DNA from: Rhododendron vialii
Taxonomy: Eukaryota; Streptophyta; Magnoliopsida; Ericales; Ericaceae
Reading direction: 5' to 3'
DNA: 64,000 nt
NCBI RefSeq assembly: GCF_030253575.1
Contig: NC_080558.1
Span: 19,808,611-19,872,610 of the forward strand
The position numbers and the translations under genes were made by a program. Positions 1 through 64,000 of the stretch are shown one piece after another; positions within the stretch are counted from its first letter, which is position 1; each line of letters opens with the position of its first letter. The notes below the pieces were generated by a model, which saw only the letters and a list, made by a program, of their open reading frames with translations, searched no databases and was not told the origin of the DNA.

Positions 1-399
1 GATTTCTTTCTCTGTTCGGCTGTCTCATCGCCGAACAGACTGTCTGGACCAATCACTTCACATGTAACTGGTTCTTTATCAATTATTTGGATCATTGCCT
101 TGCATGATGACTGTCCCGTCATCCCTCGTATCACGTGCTTGGTTCTTACTTCATCTGTTTGGCTGTATCATAACCGAGCAGTCTGCTTGGACCAGCTACT
201 TCACATGTAACTTGGTCCAATGTAATCGGAATGTCTCTAACTGCCGAACAGTCAGTTTATAGCCATGACTTCTCATATCATTGGCCCTTATCGCTGTTTA
301 ATGCACTGACCGGCGATCAGTCATGTTCAATTTCTCACGTGTGCTTATACACCACGTGTTCGGCAACTAGATGTACCTGTTTGGGAATACCTCCCTACA
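1..399 (-). repeat. 3' LTR (partial) of the Tat element
   Basis: This stretch is almost identical to about 14147-14545. It ends in GGGAATACCTCCCTACA, the same terminus as the complete LTR. The start is cut by the window edge. The few differences from the other LTR (for example gttcggctg here against gttcgactg there) show the element is not brand new. It contains inverted pairs of CTGTTCGGC and GCCGAACAG at 12-20 and 30-38. Confidence 0.9.
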
Positions 400-977
400 A
401 TTGCTCCCTAGCTTCACTTATTTACCACTATTCGGGGGTAATATATGAAGCTTAGAAACAAAATTTCGCTAGACCAGATCCTTCTGATCCCGTGCAGTCA
501 TAATTTTAATATTCATTTGATGCTTTGGCGCCTTTGCCTTCGTACCATCTCGAGGCAATGATTCCACGTGGCGCATCTCGTACGCCTTACATTAAATGTG
601 AACTGACGCTTTGTCTAAACGACGTCAATACGTCGTTAGTCGTATCCCTTTATCCTGTTACTTTTTAAGTAATAGTGCGAGACGAGACGTTTCGTCTCCG
701 TCTCTGGCGCTTAAACCCCTCAAAAGGGTTTTTTCTTGCTTTTCCAACCTAAGTTTCAAATACTTCGTTTCTCTCTCTAAAACCAGACGAAAATCATCTA
801 CCTCTGATCCGCCATCGCTGTCATCTACATTTCGATTGCATCTCAGGTAACAACTGCAATAGTCTCGTAAGACTTCTAATTCTCACCCCTTCTTGCATCT
901 TGTTCTGAGATTTCATCTCTTAGGGTTTTGATTGCACCCAGTTTTCCTGATTTGTCCCACCCTCTTCTTTCATTTCC
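400..977 (+). other. Leader region between 3' LTR and the antisense ORF
   Basis: I see no convincing coding sequence here apart from short ORFs of no recognisable family. In element orientation this segment should hold the polypurine tract next to the 3' LTR; the minus-strand purine run TAGGGAGCA at about 402-411 is a weak candidate. In antisense orientation it would be the promoter and 5' leader of the ORF starting at 978. Confidence 0.4.
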
Positions 978-3884
978 ATGGCGGATGATAGTGAAAACCT
1001 TCCAAAACCCAGTAAGTTTAGAAAACTCTGTGAAACCCCAACTGCCATGGCGGCATTTAGGACTGAGTATAACGTCCCTGAGAACGTGGGGCTCGAACTC
1101 GTCCCTTTAGGTGCAGACAGAGATGGCGGTTCATGGGATAGGATGTGTATCCCAATTGTAGCCATTGTCGAAGGCGAAGTTCGTTTTCCCCTACACCCAT
1201 TACTCCGTTAAATCCTAAACTGGTATCGAATCACGCCAATGCAGGTTTCGACCAATTTCTTTAGGTTAGTGATGGGAGTAGTAGCCCTTAATAGGATCTT
1301 GGGGACCCAACTGAGAATTTGGGACATCCAGTGGTGGTATAGCATTGTGCTAAACCCCGAATATAACACATATTATTTCAAAGTTAGGAAAGCAGACAAG
1401 CGTCTCGTGCTCAATTTGCTAGACTCTGCTCGTGACCACGAGGTTGATTTCCTCTACGTAACGGGAGCGTTCGAGCCAATAGGGGAGGACAGCCAGGTGG
1501 TGGGTTTGCACTGCCCCCACATATGGGGTTACCCACGTACGCTCCTAATTTCGCTTTGTAATTCTCGTTTACTTTCTTCTCATAGCCTTTCTTTATGTCT
1601 AATTGTAACTTTGAATTTTGCTCTTGCAGCTGAAAATGCGAATAGGCGGCCTAGACAAGAGCCGAGCTACGTCCGGATAGCGGACATCAACAAAATTTTA
1701 AAATACACAGGTGAACCTAGTACCCGAACAGCAGGTCGGGGTCGAGACGCTGACGTACTGCTAGGATACGACCCTTCGTACATGGGGAGTTATCGATAGG
1801 AGACTTGCCCATCCTAGTACCAGTGCGGCCTCTACTTCTACTGCTCCCCAGCCGAGGAACTCGAGACTCTCATCTTGTGTTACTGTTGCTGGTCAACCAG
1901 GTGAAGTTCCTGTTTCAGAAGGCGTCCCATTACCCCACTTGAGACTCCGAAGACCCTCTCAAAGACAGGTCGTTTCTCGTCATCAACCCGAACAGCCAGT
2001 ATTGAATCGCGACACCAGCCAATCAACTTCTTCTGGATAATCTCCTTCTCCTCCACACTCAGCAAGTATGTCTCGTCAACCATTAAATTTAAGTTCTCTG
2101 CTTACCATTCCAGCCAGAGGGCGTGGTGCTGGCCGGGCTCCTCTACTGGGCTTACTCCCCTACCACCCCATCGTACCAAGGGTGGTTCTGCTCGGTCTTC
2201 CTCTTCTTCTCGTGAAGTGGACACTACTGTAGAGGCTAGTGACGTACATAAGGACAAACGGCCTAGGTTTGAAGACCCAACTGGCACTGCTTCTCAAGTA
2301 GACACTGAGACTCATCACCCTTCTTCACCAATTACCCAAAACCTTCCCCAGACGTGGACTCCTCCATTTACTCGGGGAGACCGTCCCGTTCACGTTGGGG
2401 ACAGTGCTAGTTCATCTGAAACAGCACTTGCCCTAGCTCAAGGGTTGCTGCTTCGAGTTGACATGCAGAAAGAATCTGGATCTGCTCCTGACCGTCTTGT
2501 AGCCACTGGTCTCGTCAGTGGTATTAAGGTGAGTTAGTGTTTTTCTCACAAATTCTAGGCTTTGACCCCCTTTCCTGTGGAATTTGTAGATCTAAACTAT
2601 TATCGTTTCTCAGTTCATTCAAAAGATGGTCACACTGGGCCAAAAATATCAAGAGGCTGATACTGAAAGAATCAAGCTGATGAATGACAACACTCGGTTG
2701 CTTTGGACAATCTCTAGGTTGGAAAAGGAAAGAGACAAAGCCAAGTCTGACTTCGATGGAGTTAAAGGCAAACTCGAAATTGCCGAAGAGGGCCTCAACC
2801 AGGCTTTGTCAGAAATTGACAGTACCAAGAAAGCCGCTTATGAAGAAGGGTATCAGAAGGGGTTCGATGCTACAACTGCTAGCTATGTCGAACAGATGCC
2901 TGCTATTCAAGATCAAATCTGGATCGCATGCTGGGAGGCATGTTTGACAAAGGCTGGAATTGCTGATGACTCTCCTCTCTGGGTTGAGAATGACTTGCCA
3001 AGCACTCGTCTTCAAAACGTTCAAGATCCAGCCGGGCATCCAGAGGACGATATTGAACAGCAGATTGAAGAATTTGCTAATGCTGATGAAGAGACACCCA
3101 TCGATGTGCACCCTACTCAATCTCCTGCTCGGGGTTTATCCCTTGAGCCCATTAACTTGGAGGAGAATGCAGTCGAAGATGGTGCCGATACTATAATGCC
3201 CCAAATTTTGGGTACGTTAAAAAGACAATTTCATTGATAAAACCAAATGGAGTCTGGCTCATTATTACATCATAACTCTCACAAGAGTTCAATATTTACA
3301 CAAATGAAGAAAGTTCTAGGGTTCCTAACTACAGCTCCACCTATCCTCCATCCTAGCCAGCTCCTCAGCTCCTCAGCTTCCAAGGTGTACTGCTCACCTT
3401 GATCATCTACAAAGTCTGACACATTATACCAGCGTTGCCACCGATATAATATGTCAGGGTCACCAAAAAGGTAACACCGTGAGCTACAAAAGCTCAGCAG
3501 AACAATCCCATACCCGCTAACCCATAACTTACAAACAACAGGTTATAATAAAATATCGATTTCCACATGATACGTGCATACAGCTAACAATGACACATCC
3601 ACATTCGTTAATCAACTATCGTTGGTGTCCAAGATTTTAGAGTTTCTCCTACACGACTCATCGTAGACCGTGTCAACATTTTCACATACCAATCCATCTT
3701 TCAAAATCATTTGTTTAACACACCCAACCTCGGTTCCGCCGTTCCGGGTTCCCGAGTATGCTCACAATGGTTCCGCCGTTCCTGGGTTCCCATTGGCACA
3801 CAAAACTTGCATTGGCTCCTCTCCGCGGATAACCAAGCCATATTACCAATGAGGCTACCACGTCCGGCCGCATTGGCAATCTTC

Positions 3885-4100
3885 ACAATGGGCTACCAAG
3901 TTCGACCACATTACGAGTTTTCATACAAACAACGGGCTACCAAGTCTGGCCACATTACGAGTTTTCATACACACAACGGGCTATCAAGTCCGGCCACGTT
4001 GCGGTTCTCACAATCCACACGATGGGCTACCACGTCCGGCCACATCGCGGGTTTCCATACACACAATGGGCTACCAAGTCCAGCCATATTGCGGTTTCGA
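3885..4100 (+). repeat. Minisatellite of about 55 bp, five imperfect units, within the solo LTR
   Basis: The block GGGCTACCAAGTCYGGCCAC recurs about every 50-57 bp, each time followed by an ATTACGAG- or GCGG-type tail and a cata-caca stretch. Inverted or diverged versions occur in the related LTRs near 19975 and 48235, so the array belongs to the LTR family. Confidence 0.75.
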
Positions 4101-4261
4101 AACACATCTCATCATTATCCACACCCTAGGTGTCATGTTTCTACTTTCCCGATTTTTGTATCTCGTATTCATGCATAGACTCCGCGGTAGGACAAAAGTA
4201 AGCATGAAACATTCTAACAAGATCATCCAACTCAATACTACTTATCATACTCAATCACCAC

Positions 4262-4375
4262 TTAGAGCATAACGCCACATGTACGGACGCCCTTGGAGTG
4301 TATCACTTATGCTTTATTCAAAGCACAACGCCACATGTACGGACGCCTTTGGAGTGAAATCACTTATGCTTTATC
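4262..4375 (+). repeat. Two-unit tandem repeat of about 57 bp
   Basis: Two neighbouring copies of a unit containing AACGCCACATGTACGGACGC and CACTTATGCTTTAT. The word CACATGTACGGACG resembles the paired words found elsewhere in this LTR family; a single diverged inverted version is at about 19670-19725. Confidence 0.6.
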
Positions 4376-4884
4376 ACACCACGAGTAATACAAGCAATTC
4401 ATATATGCATGCTCATAATCATCTTTAAAGATCAAAATACGAATACTTGGATTCACATGGTAAATAACCTACGTATTCATCGAGTAAATATGGTACCTAC
4501 ATTATACTTAGGAATAGGGATAAGGAATTCCTACTTTATACTTGGGGTGGACGATAAGAAGATTCTACTTATACATTGAGTTAGTGGACAAGGGACTCTA
4601 CCTTACTTCTTGGCGGTAGGGTGGCTACGGAAAGTACGTTGGTGGTCGGACGGAGTAACTTCCTACGGTATGCCTTCGGGAGCTTCGAAAAAGAATGGTT
4701 TCTCTCGAAACTTCTTCTTGACTAACACTACTCTACTTTATAGATCGAGAGGGTGGTCGAGTGGCGGTTTAGTGGCGGCTTAGGTTGAGTTTCTTGAAGA
4801 ACTCAAGAAAAACTAAAGAACATGAAGAACAAGGAAAGAACAAAGGATTTCTAGAGAGAGAAGTTGTAGAATGGGAGGTGTGAG

Positions 4885-5596
4885 TTGAATGCTTAGAATG
4901 GCTTGCTATTTATAGAAATTTTTTTGGCTCCCTCTCCCTCTCTAATGGCCGGCCCCTCTCTCTCTATATCTCCCATGGATTTGCTTCATTAAGTCATCAA
5001 ATCACCTCACATGTCAAGCCATGCCTTGTCCAATCATATCCTAGGTGTAAGGCTATAGAATCAAGTAAGATCTTAGGCTTTTTAGGTAATTATAATCTAG
5101 GTTTACCTTGTAGTCAAAATTTTAGGCAAATAAAGGCTAGGATAATGGCCCATCATAGGTTGTCATTAGGCAAAATAGACTTAGGCCTAATAAGGTAGCT
5201 TGCATGGCTAGGTTAGTCCTTGGATTGGACTATGGAAGATTTGAATGCTTAGAATGGCTTGCTATTTATAGAAATTTTTTTGGCTCCCTCTCCCTCTCTA
5301 ATGGCCGGCCCCTCTCTCTCTATATCTCCCATGGATTTGCTTCATTAAGTCATCAAATCACCTCACATGTCAAGCCATGCCTTGTCCAATCATATCCTAG
5401 GTGTAAGGCTATAGAATCAAGTAAGATCTTAGGCTTTTTAGGTAATTATAATCTAGGTTTACCTTGTAGTCAAAATTTTAGGCAAATAAAGGCTAGGATA
5501 ATGGCCCATCATAGGTTGTCATTAGGCAAAATAGACTTAGGCCTAATAAGGTAGCTTGCATGGCTAGGTTAGTCCTTGGATTGGACTATGGAAGAT
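4885..5596 (+). repeat. Perfect tandem duplication of 356 bp inside the solo LTR
   Basis: Bases 4885-5240 and 5241-5596 read as identical by eye, starting TTGAATGCTTAGAATGG and ending GGACTATGGAAGAT. The duplication is specific to this copy: the related LTR at 47496-50381 has a single version of the segment (around 48930-49110). An ORF of 116 codons spanning the junction is a by-product of the duplication and has no recognisable family. Confidence 0.9.
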
Positions 5597-5746
5597 TTGT
5601 TGGAAACAAGGAGACAATGGTACAAGATTTGGTTTTAAACAATTGAAAGATGTACAAAAGAGGACAATGGGGTTTAAGATTTGGCTAGGAAGAATATTTC
5701 CCAACGATTTTGGTAGTACATTGGAAGATCAAGGTACACATCAAAA

Positions 5747-5793
<47 letters not shown>
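5747..5793. repeat. (CT)n microsatellite
   Basis: A nearly pure CT run within the solo LTR. The related LTR copy has an interrupted CT-rich stretch at about 49258-49370, so the tract is an old part of the family that has expanded and been purified here. Confidence 0.9.
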
Positions 5794-5794
<1 letters not shown>

Positions 5795-6139
5795 CTAGTA
5801 CACTACATACATATATATGCATGCAATATATAAAAGTACAAAGTACAAGATTCACAAAATCAAATACCCAATAAAGAATTACAATTTAGGCACATGCTGG
5901 TTTAAACTAATAAACTAGTGTACTAATGTACTCTAGGAAGATCAACTCTCCAATAAATAAATCCAATTGGGTACAAAACCCTAATATAAAATAATAAAAA
6001 AGTACTTAGGAGAATCTTAGGCCTTAAAGGCTACTAAGTACTTTAATAATAAAATATTATGTACTTTATCACATGGGCAATTTAGGAAAATGACTAGTTT
6101 AATAAGCCCATGTACTAGTTGAAAGTATAACTCTTTTAT

Positions 6140-6627
6140 CCAATGGATAATAAATTCTCTAACATTTATTGTCCAATGGACAATAGCTACTAGGAAACTT
6201 TTATAATAAGATAATCAAAGTTGTCCTTTTTAAAGCATGTGACAAAAGCCCTATATTTAAATATAGGTATGGTACCAAGTACTCCAATTAAATAAAAGGT
6301 TAGGATTCTCCCCATTAGTTTATAATAGAGTACAAGTACTAGGAAATCTAGAGTTTAGATATACCCCAATATTTTAATGCATAAAATCACATGGGAAATC
6401 CATACTTGATTATTTAATTAAAACTTTGTACCTTGTTGGAAGATTGGGCTATTACCCAATGGATAATAGTTTCCCTTGCGGGTAAGGACCAATGGATAAA
6501 AGAAGTACAAGTACTTTTTATCTTAAAATAAGATTTTGAAAGACTACATGTACTTTTAGTCAAATATAATAATGAAAAACTTAGTGTCCAATGGACAAAG
6601 ATTACGTTAACCACTATGGACCAATGG
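6140..6627. promoter_or_regulatory. Three pairs of CCAATGG palindromic words, 33 bp apart
   Basis: CCAATGG lies in near-palindromes such as TATCCAATGGATA and TGTCCAATGGACA. Starts are 6140 and 6173, 6456 and 6489, 6588 and 6621: each pair is exactly 33 bp apart. The related LTR at 47496-50381 has the same three pairs, also 33 bp apart. The regular spacing (about three helical turns) suggests protein binding sites. Function is inferred, not shown. Confidence 0.6.
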
Positions 6628-7109
6628 GTAAAGGCAAAAGGTTCAAAAGGTCCAAAAGGCTCATCTAGTAACTAGGTGAGTTGGTTGCTCGGTTCCTCCA
6701 ACTAGTCGGTTGGAAACTAACTAACTTGGTCAAGTAGGGTTTCTAGTCGAGACCAAAATCTAACTACGACGAAAATTAATAAGAAATCATATAGCCACTC
6801 AAGAGAAAATAAGTGATTCAAATAAAATTCAAATATTTAACAAAATTTTTATTGACCAAAATTCAGGGGCATTACAGATACTGAGATCAACACTAACGTT
6901 CCAGAGGTCCAGAATGTGGACTGATTTGGTAAGTATATGAACTGTTTGATTTTGGTTGCTGGTCCTGCGTGACCGTAAGCTTATTTTGGCCTTTGTGAGG
7001 CACCAGAACTATCAATATTTTGTTAACACAGGTATTCGGCCCTTCGTGACATAGTTATACATTTGCTCGGCTCCCCTCGTTTTTGCATGTGTTCGGATGC
7101 AAATTAGTT

Positions 7110-7690
7110 TAATCTAAGTATTTCGTACTTTGATCGTTTTAATCATATGTTTTGCTTGTTTGCATAAGTGTTTCGTACTTTAGCAAATCCTACAAACATG
7201 ATTTCTTGTACTAAATCTAAGTGTCACGTGCTTAAAAACTTTCTAAGTTTCTTGTATTCCGAATGAACTTTTGTGAACGTACAAATACTCATATTTGTAC
7301 GTTCTATAAGTGTTCAAGCATGCTATCGTACGTGAATACCTCTAAGTTTCTCGTACTTAATCCCTATTTAAGTTTCTCGTACTTAAATAGTTATGGCTAA
7401 CATATACTCGTTATGCTTTTAAGCCAAGCCAATTGTTCTATACAAGTAATTCATATGTTTTAAGTGTCTCGTACTTAAAAATATGTTAAGTTTCACGTAC
7501 TTAAAATAGTTGCAACAGACTGTTTACAAACAATCATACAAGTGTTTCTTAAGTTTCACGTACTTAAGAACAGACATACAAGTGTTTTCATACTTGTTAT
7601 AACTTTTAAGTGTCACGTACTTAAAAAAGACGTACAAGTGTATTCATACTTGTTATAACTTTTAAGTGTCACGTACTTAAATGTATACCC
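7110..7690. repeat. Array of short TAAGTKTCWCGTACTTAA-type motifs between convergent ORFs
   Basis: About eleven copies of an imperfectly palindromic 18-bp word (for example TAAGTGTCACGTACTTAA) lie between the 3' end of the antisense ORF (6924) and the 3' end of pol (7922). Well-conserved copies start near 7343, 7369, 7461, 7487, 7550, 7607 and 7663. Two pairs are 26 bp apart and the last copies about 56 bp apart. The words end in TAAGT and ACTTA, which are inverted repeats. No coding is visible here. Confidence 0.7.
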
Positions 7691-7921
7691 TGCTCCCCAA
7701 TACGAATGAGTGAAACTAATCTCGTAGTTCGTATTTTTCAAACAAATACCAAGAACACAACAGTTATACTAAAAAGTGACTTTATTCATAATCTGTAAAA
7801 CTCAAGAGGGCGTTATTCGTACCCCTTGCAACTAGAATAATCAAAACTAGAACAAGGGAATTATATTCGTAATTCCCACACAAGTACGTAGTGCAAATCT
7901 AAAACAGAACTTAATGCTTCT

Positions 7922-10475
7922 TTAAACAAAGAATTTTCGTAGATTATGGACATTCCAAGGCCTCGGAAGTGGATTACCATCCAAATCTGCCAATTTGTAG
8001 GCCCCTATACCTACAATCCCGGTTACTCGATAAGGGCCTTTCTAATTGGCCCCCAATTTGCCTTCATTGGCCACCTTGGTGTTGCCGAGCACTTTCCGTA
8101 GCAATAGGTCCCCAACACCAAATTCTCGAGGGTGAACGTGTTTATTATAGCTTTTCATCAGCTGTTCTTGGTAAGAAGCCAAATGGATCAAGGCCTTTTC
8201 TCTCCTCTCCTCGGTGAGATCAAGCTCGATTTCAAGGGCCCTGTCATTGCCTCCACTTTCAACCAAAACGGTCCTGTTGGTCGGCAGACCAACTTCCAGA
8301 GGTATAACAGCCTCTGTTCCATATGCCAATGAATATGGGGTCTCTCCCGTAGACCTCCTAGGCGTTGTTCGGTGAGCCCATAAAACTAACGGTAACTCGT
8401 CTGGCTATTTCCCTTTGGCTTTGTCCAGCCTTTTCTTAATTCCATCAAGGATAGTTTTGTTAGACGCCTCTGCCTGCCCATTACTCTGAGGGTAGGCTGG
8501 GGTGGAATAATAATTTCGTATTCCATACTGGACACAAAAAGCCTTGAATTTCTTTTGAAATTGGGATCCATTGTCTGTTACCAATGAGTAGGGGACCCCA
8601 AAGTGAGTGATAATGCTTTTCCACACGAACCTTTCTATCATGGGTTCAGTGATTTTGGCCAGTGGTTCTGCCTCAATCCACTTAGTAAAATAGTCAGTTG
8701 CCACAGGCAGGAATTTTCTATTCCCAGTTGCTTTGTGTAGTGGACCCACGATATCCATCCCCCATTGAGCAAATGGCCAGGGACTTGTCAAAGGCACCAG
8801 ATCCTCGGCGGGTGTTCGAATCATTGGTGAGAATTTTTGACACTTCTCACAAATCTTTACATACACCTTTGCATCTTCTTGCATGTGTGGCCACCAGTAG
8901 CCTTGGGTAATTGCTCGGTGGGCAATGGACCTACCTCCAGCATGGCTCCCACATGTTCCTTCGTGGATTTCATGAAGAAACCTTTGTACCATCTCAGGAT
9001 GTACGCATAGCAAATATGAGCCTGTAAAGGATTTCCTGTATAACTTACCCTCTGGGGACAGCCAAAACCTAGCAGATTTGATCCTTATCTTGTGAGCCTC
9101 CTTTTTGTCAGAAGGGAGTATCTCGTCTCGTAAGAACTCCATGATTGGGTCCATCTGACTTGGTCCTTGGTTCACGTCCAAGACCAAGTCTACATTCCTC
9201 CCAATGCTCGGCTCATTCAGATATTCTACTGCTACCTTCCTTTTGAACTCAGTTGGTACAGCTGCAGCCAACCAAGCTAATGAATCTGCATGAGTATTTT
9301 GTCCAGAACTTATCTGTTCAATATATACACTTTCGAAGGTATCAAGCAAGTCCTTAGTTGCCTGTACATAGGCCACCATCTTTTCATTTCGAGTTTCATA
9401 TTCGCCGGACAATTGATTGACCACAAGCTGTGAATCACAATACACCCTAACCCGTTCTGCTTTTAGGGTTTTTGCACTCTTCAATCCAGCCAAAAGTGCC
9501 TCATACTCAGCTACATTATTCGATGCACTGAATCCGAGCCGAACAGATAGTTCAATCAGCATTCCTTCAGGAGGAAAAAGGACAATCCCAATTTCTGCAC
9601 CAGTATTACATGCTGATCCATCAACGAATAGCTTCCATTCCATAGGATCCTGTTCGGCTGAGGGCTGATCCTTCATGGGTGATGTCTTAATCGCCTGTTC
9701 CTTTCTCGTAGGAGGTAGGGGAGCCACCGTAGGAGAGAATTCTGCCACAAAATCTGCCAATACTTGGCCTTTGATTGCCGTGCGTGGCTGATAATCAATA
9801 TCGTACTGGCTCAATTCGACGGACCATGTCGAGATCCTTCCAGAGAAGTCTGCCTTTCGTAGCAGTGATATTAATGGAAACTCGGTATAAACCACAACCT
9901 TGTGGCTTTGGAAATAGTGTGGCAGTTTCCTGGTGGCTGTCCTAAGTGCCAGGACAAGTTTTTCTAAGGGCAGATATCTCGTCTCTGCATCCAGCAATGT
10001 CTTGCTAACATAATAAATAGAGATTTGTTTGATTCCCAAATCCCTTAACAGGACTGCACTTACTGCATGCTCGGAAACAGCTAAGTACAAAATTAAAGAC
10101 TCACCTGGCTGTGGAGTTGACAAAAGTGGGGGTTCGGCCAGGTACTTCTTCAGGTCCTGGAAGGCTTGCTCACATTCTGCTCTCCATTCAAATTCCTCCC
10201 TCTTTTTCAATAACTGAAAAAAGGGTCTGCACTTGTCACTTGACCTGCTGATGAATCTATTAAGTGCTGCAGCCATTCTAGTCAACCTTTGGACTTCCTT
10301 AGTGGTTTTGGGACTTTGTAGCTTCTGTAGGGTTGCAATTTGATCAGGGTTAGCCTCAATCCCTCTCATGGTCACCAAATGACCCAGGAACTTTCCTGAA
10401 TCAACTCCAAACGCACATTTCGAGGCGTTGAGTTTCAGTTTGTATTCCCTCAGGATCTCGAAAGCTTCTTTTAAA
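7922..10475 (-). pseudogene. pol 3' half: RNase H, archaeal-type RNase H, integrase (Tat)
   Basis: Reading on the minus strand from about 10475: connection region; Ty3 RNase H remnant (YYVSKTLLDAETRY); archaeal-type RNase H (KLFVDGSACNTG, NNVAEYEALLAGL, VYCDSQLV); integrase zinc-binding region (HEIHEGTCGSHAGG, ICEKCQK); integrase core with acidic residues at GMDIVG, VTDNGSQF and NGQAEASNK; then the C-terminal domain to a natural stop at 7922-7924. In-frame TAG codons at 8405-8407 and 8042-8044 break the integrase C-terminus; both replace a conserved tryptophan position in related integrases. It acts in reverse transcription and integration of element cDNA in living copies. The upstream RT is in another frame because of a frameshift near 10490. 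Confidence 0.88.
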
Positions 10476-12026
10476 TCAGCTATATGCCCCCTTTTTATCT
10501 TTGCTTTTCACCACCATATCATCTATGTAAACTTCCATAGTCTTTCCAAGGAGCTTTTTGAACATGATGGTTACAAGTCTTTGGTACGTTGCCCCAGCAT
10601 TTTTTAGCCCAAACGGCATAACACTATAGCAGTACAACCCTCGTGGTGTGATAAACGAAGTCTTCTCTTGATCAGGCCCAAACATAGCAATTTGATGATA
10701 TCCTCGATACGGAACGAGAAAACTCATTCGCTCATAGCCAGCGGTTGCATCAACCAATTGGTCAATCCTAGGCAGAGGAAAACTATCCTTAGGGCATGCT
10801 TTGTTTCGGTCTGTGAAGTCTACGCAGACACGCCACTTCCCATTCTTTTTCTTCACCACAACGGTGTTGGATAACCATTCTGGGTAGTAGACTTCACGTA
10901 TTGCTTTAGCCTCTAGTAAATGATCGACCTCCTCAATCACTCCATCCACATGCTGCACGGCTGCCCTTCGTTTTTTCTGAATGACCGGCTTATGCTGAGG
11001 ATCAACGTTTAAATGGTGACAGATCACATCTGCATCCACTCCGGGCATCTCCTCTGGTACCCATGCAAATACATCAACATATTCCTTCAGAAATCTTATT
11101 GATTCAGCTTTTTCCTCTGCTGACAATGATTCCCCTACCAAGAAATATCTCTCAGGATCAGTCTCGTTGATCTGGATTTTCTCCAAGCCTTCAACCACCT
11201 TTTCAGCCGGACTTCTTCCAACATCTTCGATAGTTGGTTGATCTAGTACTTCTAATGTATGGACATGGTGGACCTTTGGGGCTCTTTTAATAATGGAGAT
11301 CAAACATTGTTGAGCCACTTTCTGATTGCCTCTGAGCACTTCAACCCCATTTGATCCTGGGAATTTCACCATCTGGTGATAAGTCGAGGAGGCTGCTCTC
11401 ATCTTGTGCAACCATGTCCTTCCTATAATCGCGTTATAGGAAGAAGGAACATCGACAACTAAGAAATCAGTCCTCAGCACCACTGACCCAGCCCGAACAG
11501 GTAGTGTTACTTTTCCAAGAGGCCAGACTGCTCTTGCACCGAACCCAATCAGAGGTGTTGTAGACTACTCTAAGTCTGTCTGGGCTAACCCCAGCTTCTT
11601 GAACGCATCGTAGTACATCACCTCTGTACAACTTCCAGAGTCCACTAAAATCCTCTCAATGTCATATTCCCCAACACGTAAGATTATGACCAAAGCATCG
11701 TTGTGAGGTATTTGGACTTCTTCCAAGTCATCATCTGTGAATGTTATGCGTTCATCGCACTCATCATTCTCTCGCCCTCTCTTGTTTCCCAGTCGCATCA
11801 CATGCTGATCGTGCTTGAATTGTCTTTGTAACAGCCTGACCTCATTTCTCGTATAAGGTGTGGCCAACCCATGTATCATATGGATTACTCCTTTAGGGTT
11901 TTGATCGTAACCCAGTTCCATAGCTTTCCCTTTTTCCTTTGGATCCTCCTGGATAAATTCCTTGAGATAGCCTCGAGAGACCAAATCATCAAGGAGCCTC
12001 TTGTACATCTCACAATCTTCGGTCAT
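10476..12026 (-). pseudogene. pol 5' half: aspartic protease and reverse transcriptase (Tat)
   Basis: The protease part (12026-11565) holds ILVDSGSCTEV, the retropepsin DSG active site. A TAG at 11565-11567 separates it from the continuing frame. The reverse transcriptase (11483-10476) contains KWRVCVDFTDRN, PFGLKNAGATYQR and EVYIDDMVVK, the YIDD catalytic box. The first catalytic aspartate, usual in the D-A-Y-S-G-Y type motif, is missing: this copy reads FLVPYRGYHQ. The frame is lost in an A/G homopolymer run near 10488-10497, after which RNase H continues in another frame. Enzymatically dead; identity of the domains is secure. Confidence 0.9.
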
Positions 12027-12032
12027 ATGGTC

Positions 12033-13610
12033 CTAATCTTTATGGTAACTGTAATGCTGATTCGTAACACGTTTTGCATCCTTGTCTCCACCAAGACTCG
12101 GGGGCCATTTAAAATATGTCTGATTCTTTATTCGATAAAGAATCCTATAAATTGGTTCCTTCCAAACCATAGTGATAGAAAAGAAAGATTTGGGATCAGG
12201 AGCTTGCTTATCCTTGTACGGCTCTTTCTTAGCCTGCCCATACTCCCTTCTCTCTCTATAAGTCTTGGGCTCTGGCTCATCCACTCTTTTGGTAGGTGCC
12301 TTCGGCTATTCGGCAACCGTCCTGCCATTCTCACGGAGTATGTCATCCTCCATTCTGGCATGTTGCTCTATCCGTTCCATCAATTTAGCCAGTGTGGCTA
12401 CCGGATGTTTATCCAATGAACGACGCAGCTCTCCCCGAACAGGCAAACCAGTCTTGAAGGTAGCAATTGCGTACTCCTCACTGCAACTTTCAATCTCGTT
12501 GAAAGTTTCCCAGTACTTCTTTGCATAATCCCTGATCTGCTCGTTCTCCTCCTGTTTCATAGTGGATAGACTCTCAAAGGTCTTAGGGGCCTTTCTGCTC
12601 GTCAAGAACCGAGCAGTGAATTCCTCCGCCAACTGCCTCCATCCTCGTATGGATCGTGGGCCCAGTTTACGAAACCAGGCTAAAGCCACCTTACCAAGGT
12701 TGGAGGGGAACATCTTGCATAAGATGGCATCATCTCCCTCGTGCATGAACATAGCCTGCTGGTAATGCTGGATGTGAGCTACGGGATCCGTATTTGTCTC
12801 GTAAAGTACGAACGTACCGTGCTTCACTCTGTTCGGCAACCTAGCCTCTTGTAGCCTCTTTGCAAAAGGGGAGGCTGAAATATTACTTAGGGCCTTTCGT
12901 GCTGCTTCTCGTGCAGTCACTGTCCCATCCTCATGTTCCTTCGATTTGTGAACTGTAGCCTCGACCCAATCAGCATCAGGCCTCTCGTACCTATCTCGAT
13001 GATGCTTCCTTTTTTCCTCCTCTTCTGGGGTGGAACTTCTGTCTCTGCTCCTCCTTTTTCGTGAAGAAGCCCTTCTCACCGGTGTTCGGCTTCTACTTCT
13101 GCTTCTCCTTTTTCGTGGAGAAGCTTCATATCTCCCTTTGTTTGGACTCCTGCTCGTTCTCCTTCGTGAATGAATCTACTTATGGACTACCAGAGTCCGT
13201 TCGTCCTTTTGGGAATTCCTACGAGAAAGTCCAGAATCTTCTGGGTGCTCTCGTACTTGCTGCAATTCCTGTATCTCGTACTCTCATTTTTTAATCAAGC
13301 GAGCGTACTCCTCGATTTCCCTTCTCTTTTTATCGAGAACATCATTATCATTATATACACTTCTTGAATGGATGTCTGACTCTTCTCTTCGATGAGACTT
13401 ACTCCTTCTCGTGGAGCCGATAGCAGTTTTGTCTCCTCTTTCTTTGGAGTTATCTCTATCATGTCTACCAGTGGGCTTTCTCGGAGCACCTGGTGGGGAT
13501 TTATCTCTTCCCCCACCCAACTGGTCCTTTGCACTAAACGGAGTAACTGGATCTTCTTCCATCATAATTATTTTGCTAAAAAATTGTTCGTTTCCCACAG
13601 ACGGCGCCAA
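12033..13610 (-). pseudogene. gag of the Tat element
   Basis: The frame opens just after the primer binding site (13610) and runs to 12033, with breaks. The N-terminal part is basic and rich in RS-type dipeptides (RSRSRSRTP near 13085-13110). The central part (12900-12330) is a retrotransposon gag domain: AWFRKLGPRSI, RGWRQLAEEFTARF, LPVRGELRRSLDKHP. In-frame stops are at 13284-13286 (TGA), near 13174 and at 12306-12308. The distal zinc-knuckle-like segment reads YSYHKD then DHMTEDCEMYK with another stop, and the expected first cysteine is absent. It would form the capsid-like particle that packages element RNA. Confidence 0.85.
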
Positions 13611-13611
13611 T
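13593..13611 (-). other. Primer binding site of the Tat element
   Basis: On the minus strand, TGGCGCCGTCTGTGGGAA follows the end of the 5' LTR after two bases. Its position and TGGCGCC start fit a tRNA 3'-end complement used to prime minus-strand DNA synthesis. I do not assign the tRNA species. Confidence 0.75.
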
Positions 13612-13612
13612 T

Positions 13613-14545
13613 GTAGGGGGATGAAAACAATTGATGTTTCGGATCACCTTGGATTGCAACGGCTTATTCGTGCCTCTTCACCGGAACCCTATTTCGTCGT
13701 TGGAACCCTAATCTGCAAAATAGATAGGGGGTGAGTGCACCTTTGCCTCTCGTGGCAAAGGCCCTCCGATGCAAAAGTTAGTATCACGTACTAGCAATCA
13801 AAACCCTAATTATCAGTAGGAAAGCAATCAGAAAACAATGTATTGCGTACCGTTTTCCTCTAGGTTTACCTCGTATTTATAGATTTGTGTATGCTTGTTG
13901 CCCAAGCATCTCTGTTGCCATAGGATTTCCATCTCGTATAGGAAACCCAAGATATCAGGATTCTCGTTTCCTTTATCAGTTTATTGGAAAAGAGTCCTCT
14001 TTGGATTCTTTTCCATAATGAGCTGAACATCCCATACTCGTTGGGTATCTTTCTCAGATCCTATATTCTTGGGATCTCATCCCTTAACGGAATTCCATTG
14101 TTTCTGGATCCTTCCAGAGTGTTCTTTTTACTCCAACATCTGATTGGATTTCTTTCTCTGTTCGACTGTCTCATCGCCGAACAGACTGTCTGGACCAATC
14201 ACTTCACATGTAACTGGTCCTTTATCAATTATTTGGACCATTGCCTTGCATGATGACTGTCTCGTCATCCCTCGTATCACGTGCTTGGTTCTTACTTCAT
14301 CTGTTCGACTGTATCATAACCGAGCAGTCTACTTGGACCAGCTACTTCACATGTAACTTGGTCCAATGTAATCGGAATGTCTCTAACTGCCGAACAGTCA
14401 GTTTATAGCCATGACTTCTAATATCATTGGCCCTTATCGCTGTTTAATGCACTGACCGGCGATCAGTCATGTTCAATTTCTCACGTGTGCTTATACACCA
14501 CGTGTTCGACAACTAGATGTACCTGTTCGGGAATACCTCCCTACA
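13613..14545 (-). repeat. 5' LTR (complete) of the Tat element
   Basis: On the plus strand it runs from TGTAGGGGGATGAAAACA to GGAATACCTCCCTACA, 933 bp with inverted termini TGTAGGG/CCCTACA. On the minus strand a TATA box (CTATAAATAC) lies at about 13873-13882. Upstream of it in that orientation are repeated GCCGAACAG words at about 14157-14182, 14388 and 14507. A solo copy of this family is at 21837-22681. Confidence 0.92.
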
Positions 14546-15601
14546 GAATGGGTTACCTTGATTGGTGAGAAAACCCTTGCAATTGATGCTTGGATCTTGA
14601 AGCTTTAAGAGTTTCTTAAAGCTTGGTGAAAGAAGTTTGGAATTTGGTGAAGATTTCGGTGAGATATGAGTGAAAGAATGAGAGAATGGGTTGAAAAGCA
14701 AGGGTTTTGGTCTGGGAAATGTCGAGAGAGGAGAGAGAGAGTGGGTGAGAGGTTTATATATTGGGGTAAAAAAAAACTGCAGATTTGCAAATTTTTTCAA
14801 AAATTCCGTTAGGGGATCGATCCCTGGGGTATGGGGGATCGATCCCAGCTTGCTCTAGACTCAGCTGGTGATGGGGGATCGATCCCTGGGCAAAAGGGGA
14901 TCGATCCCGGTGCTCTCTGGATTTGCAGCCTGCTTTCCTTAGTTCACATGGCCCGACATCGGCTAAGACCTCCTCAATCATGTTCCGAACAACTTAAATC
15001 AATCCCAATCACCTGCACAACATTCCACCACTCCAAACAACCCTCCCAACGTCCGGTTTCTTACACTAAACAAAAAGCGAGGAGACTCAGACTTGGATAC
15101 AAAAATGGTGCAACGGTGATAATAAGTGGTTTAATCATAAAACGATTGCCTTGTATTATATTCCAAGTACACCTACGACTCCATCACAATGCATAACCGA
15201 AATCAAAGGTATTCAAGTATGTACAAGAGAAATTATTTACCAAACTACGGGTACGGAGTTCAAAAACATGGGATACAACAAGAGAAATTATTTACCAAAC
15301 TACGGGTACGGAGTTCAAAAACATGGGATGCAACAAAAATTGAACATCCACTCTACACGTTTAACCGACTCAAATGCTTTTAGCATAGTTCGATCCACAT
15401 ACTACATGAACATGCTATGGAATGAGTTGATTATTTCCAAAAAGGAATTGGTTCATTCAAAAGGGCGCTTTTGCCACTTTCGACTACAGAACGAGCATAT
15501 GCAACGTAGCTTTACAAACAAACCTACATAAAAAATGGGAAGACTACACACACAAAATTTTGAAAATTTTTACGCAAAAACGAAAACGTAACGTACTAAC
15601 A
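14546..15601 (-). repeat. Athila-like 3' LTR, interrupted by the Tat element
   Basis: On the minus strand the LTR starts TGTTAGTACGTT at 15601, directly after the polypurine tract. It runs left to 14546, where the Tat LTR begins, so its remaining part should lie left of the window. A minus-strand TATA box (ATATATAAACC) is at about 14752-14763. Short repeats near 15220-15330 (two units containing GAGAAATTATTTACCAAACT) are tandem. Four GGGATCGATCCC palindromes lie just upstream of the TATA box. Confidence 0.7.
14813..14908. promoter_or_regulatory. Four GGGATCGATCCC palindromes in 22-bp pairs
   Basis: Perfect 12-bp palindromes start at 14813, 14835, 14875 and 14897, so spacings are 22, 40 and 22 bp. 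They lie about 55-150 bp upstream of the minus-strand TATA box of the Athila-like LTR, an enhancer-like place. The function is inferred. Confidence 0.65.
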
Positions 15602-15612
15602 TCTCCCCCCCA
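15602..15612 (-). other. Polypurine tract of the Athila-like element
   Basis: The minus strand reads TTGGGGGGGAGA immediately before the LTR start TGTTAG. This is the expected place and composition of the plus-strand primer of Ty3 elements, and close to the G-rich tract usual for Athila. Confidence 0.75.
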
Positions 15613-16429
15613 ACTTGAAATGAGCAGCGCCCTCGATGCAAAAAGACAGAAAATAAGGAGAGGGAGAACAAAAATGTACCGACGGGGTGGAATGTCAACC
15701 ACCCGATACCTCGACCAAGTTGGAGGATTTTGCGTCATCGCCTTGGTTCGTCATCAGGACCGCTTCCAAGGCTCACTCTTTCGGCCCCGCCTTCGGAACC
15801 ATAGCTAGTCACACAAGGCCATCACCAGAGCTTTCTTGGTCTTACAACCGTGACACTTAGTCGCACCCATGCTTAGGGCTCCTGAATGTCTCACTCACTC
15901 TGGCTTTTAGACCCAAACTACCAAGGCTGGTGCGGTAGCGTGTTACCCTGTAAAAGACTTAAGAACCAACTACCTACTAAGAGACAAAATGACATTAGTA
16001 CCGCCGGCTCGTGGTAGCTCGGTAACAAAAATTATTATGAATAAGTATTAAAACCACTGAATCGTCACGTGATTGAATGGGTACTACTTTTCTCCCCATG
16101 TTTCGCTTAAGGTGTCGCAAAGCAAATTAACAACATCTTAGGCGAAGCAAGGGTGGCTATACCGGACCACAAAAAATTTGCCCTTACTAATCGGAGCTGG
16201 GTATATGAACCTTATTTGAATAGTGGCGTGCGAAGCTATAAACCCAAGTCAATGATGGGTACCCCCGAAGAGGTCGGGCCTTCCAAACAGTTAAGTCCAG
16301 AAGTACACAAAGCTCCCCGTGAAAATATTTTTTTAAGATCTTTTTCAAACCAATGGGTCATCAACATACACTGGAGCGACTAAATCCTCCGTTATCTCAT
16401 CACTTGCAAAATTTCCAAAATGGCTTTAA

Positions 16430-19085
16430 CCGTTGGCCATTAACTTTGAAAACATTTCCATTTGAAGGGTTCACCACTTCAACTGCACCGTGAGAGAAAA
16501 CAGTTTGCACAATGTAAGGATCAACCCAACGGGATCACAACTTGCTCGGAAAAAGATGAAGTTTTGAATTGTAAAGAATAACTTTTTGACCGACTTCAAA
16601 AATTTTCGTTGGATGTTCTTATCATGGAAATCTTTCACCTTGGATTTGTAAATGTCTGTATTATCATATGCATCCTTCCGGATTTCTTCCAATTCATTGA
16701 GTTGGAGCTTGCGATGCGCGCCGGCAGCGGGCAATCGAAAATTTAAAGCTTTGATGGCCCAATATGCCTTATACTCCAACTCCACCGAAAGGTGACATGC
16801 CTTACCGTATACAAGCTGATGAGGCGAAGCACCTAAAACGGTCTTATATGCAGTACGATATGCCCAAAAGGCATCGGTCAAACGGAGTGACCAATCCTTG
16901 CGATTTGGATTAACAGTTTTCTCTAAAATATGTTTTACCTCACGGTTCGCAAGCTCGGATTGGCCATTGGTCTGAGGGTGGTATGCTGTGGACACCTTGT
17001 GCGTGATCCCATATTTCTTCATGAGTGCTTCAAAAGGCCGATTACAGAAATGAGAGCCTTGATCACTAATAATGGCCTTCGGTGTTCCAAACCTTGACAA
17101 GATGTTCTCCTTAAGAAATTCAAGCACTACCTTGTGATCGCTTGTCTTGGTAGGAATGGCCTCCACCCATTTTGAAACATAATCCACCGTGAAGAGAATG
17201 TAGAGAAAACCATCAGACAGCGAGAATGGCCCCATGAAATCAATCCCCCAACAATCAAACATTTCAACGATAAGGATATTGGTGAGGGGCATCATATTCC
17301 TCCGAGGCACCGCACCCAATTTCTGACAAGCTTCACATGTTCGACAAAAGGCATACGCATCCTTGTGAAGTGTTGGCCAATAAAAGCCACATTGTAGAAC
17401 CTTGGCAATGGTCTTGGTATGGGAGAAATGGCCACCGCACTCCTTGGAATGGCAAAATTGCAGAATCCCTTGGTGATCCTCTTCCAGAATGCAACACCGA
17501 ATAATAAGGTCCTCGTAAAATTTAAACAGATAAGGGTCATCAAAGATGATTCTTTTCACCTCAATGAGAAACCGCCTCCTATCCTGAGCACTCCAATGGC
17601 CCGGTAGTTGCCCGGTTACAAGTTAATTTACAATATCAGCGTACCAAGGGCTTGTAGAAACGGCAAAAAGTTGCTCATCGGGAAACATGTCGACAATTGG
17701 AAGATTTGCCGTATGGTCCTTAAACTCAAGTCAGGACAAGTGGTCGGCTACCACATTCTCTATGCCTTTTTTTTCTTTGATAGTGATGTTGAATTCTTGG
17801 AGCAACAAAATCCAACGAATTAACCGAGCCTTTGCATCCTGCTTGGCAAAAAGATACTTGAGGGCTGCATGATCGGTAAAAACCGTGATAGGAGTTCCCA
17901 CCAAGTATGATCGAAATTTGTCCAAAGTGAAAAAGACCGCGAGCAACTCTTTTTCAGTAGTCGAATAGTACATTTGGGCTTCGTTTAGAGTCTTGCTTGC
18001 ATAATAGATGACGTACGGATTTTTGTCTTTCCTTTGCCTGAGAATCGCCCCAACCGCATAGTTGCTAGCGTCGCACATGAGTTCAAATGGCAAATTCCAA
18101 TCCGGTGTTTGTACAATGGGAGGAGAAATGAGACTTGACTTCAACTTCTTGAATGCTTCCTCACAGGCCGGAGTCCACTCAAATGGGGTATCCTTTGAAA
18201 TAAAGTGGCACAATGGCCGAGATTTCGCACTAAAATCTTTGATAAAACGCTGATAGAAGCCGGCATGCCCGAGGAAAGAATGAACATCTTTGACACACTT
18301 TGGTGAGGGGAGGTTAGAAATAAGATCAACTTTGGCTTTGTCGACTTCAATCCCCTTAGACGATACAATGTGGCCCAAGACGATACCATGAGTTACCATG
18401 AAATGGCATTTCTCCCAATTTAGCACCAAATTTTTCTCTTCACACCTCGCCAATACCTTCTCCAAATTTTCCAAGCAAGCTTCAAATGAATCGCCGAACA
18501 CCGAGAAATCATCCATTCACCTCGATGATCTTCTCAATCATATCACTGAATATGCCTATCATACACCGTGAAAAGGTTCCGGGCGCATTACACAAGCCGA
18601 ATGGCATGCATCGATAAGCGAACGTCCCAAAAGGACAAGTGAATGTCGTTTTCTCTTAATCGGGCAAGGCTACCTCTATTTGGTTGTATCCCGAGTATCC
18701 GTCAAGAAAGTAATAATAAGCATATCCCGTAACCCGCTCCAAGATTTGATCAAAGAAAGGTAGAGGGAAATGGTCCTTCCGAGTGCTAGCATTTAGCTTC
18801 CGATAATCGATACACACACGCCATCCGGTAGTGACTCGAGTAGGGACCAATTCATTGTTGGCGTTGGGTACCATCGTGACACCGGATTTCTTGGAAACTT
18901 CTTAGATACGACTAACCCATTTACTGTCGGCGATTGGATAGATAATTCCCACATCTAAGAGTTTCAAAACCTCCGCCTTCACCACTTCTTTCATTATGGG
19001 ATTCAACCAGCGTTGGGGTTGGCAAGAAGGTTTGACATCATCTTCGAGGGCAATGTGGTGGGAACAAAGAAATTCTTGTGTTCTT
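16430..19085 (-). pseudogene. Athila-like pol fragment: RT, RNase H, integrase
   Basis: The RT part near 18990-18656 has GWRVCIDYRKLNAST and FLDGYSGYNQIEV, retaining the first catalytic aspartate. A TAA at 18656-18658 and a frameshift next to the MDDFSVFG box (18516) break it. RNase H follows ([35 protein letters not shown]). After stops at 17731-17733 and about 17623 comes integrase: zinc region (HSKECGGHFSHT, CRTCEACQK) and core with GIDFMGPF, IISDQGSHF and NGQSELANREVK. A frameshift near 16580 spoils its C-terminus. The order and motifs are those of a Ty3 polyprotein; this copy cannot work. Confidence 0.88.
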
Positions 19086-20659
19086 CCTTTGTTCTTAAAG
19101 TACTTCCTTTGTTCTTGAGTTCTTCAAGAAACTCATCCAAGACCGCCACTAAACCACCACTCGACCACCCTCTTGATCCGAAAAGTTTAGTAGTTTAGCC
19201 AAGAACTAGTTTCAAGAGAAACCTTTCTCTTTCAAAACTACCGGAAGCGTACCATAGGAAGTCACTCCATCCGATAGTCGACTTACTTTTCCGTAGCCGC
19301 CCTACCGCCAAGAAAAACGGTAGATTTTCCTTACTCACTACCCTAAGTATAAATAGAATTATATTGCTTGAAATGCATGAAGTAGATTATCCTAACTTAC
19401 TATCTCTAAATATATAAATGTGTATATTGTTTGTATGAAGAAATGCATGAGAACTTGAAAGGTGTTTACTAAAGTTTTAAAAAGGAAGGGGATTATGTTG
19501 AATATATCGACTTTATTTTCCGGAAGAACAAATGTTGTTTTGAACTTCCCTAAAAGGAAGAACGAATTTTCAAAATATAAACTTGATCGAAAGTATTCGT
19601 ATTTTGATATTAAGGATGGTTATGAGCATGTATACATAATAGCTAGAATTACTTGTCTTGTTGTGTGCTAAAGCATAAGTGGTTTCCACTTTGAAGGTGT
19701 CCGTCCATGTGACACTATGCTTTATATTGTGTACTAAATGTTTGAGCATGACTACGTGATAATAGGAGCATGATTAGTAATATAGAATTGGATGATCTTG
19801 CTAGTTTAGTTTCAAGATTACAATGAATGATTTATGAATACTTACGTGAAAAGTCCTGCCGCGGAGTCATTGTATGAAAACGATACACAAAAATCGAGAA
19901 AGTTAGAAACATGACACCTAGGGTGTGGATAATGAAAAGACGTGTTTTGAAAAAGGAAATATTTTGAACCCGCAATGTGGCCAGACTTGGTAGCCCATTG
20001 TTTGGTGTGTGTGTGCACGCGCCAATGGAATCCCGGGACGGCGAAACCATTGTGAGGATACTCGGGAGACCGAAACGGTGGAACCGAAGTTAGGTGAGTA
20101 GCTTGGTTATCCGTGAAGAGGTGCCAATGCAAAGTTTTGTGTGCCAATGGGAACCCGGGATGGGGGAACCATTGTGAGGATACTCAGGAGACCGGAACGG
20201 CGGAACCGAGGTTTCGAGGTTGGGTGTGTAAAAACGATTTTGGAAATGTTGATTTGGTAAATGAAAGGTGAAATGGTGACACGGTGTACGATGAGTAGCG
20301 TAGGAGAAACTCAAAAATCATAGACACCAACGTTAGTTGAATATGAGATTATTCTATTGAGCTCCTGAAGCTCATGGTGTTACCTTTGGTGACCCTGACA
20401 TATTATACTGGGGCGACACTGGTATAATGTGTCAGACTTTGTAGATGATCAGGGTGAGCTGTACACTTTGGAAGCTTTCGGAGCCGAAGAGCTGGCAATG
20501 ATGGAGGAGCAGGCGGAGCTGTAGTTAGGAACCTTAGTTTTCCCCTCCCTTGTATAATAAAAGTATTCTTATGAGAGTTATGATATAATAATGAGCCAGA
20601 TTCTATTTAGATTTTCAATAAAATTTTCTATTTAACGTTCCTAAAATTAGGAGCGTTAC
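19086..20659 (-). mobile_element. Inverted, truncated LTR of the same family as 3192-6876
   Basis: Read on the minus strand it starts TGTAACGCTCCTAATTTTAGG at 20659 and follows the order of the LTRs at 3192 and 47496: GAGCCAG... block, a GTCAGG/GTGTCAG block, duplicated CCTCGG-type GTTCCGCC units (20010-20230) and the GACACC/GGACGG segment near 19695. It ends at about 19086 where it meets Athila pol. No target duplication could be seen, as the other end is lost. Confidence 0.7.
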
Positions 20660-20678
20660 ACGATACTTGATTTTTGAG

Positions 20679-20753
20679 GTACCAGTACCTTGATCTCAGA
20701 TTGCTTTCTAGATTAATTTGGTACCAATACCTATGTTTTGTGGTATCGGTACC
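20679..20753. promoter_or_regulatory. Three GGTACCRRTACC-type palindromic words
   Basis: GGTACCAGTACC (20679), GGTACCAATACC (20720) and GGTATCGGTACC (20742) are spaced 41 and 22 bp, the same spacings as the GGGATCGATCCC words at 14813-14908 although the sequences differ. Confidence 0.5.
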
Positions 20754-21456
20754 TAGTGCTCAGAAAACAGTTTTGAGGATGTGGAATTCCCTTTGATTGT
20801 ATTGATTTTCGATCACTTCTAACACACTCTGAACACTGTTAAACCATCCCTAAACTTGATTACTTGGGTTCCAATAATTCGTTGATCGTTTCAATCCCTT
20901 CGATACTTGTTAAGCGTAATCTTAACATCGTTATAAATGGAGAATGTACCGTAAGGATGTTTAGGTGTACTGTAGGTTATACGAGGCGTTGTGGTGAGTA
21001 TGATGGGTAGTCTTGAGTCTGGCTACAAATCCAAAATGTAACATAGTAACTCATATCCTTGTGATTCATCTCGTTGATCAAACCAAACTCCTTGGGCTCT
21101 TGTTTTATGAGGTTCAAGTATAGAGGCTAATGGTTAGTGTATCATGCATAAAGTTACTTATGAGTTCAGTATGCTGCGTAGGATGTGGTGATATACATAA
21201 GGGAAATGTGTGTAATTATCTATTAGTTGATGCTATGATATGGTTGATTGTTTCAGAGTGCTTTGAAACGTTATTGATCAATTGATAAGTGAATATAATG
21301 AGATCGTGTGGCATGTTGTATGAATGATATAGATTGGTTATAAGTTGAGTATGAGGTTATTAAGGAATGTGAAATGGAAAACAAGAAACAGAACGATACC
21401 ACGAATATGAAGAAAGCCACGGATCCACCGAATGGTGCGATGCCGGGATGAACATG

Positions 21457-21640
21457 GGACGCACGGGGTCCCAAACGCCTGAACAAGATTGAAAGGTTTC
21501 TAGTGGACGCACGGGGTCCTAAACGCCCTGACAAGAATGAAAGGCTTCTAGTGGATGTACGGGGTCCCAAATGCCCGGATAAGAATGAACATGGCACACA
21601 TGGGGTCCCAAATGCCCAGAATTAAATTGAAAAGGAAAAA
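21457..21640. repeat. Minisatellite, about four units of 48 bp
   Basis: Units contain GACGCACGGGGTCCCAAACG and a GAATGAAAGGCTTCTAGTG tail, starting near 21457, 21505, 21553 and 21595. The repeating minus-strand ORF over it (LGPRAST-type repeats) has no stop only because the unit length is a multiple of three; I do not call it a gene. Confidence 0.8.
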
Positions 21641-21813
21641 TAGCTAATACTTGAGAAAAACAAGACGAATTGATTAGGTTCTAAAGGAAAATTCAGTGAT
21701 ATATTCGTATTGTTTTGCTAGGAGATATATTCATTGTCATTAGCACCTTTAGGTTCATTGTACACATTTATTAGTGCTCTCATATTGCTGTTGGTGTGTG
21801 ATCATCACATATA

Positions 21814-23300
21814 GAGGAAAGTCCACGTTCACCCCCTGTAGGGGGATGAAAACAATTGATGCTTCGGATCAACTGGATTGCAACGGCTAATTCGTACCTC
21901 TTCACCGGAACCCTAATTTGTCATCGGAACCCTAATCTGCAAAATAGACAGGGGGTGAGCGCACCTTTGCTTCTCGTGGCAAAGGCCCTCCGATGGCAAA
22001 GTTAGTATCACGTACTAGCAATCAAACCCTAATTATCAGTAGGAAAGCAATCAGAAAGCAATGTATTGCGTACCTTTTTCCTCTAGGTTTACCTCATATT
22101 TATAGATTTTCGTATGCTTGCTGGCCAAGCATCCCTATTGCCATAGGATTCCCAACTCGTATAGGAAACCCAGGATATCAAGGATTCTCGTTTCCTTTAT
22201 CAGTTCATTAGAAAAGAGTCCTTTTGGGATTCTTTTCCATTACTGGCCGAACATCCCACTCTCATTGGGTATCTTTCTCAGATCCTATATTCTCGGGATC
22301 TTATTCCTTAACGGAATACCACACATTCTTGACTCTTCCAGAATGTTGCCTATGCACTAATACTCGACTGGAGTTCTTTCCTTGTTCGGCCAACTCGTTG
22401 CCGAACAGACTTCCTGGACCAGCTACTTCACATGTAACTTGAACCAAACGTAATCAAAATGTCTCTATCTGCCGAATAGTTTAGCTTACACCACTGACTT
22501 CTCTTGTCATTGGCCTTTTAATTAGCCGAACAGACTGCATGGATCAATGACTTCCCATATCATTGGTTCATATCGCTGTTCACCGAACTGCCCGGCGGTA
22601 AGTCCTGTCGTACTTACCACGTGCTCCCAAATATCACGTGTTCGGCAACTAAATGTATGTGCTCGGGAATACCTCCCTACACCCCCTGTGGTTATCGGCA
22701 TATGCGGATACCCCTTTATGGTTCAAAACTGACCACATAACCTACCTGTGGTTTTGAAAATGTGCGGATAGACCCTCTGCCGTCATGTTTTCCATCCATA
22801 TTAACGGAGGTGTATTTCACACACCTCTAGAATGTAATCTGAATCGTTCATAATGTATTGAATAAATAATAGAGTATCTCTGTAAAAAATTATCTCGATC
22901 AGGTATCAATAACCCAGTGATCTAATTTTTAGTAAATTCAAATTTGAAATTTTAATTTCATAATAAAATCGATTTGACCATGAGCTTTTCATTTTTTGAT
23001 TGACTTGAATTTTGGCATAGACGTAGTACTCGTCAAAATTTACAATATCAACGGTTTGGCTTCAATTGTTGGTATACGGGATGGTGTGGTTAGATTTAAA
23101 AAAGAAGAAGAATCAAGGGACGTGATGGGGGTATAACGGTCTTTTAGTGTTGTGTCCGTTAATATGGATGAAAAACATGACGGCAGGGGGTCTATCCGCA
23201 CATTTTCAAAACCACAGGTAGGTTATATGGTCAGTTTTGAACCATAAGGGGGGTATCTGCACATGGCGATAACCATAGGGGGTGAAAGTGGACTTTCCTC
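21814..23300. mobile_element. Mutator-like non-autonomous element with 9-bp target duplication
   Basis: Long inverted termini start GAGGAAAGTCCAC on the left and end GTGGACTTTCCTC on the right; complementarity continues for about 135 bp (through GTGCGGATAGACC and its complement near 23195). TCACATATA occurs directly outside both ends (21805-21813 and 23301-23309), a 9-bp duplication typical of Mutator-like transposons. About 640 bp remain when the solo LTR at 21837-22681 is removed. There is no transposase. A related element is at 58368-60408. Confidence 0.88.
21837..22681. mobile_element. Solo LTR of the Tat family inside the Mutator-like element
   Basis: It has the same termini as the Tat LTR (TGTAGGGGGATG...CCTCCCTACA) and similar internal blocks. 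It sits in the left inverted terminus of the Mutator-like element, flanked by CCCCC at 21832-21836 and 22682-22686 (5-bp target duplication). Its 845 bp are more diverged than the two LTRs of the element at 1-14545 are from each other. Confidence 0.9.
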
Positions 23301-23495
23301 TCACATATACCTATAGATTGAGGCAGAATGGGTATACATACAAGAGTCTAAATTTTAAAATTTATGTAGCGATGGACAAGTGACGGTTGAGGACAAGTGG
23401 TGGTTTAATTAGAATGATTCGAGTTGGCTCCTCCCTCTAGTTGACGTGTGAGTTATTAAGGATATTCTAATAAAATCTTGATTCCCTTTCTTTGT

Positions 23496-25485
23496 TGTAG
23501 AATGCTCGTTCGCGGTGAAAGACCCTTATCTCTTTGTGGGCAGCATGCCCTTGGAAATTTCCGGATTTCCAAGCGCGAGGGCTTGGAAATCGAGGGAGCG
23601 CATGTGCGAAAGCAAGCGCTCGTAAATACAGAGTCGCCACTCAGGTTTTGAAGGTCTGACACCCAAGAAACCGTATTTCGAAGCACCTGCCGCACTATTT
23701 GATTTGAAAAAGTTAAGGAACCAGTCCATCATAACCATATCTGGGTTCGGGAGCTAGGTTACGAGAGGGGAAGGGTTTTAAGGCACCCCTCTCGCCCAAT
23801 CCGGAGATCGGTCTCTACTTAAGCATTTTGTGAAAAAGTTTGCGATTCTTCTTTTATTAACCAATTTTAGGCAATTAGGGCGGGGAAATAGTTAATCGGG
23901 GATTTAAAACTATAACACCTTGCAGCATGTGATAGGAGAACAACATGGATGGATGGATATACTAGAAAATAAATGAGGTAACCAACACCGTGGCTGGACA
24001 TCAAAACAGTGCGTTGGAATGAATCCGATACAAGCAGTAGCCAACTTGCATGCATGGATCTGCCAGCATGCAAGTCAACCATTGCGCATCAGACCCATAC
24101 CATCGCGCGATGGTCAAGTCCCTCCAATAGGTTCAATTTTACCTCCTTTTGGGCTCTGGAAGGACTAGTGCACACCCAGGTTCAAACCAAGTAGTTTATA
24201 AGAACTATAAGCAAGTAATTATTACAAATAGAATAACCAGACTTTGCATCAGAACCCCTAAACAGTGGGGGTATTAAAGCAAAGGCCTAGGGCCTAGTTG
24301 CCCATGCAAGGGCAGTTTCTGAAAACAAGAGAACCATCGAGCGATGGTGTGAAACCCTCGCGCGTTGATTCTGACTGGACTTCCAGGAATTGCTTTGCAT
24401 GCCTGGGCTCTGAAACATATTCAGAAGCCACCCAGGGGCATTCCCAAGCTAATGGATACGAGTTCTAAGTTAAACTACGAGTTTCATCATGCAAAAACAG
24501 TGAATCGGTTTTAGTCATGCTTCACAGTTATTCATAACACTGATAAAACAGAAAATAAACTGTCATCCCATCCCCATAAGGTCCATCGCGCGATGACCGG
24601 AACCGTCGCGCGCGTAACTGGGTCCATCGCGCGTGGGAGTGCCCAATGCACGATTTCTGGTAACCTTGCTGACTTTAGGACCAGGACTGGTATAGATTAC
24701 CAGCCTTGGCCCTGTCAGCCCCCCTCAAGGATCAATACAGTAAACAGTAGATATTATACCTTTGCTTGAGTGTTGTGAAAGTGGTTTGAACAAGGTGGTG
24801 TAGCTTGGAAAATGAGTGTATGGATGTGGTTAAAGTGAGGAGGAGATATCAAGTGTGCTAGGACTCGTGGAGTCTTTTTTTTTTTGCTTGAGAATTGGTA
24901 ACCTTTTTTTTGTAACCCTTTGGAAAAAGAACGATGGGGGGTACTTATAGGGCAAGAGGAGATGTATGGTGGGTGGAAGGCAACCAGCCAACAAGGCTGG
25001 CCACCTTCCCTTGGTGGAGGAAGAGGCCAACAAGGTGATGGGAGTGGTTGTGAGGGTGGTGCAACCCATGCACCTACAGAACACTGTTTAGTCGACGAAA
25101 ACAGGGTTCCTCAGGACAGTGGCCCCCTGATCATCACAAAATTCAGTTGGAAAAAGGTGAAAGTGACGGGTGTTTACCATCGAACGATGGAGTGATACCG
25201 TCGCACGACAATTAAACAAGTTCTGCGATGGTCAACAGTCAAGGCTTTGACTTTGACCAACACTTGGCAGATGAAGCATTGCGCGAGGGATCCAATAGGT
25301 CGCGCGATGGTCAAACCTGAGGTCAGGGTTTTGATTTAGGGTTTTTGGGTTTAGGATGGGCTCCACTCACTCCAAGTTTAAACCATTTCACTCTCAAGAC
25401 TGTTTGTGATCTGATTCATCATCGGGAAAACAAGAAACCGAAAATCAACGTAAAACAATCGGGAAGCCGGATTGGGGTGTCTACA
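23496..25485 (-). mobile_element. Ty3-type LTR, minus orientation
   Basis: On the minus strand it runs from TGTAGACACCCCAATCCGG (25485) to GAGCATTCTACA (23496). A TATA-like box (CTATAAGTACCCCCC) is at about 24935-24950 in that orientation. Downstream comes a segment with AAAGGTATAA and GGGGGGCTGACAGGG that is clearly shared with the LTR at 37433-39481. The end segment carries AGAGTCGCCACT. No coding region and no clear target duplication were found; flanks are TTTGT and CTCTT. Confidence 0.65.
24079..25310. promoter_or_regulatory. Five clusters of CCATCGCGCGATGG palindromes, about 21-bp spacing
   Basis: Imperfect to perfect copies of CCATCGCGCGATGG start at 24079 and 24100; 24334 and 24355; 24583, 24603, 24624 and 24643; 25177 and 25198; 25276 and 25297. 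Within every cluster the step is 19-21 bp. Two clusters lie upstream and three downstream of the minus-strand TATA box. The equivalent clusters in the LTR at 37433-39481 use another word. Confidence 0.65.
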
Positions 25486-25844
25486 CTCTTGTGATATCAT
25501 GTTGTATTCACTCACTTTGGATGCATAATCCATTGCATTTTTCATACAACTTGTGTATGGATTTCTCTACTAGGTTAGTGTAGCTCAACCTATCATGGCA
25601 TGTTACAGGACACTATCATGGAGAGTGTGGAGTGCATGCAGACGTCACTGACTAAAGTTATTTTCGGAAGCACTTGTCTATCTTCGTAATACAAACTACA
25701 TTGTATTGTTTTCTTTATTTTTGGAATATTGTACGGGTTGGACAGACTTGTGGACTCAGAAACTGTATTGTATTTTGGGGGTATCGTATGTACTACAATG
25801 AGGATTTTGTATATCAAATTGTGTTGAAAATCGAGGGCGTGACA

Positions 25845-26465
25845 AACCTCAATTTACATAACCACATCACATTTCACATTTTTACCAACATTCTAGTAAT
25901 TTTATAATCTTTGAATAAATTAAAATTTTGGCGGGTATCTACAGTAATGCCATTTGAATGGAAAGAGAAGATAATATAAACACAGGGTTCGGTTCAAAGA
26001 TTGCGACTCCATGACTGTCTATTTGAAGGATTGTGGATACTTAAATTAGACTTTTAAATATCAAATCTCAAAGTCAAACAATTATTGGCTGCCAATTTAG
26101 GTGTTGCTTCCTTGTCTTTTTTTTGAGCTTTTTGAGTTTTGTCTTCATTCAATTTTTTTTTTTTTTTTTTGCGTTTGTTGTTATCGTGTCAAACTTGTAT
26201 GGATTATTGGTTCTCTTGTCGAGACGAATCAAAAAAGTAAATAATTTTTACTTTTACCAAATATTTTGAAAATATCACCCAATGCTTTTATCTTGAATAT
26301 TCCTAAAAATATTTGGGTAAAACTAAAAAAATTACTTTGTTAGTTATTTTTGAAACGAATCAATAATTCAAAAAAATTTGACGCAAAATTTGTAAACTCG
26401 ATTTTTTTTAAATAAAGACAAAACGCTCTAAAACCCTAAAAAGCTAAGGAGTTTCAATAAGTCTA
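25845..26465. other. Intergenic, AT-rich, nothing recognised
   Basis: Poly-T runs (about 26151-26170) and scattered AT-rich sequence. I see no reading frame of note, no terminal repeats and no known motif. Confidence 0.5.
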
Positions 26466-26810
26466 TCGACACAGATTGTGCATAGATTTTATTATGGGGC
26501 CCACCACGGGTACCACACAAAGGATCTTAATTGTTCATGAAATGTAAAACATTTTTTCAAGGGCATCTGCGAAAAATTAGTTCAATTCGATACCTATACG
26601 TGTTGGATCCAATCATTTAACTTTCATTATCCAAAAATCTGAACAAAAATTTAGATGATTGGATCGAATATCTATAGGTGTTAGATTGAGCTGATTTTTT
26701 TGCAGAGACTCTTGAAAAAATATTTTACATTTAATTAATGGTTCGGATTATTTGTGTGGGACCCTAATGGGCCCCACAAAAAATTTGTGTGCAATCTGTG
26801 TCAACAGACT
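26466..26810. repeat. Fold-back element 1
   Basis: The left arm, from GACACAGATTGTGCATAG, is matched in reverse complement by the right arm ending TGTGCAATCTGTGTC. The arms share GGGGCCC, CAAGGGC..., and a GATTGGATC core near the centre. The whole unit can form one long hairpin. It is non-coding. Confidence 0.7.
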
Positions 26811-26834
26811 TATTGTATTTATTTGTGCAATAAT

Positions 26835-27185
26835 GCTACACACACTACAAAAGTGCATAGATTTGTTGTGCGGCCACTACGGGTCTACACAAATAATCCG
26901 AACCATTCATTAAATGTAAAATATTTTTTCAAGGGCCCCTGCAAAAAATTGGTTCAATTCAATACTTTTAGATGCTCGATTTAATCATTCAACTTTGCAT
27001 TCGGATTTCAGAATAATGAAAAGTTAGATGATTGAATCGAGCACCTGTAGATATCAGATTAAAGCTGATTTTTTGTGGGAGCCCTTAAAAATATGTTTTA
27101 TGTTTAATGAACGGCTCAAATCATTTGTGTAGGACCCGAAGTGGGCCCACACACGGATTTGTGTGGGAATTGTCTGTGTGAACAG
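26835..27185. repeat. Fold-back element 2
   Basis: A second hairpin of similar layout: left arm with CAAATAATCCGAACC and TTTTTTCAAGGGC, right arm with GCCCTTAAAAATATG and GCTCAAATCATTTGTG. The arms flank a centre with GATGATTGAATCGAGC. A diverged copy lies in the duplicated unit at about 28640-28965. Confidence 0.65.
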
Positions 27186-27587
27186 ATTTACGATTATTTG
27201 TTCGTATATAGCTCAAATTTTGCAGTAAGTCTACTGGTACGGAAAATCTGTGCAGATTTGTTGTGGGGCCCATTAGGGTCCCACACAAATGATCCGAGCC
27301 GTTTATTAAATTTAAAGCAGTTTTTCAAGGGTTCCTGCGAAAAATCAGTTCAATTCAATACTTATAGATACTTGATCCAATCATATAACGTTGCACATAT
27401 TTTCTGTACCAGTAGACTTACTGCATGCAGGGTCTGTGCCTATTTTTCCTGTGCAACGTTTCGTTAATATTTTTGGCATGGGATAAGACTAGACACAGTT
27501 GGGGGCACAACAGGGTCAATCTGTAATTGGTTGGTTTTAAATATATTATTTTACTCAAGTGTTTGGTTTGTAGTGTAATTAACCCCT

Positions 27588-27597
27588 TATATAAACA
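27588..27597 (+). promoter_or_regulatory. TATA-like box in unit A
   Basis: TTATATAAAC is followed after about 25-30 bp by a pyrimidine-rich leader-like stretch (GATTCTCTGTCTCTCTC) and a possible splice donor CC|GTATGT near 27717. An identical arrangement lies in unit B (29524). It could be a promoter with a first non-coding exon of the RING gene at 32352; this is inference. Confidence 0.45.
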
Positions 27598-27884
27598 AAC
27601 GCTAATATCTATCGATCACAACCCTTACTTTACTGGAAGCCCTAGATCGACATCAAGAGACGACTCGCGATTCTCTGTCTCTCTCTCGCTCGCTAGCTAT
27701 CAACCTCCCTCTCTCCCGTATGTCTCTCTCTCACGGATGTTTCTCTCTCTCTTTATATATATGCATCTCCATATTTCCCTCTGTTTTGTTGTTTATACAT
27801 ATGTAGCCTGTGTATATATGTCTTAGATATGTGTGTGTATATATTAATCGATCAGTGTATATATTTTACGTAGGGGGAAAAGAC

Positions 27885-28340
27885 AGTTGTTTTTTTTGAA
27901 TGACAAAAGAAAATTTTATTAATCATTTAGTGTACTTGAGGGATGATGGCATCAAATTCTAAGCTAAGCTAAGAACTATCTTTTGCCCACCCGAGAATCA
28001 AGCATAGGTTAGCAAGAAACCAACCCAAAGGAACACCCATTGGAGCAAAGCCCATAACACCTATTCGGTCAAACCAAACTCCTAAGGGTCTCATACCCGG
28101 ATATACCATATACAGCTCAAGGGCGGGCCAAGACCAGTCCAGCCCAAAAACCCTAACCGTAAGCAGATAACACCACCGCCACCCAAACCGCCGGGGACAC
28201 TCCCGGCAAGTCCAAACCACCACCCAAAACCCCAAGGCCAAAAACTCAAAACCATCAGACACCGCATAATCGTCGCTGTCCTCACCCATTCTCTGACCTC
28301 CGTTGAGTCCACCGAGCACGGTGAGGATAATATGTGAACA
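27885..28340 (-). mobile_element. Retroposed fragment with poly(A) side at left, unit A
   Basis: The minus strand ends in AATAAAATTTTCTTTTGTCATTC followed by a run of eight A, which looks like a polyadenylated 3' end. Upstream is a 116-codon open frame (28319-27969) with no recognised family. A second copy is at about 29900-30350. Target duplications were not resolved. It may be a 5'-truncated LINE or a processed transcript. It predates the segmental duplication because both units carry it. Confidence 0.45.
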
Positions 28341-29021
28341 TATTTATCCCAGCACTTTTCCCATATTTCATGATCATTTGTTTTGCATATTTAGATTACT
28401 GGTATCGTTAAGTGCTCTTATCAAGTAATATGGCTGTGTTGCTAATTCATTTATGGAACTGCAATCTGGAATATTCCCATATTTCATGATCATTTTTTAC
28501 AGGGACTCTTGAAAAAATATTTTACATTAATGGTGAGGATTATTTGTGTGGGACCCTAATGGGCCCCACAAAAAAAATATGTGTGCAATCTGTGTCAACA
28601 AACTTATTGTATTTATTTGTGCAATAATGCTACACACACTACAAAAGTGCATAGATTTGTTGTGCGGCCACTATGGGCCTACACAAATAATCTGAGCCAT
28701 TCATTAAATGTAAAATATTTTTTCAAGGGCCCTGTGAAAAATTGGTTCAATCCAATACTTTTAGATGCTCGATTTAATCATTCAACTATTCATTCGGATT
28801 TCAGAATAATGAAAAGTTAGATGATTGAATTGAGCACTTACAGATATCGAATTAAAACTGATTTTTTGTGGGGGCCTTTAAAAATATGTTTTATATTTAA
28901 TGAACGGCTCAAATCATTTGTGCAGGACCCGAAGTGGGCCCACACAAGGATCTGTGTGGGAATTGTCTGTGTGAACAGATTTACGGTTATTTGTTTGTAT
29001 ATAGCTCAAATTTTGCAGTAA

Positions 29022-29261
29022 GGCCCCGTTCCGGAACGTGAAATAAGTACTTATTTTTTAAGAAGGCAATTTCAAGCTAAAAAATAATGTATTTACGCAA
29101 ATAATTTTTTTACCAATATGGATCTTGTCTAATAGATCTCATCAAGATCTTTAATACAGTGCAAAAAAAATTAAAAAATTATTTTTTCATTTACATTATT
29201 TTTGAGTTTGAAAATGTGAAATAAGCTGTTTATCTTTTAAGAAAGTTTCTGGAACATGGCC
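29022..29261. mobile_element. PIF/Harbinger (Tourist-like) MITE, 240 bp, TAA duplication
   Basis: Termini GGCCCCGTTCCGGAA and TTCTGGAACATGGCC are inverted repeats. TAA flanks both sides (29019-29021 and 29262-29264). Unit A has the uninterrupted site TTTTGCAGTAAGTCTAC at about 27229, with one TAA, which shows the empty site. No coding. A second, truncated copy is at about 39810-40062. Confidence 0.9.
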
Positions 29262-29523
29262 TAAGTCTACTGGTACAGAAAATCTGTACAAATTTGTTGT
29301 GGACCCCACTATGGGTTCCATACAAATAATCCGAGCCGTTGCACAGATTTACCAGTAGACTTAGTGCATGCAGGGTCTGTGCCTATTTTTCCTGTGCAAC
29401 GTTTCGTTAATATTTTTGGCATGGGATAAGACGAGACAGAGTTGGGGGCACAACAGGGTCAATCTGTAATTGGTTGGTTTTAAATATATTATTAAGTGTT
29501 TGGTTTGTAGTGTAATTAACCCC

Positions 29524-29533
29524 TTATATAAAC
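29524..29533 (+). promoter_or_regulatory. TATA-like box in unit B
   Basis: TTATATAAAC as in unit A, again followed by the CT-rich leader-like segment and CC|GTATGT near 29655. It is the copy closer to the RING gene, 2.8 kb upstream of its coding exon. Confidence 0.45.
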
Positions 29534-29673
29534 AAACGCTAATATCTATCGATCACAACCCTTACTTTACTGGAAGCCCTAGATCGACATCAAGAGACGA
29601 CTCGCGATTCTCTGTCTCTCTCTCGCTCGCTAGCTATCAACCTCCCTCTCTCCCGTATGTCTCTCTCTCACGG

Positions 29674-29680
29674 ATGTTTC

Positions 29681-29773
<93 letters not shown>
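29674..29773. repeat. Compound (CT)n(TA)n microsatellite
   Basis: About 70 bp of CT followed by about 24 bp of TA. Unit A has only a short version (about 27745-27764), so the expansion followed the duplication. ORFs of repeated Ser-Leu and Ile-Tyr over this tract are not genes. Confidence 0.95.
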
Positions 29774-29776
<3 letters not shown>

Positions 29777-30495
29777 TCTCCATATTTCCCTCTGTTTTGT
29801 TGTTTATACATATGTAGCCTGTGTATATATGTCTTAGATATGCGTGTGTATATATTAATCGATCAGTGTATATATTTTACGTAGGGGGAAAAGACAGTTG
29901 TTTTTTTTGAATGACAAAAGAAAATTTTATTAATCATTCAGTGTACATGAGGGATGATGGCATCAAATTCTAAGCTAAGCTAAGAACTATCTTTTGCCCC
30001 CCCTCCCCCCCAGGATCAAACATAGGTTAGCAAGAAACCAACCCAAAGGAACACCCATTGGAGCAAAGCCCACAACACCTATTCGGTCAAACCAAACTCC
30101 TAAGGGTCTCATACCCGGATATACCATATACAGCTTAAGGGCGGGCCAAGCCCAGTCCAGCCCAAAAACCCTAACCCTAAGCAGATAACACCACCGCCAC
30201 CCAAACCGCCGGGGACACTCCCGGCAAGTCCAAACCACCACCCAAAACCCCAAGGCCAAAAACTCAAAACCATCAGACACCGCATAATCGTCGCTGTCCT
30301 CACCCATTCTCTGACCTCCGTTGAGTCCGCTGAGCACGGTGAGGATAATATGTGAACATATTTATCCCAGCACTTTTCCCATATTTCATGATCATTTGTT
30401 TTGCATATTTAGATTACTGGTATCGTTAAGTGCTCTTATCAAGTAATATGGCTGTGTTGCTAATTCATTTATGGAACTGCAATCTGGAATATTCC

Positions 30496-30962
30496 TGTGA
30501 TGTCTCTTGGTTAGTCGAATTGTATAGGATTGGTCTCAATCCTTTTTGGAAGGGTGGAGACGTTTTTGTTTGACTTTTTGACTTGCTTGGAAGGGTTTTC
30601 TCTCTCTTTATGGATTTGTCTTCTGCACAAAAGGTGATTTTCTTGAGCAAAATGTAATAATACCTCACTATCTGAAATATCACCATTTAGGAATTATTCT
30701 GCACAGTAATAGTGATATTAATAGAAAATTACCTTAACTCAAGTCCTAATGGTTACCACAATGAGAACTGTTCATACAATGGAAGATAACATCAATCCCA
30801 GAGAAAACATCATTCACTCCAAAATGGGTTGTCACTCTCCATCACTGAATCAATTAGCCAATTTCCCACGTTTTGCTATATTTTCCTACATATTAGCAGT
30901 TTGATATCCATGTTGAAAATTGACCTTGTTATACTGAATCGGTCAATAAGGTTTCATGGTTT

Positions 30963-30999
<37 letters not shown>

Positions 31000-31170
31000 A
31001 AATGGGTTGCCTCTTGTGACTATTGAACCTTGGCCCTTTTCCATGGCCAAATTATAGGGACAAAATAGGTTGAGTGGGACAAAGTAAATAAATAAATTGG
31101 TGTTGTTTAGGAGTGGAAAATGAAAATTTAACCTCAATCAAACGATGGTGCTGGCCCATTTTTAAAACCA
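30496..31170. other. Intergenic or intronic stretch, no gene
   Basis: Contains a (CT)n microsatellite at about 30965-30997 and otherwise ordinary AT-rich sequence. If the RING gene starts in the duplicated units, this is part of its 5' intron. Confidence 0.5.
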
Positions 31171-31179
31171 TGGCACCTA

Positions 31180-31820
31180 GGGTTGTAAACAAGCCTAGTC
31201 GAACCAAACTTTATCTTGCCCGATCTCGGCTCGCCCTAATTTTCCTAGGCTCAAGGTCGGCTCAAGCTCGAACAGAGCTCAAATTAGATTTGCCTTTGCG
31301 CTGCACTAACAGGGGGAGGGAGAGAGCTGGGTTCTTTAATTATAAGTTATACTGGTACAGTGATTGTGAGTTCTCTTGACTGTCCAATGTGGGACTAATT
31401 TTTTCCCTCAAGGCGTGCAGCCTTCCTCAAGACTTGTCCCACATTAGTACAAATTGCTCAAGGGGTATGCACTCCTCCCCTATAAAATTGTGCAGTTGAC
31501 CAAGTCTTTCCACAGTCTGACGCTTAGTGTGGCTGTCCAAGCTGCATCTTAACATGTGCCCAGAGCAAGGCATACACAAATGTTTTATATACACAAATAT
31601 ATACATATGTATTGGAATATATGTTATGTATCATATATATGTTGGCTCGCCAGCTCATACGAGCCAAGCATCTAGTGGCTTGAGCTCGGCTCATTTACGA
31701 AACAAGATGAGAATGATGGCTCGAGCTTGTTCGTTTGTTTGACGAACTGAGTTTGAACGAGCCATTAGCAAGCCAAGCCTCGAGCTGCTAGCTAACAACT
31801 CAGCTCATTTGTAGCTCTGG
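31180..31820. mobile_element. hAT-like non-autonomous element rich in GCTCG words
   Basis: The unit starts at GGGTTGTAAACAAGCC and ends TTTGTAGCTCTGG. It is flanked by TGGCACCTA on both sides (31171-31179 and 31821-31829), an 8-9 bp duplication as for hAT elements. Both ends are rich in inverted GCTCGAGC/GAGCC words. In the middle an inverted pair, TCCAATGTGGGAC and GTCCCACATTAG, forms a hairpin. Related sequence lies in the acyl-activating enzyme intron (about 61155-61330 and 63165-63320). Confidence 0.55.
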
Positions 31821-32351
31821 TGGCACCTAACTGAATGGATAGATTGATGAGAAAAGAACTAGAACGTCTTTCTTTATGAACTCAAATTTCATGTGAGCAA
31901 CTGGTGTGTTCTTCTTGGTATTTGTAAGCACCGAGAACTGACTTTGAGTCAAGACATGTTTCTTAATTTAATTTATATTTCGTAAGTCCTACTTGGCTAC
32001 TTTTTGAGGGCTATCTTGGATTCGTCCTCGCGCTTTGGTTGGTAAATGAGATTTTTATTGCAATTTGTTATTGTTTGGCCTTGATTATGCGACATTGGCC
32101 CAAAGAAACATTTCTTTGTGATATTGTGTCCCTTTGTTCTTTAAGTTACTTCCTAGTATAGATGAATTTGCGTCAGATGGGGAAAGGTAATGTTAAAAAT
32201 CATTATGTTCGGCATTGATCAATCTTGTTCATGGTAACATAATAATATGCTTGCTGCCTTTTTTGATTTGGTTTATCAAATTCCACTACTCATCTAGTCG
32301 TCTTCATGTTAATTTGACTAACACATTCATTTTGGTATCAGATCATACGAC

Positions 32352-33014
32352 ATGGATGTTAAGTATTCCTATTGTTGCCGGCAGGATGATAGCATTATCC
32401 CAGAGAAGAGGAAAGGGAAGTATGATGGCTTTTTTGTTTATGTGCGGATGTGTCATAAACTGAGGAAGATTGCTAATGGGGGCAGTGATGCGGATGACAA
32501 CGAAGTAAAGCTGGGCACAGTGTGTTCTATCTTTACTGTGAACCGCAGTGAGTTTCTAGCAGGAGAGAAACTCAGGTATCGTATGTATACCTGCTGTCTA
32601 CCTTTAGCGTATGTACCAGACGACAGTGTAAAGGACTCAATAGTAGACGAGGTGCACAGATTTGGCTGTTCAATGCTGGACTTAGGGTTGAAGCCATTGC
32701 CGCTTCTTGTGGATGTTGGGATTAGCATGTTGCAGTTACCTGGTGAGAGTGAAGATGAGGGGATTGCCAGGGCTATGATGAAAATGAATGTTTGGGACTG
32801 CGTGCCTGCCACTAAAGCATCTATTGGAGCATTAGAGGAAGTGGTTTTTGATGGTTTTTGGTCGGTGAAGGAATGTGGCAAGTGCTCAAAGACCCTTGCA
32901 GTAGGGAAGCTTGCTCGTATGCCGTGCTCTCATGTATTTCATCGGCAATGTATTTATGCGTGGCTGGCGGGTATCCACATGTGTCCAATTTGCCGCTTTA
33001 CTATGCCCTGCTGA
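32352..33014 (+). CDS. RING-H2 finger protein, probable E3 ubiquitin ligase
   Basis: A 220-residue frame begins MDVKYSYCCRQDD and ends ICRFTMPC. The C-terminal 45 residues form a RING-H2 finger: CGKC, then PCSHVFHRQC, then CPIC, in the C-x2-C, C-x-H-x2-H-x2-C, C-x2-C order. Such fingers bind an E2 enzyme and direct ubiquitin transfer to a target. The N-terminal 165 residues have no motif I know; there is no membrane segment. The exon is preceded by a good acceptor (TTTGGTATCAG, 32331-32341) only 10 bases before the ATG, so a 5' non-coding exon lies upstream, possibly in the duplicated units at 26.7-30.5 kb. The frame is intact and codon use looks normal. Substrate and process are unknown. Confidence 0.85.
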   Translation: MDVKYSYCCRQDDSIIPEKRKGKYDGFFVYVRMCHKLRKIANGGSDADDNEVKLGTVCSIFTVNRSEFLAGEKLRYRMYTCCLPLAYVPDDSVKDSIVDEVHRFGCSMLDLGLKPLPLLVDVGISMLQLPGESEDEGIARAMMKMNVWDCVPATKASIGALEEVVFDGFWSVKECGKCSKTLAVGKLARMPCSHVFHRQCIYAWLAGIHMCPICRFTMPC

Positions 33015-33465
33015 TCTAATTGATAAATGAGTTGATTGTTATCGTTAGTTGCTAGTAAGTATTGAACTTGGTGGACTTGGTGGGGACATGAGGCTTGAGG
33101 GTGGCTGAACAACAAGTTGCTATGTGATGTTTCTTTTGGTTTGGTTATGAATCTATTTCCTCCAAAAAAAATGAGTGTGATGATAATATTGGCTAGGAAT
33201 GCTTGAACACTGCGAAGGAGTGGTGAATATTACATAACTATCTTGGAAATGAAATTGATTTAAAATCACTATTTTCTGATCCGTCCTTTTATAGTTTAGT
33301 TGATCAATGTTGGAACAGCCCCTCTTATTCCATTTTTGGCAGATCTGGAGAAGTTCCCCACTGGAGTCAAAGTTTGGAATAAAGTCTTTTGAAACTTGTT
33401 CTATTGTAATAGAATATTTTAGCTAGACTAGTTGCCTTTCCAACGTGATGCTAGGCCAAGCCTTT

Positions 33466-33685
33466 TGGGTGCAATTTTGTTCACCCTCCTTAGAAGAGGG
33501 TGAATATTACCCTCTTTTCCATTGGTTAAAATGGTGTGGATTTTACTACAAATTGATGTCATAATTATCATGCAATACATTTTTTGGTAAGCATAACATT
33601 ACTTTTTGGTGGGATTCACACCATTTCAACCAATAGGAAGGAGGGTAATGTTCACTCTCTTAAGTGGATGGTGAACAAAACTCAA
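33466..33685. mobile_element. Hairpin MITE
   Basis: Left arm with TTTTGTTCACCCTCC, AATATTACCCTC and CCATTGGTTAAAATGGTGTGG; right arm with CACACCATTTCAACCAATAGG, GAGGGTAATGTTCAC and GGTGAACAAAACT. The arms are reverse complements. No coding. The target duplication was not resolved. It lies in the 3' flank of the RING gene. Confidence 0.7.
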
Positions 33686-33879
33686 CTCAAGACTTTTTTT
33701 TTATCTTATCTGGAAAAATCTGACTTTGGAGTATAATTACTTTTTTGTTGAAAGAAGATTTCCGGAGACTCAAGTCGTGTTTGAATTGCAGATCATAACA
33801 CTAATTTTCACTTGCCCACCTTTAATAGGAGTGTGAACACGATTCACACTACTTGAGACCGCGATAATATTTGCCGAGT

Positions 33880-34355
33880 CGGTGGCGGCAAGAAAGTTCA
33901 TCAGCTCCTTATGATAATTAGGGTGACCAAAAATTCAAAATGTCAGTGATGAATGGTTTCAAGAATTTCGTTCCCTAATATTGGATCGAGACCCCAACCC
34001 CGATTCACACCTCTAAGTACATGCATGAAAATAAACCAAGCACAAAAGAGAGATATCCAAGGAAAACCTCCTTGTACATATTTACACCTGTATACATCTA
34101 GAAAAACCTCTCCGAGAGAGCTGCAAACTGGCTTCCTCACTCCTCTCTCTCTCCCCCTCACTTCGGTGGCTCTCCAACGGAGTATCCGAGCATCTCCGAG
34201 GAGCACCGATTGTCCACTCACGTCTCTCCACACTAGCTCACTCTCTACTCTCTGACTCTCACTCATGTCTCTCCACACACAATGCACACTGCCTTAAGGC
34301 ATTCTAAAATAGGGAGAAGAAAAAACCTTGGGTCCCATTTAGGGTGGACTCCAAC
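33880..34355 (-). mobile_element. LTR-like fragment, minus orientation (possibly Copia)
   Basis: On the minus strand it begins TGTTGGAGTCCACCC at 34355 and reads through a CT/GA-rich leader. TGTTGGA-type starts are common in plant Copia LTRs. The other end and any second LTR are not clear, and no pol domain lies near. Weak call. Confidence 0.35.
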
Positions 34356-34679
34356 AATCACCCCCTCCTCCCCGAGTGGGTAATTGCTAAACCCGTAGTG
34401 CTGTTCAGTCCGGCTACAATCCTGCCACACTAGCATCTCTGCATCCCCAGCCAAGCTCCTCCAAACCGAGATACACAACTCACCAATCCGACTATCCGAG
34501 ATAGGCGCTGATATGCCGCACCCCCTCATCAGGTGCTTGCATCTAGTTGGAACGGCCCACTTGGGGTGAGTGTGAACTGGAGTGTGCCAGGTTTAGGGCC
34601 GACCCCCTTTTGTTGAGGCAACCTACGTGCCACTCCTACACGTAGTTGAGCCATCTGGCCTGGAGGCGTACCGGCCCAT

Positions 34680-35075
34680 GTAGGAGTTGTACAAAGAGAC
34701 ATTGGTTTTGCGGGACCGAGCGCAACACTTGTTTGAGAGATGTGCTGAGGTATGCTTTAGTATTTGCATTTCAACACATAGCTTGTATTTCCATTCCTTG
34801 CCTTTGATTACCATGTTGATTGATGAATTTACTTCATTTATTGAAACAGGAGGTGGTGGTGACGTGCTACGGGGGTGAGGCCAAGGTGCCAGAGTTTTGG
34901 AAGAAGCTCCCCGAGCCAGTGAGAGGGATTGTGAGGCAGGCCGGCTTTAGTCAAGAGGTGGTGGGACACGATGAACTCGTTCCACTTCCCTCTTGGTGAG
35001 ATGATGGTGACACAGCTGAACTTTGCGGCGATTACGAGCTTGAGGGTTGGAGTGACCCGATTTGAGACTCCTCGA
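34680..35075 (+). pseudogene. Fragment of a plant mobile domain (PMD) protein
   Basis: Two exon-like pieces, joined across a likely intron (GTATGC at about 34751 to ...GAAACAG at about 34850), give segments such as VPEFWKKLPEPVRGIVRQAG and, in another frame, NSFHFPLGEMMVTQLNFAA followed by ITSLRVG. The F-x-P-x-G-E-M-x-V-T pattern is typical of the plant mobile domain found in MAIN-like proteins and in some plant transposons. A frame change near 34960 and the lack of the rest show it is a broken remnant. Overlapping minus-strand sequence beyond 35072 belongs to another fragment. Confidence 0.55.
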
Positions 35076-35641
35076 ATGACCTTAGTTCTCCAATGATGAT
35101 ACGGAACAGAACCATGAGCTTGCATGAAGGCTTGATCAACGACTTTTAGCATCCCAGAACCTAAACCACAATTCAAGAACTGCCCAGCACAAGACATGAA
35201 CTGCCTAGCATAAGATAGTCCAACCCACTCCCCAACGCTGAGAATCTTTTTTTTGTTTCTAACAGTTCTGACTACTGTAGGAATCTCATCATGACCCCTA
35301 TACAGCATCTAGCTAACTCTAAGTTTGCATAGACGCTCCTCCGCTTCCCTATAAATAGAGGTGTCTAGAGCCATATTTAGACCACTACATATTGCAAACA
35401 ACTCCCCCATTCTTGAAACTCTCTCAAGTTTGGAACTCATTTCTCTCTCTAGAATATACATATATTTTGGGTTTTCTTCATATATACTTGAAGAAAAATC
35501 TGAGATATCTTGTGTTTTGAAGAGAAAAATCACATTTCCATTCCAAAAACGCCCACTTCCTCTATACTTCACAGTAAAAATCCCCTTCATCATTTCCCAA
35601 TTCAAGACACCCATGCAAACCTCAAAGTTTTGATCAAGCAC
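35072..35641 (-). pseudogene. Unrecognised gene fragment, one in-frame stop
   Basis: One minus-strand frame is open from 35641 to about 35072, apart from a TAG at 35309-35311. It includes EEENPKYMYILER-like and VGEWVGLSYARQFMSCAG segments and ends near HHWRTKVIRG, where sequence of the PMD fragment begins. The length and non-repetitive composition suggest a real exon once. I do not recognise the family. A plus-strand TATAAATA at 35351 overlaps it. Confidence 0.4.
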
Positions 35642-35733
35642 TCAAAAAGGTAGAAAACTACCAACATTTCTGGTTTCTGTTTATCTGAGGAAACTAGAAA
35701 CCCAAAGCAGAGATACAAGCAGGCTAACGCGAT

Positions 35734-37057
35734 TGTGGACACCTTCTCGAAGGGGCAATGCCACACAGATATCCTCAATACTTATTTCCTCTTTATTAAT
35801 CAAAATCGTGGATATTTCCACGATAGGAATATCTCCACACGATAATGATCACTGCTAAATAGAGTCGCCACTTAGTTTATTAAAACTAAGAAAATAAATA
35901 GAGATTTCGGGTACAGAAGCCAAAAGTATGATAAGGGGAAGGTGTTAGGCACCCATTTTTGCCCGATCGCAAGACTAGCCCATAATCATTCAATATAAAC
36001 TTAATATTTGCTTTACTTAATTCTACACAAATAAGCTGGTTATTAAGTCTTTAAATAGTTAATAAGGTGAGCCAGGACAGTAAGTAAATCACATGCATTC
36101 AACTAGATAAAAATAGAAAGCTGTTCCAACAGATGGATTCCACGGCCGGTGAATGGTTTTCACGGCCGTGGGATCCCACTAGATTGATATATTGCTCATG
36201 GGAATGATGTCCCAGCCGATGTTCTTCCTCACATCAGAATATGGATAATTAACGGAAAATCAGAAGCACTACGACCACAATACAAAACAAAGAAATAGAT
36301 TAAACCATAGGTCATTGGGCCTCACCACCTTGATCCCTCAGTTCACAATTGCTTCGGAATTAGGGTGATTGATTGATTTTCTTCTCGAAATCCTAGGATT
36401 AGGGTTTGTACTCCGGGGTTTGATTGCTCAGATTGCGGCTGCTCACGAGGGTTGACGGCTTTCGTAGAGAGAGTATGAGAGATGCTTTTTGCAGAGTTTC
36501 ATGGCTAGAAATGAATGAATTGAATGTGTATTTTGGAACCCTAAGGCCTCTTTATATAGACAATGGGTGACTCACTCCAACCAATTAAATGGCGTGAATC
36601 AATAAGGTAAGTTAGGGCCAGTAGAACTCTGTTTGGAATCACTTTCGTAGCCCCGAAGTAACGCTTCGTGGCTGCTAGGGTTTAAGCGTCGATCAAACGA
36701 GACAAAACATTCCAGAATTCTGGTCTAAGATGATCTAGTGGCCTCTAGATCCTTCTAGCAGCCAAGGAAACTATCTCACGGAGAAATTTCAACCACCATA
36801 TTCCACGAGTGACAGAAAAGATTTAAAGGGCACGAGATCGATCTAGCGGCCAACAGGATGTATTTGATTGGATAACTATATTTCTATCTTGAATGGCTTT
36901 TCGGCTCTGGATTGGGCCCTCTAAATGGCTAGAAGTACTCACAAAAGTTCTTAGGTTTACAAGAAGTCAATCAACAATCACTTTATCCTATTCATCATTG
37001 GGATGGTCCCAAAGGTGGGACTTGAAATACTTGTTCGGCCAAATTGGGGTGTCTATA
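35734..37057 (-). mobile_element. Ty3-type LTR, minus orientation, related to 23496-25485
   Basis: On the minus strand it starts TATAGACACCCCAATTTGGCC (37057) and ends GGTGTCCACA (35734). It shares the AGAGTCGCCACT block (near 35864) and the terminal ...GACACCCCAAT start with the LTR at 23496-25485. A TATA-like box (CTATATAAAG) is at about 36551-36561 in that orientation. A pair of words, CCACGGCCGGTG at 36140 and TCACGGCCGTGG at 36160, lies about 890 bp after the LTR start. No coding. Confidence 0.6.
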
Positions 37058-37432
37058 GATTTCCCTCTTTGATTGAACTTGGACGGGCCGCTAGGCATGT
37101 TAAGTAAAAATCAAAGCCATAAAACAACTCAATTTGATCAAACAACTATCTTCAGGGTTTTTTGAAAAAGGTTTTTAGTTATGGCCGGGCTAGGTGTCTG
37201 CTGACGTATTCTACAAGGAAAATTTAGACCAATCGTAGTTTGGGGCAGAACAAAAAGTGCAGAGGTTTCGGAAAAGAAAATGTACCTTTGGGCTTAAAAA
37301 ACTATAGTGCAACGTACCTAAGCCATGCTAGGATTTTTATGGAGGGTAGTTGATGGAGCGTGGAGCTGGTAGGGGAATAGTTGGGGGTGAACATCCTCAG
37401 TAGTTTGGGGTAGATCAATACACAGCGGGTTA
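37058..37432. other. Non-coding element sequence between two LTRs
   Basis: No reading frame is recognisable. The order LTR, this sequence, LTR start could be internal sequence of an element or an old flank. The segment TTTCCCTCTTTGATTG directly next to the LTR does not look like a primer binding site. Confidence 0.4.
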
Positions 37433-37603
37433 TGTAGATACCCTATTTTGGACTTTCCAGATTAGCTTACTTACGGTATTTAATTCCTCGATGATGAATA
37501 AGATCAAGAACACACCGAGAATGTTAATGTGTTTGAGCTTTGAGCGGATAAACCCCTTTCAAACCCTTTAAATTAGAACCAAAAAGCCTCAGCCAAACCC
37601 TAC

Positions 37604-39199
37604 CTGCATACGCTGGTCCCACATCGGCGTACGCTGGTCCACTGCCACGTGTCAGTCATCGGTCAGCTTTGACCATTGACTAGGCTTGGACTGGCACGCG
37701 TAGGTCCAGTACTAGCGTACGCTGGTCAAAGGTAGTCCTATCACCTTTATACAACAACATTTATGGGACTTTTGTGGCACCCCAGTACCCTGATCATTCG
37801 TCTGAGAAGTGATCACGGATAGGGGGATGTTCCCCCCTCTCTCATACAACCCCCATCACCTTGTCATATGCATTTAATGAAGGAAGACTTCATTGCCAAG
37901 TTAACCAGCCACCTTTGGCTGGTTACACTCAACTCCCCTCCTATATATACCCCCATTTGTATCTCATACAAGGGGTTACATAGTTATAGGCTTGGTTGCT
38001 AGGTTGGTTCACCAAAAGCTATCAAGTTATAGCCCCATCTTCTTCCTTGTTCAAATCCTTTTCCTACCAAGGTTTAACAAGCATTTCATATACCACATCA
38101 TACATCCATCCATAAACACCATTCACCACTCAACCTCAAGTTCAAGCTCTTTCATCTTTCAAACTCAAAACCAAAGGTATAACACCTTTGAAAACTCTCT
38201 GTTCTAATCCCTAAAGGGGGCTGGCAGGGTCAAGGTTGGTAATCAATACTAGTCCTGACCCTAAATCTAGCAAAGTTTCAAAGTTGTTTGTGGCTAGAAC
38301 TGGCGCACGCCAGTCCAAGTACGCGTACGCCAGTCATGGCTATACGTGAAGTACTGGCCTGGGGATCAGTGTCCAGTTGTTTTCTATCTTACATTTCATA
38401 TATCTCACTGTGAGCATGCTAAGAACCAGTCTACTACTTTCCTTCACTAGAACTGCTAGTTTTGCTATTCAATATTCATACTTGCTACTTTGGTATGCCT
38501 CTGGGGTCTTTCTGAAAATGTCTCAGAACCCAAAAAGTGCAAAGCCAAGCACTGGACAAGATTTTACAACTGGCGTACGTTAGTTCTCTACTCGTGTACG
38601 CCAATCCAGCGCAGTCTAGTGGCTGGCCATTGCAAGGCAATTGGGCCTTGGCCTCTGCTTTTGTCCCCATACTGTTTGTGGGGTGTTTTATTCTTTTGCG
38701 GCTTTAAAGCCCATTTAAATTGTCTATAGCTGTATATACATATTATGCGAAAAAGATATTTGCACCGATGGTTTCCGTAGGGAAACCGTACCGACGGCCA
38801 CGCGTGGCCATCACCCGGCCACCGGACGGCCGATCCGAGCCGTCCAAAAATTTTATAAAAAAAAACTGAGGGGGCCAACGCGGGAATCAATGGCATCAGA
38901 TCAAGCACCCTACACACATCGAATGCCATTGATTCCCGCGTTAGCCCCCTCGGTTTTTTTTTTTTAATTTTTGGATGGCTCGGATCGGCCGTCCGGTGGC
39001 TGGCGACGGCCACGTGTGGCCGTCGATACGGTTTCCCTATGAAAACCGTCGGTGCAAATAGTAGTACTCCATATTATGTATAGACTGCTTGGTTTGTCCT
39101 TGGTGTACACTGATCATTTCTAGATCCCAGAGGGTTGAAAACAAGAACTGTGGGCTTAAGCTGACTGGCGCACGCAAGTTTAGTAGTGGCGTACATAGA
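37604..39199. promoter_or_regulatory. Five pairs of CTGGCGTACGCCAG palindromes, 20-21 bp spacing
   Basis: Copies, some degenerate, start at about 37604 and 37625; 37691 and 37712; 38300 and 38320; 38570 and 38591; 39165 and 39186. Two pairs are upstream and three downstream of the TATA box. The distances from the LTR start (about 170, 260, 865, 1140 and, without the MITE, 1400) closely match those of the CCATCGCGCGATGG clusters in the homologous LTR. Confidence 0.65.
38748..39069. mobile_element. Hairpin MITE with 9-bp target duplication
   Basis: CATATTATG flanks both ends (38739-38747 and 39070-39078). The arms are long inverted repeats, with ATTTGCACCGATGG left and CCGTCGGTGCAAAT right, and GGCCGTCCGGTGG-type inner words. 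The 9-bp duplication suggests Mutator-type mobilisation. No coding. Confidence 0.85.
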
Positions 39200-39473
39200 T
39201 GATATTAGCATATAGTGACTTGGTCAGTGCATACTGGTTTCTTCATGTGCACGTCACCCCGGAGCAGCGTCACCCAGTCTATTTAAAACTCCCACAGGAG
39301 TTTGTTTTCATCCTATACTAACTGTTGCAATAAGCAAGCATGCCATTTTTTCACATCCTGCCAACATGTTACAGTTTTAAATCCCCTTAAATTGTTCTCC
39401 TGCCCTAATTGACTAAAAAAATGATTAATGAGAGAGAATCGCAAACGTTTTATAAATGCCCGAGTAGAGACTG

Positions 39474-39785
39474 ATCTCCGGCCACCGGACGGCCAATCCG
39501 AGCTGTCCAAAAATTCTAAAAAAAAAAAAACCAAGGGGGCCTTCGCGGGAATCAACAACATCCGAGGTGTATAGGATGCTTGATCCGAGCACCCTTTTTT
39601 CGTGTATATGATTTCACACGAAGAAGGGGTGCTCGGATCAAGCACCCAACACACCTCGGATGCCGTTGATTCCCGTGAGGGCCCCTTCGGTTTTTTTTTC
39701 CGAATTTTTGGATGGCTCGGATCGGCCGTCCGGTGGCCGGAGACGGCCTGGCATAGCCGTTGGTATGATTTCCCTCCTCGGCGCT
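39474..39785. mobile_element. Second hairpin MITE of the same family, left end truncated
   Basis: It shares GGCCACCGGACGGCC, CGCGGGAATCAA and TTTTTGGATGGCTCGGATCGG with the MITE at 38748-39069 and forms an inverted repeat around about 39610. The left outer terminus is missing where the LTR at 37433-39481 stops. Confidence 0.75.
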
Positions 39786-39809
39786 CATTACTCATAGCAC
39801 AACTCCTAT

Positions 39810-40062
39810 GGCAATTTCAAGCTCAAAAATCATATGGTTACGCAAATAATTTTCTTATCAATATGGATCTTGTTTGACAGATCTCATTGAGATCTTTAAT
39901 ACGGTGCAAAAAAAATAATTTTTTTTTCATTTACATTATTTTTGAGTTTGAAAATGTGAAATAAACTTTTTATTTGGGTTTTGTAGAATGATCCTTCTTA
40001 TTTTTCTTTGAGAAGTTCCAAAATAAGTACTTATTTTTTAAGAAGGTTTCCGGAACGGGGCC
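39810..40062. mobile_element. Truncated PIF-like MITE
   Basis: It has the same internal blocks as the MITE at 29022-29261 (GGCAATTTCAAGCT, GATCTTTAATACRGTGCAAA, AAATAAGTACTTATTTTTTAA) and a good right terminus, GGAACGGGGCC, followed by TAA. The left terminus is lost. Confidence 0.8.
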
Positions 40063-40488
40063 TAAGTCCTCTAAATAGGATGCCTGTTTAATTTGTGCTT
40101 CAATCAACCATTTATTCCCTAAGAGCAAATGGACGACCAGAATAAAACCATTTATTGCTTTTTATGTAAACTAGGTACTTTGCAATGTGCAAGGCACGTG
40201 TGCCATGCCCGTTGAATTGATCGGTTTTAAATTTTCTTGGCATGTAGCTGTACATAAGTAGGTTATATTTATGCTTGCAAAAGGCTTATCCACATTGGGT
40301 TACATAAGTTTTTTACATTAACATAAGTTGATGCTTGACTATTTGCAAAGGGGCTAGCAGTGAAGTAGACTACAAAAGGGCTAGCACTAAAGCAGTTTGT
40401 GTGTCTCTTGGACACGGGAAAAGTCTATGGCTTGCAAGCTGTGCATGGCAAAAGCTGGGGTAGGTGTGCAGAAGTTGGAAGTGGCTGC

Positions 40489-43400
40489 CTATTTGTTGTT
40501 GTTGTGGCTGTCAGATGTTTGTTCAGCTATTGCAGTGGAGTCTTCCGTTGGCTTGTTCACTGCTGGAGTATCCAGTGCTGGGAAGGAGGAGGAGCTTGCA
40601 TTGTGCTCTGTGGTTTTGCTTTTCTTATTTGCAGCATCTAAAGGTAGTGCAAGGAGTGCCTCCGAACGGTTTTGTGATTCTGTCATGTCTTTGGTGGAGA
40701 TGGAATGAACTTTGAATTTTATTTGATTGACTCCGGCATAATTATACATGTGGGCCTTCAATGTGAAGGTGCATTCCTTTGGTTCGCGCAGTTTGTGAAG
40801 CACCGGGAGGAGCACTTGTCCCTGCGTTGAGCAGTTTTCAGATTCTTTTGTTATTTAACAGGATGTATGTATTTGATCTATAATGTACGATATTGTATGC
40901 GTTAGATTTAAAAGAAGAAGTATGCTTGTCTTACGTCAATTAAATCTGCTGGTGTAAGGTTGTAGAACTTTAAGGCAACATCGGAAAACACTATTGCTTC
41001 AATATTTCCAGTGGAGTCTGTGATCTACACATTGAATTTGATCCTGCAAGTTAAGAAGGTTTTTTTCAGTTTTGTTAGCTCTTTCGTTAGGTAATGTAGT
41101 TTTTGCCTTGGCTGGAAGATTTGATATAGCTAGGATGGAGTTTTTACTCTGCGAGAGCTGGGACTTTTTGGAGACAATAGTTGCACCAGAAGTTGTCGTC
41201 TCCATATGCATTTGTTGCTTTATTGCAGACTGAGCAAGCTAGGTAGTAGAATTTCTGTCCGAAATCAATAACTGTTGCGATGCCTTTGACAGTTAAGAAC
41301 TGTACCTGCAATGCATAGTTTTGCATTTAGTGTTATGGTAAGGATATTATTTGGTTAGAGGATGAGATTTGGCATAGGTGGTACCTTGTGTACAAACACA
41401 GGAAGGTTGGCAATCTTTGTGATTTTATCCTCTGATTCTTCAGTTGGTTCTGGCAGAAGAAGTTGTGATGGTGTTGTTGGCAATTCTCTGATCTTGTTGG
41501 CATTCACCACACACCTATAGTAATAGCATTTCATGTGCAGATTGCAGAGCTTTATGTATTTAAGCTAAGATAGAAATGGCAAAGTTTGTATTTCATTGGT
41601 TAGATAATAAATTTATTACCATGATTGTAGCGCAGTTGCTTCCGGTATTGGTGGGCTGAAGATGAAACTTGATGTGTTTCGTGTGGCGAGTGTTAGACCT
41701 GTATATATGGATATAACTATATGTTAATTCCTGTGTGTGGATGTGCTATTCATTGTTGTGAGTAAAGATTACACTACCGTAGTATGTGGAAGTTTTCAAG
41801 CGCAGTCCAATTGCAACTGGGAAAGATCCTGGTAAAGTTGCCATTGTACGTGCTTCATATTCACTAAATTGATCCCACAGTGATATGATTGTTGGCTGCA
41901 TGCTGATGGTATTTTGTGATGTTTTGGTTAGCAGTGTTGGTAGTATGAATAGTAATTTTGATTAGGGGTTTTATGTATGGCTTCCCTTTGGTCAACCACT
42001 CGGACATCCACGACATATGAATCATTGATAAGTTTCAGTGGTCCAACTTCCAAAATAGCAAACAACACATCTAGAAAGGAATTTTAATATTAGTTAGCTT
42101 GAATATTTTGTTTAAAGGAGTTTTAGTGGTATAGTGGCGTACCTAGTTTTGGATCAGAGTCTCGAACTTGAGATATAGCAGCGATTGGAGTGAAGTTGTA
42201 TCTCATTGTCCTGAGTGTCAGGCCGTCAATTTGTACTTCTTCAACTAGTGTACGTGCATTGATGGCCAATTGGTACTTGTTTTCTAGGAAACGGTATTTT
42301 TCTGGAGTCTGGCCGACAGCAGCATTTGTTATGGAATATGTATGGTACATCTTCAGTGTATTCTGCAGAATTCTGATGTTGTATCCAAAGATTGTTGCTT
42401 GCATTTTGTTGCCCTGCTCAAAAGTCCTGCATTAGTTTATGTTCTATACTTTTGCTTGCATGCCTTTACTGTAAAAAGTCCTGCATTTACCTTGCTGCAT
42501 TTTTGCTGAAACTGATATTACAATTAAGTCCAGGAAACAGAAGCAAATCAGCTAGAGGTAGTCCAAAAAGAGGAAAATTAAGGGGAAAACACACTGATCA
42601 ACAAATGCATCAAGTCACATAAGCAACGCCCATAAAGTGAAGATCAGGAAGCTATGATAGTAAAGCCAAAGATTTGAAGCTGTGACAGATAGGAGATCAT
42701 TTTTTTCTTTTGAATGGCAGTAGCAGTTCGTTTTAGGCTATAAATAAAAGAACTTCTGACATTAGTAAAATCATTATAGTAGTAGCGGATTAAAGAGTAC
42801 ACAACTGATATGAGGGCACGATACAGACATGAGGACACGACACGGCCGTAGGTGTAGGACTTAAAGTAATTCAGACAACTGATATAAGGGGAACATGCAG
42901 CCAAGTACTCCTGCTTCAATTGGTTAAAGATAACCGTTCAAACTTTAAAGTATCACAAAAATTCAGTATGGGTTGAATATGGGTCCATTATGGGTTGAAT
43001 ATTAGTCGTCAACCAGCTCTTCACCTATGAGTTTCCCATACTTAAAAATACAAGCACAAAGTCTATCTTGATTAGTTTTTCATAGTTTTTCACCAATAAG
43101 TTTTCCATACCTAAAACATAAGCACAAAGTGCATCTCGACCAATTCTTCACCTATAAGTTTTCCATACTTAAAACACAAGCAAAGAGTGAATCTTGGCAC
43201 TGAGTTTTTTTACTTGTTCAACATCCCACTTAACTTGAACTAATTATTTAACATTGTATGAAGTAGTTTCATACGAGCACGTACAGATATATGAAAGGGA
43301 ATCGTTAAGTGTTAATGAGATGAGGGCATTATAGGCAACAGATACATGTGAAGTTTAAGTTGTAAAGCAGATCTCACTATTTCTTCTCACACATCAAGAT

Positions 43401-43720
43401 TTAGGCATTGGAGAAATCAATGTTTGGAGTACTTAATTTCAGAAAACAAAGAATCATAATGAATTTTAAAAATCAACTCAGAATGCCTAAAATACCAAAT
43501 CAGAGAATAAAAAATGAGTAATATATGGATCTTTGTATATAGGTAATCATGATTGATTTTTTACATGTGTTACCTCTTTATCCTGCAAAATTATCCTTTG
43601 ATATTGCGAGTTGCTTGAGGTTGACATTCTTGGAATGTTCTTTTCGATTACCATGACCTGAACTGCATAGTTTGAGGTTGTGAGGTTGACATTGCTTAGT
43701 GGTAGAATGCTTGGGGCCAT
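40489..43720 (-). CDS. RPA70-like single-strand DNA-binding protein, spliced, Helitron-borne
   Basis: A minus-strand gene of about nine exons. Exon 1 (43720-43574, MAPSILPLSN...) is an N-terminal OB-like piece with a good donor. The exon at about 42416-42142 matches DNA-binding domain A (ILQNTLKMYHTYSITNA, then INARTLVEEVQ). Later exons give the rest of the OB folds, a C4 zinc ribbon (YYLACSVCNKATNAYG...FWCNYC at about 41260-41180), a C-terminal OB part (IEAIVFSDVALKFYNL near 40960) and a hydrophilic tail ending at 40489. Replication protein A binds single-stranded DNA; in plant Helitrons a copy presumably helps rolling-circle transposition. Exons seem free of stops when GT-AG introns are used, unlike the neighbouring helicase. 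The exact exon borders are by eye. Confidence 0.75.
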
Positions 43721-46700
43721 CTGCACCTGCAAATTTGCAGTGGAGCTAAGCATATTCTATGAGTAAGTATGTTAGGAGTAATTGGCATTCATATGACGTG
43801 TCAATCCATAGTATAGATGTGTAGATAAATGAACGCAGATATGTATCAATAAATGCAAGATATGTGTTAGTATAAGCATCAAATATTGAGTAGTTAGGCT
43901 TATGAATTAGAATGAGCAGATAAATGAATGCAGCTATGCATTAATAAACGTAACATATGAGTAAATGGTATAGGATATACCTTTTTTGCCTTTGCATTAT
44001 TTAGCTAGGTATGTTCATAATTGCAACTTACATGTTGTGATTATCAACAGTTAGCTTCTTCTAGGAGCTCTTTGAATACAATATTTTTAGTTTGGAAGCA
44101 CGACAATGGATCATTTTCTGAGTGCTTGAGGTGGACTTTTATTTTGGCTGCTGTTGTTGCTCGGGATAAAGCAACGTAGAGCTGACCATGAGAGAAAACA
44201 GGTTCGGGCAAATATATACCAACGGTATTTAAAGTCTGACCTTGAGCCTTGTTTATTGTCATGGCAAAACATGTTCTCACTGGGAATTGGCGACGTGTGA
44301 ATGACACTGGGTAATGCTGTATATCATTTGGTTTTAGAGGGATCCTTGGTATGAATACCGTAGTACCTTTCCTTTCTCCTACTGCTATCTGAGCAGTAAT
44401 CAAATGGCTTGTAAATTCTTTGCATATCAATCTTGTGCCGTTGCATAGCCCTTGGGATGGATTTATGTTTCACAGTAATAGAATTGGGCTGTTCTTTTTT
44501 AGCTGGAGACAGTGGCATGGCATTCCTGGTGGTGTGATGGAATTTAAGAAATCAATGTAGAGTCCTTGTTAAGTCGGATCAGTTGTTTCATCAAAACTCA
44601 AGTAGGTGTGCTCTTTGCCTGGGAATTTCGAAAGCAATATCTCATTGATTTCATCGACGGCTTTGTTTTTGGGGGTAAGGATGGCTGAGTCAGTCAAAGA
44701 GAGTGGGTCGAATGTGCTAATATGGAAGGATGGCAATACAAATTGGATTAACTGATCTAAAGATGGGGTTGTTGAGGTTGGTTGCAGGACTAATGATGTA
44801 GGCAGTTTGATTTTTCCGGCTTCATTTTCCATTTCTAGACCATTTCCGACTCGCAGAATGTATGCACTGAATGCTGGATCAATCCTTGCACGCATATTTT
44901 GTGTGAGCTTGAACTTGATTAGTGATTGCCATATATATGATCTCACTATACTTGCATTAATGCAATCATGCCTGGTTCCTTTTGGAATGACGGGTAATAC
45001 TTGCCTAAAATCGCCTCCTAGAACCACAACTTTTCCTCCAAATAATGTGTCGTTATCTGTAAGATCTCGCAAGAGGTAATCTAATGCTTCAATTGATTCT
45101 TTTTTTGCCATTGATGCTTCATCCCAAATAATAAGTGCGGTTTCCTTGATGAGAGTAGCTAGGCCAGATTGCTTTGATATGCCACAGCAGAGTTTGCCTT
45201 CACAATTAATTGGGATTTTGAAGCGAGAATGTGTGGTTTTTCCATTCGGCAGAATTGATGCGGCAACTCCAAAGCTGGCTGTTGCCAATGCAATTTGATG
45301 CTGCGAACGAACTGCTGCAAGTAGAGCTCGATAAAGAAATGTCTTTCCAGTACCTCCAGGCCCATCAATGAAGAAGCATTTGGGCTTCTTATGAAAAACA
45401 ACATCCAATATGTCATTGTAAGCAATTAGCTGCTCATCATTTAATAAGTCTGGGCTCTTCAGATCATCCTCTGATATAGGGATGTTCATTTCATCTTCTA
45501 CTTCCCTAGGTGTTGCTTTCTTCATTGAATCTGAAGTAATAAGCTGAGACAATTGAAAATGATTTAGATTTTTGCCCATAGACTCAAGCTCTGTGTTTAA
45601 TGTTTGGAGTAGAATTTGCCTCACAGTATCTTTGCTAATTTTCTGTATGGAGATATAGTCTTCAACCATATCGTCTTCGAATCTAAAGAATAACTCTAAT
45701 GGATTCACTGGAGCATAATAAACAAGAATGGTGGAGAATAGTTGCCTCAATGAGAATGGCATTCGATATGTAGATGCTTCTTCCATGCATTTTTCGTTAC
45801 TTTTGTCGTCTTCTAGTAGACCATGACTGATTGCTGCTTCTCTATATGATTCAAAGGTGACGCCATTTACTGTTCTGAGATATGCATATGATGTAGGCGC
45901 TGGAATATAAGTAAGCAGTAGCCGAAGATAATATCTTTCGCCTTCGCTAGGATTTGCTGTGATGATTCGGCCAACAACTTCTTGCTGTTTTCGCTCTGTC
46001 CATGATCTTGATGGGCTGTTCCACACGAAGTGTTGTGGGAAATCTTTGTATAGTAATTTCAATGCTTTTGCTTTCTTGTTGTATACTTGTATGCATTCAT
46101 CCAGAAAAATTGAGTAAGCATTGTTCTGGATAAGAACTCATTATCTACGATATTTTGCAGATTTGAGTCTTTCTTGAGTGGTATCAATTGATAGCCCTCC
46201 AAGTGCAACTGCAAACTGATAACGGCTGGTCGCATTTCATGAAGCGAAAATCGAAATATTCGCCAAACTGCTTCAGGTGGCGATATCCATCTTGCGATTT
46301 GAAATTGCTGGATCTCGTTAATGTTTTCTAGAAATTTTGAAGTAGCTAGGCGGTAAATAATCTTGTCATGCCCCTTGTATATGTATTGGTATAGATATTT
46401 GACTGCTTTAATAGTAGAGCAAACCTCAACATTAATATGGCAGTCAAATGTAGCCAATAAATAAGGATTATATGGAACAACCCACCTGTTGTCAAGCATA
46501 TGGCCTCGAATCTGAACTTGTTCACCAATTGCTTGCCTTCTATATATTGAATAACCATCTGCATCGATAGTTGTTTCTGCACAGAAGCTTCTTGGATAGT
46601 TGTTCCTACACTTTCCTTTCTGCATGCAGACCTTAGTCATATCTAGCTTTCCACACGGCCCATGCATCATATGCTTTAGAACCATTGCATATAAATGTGG

Positions 46701-47495
46701 ATACTTCTCTTTATCTGGTATTTCAGCTGAGATGAATGCATCGATCTTTGCAACTGTGTTAAGCTTGAATGACTTTTTAAGTATCAGCAGCATATGTACA
46801 TGTGGCAAACCTCTCTTTTGGAATTCAACTACAAATGTATATACAGCAATAGGACCAAACAGTTGTTTTTTTACTATTTCTCTTTGCAAATGTTCCAGTT
46901 TACTTCTGAATACTCTTGATAGTAAGTCAGGCCTGTTTTGAGCTTCTTCATGTGGCTTCATTTCATTCTTGATCTCTTGCCAATTTGGATTGCATGTCAT
47001 TGTAAGGAAGAGATCAGGTTTGCCATATCTTTCTACTAATGTCATTGCATCTAGGTATCGCTTGCGCATGTCCCTTGGTCCTCCTATAAAAGAACCTGGG
47101 AGCACAATTCGCTTGCCTATCTTAGAAGGATCAGATTCGCTTTGACCAATGCTATCAACAATTCCTTGATATAAATCAGCTCGAATCTCCTCTTGTTTAT
47201 TTTTGAAATAATCTAACCTTGATGTCTCAATTTTAACGTACATATCAACTGTGAACTATTGGAGAAGACGTGCAGATTCTAACAAAATCGAGTTAGTGTT
47301 GCTTCTGATTTGGAGTCTGTAAGCGTAGAATTCTCGAGCTGAAATCATATTGCTCTTGCGAGCGTTTTCCTGCCGAACTAAACAAAGAGCATGAATTTAG
47401 TCGATGCATAAGTTTAACATATCTGTTTTTTCATAGTATACTAAAGTAAAACAGTAGAGCAAGTCATGAGATTTACCAGTTGTTTCCGTAGTTAT

Positions 47496-50381
47496 TGTAA
47501 CGCCCCGAATTTTGGGTACGTTAAATAAAATATTTTATTGAAATAAAAGCCGAGTCTGGCTCTTTATTACAAAAACTTAAAAGAAGTACTTTTATTACAA
47601 ACGGAAGGAAACTAAGGTTCCTAACTACTGCTCCGCTTGTTCTTCCATCCGGGCTAGCTCTTCAGCTCCAAATGCCTCCAAGGTGTAAAGTTCACCCTGT
47701 TCATCTATGAGGTCTGACATATTATACCGGCGTCGCCACCAATATAATAAGTCAGGGTCACCAAAAGGCAACACCGTGAGCTTAAACGCTCTATAGAATA
47801 AACCAAACCCTCTAACCCTTAACTTATAACAATACAACATATAGTCAAAGATTTCCACATAGCATGCTCATCTAACAACAACACATTCGTATACGATAAA
47901 CCATCGACGTTGGTGTCCAAGATTTGTGAGTTTCTCCTACGTGACTCCTCGTAGACCGTGTCAACATTTTCCACATTTCATAAACATATCACCTTTTCAA
48001 AAACTCAATTTTTAACACATCCAACCTCGGTTCCGCCATTCCGGACTCCCGAGTATCCTCACAATGGTTCCGCCGTCCCGGGCTCCCATTGGCACACATT
48101 GCATTGGCTCCGTAACGCGGATAACCAAGCACACACCCAACCTCGGTTCCGCCGTTCCGGACTCCCGAGTATCCTCACAATGGTTCCGCCGTCCCGGTCT
48201 CCCATTGGCACACAAAACACACACCACACAAAGGGCTACAACGTCCGGCCACTTTGTGGTTTCCAAAACATTTCACACTTTTCAAAACATGCCCTTTTCA
48301 TAAACCACAACCTAAGTGTCATGTTTCTACTTCCTTGATTTCCGTGTCTCGTTTCTCATGCATAGACTCCGCGGTGGGACTTTTCACATACGATATCATT
48401 CCTTGTATTATTCAATCTAACAAGATCATACATTTCAAACTACGTGACATGCTTAAATCACTTAATAACAAACAACATGCATTTCATACATTCTTAAACA
48501 AAGATAACCTTATCTACATAAGCTTAATGATCAAAGTTACTTTCAAATGAACTTATTTTAGAGTTATGATACAAAACTACTTTATACTTAGGAATAGGGA
48601 TAAGGAATTCCTACACTATATTTGGGGTGGACGATAAGAATATTCTACCTTGCTTCTTGGCGGTAGTAGTCGGCTAAGAAGATTCGGTCGTCGGTTTTGG
48701 ATTTCGGCGGCGTAACGGCGTCGGTTTGCTTCGAAAGGAAGAGAGTTGTACTTTCTCTTCCTAGAAACAACTTCCTAACTTAACTAAGTTACTTTAAAAA
48801 GATCTAACGGTGGTTTTGGGAGGTGGTTTGGTGGTTTCTCTCAAGAACACTAGAAAACTAGAATTTTGAAAGCAAGACCTTTTGGAATTTCTAGAGAGAA
48901 GTGAGAGCAATGGTTTGAGGTGTGAGTTTAAGCTTGGAGTGAGCTTCTATTTATAGGCAAAGGCTCTCCCTCTCTCCCTCTTGGCCGGCCCCTCTCTCTC
49001 TCTCTCTATGTCACACTTTATTTCACATGTCAAGGTTTGATTGAAAGGTTTGGAAGCTAAATTGGTAGGCTTGCATGGCTATGTTAGTCCTTGGATGGGA
49101 TTTTTGGAAGATATGTTGCAATGGAGGAGACATGGGTACAAGATTCTTGGTTTAAACAAATGAAATTGGTACAAAGGAGGACAATGGAGGAAGATATGGA
49201 AGATATACATCTTCAATTTTTGAAAAGATGAAGAATCACCAAGTACAAGTCCCATCTTTCTTCTCCTTCCTTCTTCTTTCCTTCTCTCTCTCTCCCTCTC
49301 CCTCTTTCTCTCTCTCGGCCTCTCCCCTCTCTCTCCCTCACGGCTCTCTCTCCCCTCTCTCTTCCTCTCTCCCATGTACTAGCTGTATATGTATATATAT
49401 GTATGTACTAACATGTAAGAATACAATTAAACAATAGGTACTTTTGTACAAAAGGGCAATTTAGTCTTTAAAGGGTCAAGATTTCCCCAATAAACAATTA
49501 AAAGGTACGAGTACTTTAATTAATATAATAATGTACTTTTGTACTCCCGGGAATCTTAACAAAATATTATTTTAATGGGTTAAGTACTTTGGTTGAAAGA
49601 TGAGCCTATTACCCAATGGTTAATAGAATTCCTAACGGTTATTATCCAAAGGATAATAAGGTACGGGTACTTTAAATACTAAATTAAGTTTTTGGAAAAG
49701 ACTACATGTCCTTTTTGAAAATACACATGTGATATATATATATGTACTTACCAAATAAAATAAAGAAAAGGCTTTCGTCCAATGGGTAAAGATTACCCTA
49801 ATGGTTATTATCCAATGGTCCATAGTTACTTGGGTACTTTTATTAGTAATTTAATCGAAAAGTACTTTTCAAAATAATTATAAATGTCAATCATAGTACT
49901 TTGTTTAAATCTTTCAAAAATCCTTTTAATATAAAGTAATGGGTTTCTTTTATCCAATGGGTAATAATTCCCCTAACATTTATCGTCCAATGGATAAAGA
50001 ATAAAACTAAAACAATAAAAGAAAACAATTAAACCATTTCTAGTCTAGGGTTCAAAAAGGTTCAAAAGGTTCAAGATGGGCAAAACGGTCCATCTACGGT
50101 TAGGGGTAAGTAACTAGGTGACTTCCTAGTTTGGTTACTCCATCGAGCCGGTTAGAAGCTAACTAGGCTTGCTAAGTAGGGCATATAAGTCAAGAAACGA
50201 TCCTTGAGGGTCCAAAGTGCGATTAGGGTTTCTAGTCGAGGATTATGATAATAAGGCGTTCGATTGCTTATATACAAACAACAAGGAATCAAGTAAGAAA
50301 AATCAACGAGCAATTAAGAGAAATTAAGAAATTTCAAATAACAACGAGATTTTTATTGAACGAAAAATCGGAGTTGTTACA
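47496..50381 (+). mobile_element. Solo LTR, 2.9 kb, inside the Helitron helicase gene
   Basis: It runs from TGTAACGCCCCGAATTTTGG to AATCGGAGTTGTTACA, with GTTAT at 47491-47495 and 50382-50386. It belongs to the family of 3192-6876. It has duplicated GTTCCGCCRTTCCGG units near 48025-48200, a CT-rich tract (49258-49370) and paired CCAATGG words. Confidence 0.92.
49613..49993. promoter_or_regulatory. Three pairs of CCAATGG words, 33 bp apart
   Basis: CCAATGG (one CCAAAGG) starts at 49613 and 49646, 49779 and 49812, 49954 and 49987; each pair is 33 bp apart. Order and spacing repeat those in the LTR at 3192-6876 although the intervening sequence has diverged. Confidence 0.6.
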
Positions 50382-51979
50382 GTTATTAACTCCTCTGCTG
50401 TTGCTAATTGGTTTGGCAGTACTTTGCCTTGGCCTAAGCAAAGTTTCATGGTATTTGATGCTTTAACTTTCTTGATTCCTTGATGCCATCCGGCTTCACC
50501 AGATGGGAACAGAAGTGGATACTGGAGAGGATCATAACAGCCATAGTAATAACTGATTTTTTGACTATGACCATCTTCTTGTTTGCGAACAATTATGTCA
50601 TGTTCTCGTAATTCTGTGGCATCTTCATCTTCTATCCAGATAGCAACTACTTGCGATACAGTTGGTGGTAAAGCAGTCGAGTCTTCAGTTGTAGGATTTG
50701 CTCTTAATATAATTTGACATTCATCGATATTTGGCAAATCAGAAAGACTCCGGGAAAACTGAGAATATGGATTAGCCCTTAATGTATTAATCAGGCCTGA
50801 GATAATATGTGGCTGCAATTTATCCTTATCACCCATTCTAAGTTCTATTTCTTTTTGTGTATCATAGAAATATAGCTGGAGATATGATGGCATTTCCTCA
50901 GAAGGATAAAGACTATCAATGAAATGATAGATCTGTCCTTGTGCTCTGAATGTGTAAATCCCATTAGTTCGTTTCGCATATACAGGGTCCAGATGTACGC
51001 CCATGGATGTAAATGCGAAAATCTCATTATAGGGCTTCACGTACTGTAGGAAATGGGCTGAGTCTGCCCCTAAACCAGAATACAACTGTTGAAGCTCAGC
51101 TGGAATAGTAATTGGGTAAAGGTGAACCTCGCCTCCTGAGCAACAAAACTTGGGCGTTTCATATGGAAATCTTTTGGCGCCACAATGCTTACAATCGAGT
51201 ACGGATGGTAGCTTGTATGGTTCCATTGGTATAGCTTGCTGTGGTACAGTTGGAGTTGGAGTGAAAGTGTCCATTGCTACACCTATATTTAAATTTTATG
51301 TATCACTAATAGCATCTTATACACGAATGTAGTGAGCGTTTAGGGTCATACCTATGGAGATATCATAGAGCATACCTATACAAAATTCAAAGAGAAAATA
51401 TTAAGTTTTGTTTTATGAATGTTTTCTAAATAAAATAAAATAGGGGAAATTGTTAGATAGCGTACATTCATCATCGTTTCTCGAACTTGATGGCATTGCG
51501 GAAGAACCTATTAAGCATAACCAGTTACTTTCAATATTACTTTTCAAAAGTCAATAATGAAAGATAAAATAGATTTGAGATTTCGTTGGGAAACCTCCTC
51601 ACAAAGTTGTGAATAGGTAGGAAGCGTAATATACCTGTAGGAGTGATATGGATAACACTATGATCATTAGGAGTCTCTTCGTCATTATAAGAGAGTTCTG
51701 CTATAGAGCTATAACCTAGGCTTAATTGGATGTTTTCCTCTGCACTAACTTGTTCTTGTATCTCAACTGGGAAGAGGCTATTTTCTCTTTTGTATTTTTT
51801 TTCGGCATATAAAGCTCTTCTCCGGGCATTTATTCTGTCCTTTTCTTCTTGTGATAACTGACAATATGGAATTCTTCGACGCTTGTTCTCAGACATTTTC
51901 GTTTAGTCACTATGAAGATATTAAGAGTGTCATTAGATTAGTATGTCATTCAAGTTAGTAGTATCTGTTTTCTTGCTTA

Positions 51980-51980
<1 letters not shown>

Positions 51981-52012
<32 letters not shown>
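51981..52012. repeat. (TA)n microsatellite in the Helitron
   Basis: A pure TA run of about 30 bp upstream (in element orientation) of the Rep/helicase start. Confidence 0.95.
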
Positions 52013-52015
<3 letters not shown>

Positions 52016-52180
52016 TATATGTCGTAAGAGAAATTATGAACATGGATGATGTGAATGGAAAACATATCAATGAATCTCATGTATTGAGTAACAAAATATG
52101 CTACAGTAAAGGGATGCAAATGAAAGTGCAGGAGGAACAACGGCTATTGTCAATAAAGTTGTGTGCAGCAGATTTACAAA

Positions 52181-52880
52181 GTGACAAAGCAATGCTTTTG
52201 TTTACGAAGAAACGAAAGCTACTTGGGCTTACAAAGTAGAAGTTTAAGTGGCAGGCTAAAAAAGTAGCAAAGTTTAACTGGTTTAAGTAGATAGTGCAGG
52301 TTAAGACAGTGGAGTAAGTAATACTAAAGGGTTCTAGCTACTTTTTGTATAATGAGTATCCTACTTTTTGCATGTGGTGGCAAACTTTGTGCATCTAATG
52401 GATTATGTGTGTTTACTGTGAGGGGTGAAGCTAATGTGAATTTTTTTGGGAAACTTCAGTTGGAAAATCATATATTCCTTCTTTTCAGTTTTTTCCTGGC
52501 CATGATGAAGATGCACTAAGGGAGAAAGAGGTGACAAAATAATGTTTTTGTTTACGAACAAACGAAAGCTACTTGGGCTTACAAAGTAGAAGTTTAAGTG
52601 GCAGGCTCAAAAAGTAGCAAAGTTTAACAGGTTTGAGTGGATAGTGCAGGTTAAAACAGTGGAGTAAGTAATACTAAAGGGTTCTAGCTACTTTTTGTAT
52701 AATGAGTATCCTACCTTTTGCATGTGGTAGCAAACTTTGTGCATGTAATGGATTATGTGTGTTTACTGTGAGGGGTGAAGGTAATGTGAATTTTTTGGGG
52801 AAACTTCAGTTGTAAAATCATATATTCCTTCTTTTCAGTTTTTTCTTGGTCATGATGAAGATGCACTAAGGGAGAAAGAG
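52181..52880. repeat. Tandem duplication of 350 bp in the Helitron
   Basis: Units 52181-52530 and 52531-52880 begin GTGACAAARYAATG and end GCACTAAGGGAGAAAGAG. They differ at several sites, so the duplication is not very recent. A partial, more diverged third copy lies at about 53535-53790 with internal TGGAGGTTAARGCAG repeats. Non-coding as far as I can see. Confidence 0.8.
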
Positions 52881-53799
52881 GTAAATTAGCTTAAGTATTT
52901 TGCTGAGTGTAGGAATACCTAACTTTACACAAAATCTTGATAATACTCATGCAAGAAAAGAAAATACTAAACCAAAGCTACAGAGCAAAATCATGATGAA
53001 AAGTTAGGGAAATCAGTTGGCAAAAGCTCTGTTAGAAATATGCAAAGAAAAGTAGAGGAGATGAGCTCATGCAGGACCTTTTGACAGTAAAAGCATGCAA
53101 GTAAAACTACAAAAGTTGAAGACGATCTCTGCAGTAACAGAAGCCAGGAATACATAACATAATGGGATGCTATCTGAATGTACCAAAATTGTGTTTTAAT
53201 AGAAGTAAAGAACATGATTAGCTGGAAAATAAAGGAGCAAAAGAATAAGAGTCTATAGACATTACGTACCAGGAATGAATGTAAATAGAAATGACAAAAG
53301 AGTAGATATACCAGACAGTCAAAGCTTCTAGAGCTCTGAAAACCCAAAAAGAGAAGATGACAGATCAAACTGATAGATTAGCAACAAGGGGAAATCCAGA
53401 GCTTTTTTACAATAAAGTCATGGCAATAAAAGTGCAAGAGAAGTAGTTCTTGCTGCTAAGTATTTCACCACTGTGCAATTGCATGGCCTAAAGCTCACAC
53501 TCAGCAGTTTTTTTTAGGAATAAAATAAAGGCATGTGCAGCAGATTTAGAAAGCAGTTAAGTGATGCTTTTGTTTATACGGAGTAACCAAAGTTTGTCTT
53601 GATAATGTGACTGTGCTGTCCTTGTCAATTTTAAGTAGTGGGGTTACAAAGTGGAGGTTTAAGTTGCAAAGTAAAGAGGTGGCAAAATCTCTAAGGGGTT
53701 TAAGTAGATAGTGGAGGTTAAAGCAGTGGAGGTTAAGGCAGTGGAGTAAGAAAGGGTTTAAGTAGATAGTGGAGGTTAAGGCTGTGGAGTGACTGATAC

Positions 53800-55029
53800 G
53801 CAAGACTCCTAGCTAGAAAACACATCATTGATTGATGGCTAAGTAGTAGAAGAAAAACAGTGATTTCCAATCTTTGTCTGGTATCAAAAACACATAAATT
53901 AGTTAAGAGCAACTATATCATTCGCTAAAATTAAGTTGAGCAAATAATCTTGATTTTCCGAGATTACAAATCAGTGCAGTAAATTCTGCAGCTATAGAAA
54001 ACGTAGCCTCTGCTTAAGTGGAAGAAGGAACAAAGGATTTAGTGTATTGTCTTGGCTTTTATGGAAAAAAGCAACAAATGTTTTCTTTTTAGGTATGAGC
54101 ATAAAAGAGATTAATTGGAAAATCATACATTCCTTCTCTTTAGCTTTTCCTTAGGCATGAAAATACATGGATTAGTTTATTGTGGCTTTTGGCCAACTGA
54201 TCCCAAGGAAAAGTGCAGCAAAGAATCCATAATTGTTCAGACTACAGTTTTCACTAATATGATAAAAGTGCAGAAAGCATTCATAACTGCAGAAAGAAGA
54301 ATTAGGGAATACATTGTTCATAATCTGTCACTGAATTAGTTAGCATTCTAGCCAAATCTACAGAATGCATTCAGTATTTGCCAAAACCAGAAACCATTCA
54401 TAACTGCAGAAACAAGAATTAACGAATACATTGTTCATAATCTGGCAGTGAATCAGCTAGCAGCAAATATTCCACAAGCCAAATCTACAAAATGCATTCA
54501 GTGTATGCCAAAACGATTTGCAGATTCTTTCTTTATCAGTGGTAGCATCGAGAATGACCAGTTCAAGTTCAACATCTGCTAACATAGTAATTAATACAGA
54601 ATCATACAGTTGAGGCTGATGACTTCTCTTTACCCTTTACATTCAAACAGCGAAGACATAGCTAACATAAACTATCAGAATCCACAAGCGCAGATTCATG
54701 ATAATACAAAATGGAACCAAAATGACAGCAGGAAAATAAGATAGCACTGCTATGTCTTCTAGAAAAAGCATGATCATGTAAGCATTCTTCAGCCTTCCTT
54801 GCACAACATCCCAAAAGCAGACAAAATAAACTGCAAACTAAAGCCAGTCATAAATCCTCTCCCTATCATTTGCAGTATCAAGGATGACAACTCTAACGTC
54901 AAGATTTGGTAACATAGTAATGAACACATAATCATAGAGTTGAAGCTACAGAGCATCCAAAAGCTGATTAAACATAGCACCATTCAGATGTCCATTGTCA
55001 ACAGATATGGACCAAGTTCTCTTTCCCAT
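53800..55029. other. Helitron non-coding region with short direct repeats
   Basis: A block of about 120 bp with ATAACTGCAGAAA, ACATTGTTCATAATCTG and AATGCATTCAGT occurs twice (about 54280-54390 and 54400-54510). I see no convincing exon except the end of the gene at 55030-56178. Confidence 0.5.
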
Positions 55030-56178
55030 TCAAACTGAAATAACCTCCAGATTTAGATCGTCAAGCACAGTCTGAAGCCTACCCTGAAAGTCCTGCACAA
55101 TACATTCATTTTATTACAGCAGGATTAAGTCTATAATATATGCAATAAAAGTCACTAATAAGCATAAACACTTGAAGCATACCAGAAGATTATTCGTTTG
55201 TGGCATGCACCAATATCCAGACTTCATGAGCAGGAGATTTTGTTGAATTGTCGATGGCAGACAAGCAGTCACAATATGACCTGATTTTATAAATAATAAC
55301 AGCATTAATATTAATCTGAAGAAATTAATAAATATTACTTGTATATTTCAAATTATTTACCCTGAAGAGCATGGAATTCACGCCAATGTTCATTTAGTAA
55401 CATTGTCCAATCATACGAGACTTCAAGATCATTTTGATCAAGAATTATTGCATTGAAAATCCATCTCCGCTGACATGCTAAAATAAGCCTGTACATGTAA
55501 TTAGTTGTCCTGGCATGGGCCGTACGGAACTCATGCCAACCATTCCGCATCACACCATCCACAACTTGAATAGGCCAAGCTTTACATCCATGTCTTATCA
55601 AAATCCAAGTAGTCCTACCAATGCCTTCGAAAGAAGCACGCAAACCTTGAGGCAATAGCTACACAACAAAAAATAATATATTTTTAAGGACTCACAGCAT
55701 AGGAATAACAACATATGAATGCAACGAGTTACTTCCAACAGTAACAGTAAGCATAAACTAAATAGTCACACCATAGTTGGTGCAAACACATAGAGCTGAG
55801 ACATGTGCTTGATATACCAACACCGTTCGACACCTACAAAATAGAAAAGCAAAATGAGGATCATGTATCTGTAAATTGTATCATAATGCTTCCTATATAC
55901 TGAAGTAAATTAATACCTGCAGCACTGTAGCGCATAAATGAATTATGCACAAGAGCATCCAACCATTTAACTAAATCATCGCGTACAGCCCATATCAAAT
56001 TCTCACCCAAACCCAATATCTCTGCATATTCGCGCACAAAAATACTGAATGCTTTATACTCCAACTGTCCAGGGCGTCGATACCGTGCAACAACAGCGAT
56101 CACCCTTCGGCCTTGAATTGGAAGAAGACAATAAAACCCTCCATGGACAGCCTGAGGATTTCGATGCTTCACATGCAC
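55030..56178 (-). CDS. Unknown spliced gene in the Helitron, possible B3-like domain
   Basis: Minus-strand exons with consistent GT-AG borders: about 56190-55918 (RYRRPGQLEYKAFSIF, then FMRYSAA; donor AG|GTATTAAT), about 55836-55772 (acceptor TTTTGTAG; VERCWYIKHMSQLYV), about 55657-55364 (LPQGLRASFEGIGRTTWIL, NGWHEFRTAHA), about 55280-55165, and 55092-55030 ending at TGA. Frames join without stops. The third exon resembles a B3 DNA-binding fold (a G-W-x-x-F strand followed by a beta-rich end), but the match is weak. The 5' part of the gene may extend further right. It could be a host gene fragment captured by the Helitron or an accessory gene. I do not recognise the family. Confidence 0.5.
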
Positions 56179-56183
56179 CTACC

Positions 56184-57345
56184 GGCGAAATGGAACACGG
56201 AGAACCATACCACTGCATTTGTTTAAAAAAGACATCTCTAAGCTCCACCTCTGCATACTCTTATTCTATTTGAGCAGGCTGGGAATTTTCAAATCCAAGG
56301 AGGAAACCAAATATGCAGCAGAAAATAGCTCCAAGATATCGGAGAAATACATCTATCATATCGCACAAGCAATAAGGCTTTTGCCCAAAGAGCATTAGTC
56401 TCCAATGACAATTCAAGGAGAAAACCAAACATGCAACCAAAAATAAGTCTATGATATGGGAAAAAGAATGAAATTCTTGGTCAAAGAGCATTGGTTTCCA
56501 GTTAAGCACCATTAGTTTCACGCATATGTCTCCTATTCCTGGGAGAAGGAATGAAGCTTTTGTTCAAAGAGCATCAGCTTTCAGTCGTACAACATTATCA
56601 TCAATTTCGAGTATATACTTGTATATCCCTATTCCTACTTCGAATTCTAGGGGAAAAGGCAAACATGCAACCAAGAATAACTCGGGAATTTTAACTTCAA
56701 AGAGCGAAAACTAAAAAAACAACATGCACCACAAAAGCACAGTTGCAGCACGAATGTAAATCCCACCGGCAAAATTCTATATATAAAAATCCCACAGGCG
56801 AAATGGAACACGGAGAACCATACCACTGCATTTGTTTAAAAAAGGACATCTCTAAGCTCCACTTCTGCATACTCTTATTTTACTTGAGCAGGCTGCGAAT
56901 TTTCAAATCCAAGGAGGAAACCAAATATGCAGCGAAAAATAGCTCCATGATATCGGAGAAATACGTCTATGATATAGCACAAGCAATGAAGCTTTTGCGC
57001 AAAGAGCATTAGTCTCCAATCACAATTCAAGGACAAAACCAAACATGCAACAAAAAATAAGTCTATGATATGGGAAAAGGAATGAAATTCTTGGTCAAAG
57101 AGCATTAGTTTCCAGTTAAGCACCATTAGTTTCACGCATATGTCTGTATATTCTTATTCCTGGGAGAACAAATCAAGCTTTTGTTCAAAGAGCATCAGCT
57201 TTCAGTCGGAGACAATCACTATCAGTTTCGAGTATATACTTGTATATCCCTATTCCTACTTCGAACTCTAAGGGAAAAAGTAAACATGCAACCAAAAATA
57301 ACTCCGGAATTTTAACTTCAAAGAGCGAAAACTAAAAAAACAACA
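56184..57345. repeat. Tandem duplication of about 560 bp, 613-bp period
   Basis: Copies at about 56184-56740 and 56797-57345 both start GGCGAAATGGAACACGG and include CAAATCCAAGGAGGAAACC, TCTATGATATGGG and GAGTATATACTTGTATATCC. They differ at scattered bases and by small indels. Paired minus-strand ORFs (86 codons each) lie in the copies but show no family; I leave them uncalled. Confidence 0.85.
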
Positions 57346-57940
57346 TGCACCACAAAAGCACACATGCAGCACCAAAGCCAGACGGAAAAGAAAACAGAAA
57401 ATAAGAACTCGAAATTCCGTATAAATCCACACCTAAAACTCAAACATAAAAATTAAAAGCTCACAAACTCCCAAGAACAGAGCACTGCACGGCAGAACAA
57501 GCAAAATACACCATCCAAATCATAAGGAATACCTGGTTCTTGCCGAGCACCAACGATCGACCCAAAACACCAAAGCAAACAGCCAAAAAACCAAGCTAAA
57601 TTCCACGCCAAAAATCCGACAGAAGAAACAGGTAACTGCTCAAAGCACAGAAGAGAAAAGCCACTCTCTGTAAGCAGCCCACCAACCTTACAAAAACCCT
57701 TCACATTAGCCACAGTCCCTCACCTCACAACGAAGACACGTAAACCATCACCTCACAATGAAGACACGTAAGCCACTACATGCATAAAGTTACCCACCAC
57801 ATGCGTAAACCAAAATGCCGATTATACCCAACTCATCAAACCGACAATAGCCATACACTGAGAGATACAATTGTCCAAATTGGACCAAAAATGACAAGCG
57901 GAAATCCCCCCAAACGTGATCTTCTTAAAGAGAGGTAGGA
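57346..57940 (-). other. 5' terminal region of the Helitron
   Basis: The first 600 bases in element orientation. Contains an 86-codon minus-strand ORF (57713-57453) and a short direct repeat CACCTCACAAYGAAGACACGTAA at about 57719-57770. It could include the promoter of the right-hand gene. Confidence 0.4.
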
Positions 57941-58367
57941 TATAATCAAACAACTCTTTACGATCAACCTGCTTTTTTCATGAATGACTTCTATTTTCAA
58001 GGTCTACAAATGAACGGCTCGTGAAATAAATACTTCATCCGTTTTCATTCTTTAGTTCATTTTGGGAGTCCGTGTCACTTTTCAATTAATTATATCTTGC
58101 AATCTATAATTTTTTAGGTAATTTTGAAAATATCGTTTAAAACAGCTCATTAAAATATATCAAATAAGATTCATATTACATATAAATAGTATTATCAATT
58201 AAAAGTTATAATTATTTTTTTATCCCATTGAAAAAGGACGAGAAACACAAGAATAGGAACATAATAAGTAAACTATGGTAGGTCTCATTTTACGTCACCT
58301 CAAAGAGAATCTAAACGCATGTTTCATGACGTCATGAATCCAAGTCAATGGTCACACATTATAAATT
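57941..58367 (+). promoter_or_regulatory. Upstream promoter region of the acyl-activating enzyme gene
   Basis: A 427-bp segment lies between the Helitron and the Mutator-like element. It holds a perfect TGACGTCA palindrome (58327-58334), a typical bZIP/TGA site. It ends in TTATAAATT (58359-58367), the left target duplication, which contains the original TATA box. Function is inferred from position. Confidence 0.5.
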
Positions 58368-58592
58368 GGACAAAGTCCACTTTGACCAATGTGATTATCG
58401 CTATGTGCGAATATCCCCTCATGGTTCAAAAGTGACCATATAATATATCCGTGATTTGTAAAAATGAGTAAATAGATCATTTTCCGTCCATTTTAACGTG
58501 AAGTGTTATACACGCACCTTACAAGCGTGTGAAGCAGTGAAAATATATAGATTTAGGACCATTTTGCCCTCAAATGTCTACAAAAATTCACA

Positions 58593-58635
<43 letters not shown>

Positions 58636-60408
58636 TTATAATCTTCCCAATTTCTTCCTTATAATCTTTCCAATTTCTTCCGCCCACCACATGTTTACAC
58701 AATTTTTTCCGGCGAACTCCGAAGTCTCCGGCAAACCTTAAGCATCACCACAAATCCAAATGGCACCCAACGCTGCCACCGCCACCCAGTCAGATCCTCA
58801 ACTTACCGTGGCGGACTCGCCGGAATCAGTTGCCCACGAGGGGGAGGTCCATCTTCTTCTTCTTCTTTTTTTCAATTTCTTATGGTTTTTTGAGAGGGTT
58901 TGATTGCAAACCAGGTGGGGGTCCATCTTCTTCATCTTTAATTACTTCTTCCTTTTTCGTTTTGGAGATCGGTGATTGCAAATCAGAATCATTATCGGTC
59001 TAGTAAAAAAAATTGTCCACCGTCGTTTCCAAGTAATTCCTCTCTTTTTTTTTGTACTTAATTCTACTGAAACGGATCCAGAAATTCACCCGGAAAGGCT
59101 ATCAGGGCTGGCCCAAGAGTGAGAGGGCTTGGGCAACCAAAAAAAAAAAAATGACGGCCCATGACGTATTTTGATAATTAATACCCGTAAAAGACATACT
59201 AAAAACAATTGTTAACTTGTAAAGTACGGTGTAAATATAAAAAAGTTTCTCTTAACTAGCAACAACTGTTTTCTACTTTTCTTTGTGTTGTGGCTACAAC
59301 GTGTTTCCAAGGCTCTGGATGGGCCACGTTGAGTTCCCAGCGCCCCCACCCACCAACCCCCACCCCGCATACACACTTCTTCTTTTTTTCCCTTTTTTTC
59401 CTACCTCTTTCTATTTTTCCCCTTTATTTTATTCTACCTATTTTTGTTTTTTCTTTATTTCTTCATTTTTGTTCTACGTCTTCCTATTTTTCTCTCAGTC
59501 TTCCTATTTTTCTCTCAATCTACAATATTACAAAAATCAAATTATTTTGTTGAAAATTTTTGATTTAACGAACATATATAATAAAGCACGATAACTGGGA
59601 TTACATTTTCTTGAATAAATAAAGTACGACGATTCAATTGACAAATTTGCTTCAAAAAATGCAAGGAAAAGTTATTTTCTTTGTTAATCATAAAGCACTA
59701 TAACTGGGATTACATTTTAATGTTATTCAAGTATAAGGAACAATGTAACTTTGATTTTTTTTTTTGAACTTGTATTTTTTTTATTTTGTATGACTTAATA
59801 GTAAGTGGATTACAAAATACGAGATTGGGTTTGGACAACTCAAATGTTGGGGCCAACACTGAAGTCAATCATTGAATAGTTTACTTCTTCGTACAGACCA
59901 CGCCTCAACTCGGCCCACCAGTGCAATCAACATAGAATAAGCGGAAATGATACTCACACAACCGTTGTGTGTGTTGTGTAACCAATTCTGACCGTTCATA
60001 TGTGTTTGGACGCTCTAGATTTTAAAAAAACTTTTCCAATAAAAAGTTTAACTCTTCCAAGAAAAAGTTTAAAGGAATCTTGACCATTTATTACAACAAT
60101 GAACGGATGAAGATTGGTTGTGTTTGATGTTTTACACAACCGTTGTGCATGTAGCATCTTTGTAGAACAAGTTGGTGATGAGATTGTTGGTAGATGGTGA
60201 CGGCATTTAGCGGTGGTGATTCTCTGAGATGGGTGTGTGTATAGTTATATATATACAAGGGCATATTAGACATTTCATCCTTTTCATTAATGGCATAAGC
60301 ACTGAACCCCTTTTAGAAACTACGGATAGATTACGTGCTCACTTTTGAATCATGAGAGAGATATCCGCACATAGCGATAACCCTGTGGGTTCAAAGTGAA
60401 TTTTGTCC
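58368..60408. mobile_element. Mutator-like non-autonomous element, 2.0 kb, in the gene promoter
   Basis: Left end GGACAAAGTCCACTTTGACC, right end GGTTCAAAGTGAATTTTGTCC, with inverted complementarity extending inward (GTGATTATCGCTATGTGCG and its complement CGCACATAGCGATAACC). TTATAAATT occurs at 58359-58367 and 60409-60417: a 9-bp target duplication. The family is that of 21814-23300. No transposase. The interior has a CT microsatellite (about 58590-58632), a short possible exon (58760-58903), and a stretch near 59107 starting CAGGGCTGGCCCAAG that may be a hAT-type insertion. Confidence 0.88.
58760..58903 (+). CDS. Short ORF, possible captured exon in the Mutator-like element
   Basis: ATG GCA opens 47 codons: MAPNAATATQSDPQLTVADS at the start, degenerating into repeated leucines from CTT repeats. 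A leader-like CT-rich stretch lies upstream, and a GAG|GTCC splice-donor-like site follows the acidic part. GC content is higher than in the flanks. It may be the first exon of a host gene captured by the element (Pack-MULE style). I recognise no family; it may also be chance. Confidence 0.25.
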   Translation: MAPNAATATQSDPQLTVADSPESVAHEGEVHLLLLLFFNFLWFFERV

Positions 60409-60409
60409 T

Positions 60410-60416
60410 TATAAAT
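60410..60416 (+). promoter_or_regulatory. TATA box of the acyl-activating enzyme gene, within a transposon target duplication
   Basis: TATAAAT lies inside the right target duplication of the Mutator-like element, 63 bp before the ATG at 60479. That leaves a 5' leader of about 35-40 bases. The same box exists at 58360-58366, left of the element. Confidence 0.65.
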
Positions 60417-60478
60417 TAAACCCAACTAGCACGCCAGAGTCATCATTTCAATTGCAACTTGCAAGGAAATTGACAAAA

Positions 60479-61946
60479 ATGGATGGTCTGGTGAAATGCT
60501 CTGCCAATCATGTGCCCCTCTCTCCTATAAGCTTCTTAGAGCGAGCAGCTTTTGTTTATGGTGATAAGGCATCCATTATATATGGAAACACAAGGTATTC
60601 GTGGAGGGAGACTCATGGGAGATGTCTTCAGCTCGCGTCGGCTCTGTTTCAGATGGGTCTTAACCGCGGAGACGTGGTAAGTTTACAAAAAAAAGCACCC
60701 TCTTCATTACGTTAAATTAGAGTTTTGTACATTCGCTAAGACGGTTTGCGAAAGAAACAAAATCGCCATTCCTTGACCTGCCAATGGAATGGTGACCGTT
60801 GAAGTTATGATCATTAATTCCATTGCAATTTATCATTTCGGCATGCAACCCCTACCTTCTGCTAACACAGGCAGGAGTTCCAATTATTAGATAAACTTAT
60901 TTACGGAGCCGCTGCGATCTCAATCGTCCGAAATTGCGCGCTATAGCACTCTGTAAATAAGTTTTCCTCTCTCCAATTATATTTACAAGGAAACTTCCCA
61001 AGAGTCAATGATTTCAGCATTAATGCAAGGCAGTCTATTAAATTCGATTGTGTCATATTTTTTCCAAATGGATCCACCGTCATTGAGGAATTGCGGATCC
61101 TGTTGTCCCATGGGGACAACATCCGTACGGAGAGGGCGTTCAAATAACACTCTTTTAATGGTAGGGTTGCAAACGAACAAAACTGTTTTAGACTCGGCTC
61201 GATAAAAACACGTTTGACCTCGACTCGAGACATAAATAAGCAACCTCAAGCTCAAATTTCTAGGCTCGTTTCGTTACCAAGCCGAGCACAAGCCAAGCAC
61301 AAGCCAGTAGAGGCTTGGCTCGAGTTGGCTCGCAAGCCAAGACTTAGTAGACTTGTTATGTTAATTATCATAATTAATATTAGTATTTTGATACCTTGAT
61401 GTAGAATCCTTACAAAAACATATTTGGGTCCGTTTGTTTTGGCTATAATATTTTCCAGTAAAACATTTTACCTATTTTTCAGTGTTTAGTTGAGTAAAAA
61501 TGAGAAATTTTTTCATTAATTGGATAAAAATGACTTACCCTTAAATCTTCCGTAAGTTATTTTCCGAAATGAACCCGCTGTCTTCTACTGCAATTCGCAG
61601 TGCTTAGTTTCCTCGATCATCAATCTTGACCCACGTTCAATTCTAATATTCTCATATCTCTCTACCGTTTAAACCCCTCCTCTCTCTACACTATTTTATT
61701 GATTTCTGAAAATATTTTTAAGTGCCAACTAAACACCGAAAAAATAAACGTTTGAAGTATGTTTTCTGAAAAAATATTTTACATGGGAAATATTTTACAT
61801 TGTAAAACATTTTATATCGAAACAAACGGAGCCAAAGTACATATTATTATTCCAAAATTGTGGTTGTTTTCTTGTAGAGTATAGAAAAATAATATATAAT
61901 ACCTTCACAATCAAAACATTTTTTTGTTGTATTTGGTCTCTGTGAG

Positions 61947-62008
<62 letters not shown>

Positions 62009-63136
62009 TGGCTCTTATGAGGACCACCTCATTTTAATAAAATACGGACCTCACTTTACCGATCGAATTTCGATGATCCGAGCCGCTCAATGTGTTCAGA
62101 ACGTGATTTTAAGGGTACCCGCAAGAAATCTGCAAAAAAAATGATCGGGAAGGGCTTCATCTGAGCAGTTTTTGTTTATTTTTTATCGAACGGTTCAAAC
62201 AAAAACTGCTCGGATGAAGCCCTTTCTGATCATTTTTTTTGCCGATTTTTCGCGGGTACCCTTAAAATCACGTTCTGAACATATTGAGCGGCTCGGATCA
62301 TCGAAATTCGATCGGAAGAAATGAGGAGATCCGCATTTTAGTTAAAATACGGATTCCCTCATTTGAGACTAACTATGTATATATATATACACACACACAC
62401 GGGGCGGTTCCGGGGACACCTAAAAAAACACCTCATAGTTCCCAATCAAATTTTGATGATTCGAGCCGCTCAACGTAATCAGAACATGATTTTAATAGTA
62501 CGCGCGAAAAATCAGCAAAAAAAATGACCGGGAAGGGCTTGATCCGAACAGTTTCAAACAGTTTTTTATTGAATGGTTCAAATAAAAACTGCTCAAATTA
62601 AGCCTTTTTCGGTCATTTTTTTTGCTAATTTTTTGCGAGCACCCTTAAAATCACATTCTGCACACATTGAACGGTTCGGATCATAAAAATTCGATCGGAA
62701 ACTATGAGATTGAGATTTTGGGTGTTTTTTTAGATGTTTTTTTGGGTGTTCTTTGAACCGCTCCGATATATACGGGCGGTTCCGAGGACACCCAATAAAA
62801 CACCTCATAGTTTCCGATCAAATTTTGATGATCCGAGCCGCTCAATGTGATCATAATGTAATTTTAAGGGTACCCATGAGAAATCAACAAAAAAAATGAC
62901 AGGAAAAGGCTTGATCCAAACAGTTTCGAACAGTTTTTTATTGAACGGTTCAAATTAAAACTTCTAAAATGAAGCCTTTTACGGTCATTTTTTTTGCTAA
63001 TTTCTCGCGGGCACCCTTAAAATCACATTCTGCACACATTGAACGGTTCGGATCATAAAAATTTGATCGGAAACTATGAGATTGAGATTTGGGGTGTTTT
63101 TTTAGGTATTTTTTTGGGTGTCTCTTGAACCGTCCC

Positions 63137-63168
<32 letters not shown>

Positions 63169-64000
63169 TCGTTGGCCCGTTAAGGTTAGTAAACAAGCTC
63201 AAGCTCGAGTCAAGCCAAGGCCCGCTCGGTTCATCAAGTTTTCACTGAGCTCGAGCTCGGATTCGTTACAAACTCAATAAATCACGCCAAAGCTAGGCTC
63301 GACTCGTTAATTTCCGACCCTTTGATTTTTTTTAGGTGTGCATGTATCTTGCCGGAACACCGGATATTTAAAAAACTTTTCTGCACATTCAACCATTTTA
63401 GGGATCTTATATAAAACAAAGTAACTTTCTTGCTGAAGTCATCAAAATGAGATTGCCCTTTCACAAGAAATTACTTTCTTGTAGCATAACTCCAAAAATA
63501 AAACTGTGGTCAACTGTTTGAGGAACAAACTCATCAATCAACTAGACTCGCCTTGAGGCTGGCCTAGTTGTGTCTTAGTCAATTCTGTTGTTTAATTTTG
63601 CATGTATGTAATTTTAAAGGCATGTGACAACGAAATCGAAATTCCCTGTTTTTGGTTACGTGGAAAGGTTGCAGCTTTGGCCCCAAATATCCCTGCGCTT
63701 TACGAGTTGTACTTCGGAGTTCCAATGGCAGGGGCAGTCCTTTCTGCCCTTAACACAAGGCTTGATGCACCCATGTTAGCATTGTTATTACAACAATTGG
63801 AGGCCAAAATAATTTGTGTGGACTCTCAATATCTCCAAATTGTCATCAAAGCTTTAGAGCTGATCTCCGCCGCCAAAGCCAAATCACCGTTTATTGTTGT
63901 CATTCGAGACAGCAATCAAGGGGCATTTTCAACCACACAAGAAGTTCCACCACGTAGTTTGGATTATGATAGGCTTCTTGAAATGGGAAAACATGACTTT
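60479..64000 (+). CDS. Acyl-activating enzyme (AMP-binding acyl-CoA ligase), AAE1-like, 3' part outside window
   Basis: Exon 1 is 60479-60676 (66 codons, MDGLVKCSANHVPLSPISF...NRGDV), exon 2 is 63668 to the window edge (111 codons, starting VAALAPNIPALYELYFGVPM). The donor GTAAGT and acceptor GAAAG|GTT join in phase 0 to give the GDVV-x-LAPN motif of the ANL superfamily. The sequence fits the plant AAE1/benzoate-CoA ligase-like clade: enzymes that adenylate a short or aromatic carboxylic acid with ATP and transfer it to CoA, often peroxisomal. The P-loop, the adenylate-binding motifs and the C-terminus lie beyond the window. I chose the ATG at 60479 because AAE proteins start M-[DE]-G; an in-frame ATG at 60452 would add nine residues. 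Frames are intact, so the gene may be functional despite the crowded promoter and intron. Confidence 0.87.
61949..62004. repeat. (TA)n microsatellite in the intron
   Basis: A nearly pure TA run of about 55 bp directly before the first fold-back element; a shorter TA-CA run is at 62378-62399 and another at 63137-63166. Confidence 0.95.
62005..62372. mobile_element. Fold-back element 1 in the intron
   Basis: Left arm from AGACTGGCTC with GATCGAATTTCGATGATCCG, AGAACGTGATTTTAAGGGTA and GATCGGGAAGGGCTTCATC. Right arm is its reverse complement with few differences, ending CCCTCATTTGAGACT. A GAACGGTTC palindrome lies at the centre (about 62200). Insertion in TA repeats hides the target duplication. 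Confidence 0.85.
62400..62765. mobile_element. Fold-back element 2 in the intron
   Basis: Termini CGGGGCGGTTCCGGGGACACC and GGGTGTTCTTTGAACCGCTCCG are inverted repeats. The centre shares the GATTCGAGCCGCTCAA, AATGACCGGGAAGGGCTTGA and GCACCCTTAAAATCACATTC blocks with the neighbours. Related to element 3 more closely than to element 1. Confidence 0.85.
62773..63135. mobile_element. Fold-back element 3 in the intron
   Basis: Termini CGGGCGGTTCCGAGGACACC and GGGTGTCTCTTGAACCGTCC. It is similar to element 2 over its whole length, in the same orientation. TATATA lies on both sides, which may be the target site. Confidence 0.85.

Follow-up and report, generated by a model that had tools for sequence, protein, structure and literature searches.

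Two homologous LTRs within the window (64,000 nucleotides of Rhododendron vialii contig NC_080558.1), here called LTR A and LTR B, carry palindromic sites at homologous places, with one word in each LTR and a CpG core common to both. The word is CCATCGCGCGATGG in LTR A and CTGGCGTACGCCAG in LTR B, their common frame is NNNNCGNNCGNNNN, and comparison of the homologous sites supports the replacement of one word by the other as a set.

Homology of the two LTRs and the register of their sites

The homology claimed for the two LTRs in the original prediction was confirmed by seven collinear blastn blocks, the best three having E values of 2.8e-23, 3.9e-15 and 6.6e-6, and by an identity of 57% (937 of 1635 aligned columns) in a MAFFT alignment from which the MITE in LTR B was excluded. 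The termini of LTR A read TGTAGA...TCTACA, which is an LTR structure, and no clean target-site duplication was found around it (flanks ACAAGAG and ACAAAGA). An inverted-repeat element (39475-39775) truncates LTR B at 39481. Within the window, no internal or coding region was recognised next to either LTR on any side, nor was a full-length family member. In addition to the first TATA-like boxes listed in the table, LTR A has TATAAA at LTR position 1286, and LTR B has further TATA-like boxes at 1301 (TATATA) and 1689, in coordinates with the MITE taken out.

Table. Positions in the window of the LTRs, their palindrome clusters and associated features
Feature	Coordinates	Strand	Description
LTR A	23496..25485	-	1990 bp; ends TGTAGACACCCC...ATTCTACA
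First TATA-like box of LTR A	24944..24949	-	TATAAG at LTR position 537; putative promoter role
A cluster 1	25276..25310	-	2 sites, 21-bp step; word CCATCGCGCGATGG
A cluster 2	25177..25211	-	2 sites, 21-bp step; 5 mismatches in one
A cluster 3	24583..24637	-	3 sites, steps of 21 and 20 bp; middle site with 5 mismatches
A cluster 4	24334..24368	-	2 sites, 21-bp step
A cluster 5	24079..24113	-	2 sites, 21-bp step; one with 5 mismatches, the other the sole perfect copy
LTR B	37433..39481	+	starts TGTAGATACCC...; holds the MITE; end truncated
First TATA-like box of LTR B	37942..37947	+	TATATA at LTR position 510; putative promoter role
B cluster 1	37603..37637	+	2 sites, 21-bp step; word CTGGCGTACGCCAG; 5 and 4 mismatches
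B cluster 2	37691..37725	+	2 sites, 21-bp step; first degenerate, 6 mismatches
B cluster 3	38300..38333	+	2 sites, 20-bp step
B cluster 4	38570..38604	+	2 sites, 21-bp step
B cluster 5	39165..39199	+	2 sites, 21-bp step; second degenerate, 6 mismatches
MITE within LTR B	38748..39069	.	9-bp direct repeat CATATTATG on both sides; boundaries set by eye
LTR C (possible distant relative)	35716..37057	-	ends approximate; short hallmarks TATAGACACCCCAAT, GGGTGCCTAACACC, GTGGCGACTC
LTR C palindrome pair	36139..36172	-	20-bp step, word TCCACGGCCGTGGA; 2 mismatches each, same CG frame
LTR C weak palindrome pair	36725..36758	-	20-bp step, word CTAGATCGATCTAG; 2 and 4 mismatches

The site positions in both LTRs bear out the predicted five clusters of 14-bp palindromes with a step of 20-21 bp. 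Counted from the LTR start, the sites lie at 176/197, 275/296, 849/870/890, 1118/1139 and 1373/1394 in LTR A and, with the MITE taken out, at 171/192, 259/280, 868/888, 1138/1159 and 1403/1424 in LTR B; the first two sites of every cluster are 21 bp apart, except in B cluster 3, where the step is 20 bp. The cluster positions originally given agree with these in general, except that the third cluster of LTR A begins at 849 rather than at about 830. When the sites were masked before alignment, ten A and ten B sites came into register within 1 bp (10 of the 10 pairs tested), with offsets of +1, +1, -1, -1, -1, 0, 0, 0, 0 and 0 that were the same under three settings, confirming that the clusters are held in place between the two LTRs. 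The third site of A cluster 3 is without a clear partner in LTR B (best match, 8 mismatches).

Most sites follow the one word of their LTR, as had been claimed for all of them, but several are degenerate, with up to 6 mismatches: three of the 11 A sites differ from CCATCGCGCGATGG at 5 positions, and among the ten B sites six have up to 3 mismatches to CTGGCGTACGCCAG, one has 4, one has 5 and two have 6. The sites follow the frame A-NNNN-CG-NN-CG-NNNN-T, a palindrome of 14-16 bp. It reaches 16 bp in LTR B, where an A precedes nine of ten sites and a T follows all ten, and the extension is weaker in LTR A (A before in 5/11 and T after in 8/11).

Replacement of the words as a set

At up to 3 mismatches there are 8 copies of CCATCGCGCGATGG in LTR A and 6 of CTGGCGTACGCCAG in LTR B, compared to a mean of 0.04 in 100 dinucleotide shuffles, and neither LTR contains the word of the other even at 4 mismatches. 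When the best-repeated perfect 14-mer palindrome was sought with no word given in advance, the result was the same two words, at 8 and 6 copies, and together with the negative cross-search this upholds the claim that the words differ. Across 31 2-kb tiles of the window, which left out bases 62001-64000, the best-repeated palindrome had 8 copies in the tile overlapping LTR A and 6-7 copies in five others, where the words were AT-rich. It might be argued that chance palindromes in a CpG-containing LTR have been over-read, given that some sites are poor and that the words were derived from the same data; the shuffle counts, the register after site masking and the word-free tests make this highly improbable.

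The two words share their length and a CpG core (C...CGYRCG...G), which reads CGCGCG in LTR A and CGTACG in LTR B, both of the form CGNNCG, and thus it is the outer arms and the centre that have been replaced, not the whole site. In the aligned part (the first 1690 bases of LTR A, and LTR B without the MITE), every CGNNCG falls inside a site (10/10 in A and 6/6 in B); elsewhere, two occur in the last 130 bases of LTR A and four in the MITE of LTR B. The core CpGs are kept between the two LTRs in 14 of 17 cases versus 5 of 21 outside the sites (Fisher p 0.0008), and in the reverse direction in 14 of 16 versus 5 of 16 (p 0.003), a contrast that is favoured by the choice of sites since these were found by words holding the very same CpGs. 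Similarly, identity is 21/88 at the columns where the words differ and 832/1419 at the other columns, a difference with some circularity, as the consensus words themselves defined which columns were compared.

The label-swap tests give a fairer measure than these two. When the labels of homologous sites were swapped over 10 site pairs, leaving out the third site of A cluster 3, the observed split ranked 1 of 512, and when whole clusters were swapped it ranked 1 of 16. The rank was again 1 of 512 with a word-free choice of sites by CGNNCG, in which the CG core was ignored, the third site of A cluster 3 was kept and the last pair (1394/1424) was lost. These results support the predicted replacement of the words as a set for LTR A and LTR B; since the full case is present in two LTRs only, the set-wise change rests on a single comparison.

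Candidate readers of the array

We consider it probable that the clusters make up an array of operator-like sites, fixed in position and read by a putative dimeric protein with a changed specificity, and that the sites were replaced in place. Each LTR would thus present about ten such sites in five pairs, a symmetric protein dimer would sit on each palindrome, and the dimers of a pair, separated by 20-21 bp or roughly two turns of the helix and facing the same side of the DNA, might aid each other's binding. What the protein prefers in the outer arms and at the centre would have shifted between two element lineages, and the sites would then have changed one by one, through point substitution under selection, while their positions stayed constant. 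The clusters at 176 and 275 in LTR A lie upstream of the first TATA-like box and those at 849, 1118 and 1373 downstream, with a like arrangement around 510 in LTR B; because two clusters are upstream and three downstream, the array more likely governs the chromatin or transcriptional state of the LTR as a whole, a role that we favour over that of a single core-promoter element. If the promoter were TATAAA at 1286 (A) or TATATA at 1301 (B), four clusters would be upstream. The reader would most likely activate the element or counteract its silencing, and could be a product of the full-length element itself or a host protein that evolves fast.

CAMTA-type factors read the CGCG box and SBP/SPL-type factors read GTAC, and the two LTRs might have recruited two different host transcription factors, such as a CAMTA-type factor for A and an SBP/SPL-type factor for B, thereby switching their regulatory niche. 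The presence of CGCG in 7 of the 11 A sites, and of GTAC in 6 and GCAC in 3 of the 10 B sites, is consistent with this, and sites for host factors are already documented in plant LTRs, for instance the heat elements of ONSEN (PMC5059998). However, there is little reason for two unrelated factors to preserve the 14-bp length, the CG frame, the 20-21 bp pairing and the ten positions, and the outer arms are longer than the short CGCG and GTAC cores need, so that we regard such a recruitment as unlikely, if a serious contender.

The palindromes could also act as RNA or single-stranded structures, since two sites 7 nt apart could form a 14-bp hairpin, a structure from which Sirevirus LTR palindromes have been proposed to yield small RNAs. 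Folding of six segments (clusters 3-5 of each LTR) gave a signal for B cluster 3 (z -3.5, with 0/200 shuffles as good) and B cluster 4 (z -2.1, 7/200), and maize Sirevirus palindrome clusters are described as attracting small RNAs in PMC10760457 and PMC5311732. The remaining four of the six segments, however, were without a clear folding signal (z +1.0, -1.5, -0.4 and +1.0), the complementarity of pair partners is not above that between clusters (A, 9.0 versus 9.35; B, 8.4 versus 8.5 of 14), and hairpin formation would not call for the same word in all five clusters. The self-symmetry of the sites is the highest of the site comparisons (means of 9.6 in A and 9.0 in B, of 14), and since it exceeds partner complementarity, albeit by small differences, it fits protein dimers rather than hairpins. 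We have therefore mostly rejected the hairpin reading, which appears quite improbable.

Homogenisation without function is a further alternative, in which a site is copied between clusters by gene conversion over short tracts, or by a template switch of the reverse transcriptase, and the word thereby spreads within its LTR. In its favour, A clusters 2 and 4 match over 32 bp at 84% (E 6e-5), a block that takes in the spacer, clusters 2 and 5 of B match over 32 bp at 75% (E 0.36), and repeat formation partly drives the evolution of VANC targets (PMC5735166). On the other hand, A and B can still be aligned in register on either side of the sites, which means that the tracts would nearly always have to end within a few bases of the palindrome, and the symmetry, the kept CG frame and the 20-21 bp spacing would be left unexplained; this origin of the words seems to us improbable.

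The pair of LTRs, with different words at the same ten positions, amounts to a natural specificity-swap experiment. It separates the frame, which is kept, from the address, which has changed, and thus points to the bases that a reader would contact and to proteins to screen. A step beyond the preferred reading, which we put forward only tentatively, is that the lineage keeps its fixed landing array and now and then rewrites the address in step with its own putative anti-silencing or activator protein. If so, each lineage would open its own copies only, and addresses would diversify through in-place substitution, without repeat turnover. If the reader is encoded by the element, VANC-like self-recognition would have arisen a second time, in LTR elements, and the system would offer new programmable DNA-binding specificities.

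Related systems and a possible third LTR

The original prediction drew a parallel to the VANC proteins of VANDAL transposons. It stands as a functional likeness, in that a set of motifs differs between relatives and changes together, but the nearest case that we found is the palindromic motif in the LTRs of Sireviruses (Ty1/copia). According to the available part of PMC2829016, the RM boxes of 13 tabulated Sirevirus elements number from 8 to 32 palindromic copies per element, and their words, which include the 14-mer GTCGGACGTCCGAC, vary between elements around a CpG-holding core; some Sireviruses are without boxes, and a regulatory role was proposed with no single binding factor identified in that part. 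A and B resemble them as plant LTRs with repeated palindromes and an element-specific word around a CpG core, and differ in the form of the core and the placement of the copies. The Sirevirus core is CGG-CCG in 12 of 13 elements, with Tnd-1 as the one exception, whereas that of A and B is CGNNCG. Of 127 copies counted in Sirevirus 3' LTRs, 117 precede the TATA box and fall within the upper half of the LTR, whereas three of the five clusters of A and B lie downstream of the first TATA-like box. As to the C-rich integrase signal that Sireviruses have about 21 bp from the LTR end, the last 100 bases of LTR A have no run of five C, the last CCC starting about 45 bp from the end, and LTR B lacks its end. 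Homologous sites with swapped words in a fixed register were not found in the available part of the Sirevirus source.

According to PMC5735166 and PMC10398659, VANDAL elements likewise have many short motifs in noncoding DNA that differ between related families, and such a set-wise difference between relatives is found here in two LTRs only (rank 1 of 512). VANDALs are Mutator-like DNA transposons, whereas A and B have LTR structure, and the VANC motifs are 8-9 bp long and non-palindromic as printed, in contrast to the 14-bp palindromes of A and B. VANC target regions are expanding and contracting tandem repeats, the targets having spread via tandem-repeat formation (PMC5735166), whereas the A and B sites stay put between alignable and mostly unique flanks, with a single tandem array among the sites (24580-24633, in A cluster 3). 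The heat-responsive elements of ONSEN and other Brassicaceae COPIA elements are similar as LTR binding sites that are gained and lost between relatives, and differ in being read by a host heat shock factor through one kind of motif, with no coordinated change of many sites found in the available part of the source (PMC5059998).

Retand/Tat elements (Ty3/gypsy) carry an antisense ORF, TRP28, that is predicted to bind DNA (PMC11963269) and represents a conceivable type of reader, a likeness by description that does not imply a lineage link to A or B; their LTRs measure 315-1194 bp, compared to 1990 bp for LTR A (PMC11963269). Another element in the window has RT and gag matches on the minus strand within 8405-13079, and two antisense ORFs tested in it gave no TRP28 match at E 0.1. 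A word array in the 934-bp LTR of the gypsy element (13612-14545) was considered after an initial sign of paired words and rejected, with 7 hits at up to 4 mismatches versus 2.3 in shuffles; the best repeated palindrome in this LTR has 2 copies.

In a viral contig collection the 14-mer CTGGCGTACGCCAG was present in 65 stretches, and neither two backbone patterns nor an integrase-motif pattern was found; there was also no relative of the gypsy protein of the window, the one pattern match having failed tblastn. A backbone pattern searched in a genome contig collection occurred in 20 stretches, all in bacterial records, and 85 loci from the viral and genome contigs gave no blastn match to A or B at E 1e-4. 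Full-text literature searches with two 10-bp cores gave no match recognisably on retrotransposon LTRs, judging from the matches as listed, and among the literature matches listed there was no report of swapped words in LTR palindromes. LTR elements that insert into palindromes have been described (PMC6911290), and palindromic motifs of plant LTRs have been described since 2010, with no reader named in the available parts of the sources.

LTR C is a possible distant relative of A and B, to judge from its short hallmarks. Its local score against LTR A is 42, with a maximum of 40 in 30 shuffles, and against LTR B 31, no higher than in shuffles, which is too weak for a full third case; its hallmark blocks have E values of 0.003-0.007 under lenient scoring in a tiny search space. 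CTAGATCGATCTAG occurs in LTR C in 3 copies at up to 3 mismatches, versus 0.08 in shuffles, including an extra copy with 1 mismatch at 36833-36846, and one of the three (at 866) lies outside the cluster places. If LTR C is indeed related, its two words count against a universal rule of one word per LTR. The pair at 36139-36172 reads CGGCCG, which would fit the Sirevirus core.

Homologous LTRs and the register of their palindrome clusters

The two retrotransposon LTRs designated A and B are related by seven collinear blastn blocks (best E 2.8e-23), and in a MAFFT alignment from which the MITE of B was left out they are identical in 937 of 1635 aligned columns. LTR A starts with TGTAGACACCCC and ends with ATTCTACA, which gives it 6-bp inverted ends, and the sequence flanking it contains no clean target-site duplication. 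When the end of A served as a blastn query, no match beyond 39481 was convincing as a continuation of B (best E 0.54). No coding region adjoining either LTR was recognised by eye in the ORF lists, and no relatives of A or B were found in the viral-contig and genome-contig collections using sequence patterns and blastn.

Table. Repetitive elements and related features, in window positions
Feature	Position	Strand	Remarks
LTR A	23496-25485	minus	sequence read directly
LTR B	37433-39481	plus	sequence read directly
Backbone blocks of this LTR family			GGGGGCTGRCAGGG, TTTTAAATCCCC, AGTAGAGACYGATCTCCGG
MITE within LTR B	38748-39069		9-bp direct repeat CATATTATG at either side
Related inverted-repeat element	39475-39775		
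LTR C (possible)	37057 down to ~35716	minus	~1342 bp; opens TATAGACACCCCAATTTGG; GGGTGCCTAACACC and GTGGCGACTC near far end
Ty3/gypsy element	1-14545	minus	RT and gag match Pfam
Direct repeats of gypsy element	1-399 and 14147-14545		97.5% identical
Antisense ORFs of gypsy element	1239-1799 and 2626-3237		no Pfam match above cut-off
Related LTR	21837-22681		
Long ORFs resembling Helitron-type helicase	44044-47243	minus	judged by eye
Two-copy tandem duplication	4885-5599		356 bp, 100% matches; tandem repeat list
Two-copy tandem duplication	52181-52882		350 bp, 95% matches; tandem repeat list

Allowing up to three mismatches, the 14-bp palindromic word CCATCGCGCGATGG is present in 8 copies in A and the word CTGGCGTACGCCAG in 6 copies in B, against a shuffle expectation of 0.04 copies for each (mean of 100 dinucleotide shuffles), and neither LTR contains the word of the other. 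A word-free search, covering all perfect 14-mer palindromes with all four bases that can be built from each LTR, again gave these two words as the best repeated, with 8 and 6 copies. When 31 tiles of 2 kb across the window were scored, the tile overlapping A reached 8 copies, and five tiles had 6-7 copies, each via AT-rich words.

The palindromes, referred to here as sites, form five clusters in A and five in B, numbered from the LTR start. The step within a pair is 21 bp in all five clusters of A and 21, 21, 20, 21 and 21 bp in B; cluster 3 of A has an additional third site, 20 bp further on. Because the sites themselves could otherwise drive the alignment, they were masked and the LTRs realigned with three different settings. 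Each of the ten B sites then lay 0 or 1 bp from the position projected from its A counterpart, which bears out the original observation that the clusters are fixed in place. A crude model puts the chance of five random blocks coinciding within 8 bp at ~1e-8.

A conserved CAAAGGTATAA lies at A 725 and B 743 (window ~24761 and ~38175). Its sequence appears to resemble a 5′ splice site, and if it were one, clusters 3-5 could lie inside an LTR intron.

Replacement of the word and conservation of its frame

If the sites had changed one by one, swapping homologous sites between A and B would make no difference, and we therefore scored such exchanges by within-minus-between similarity. With 10 site pairs the observed assignment ranked first of 512 exchanges; exchanging clusters as units left it first of 16. 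Since the site positions had come from the words, the test was redone with CGNNCG in either LTR as the only criterion for picking sites and no score given to the CG letters, and the observed assignment again ranked first of 512 (10 pairs). These ranks support replacement of the word as a set, as had been proposed, in the single LTR pair compared. Identity in the word-differing columns is 21/88 versus 832/1419 in the remaining columns, a contrast that is partly built in because these columns derive from the consensus words. Short-tract homogenisation spreading a word inside an LTR is an unlikely explanation: its best evidence is a 32-bp block common to clusters 2 and 4 of A (84%), but the flanks of the sites are still aligned between A and B.

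Both words have the frame C...CG-YR-CG...G. All CGNNCG occurrences in the aligned part fall inside sites (10/10 in the first 1690 bases of A and 6/6 in B with the MITE out), while outside it there are two in the last 130 bases of A and four within the MITE of B. Core CpGs of A are still CpG in B in 14/17 cases, compared to 5/21 outside sites (p 0.0008), and from B to A CpG is kept in 14/16 cases in cores and 5/16 outside (p 0.003); both contrasts are favoured by the choice of sites, as the words used for picking contain these CpGs. The sites, which make up 154/1990 bases of A and 154/1719 of B, hold 30/72 and 21/38 of the respective CpGs. Symmetry in B is one base longer (A at position 0 in 9/10 sites, T at position 15 in 10/10), and this extension is partial in A (5/11 and 8/11, respectively). 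The site centre is CG in A and TA or CA in B, a difference that could partly stem from decay of methylated CpG; such decay would not explain the outer arms, which are CCAT in A versus CTGG in B.

Candidate readers and comparison with known systems

Palindromes spaced 20-21 bp apart, roughly two turns of the helix, have the form expected where symmetric dimers bind in cooperating pairs, as at operators. By this analogy, the palindrome pairs would be candidate sites for cooperating symmetric dimers. It is unlikely that the palindromes act instead as folded structure: among six folded segments, covering clusters 3-5 of each LTR, 38290-38350 (z -3.5) and 38560-38620 (z -2.1) beat shuffles, but the other four were not clearly better, and complementarity between pair partners was no higher than with sites of other clusters. 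For a protein reader, the replacement of the arms with retention of the core suggests a single protein family whose specificity has changed rather than two proteins unrelated to each other. Independent host factors recognising the two words, a somewhat less remote prospect than folding or homogenisation, would account for the short cores (CGCG in 7/11 A sites, GTAC in 6/10 B sites) but leave the common frame, length and spacing unexplained. We consider it possible, if doubtful, that the putative reader protein is encoded by the element itself. The first TATA-like box of A lies at 537 and that of B at 510, so that clusters 1-2 would sit upstream and clusters 3-5 downstream, and later TATA-like strings at 1286 (A) and 1301 (B) leave room for another promoter.

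In the part of the Sirevirus study cited here, Table 3 gives, for 13 elements, 3 to 14 palindromic copies of an element-specific word in each 3′ LTR, with a CGG-CCG core in 12 of the 13; these palindromes lie mostly in the upper LTR half, before the TATA box, and that part of the study identifies no single binding factor for them (PMC2829016). Those of maize are described in later papers as fast-varying small-RNA hotspots (PMC10760457, PMC5311732). VANC proteins, according to the sections cited, recognise short motifs particular to their own VANDAL family, and these motifs change jointly via tandem repeats (PMC5735166, PMC10398659). The arrays of A and B work like a cross of Sirevirus palindromes and the VANDAL/VANC system, which is a likeness in working and not a claim of membership in either. 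Retand elements encode antisense TRP28 proteins that the cited portion presents as possibly DNA-binding (PMC11963269), and these serve only as a lead to a reader.

A possible third LTR and other elements

LTR C resembles A in its opening and in the two motifs near its far end. Since its overall similarity to A hardly exceeds shuffles, and that to B does not, we grade it only as a possible distant relative. Apart from those in A and B, the window holds a single CGNNCG pair with a step of 20 or 21 bp; it lies at 36139-36172, within C. The pair word of C, TCCACGGCCGTGGA, occurs at 886/906 from its start, with 2 mismatches each and the CG frame as in A and B. A second word, CTAGATCGATCTAG, is found at 212, 300 and 320 (1, 2 and 4 mismatches) and additionally at 866 and 942 (3 and 4 mismatches). 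The distances 212, 300 and 886 are similar to those of clusters 1, 2 and 3 in A and B, and C is suggestive of conserved position and step. Because two words occur within it, C is also evidence against a strict rule of one word per LTR.

A repeated word was also seen in the Ty3/gypsy element, where TCTCGTACTTAA is recurrent in 6001-8500: TCTCGTACTT is present in 10 copies (at most one mismatch, both strands) within a 1.5-kb stretch.
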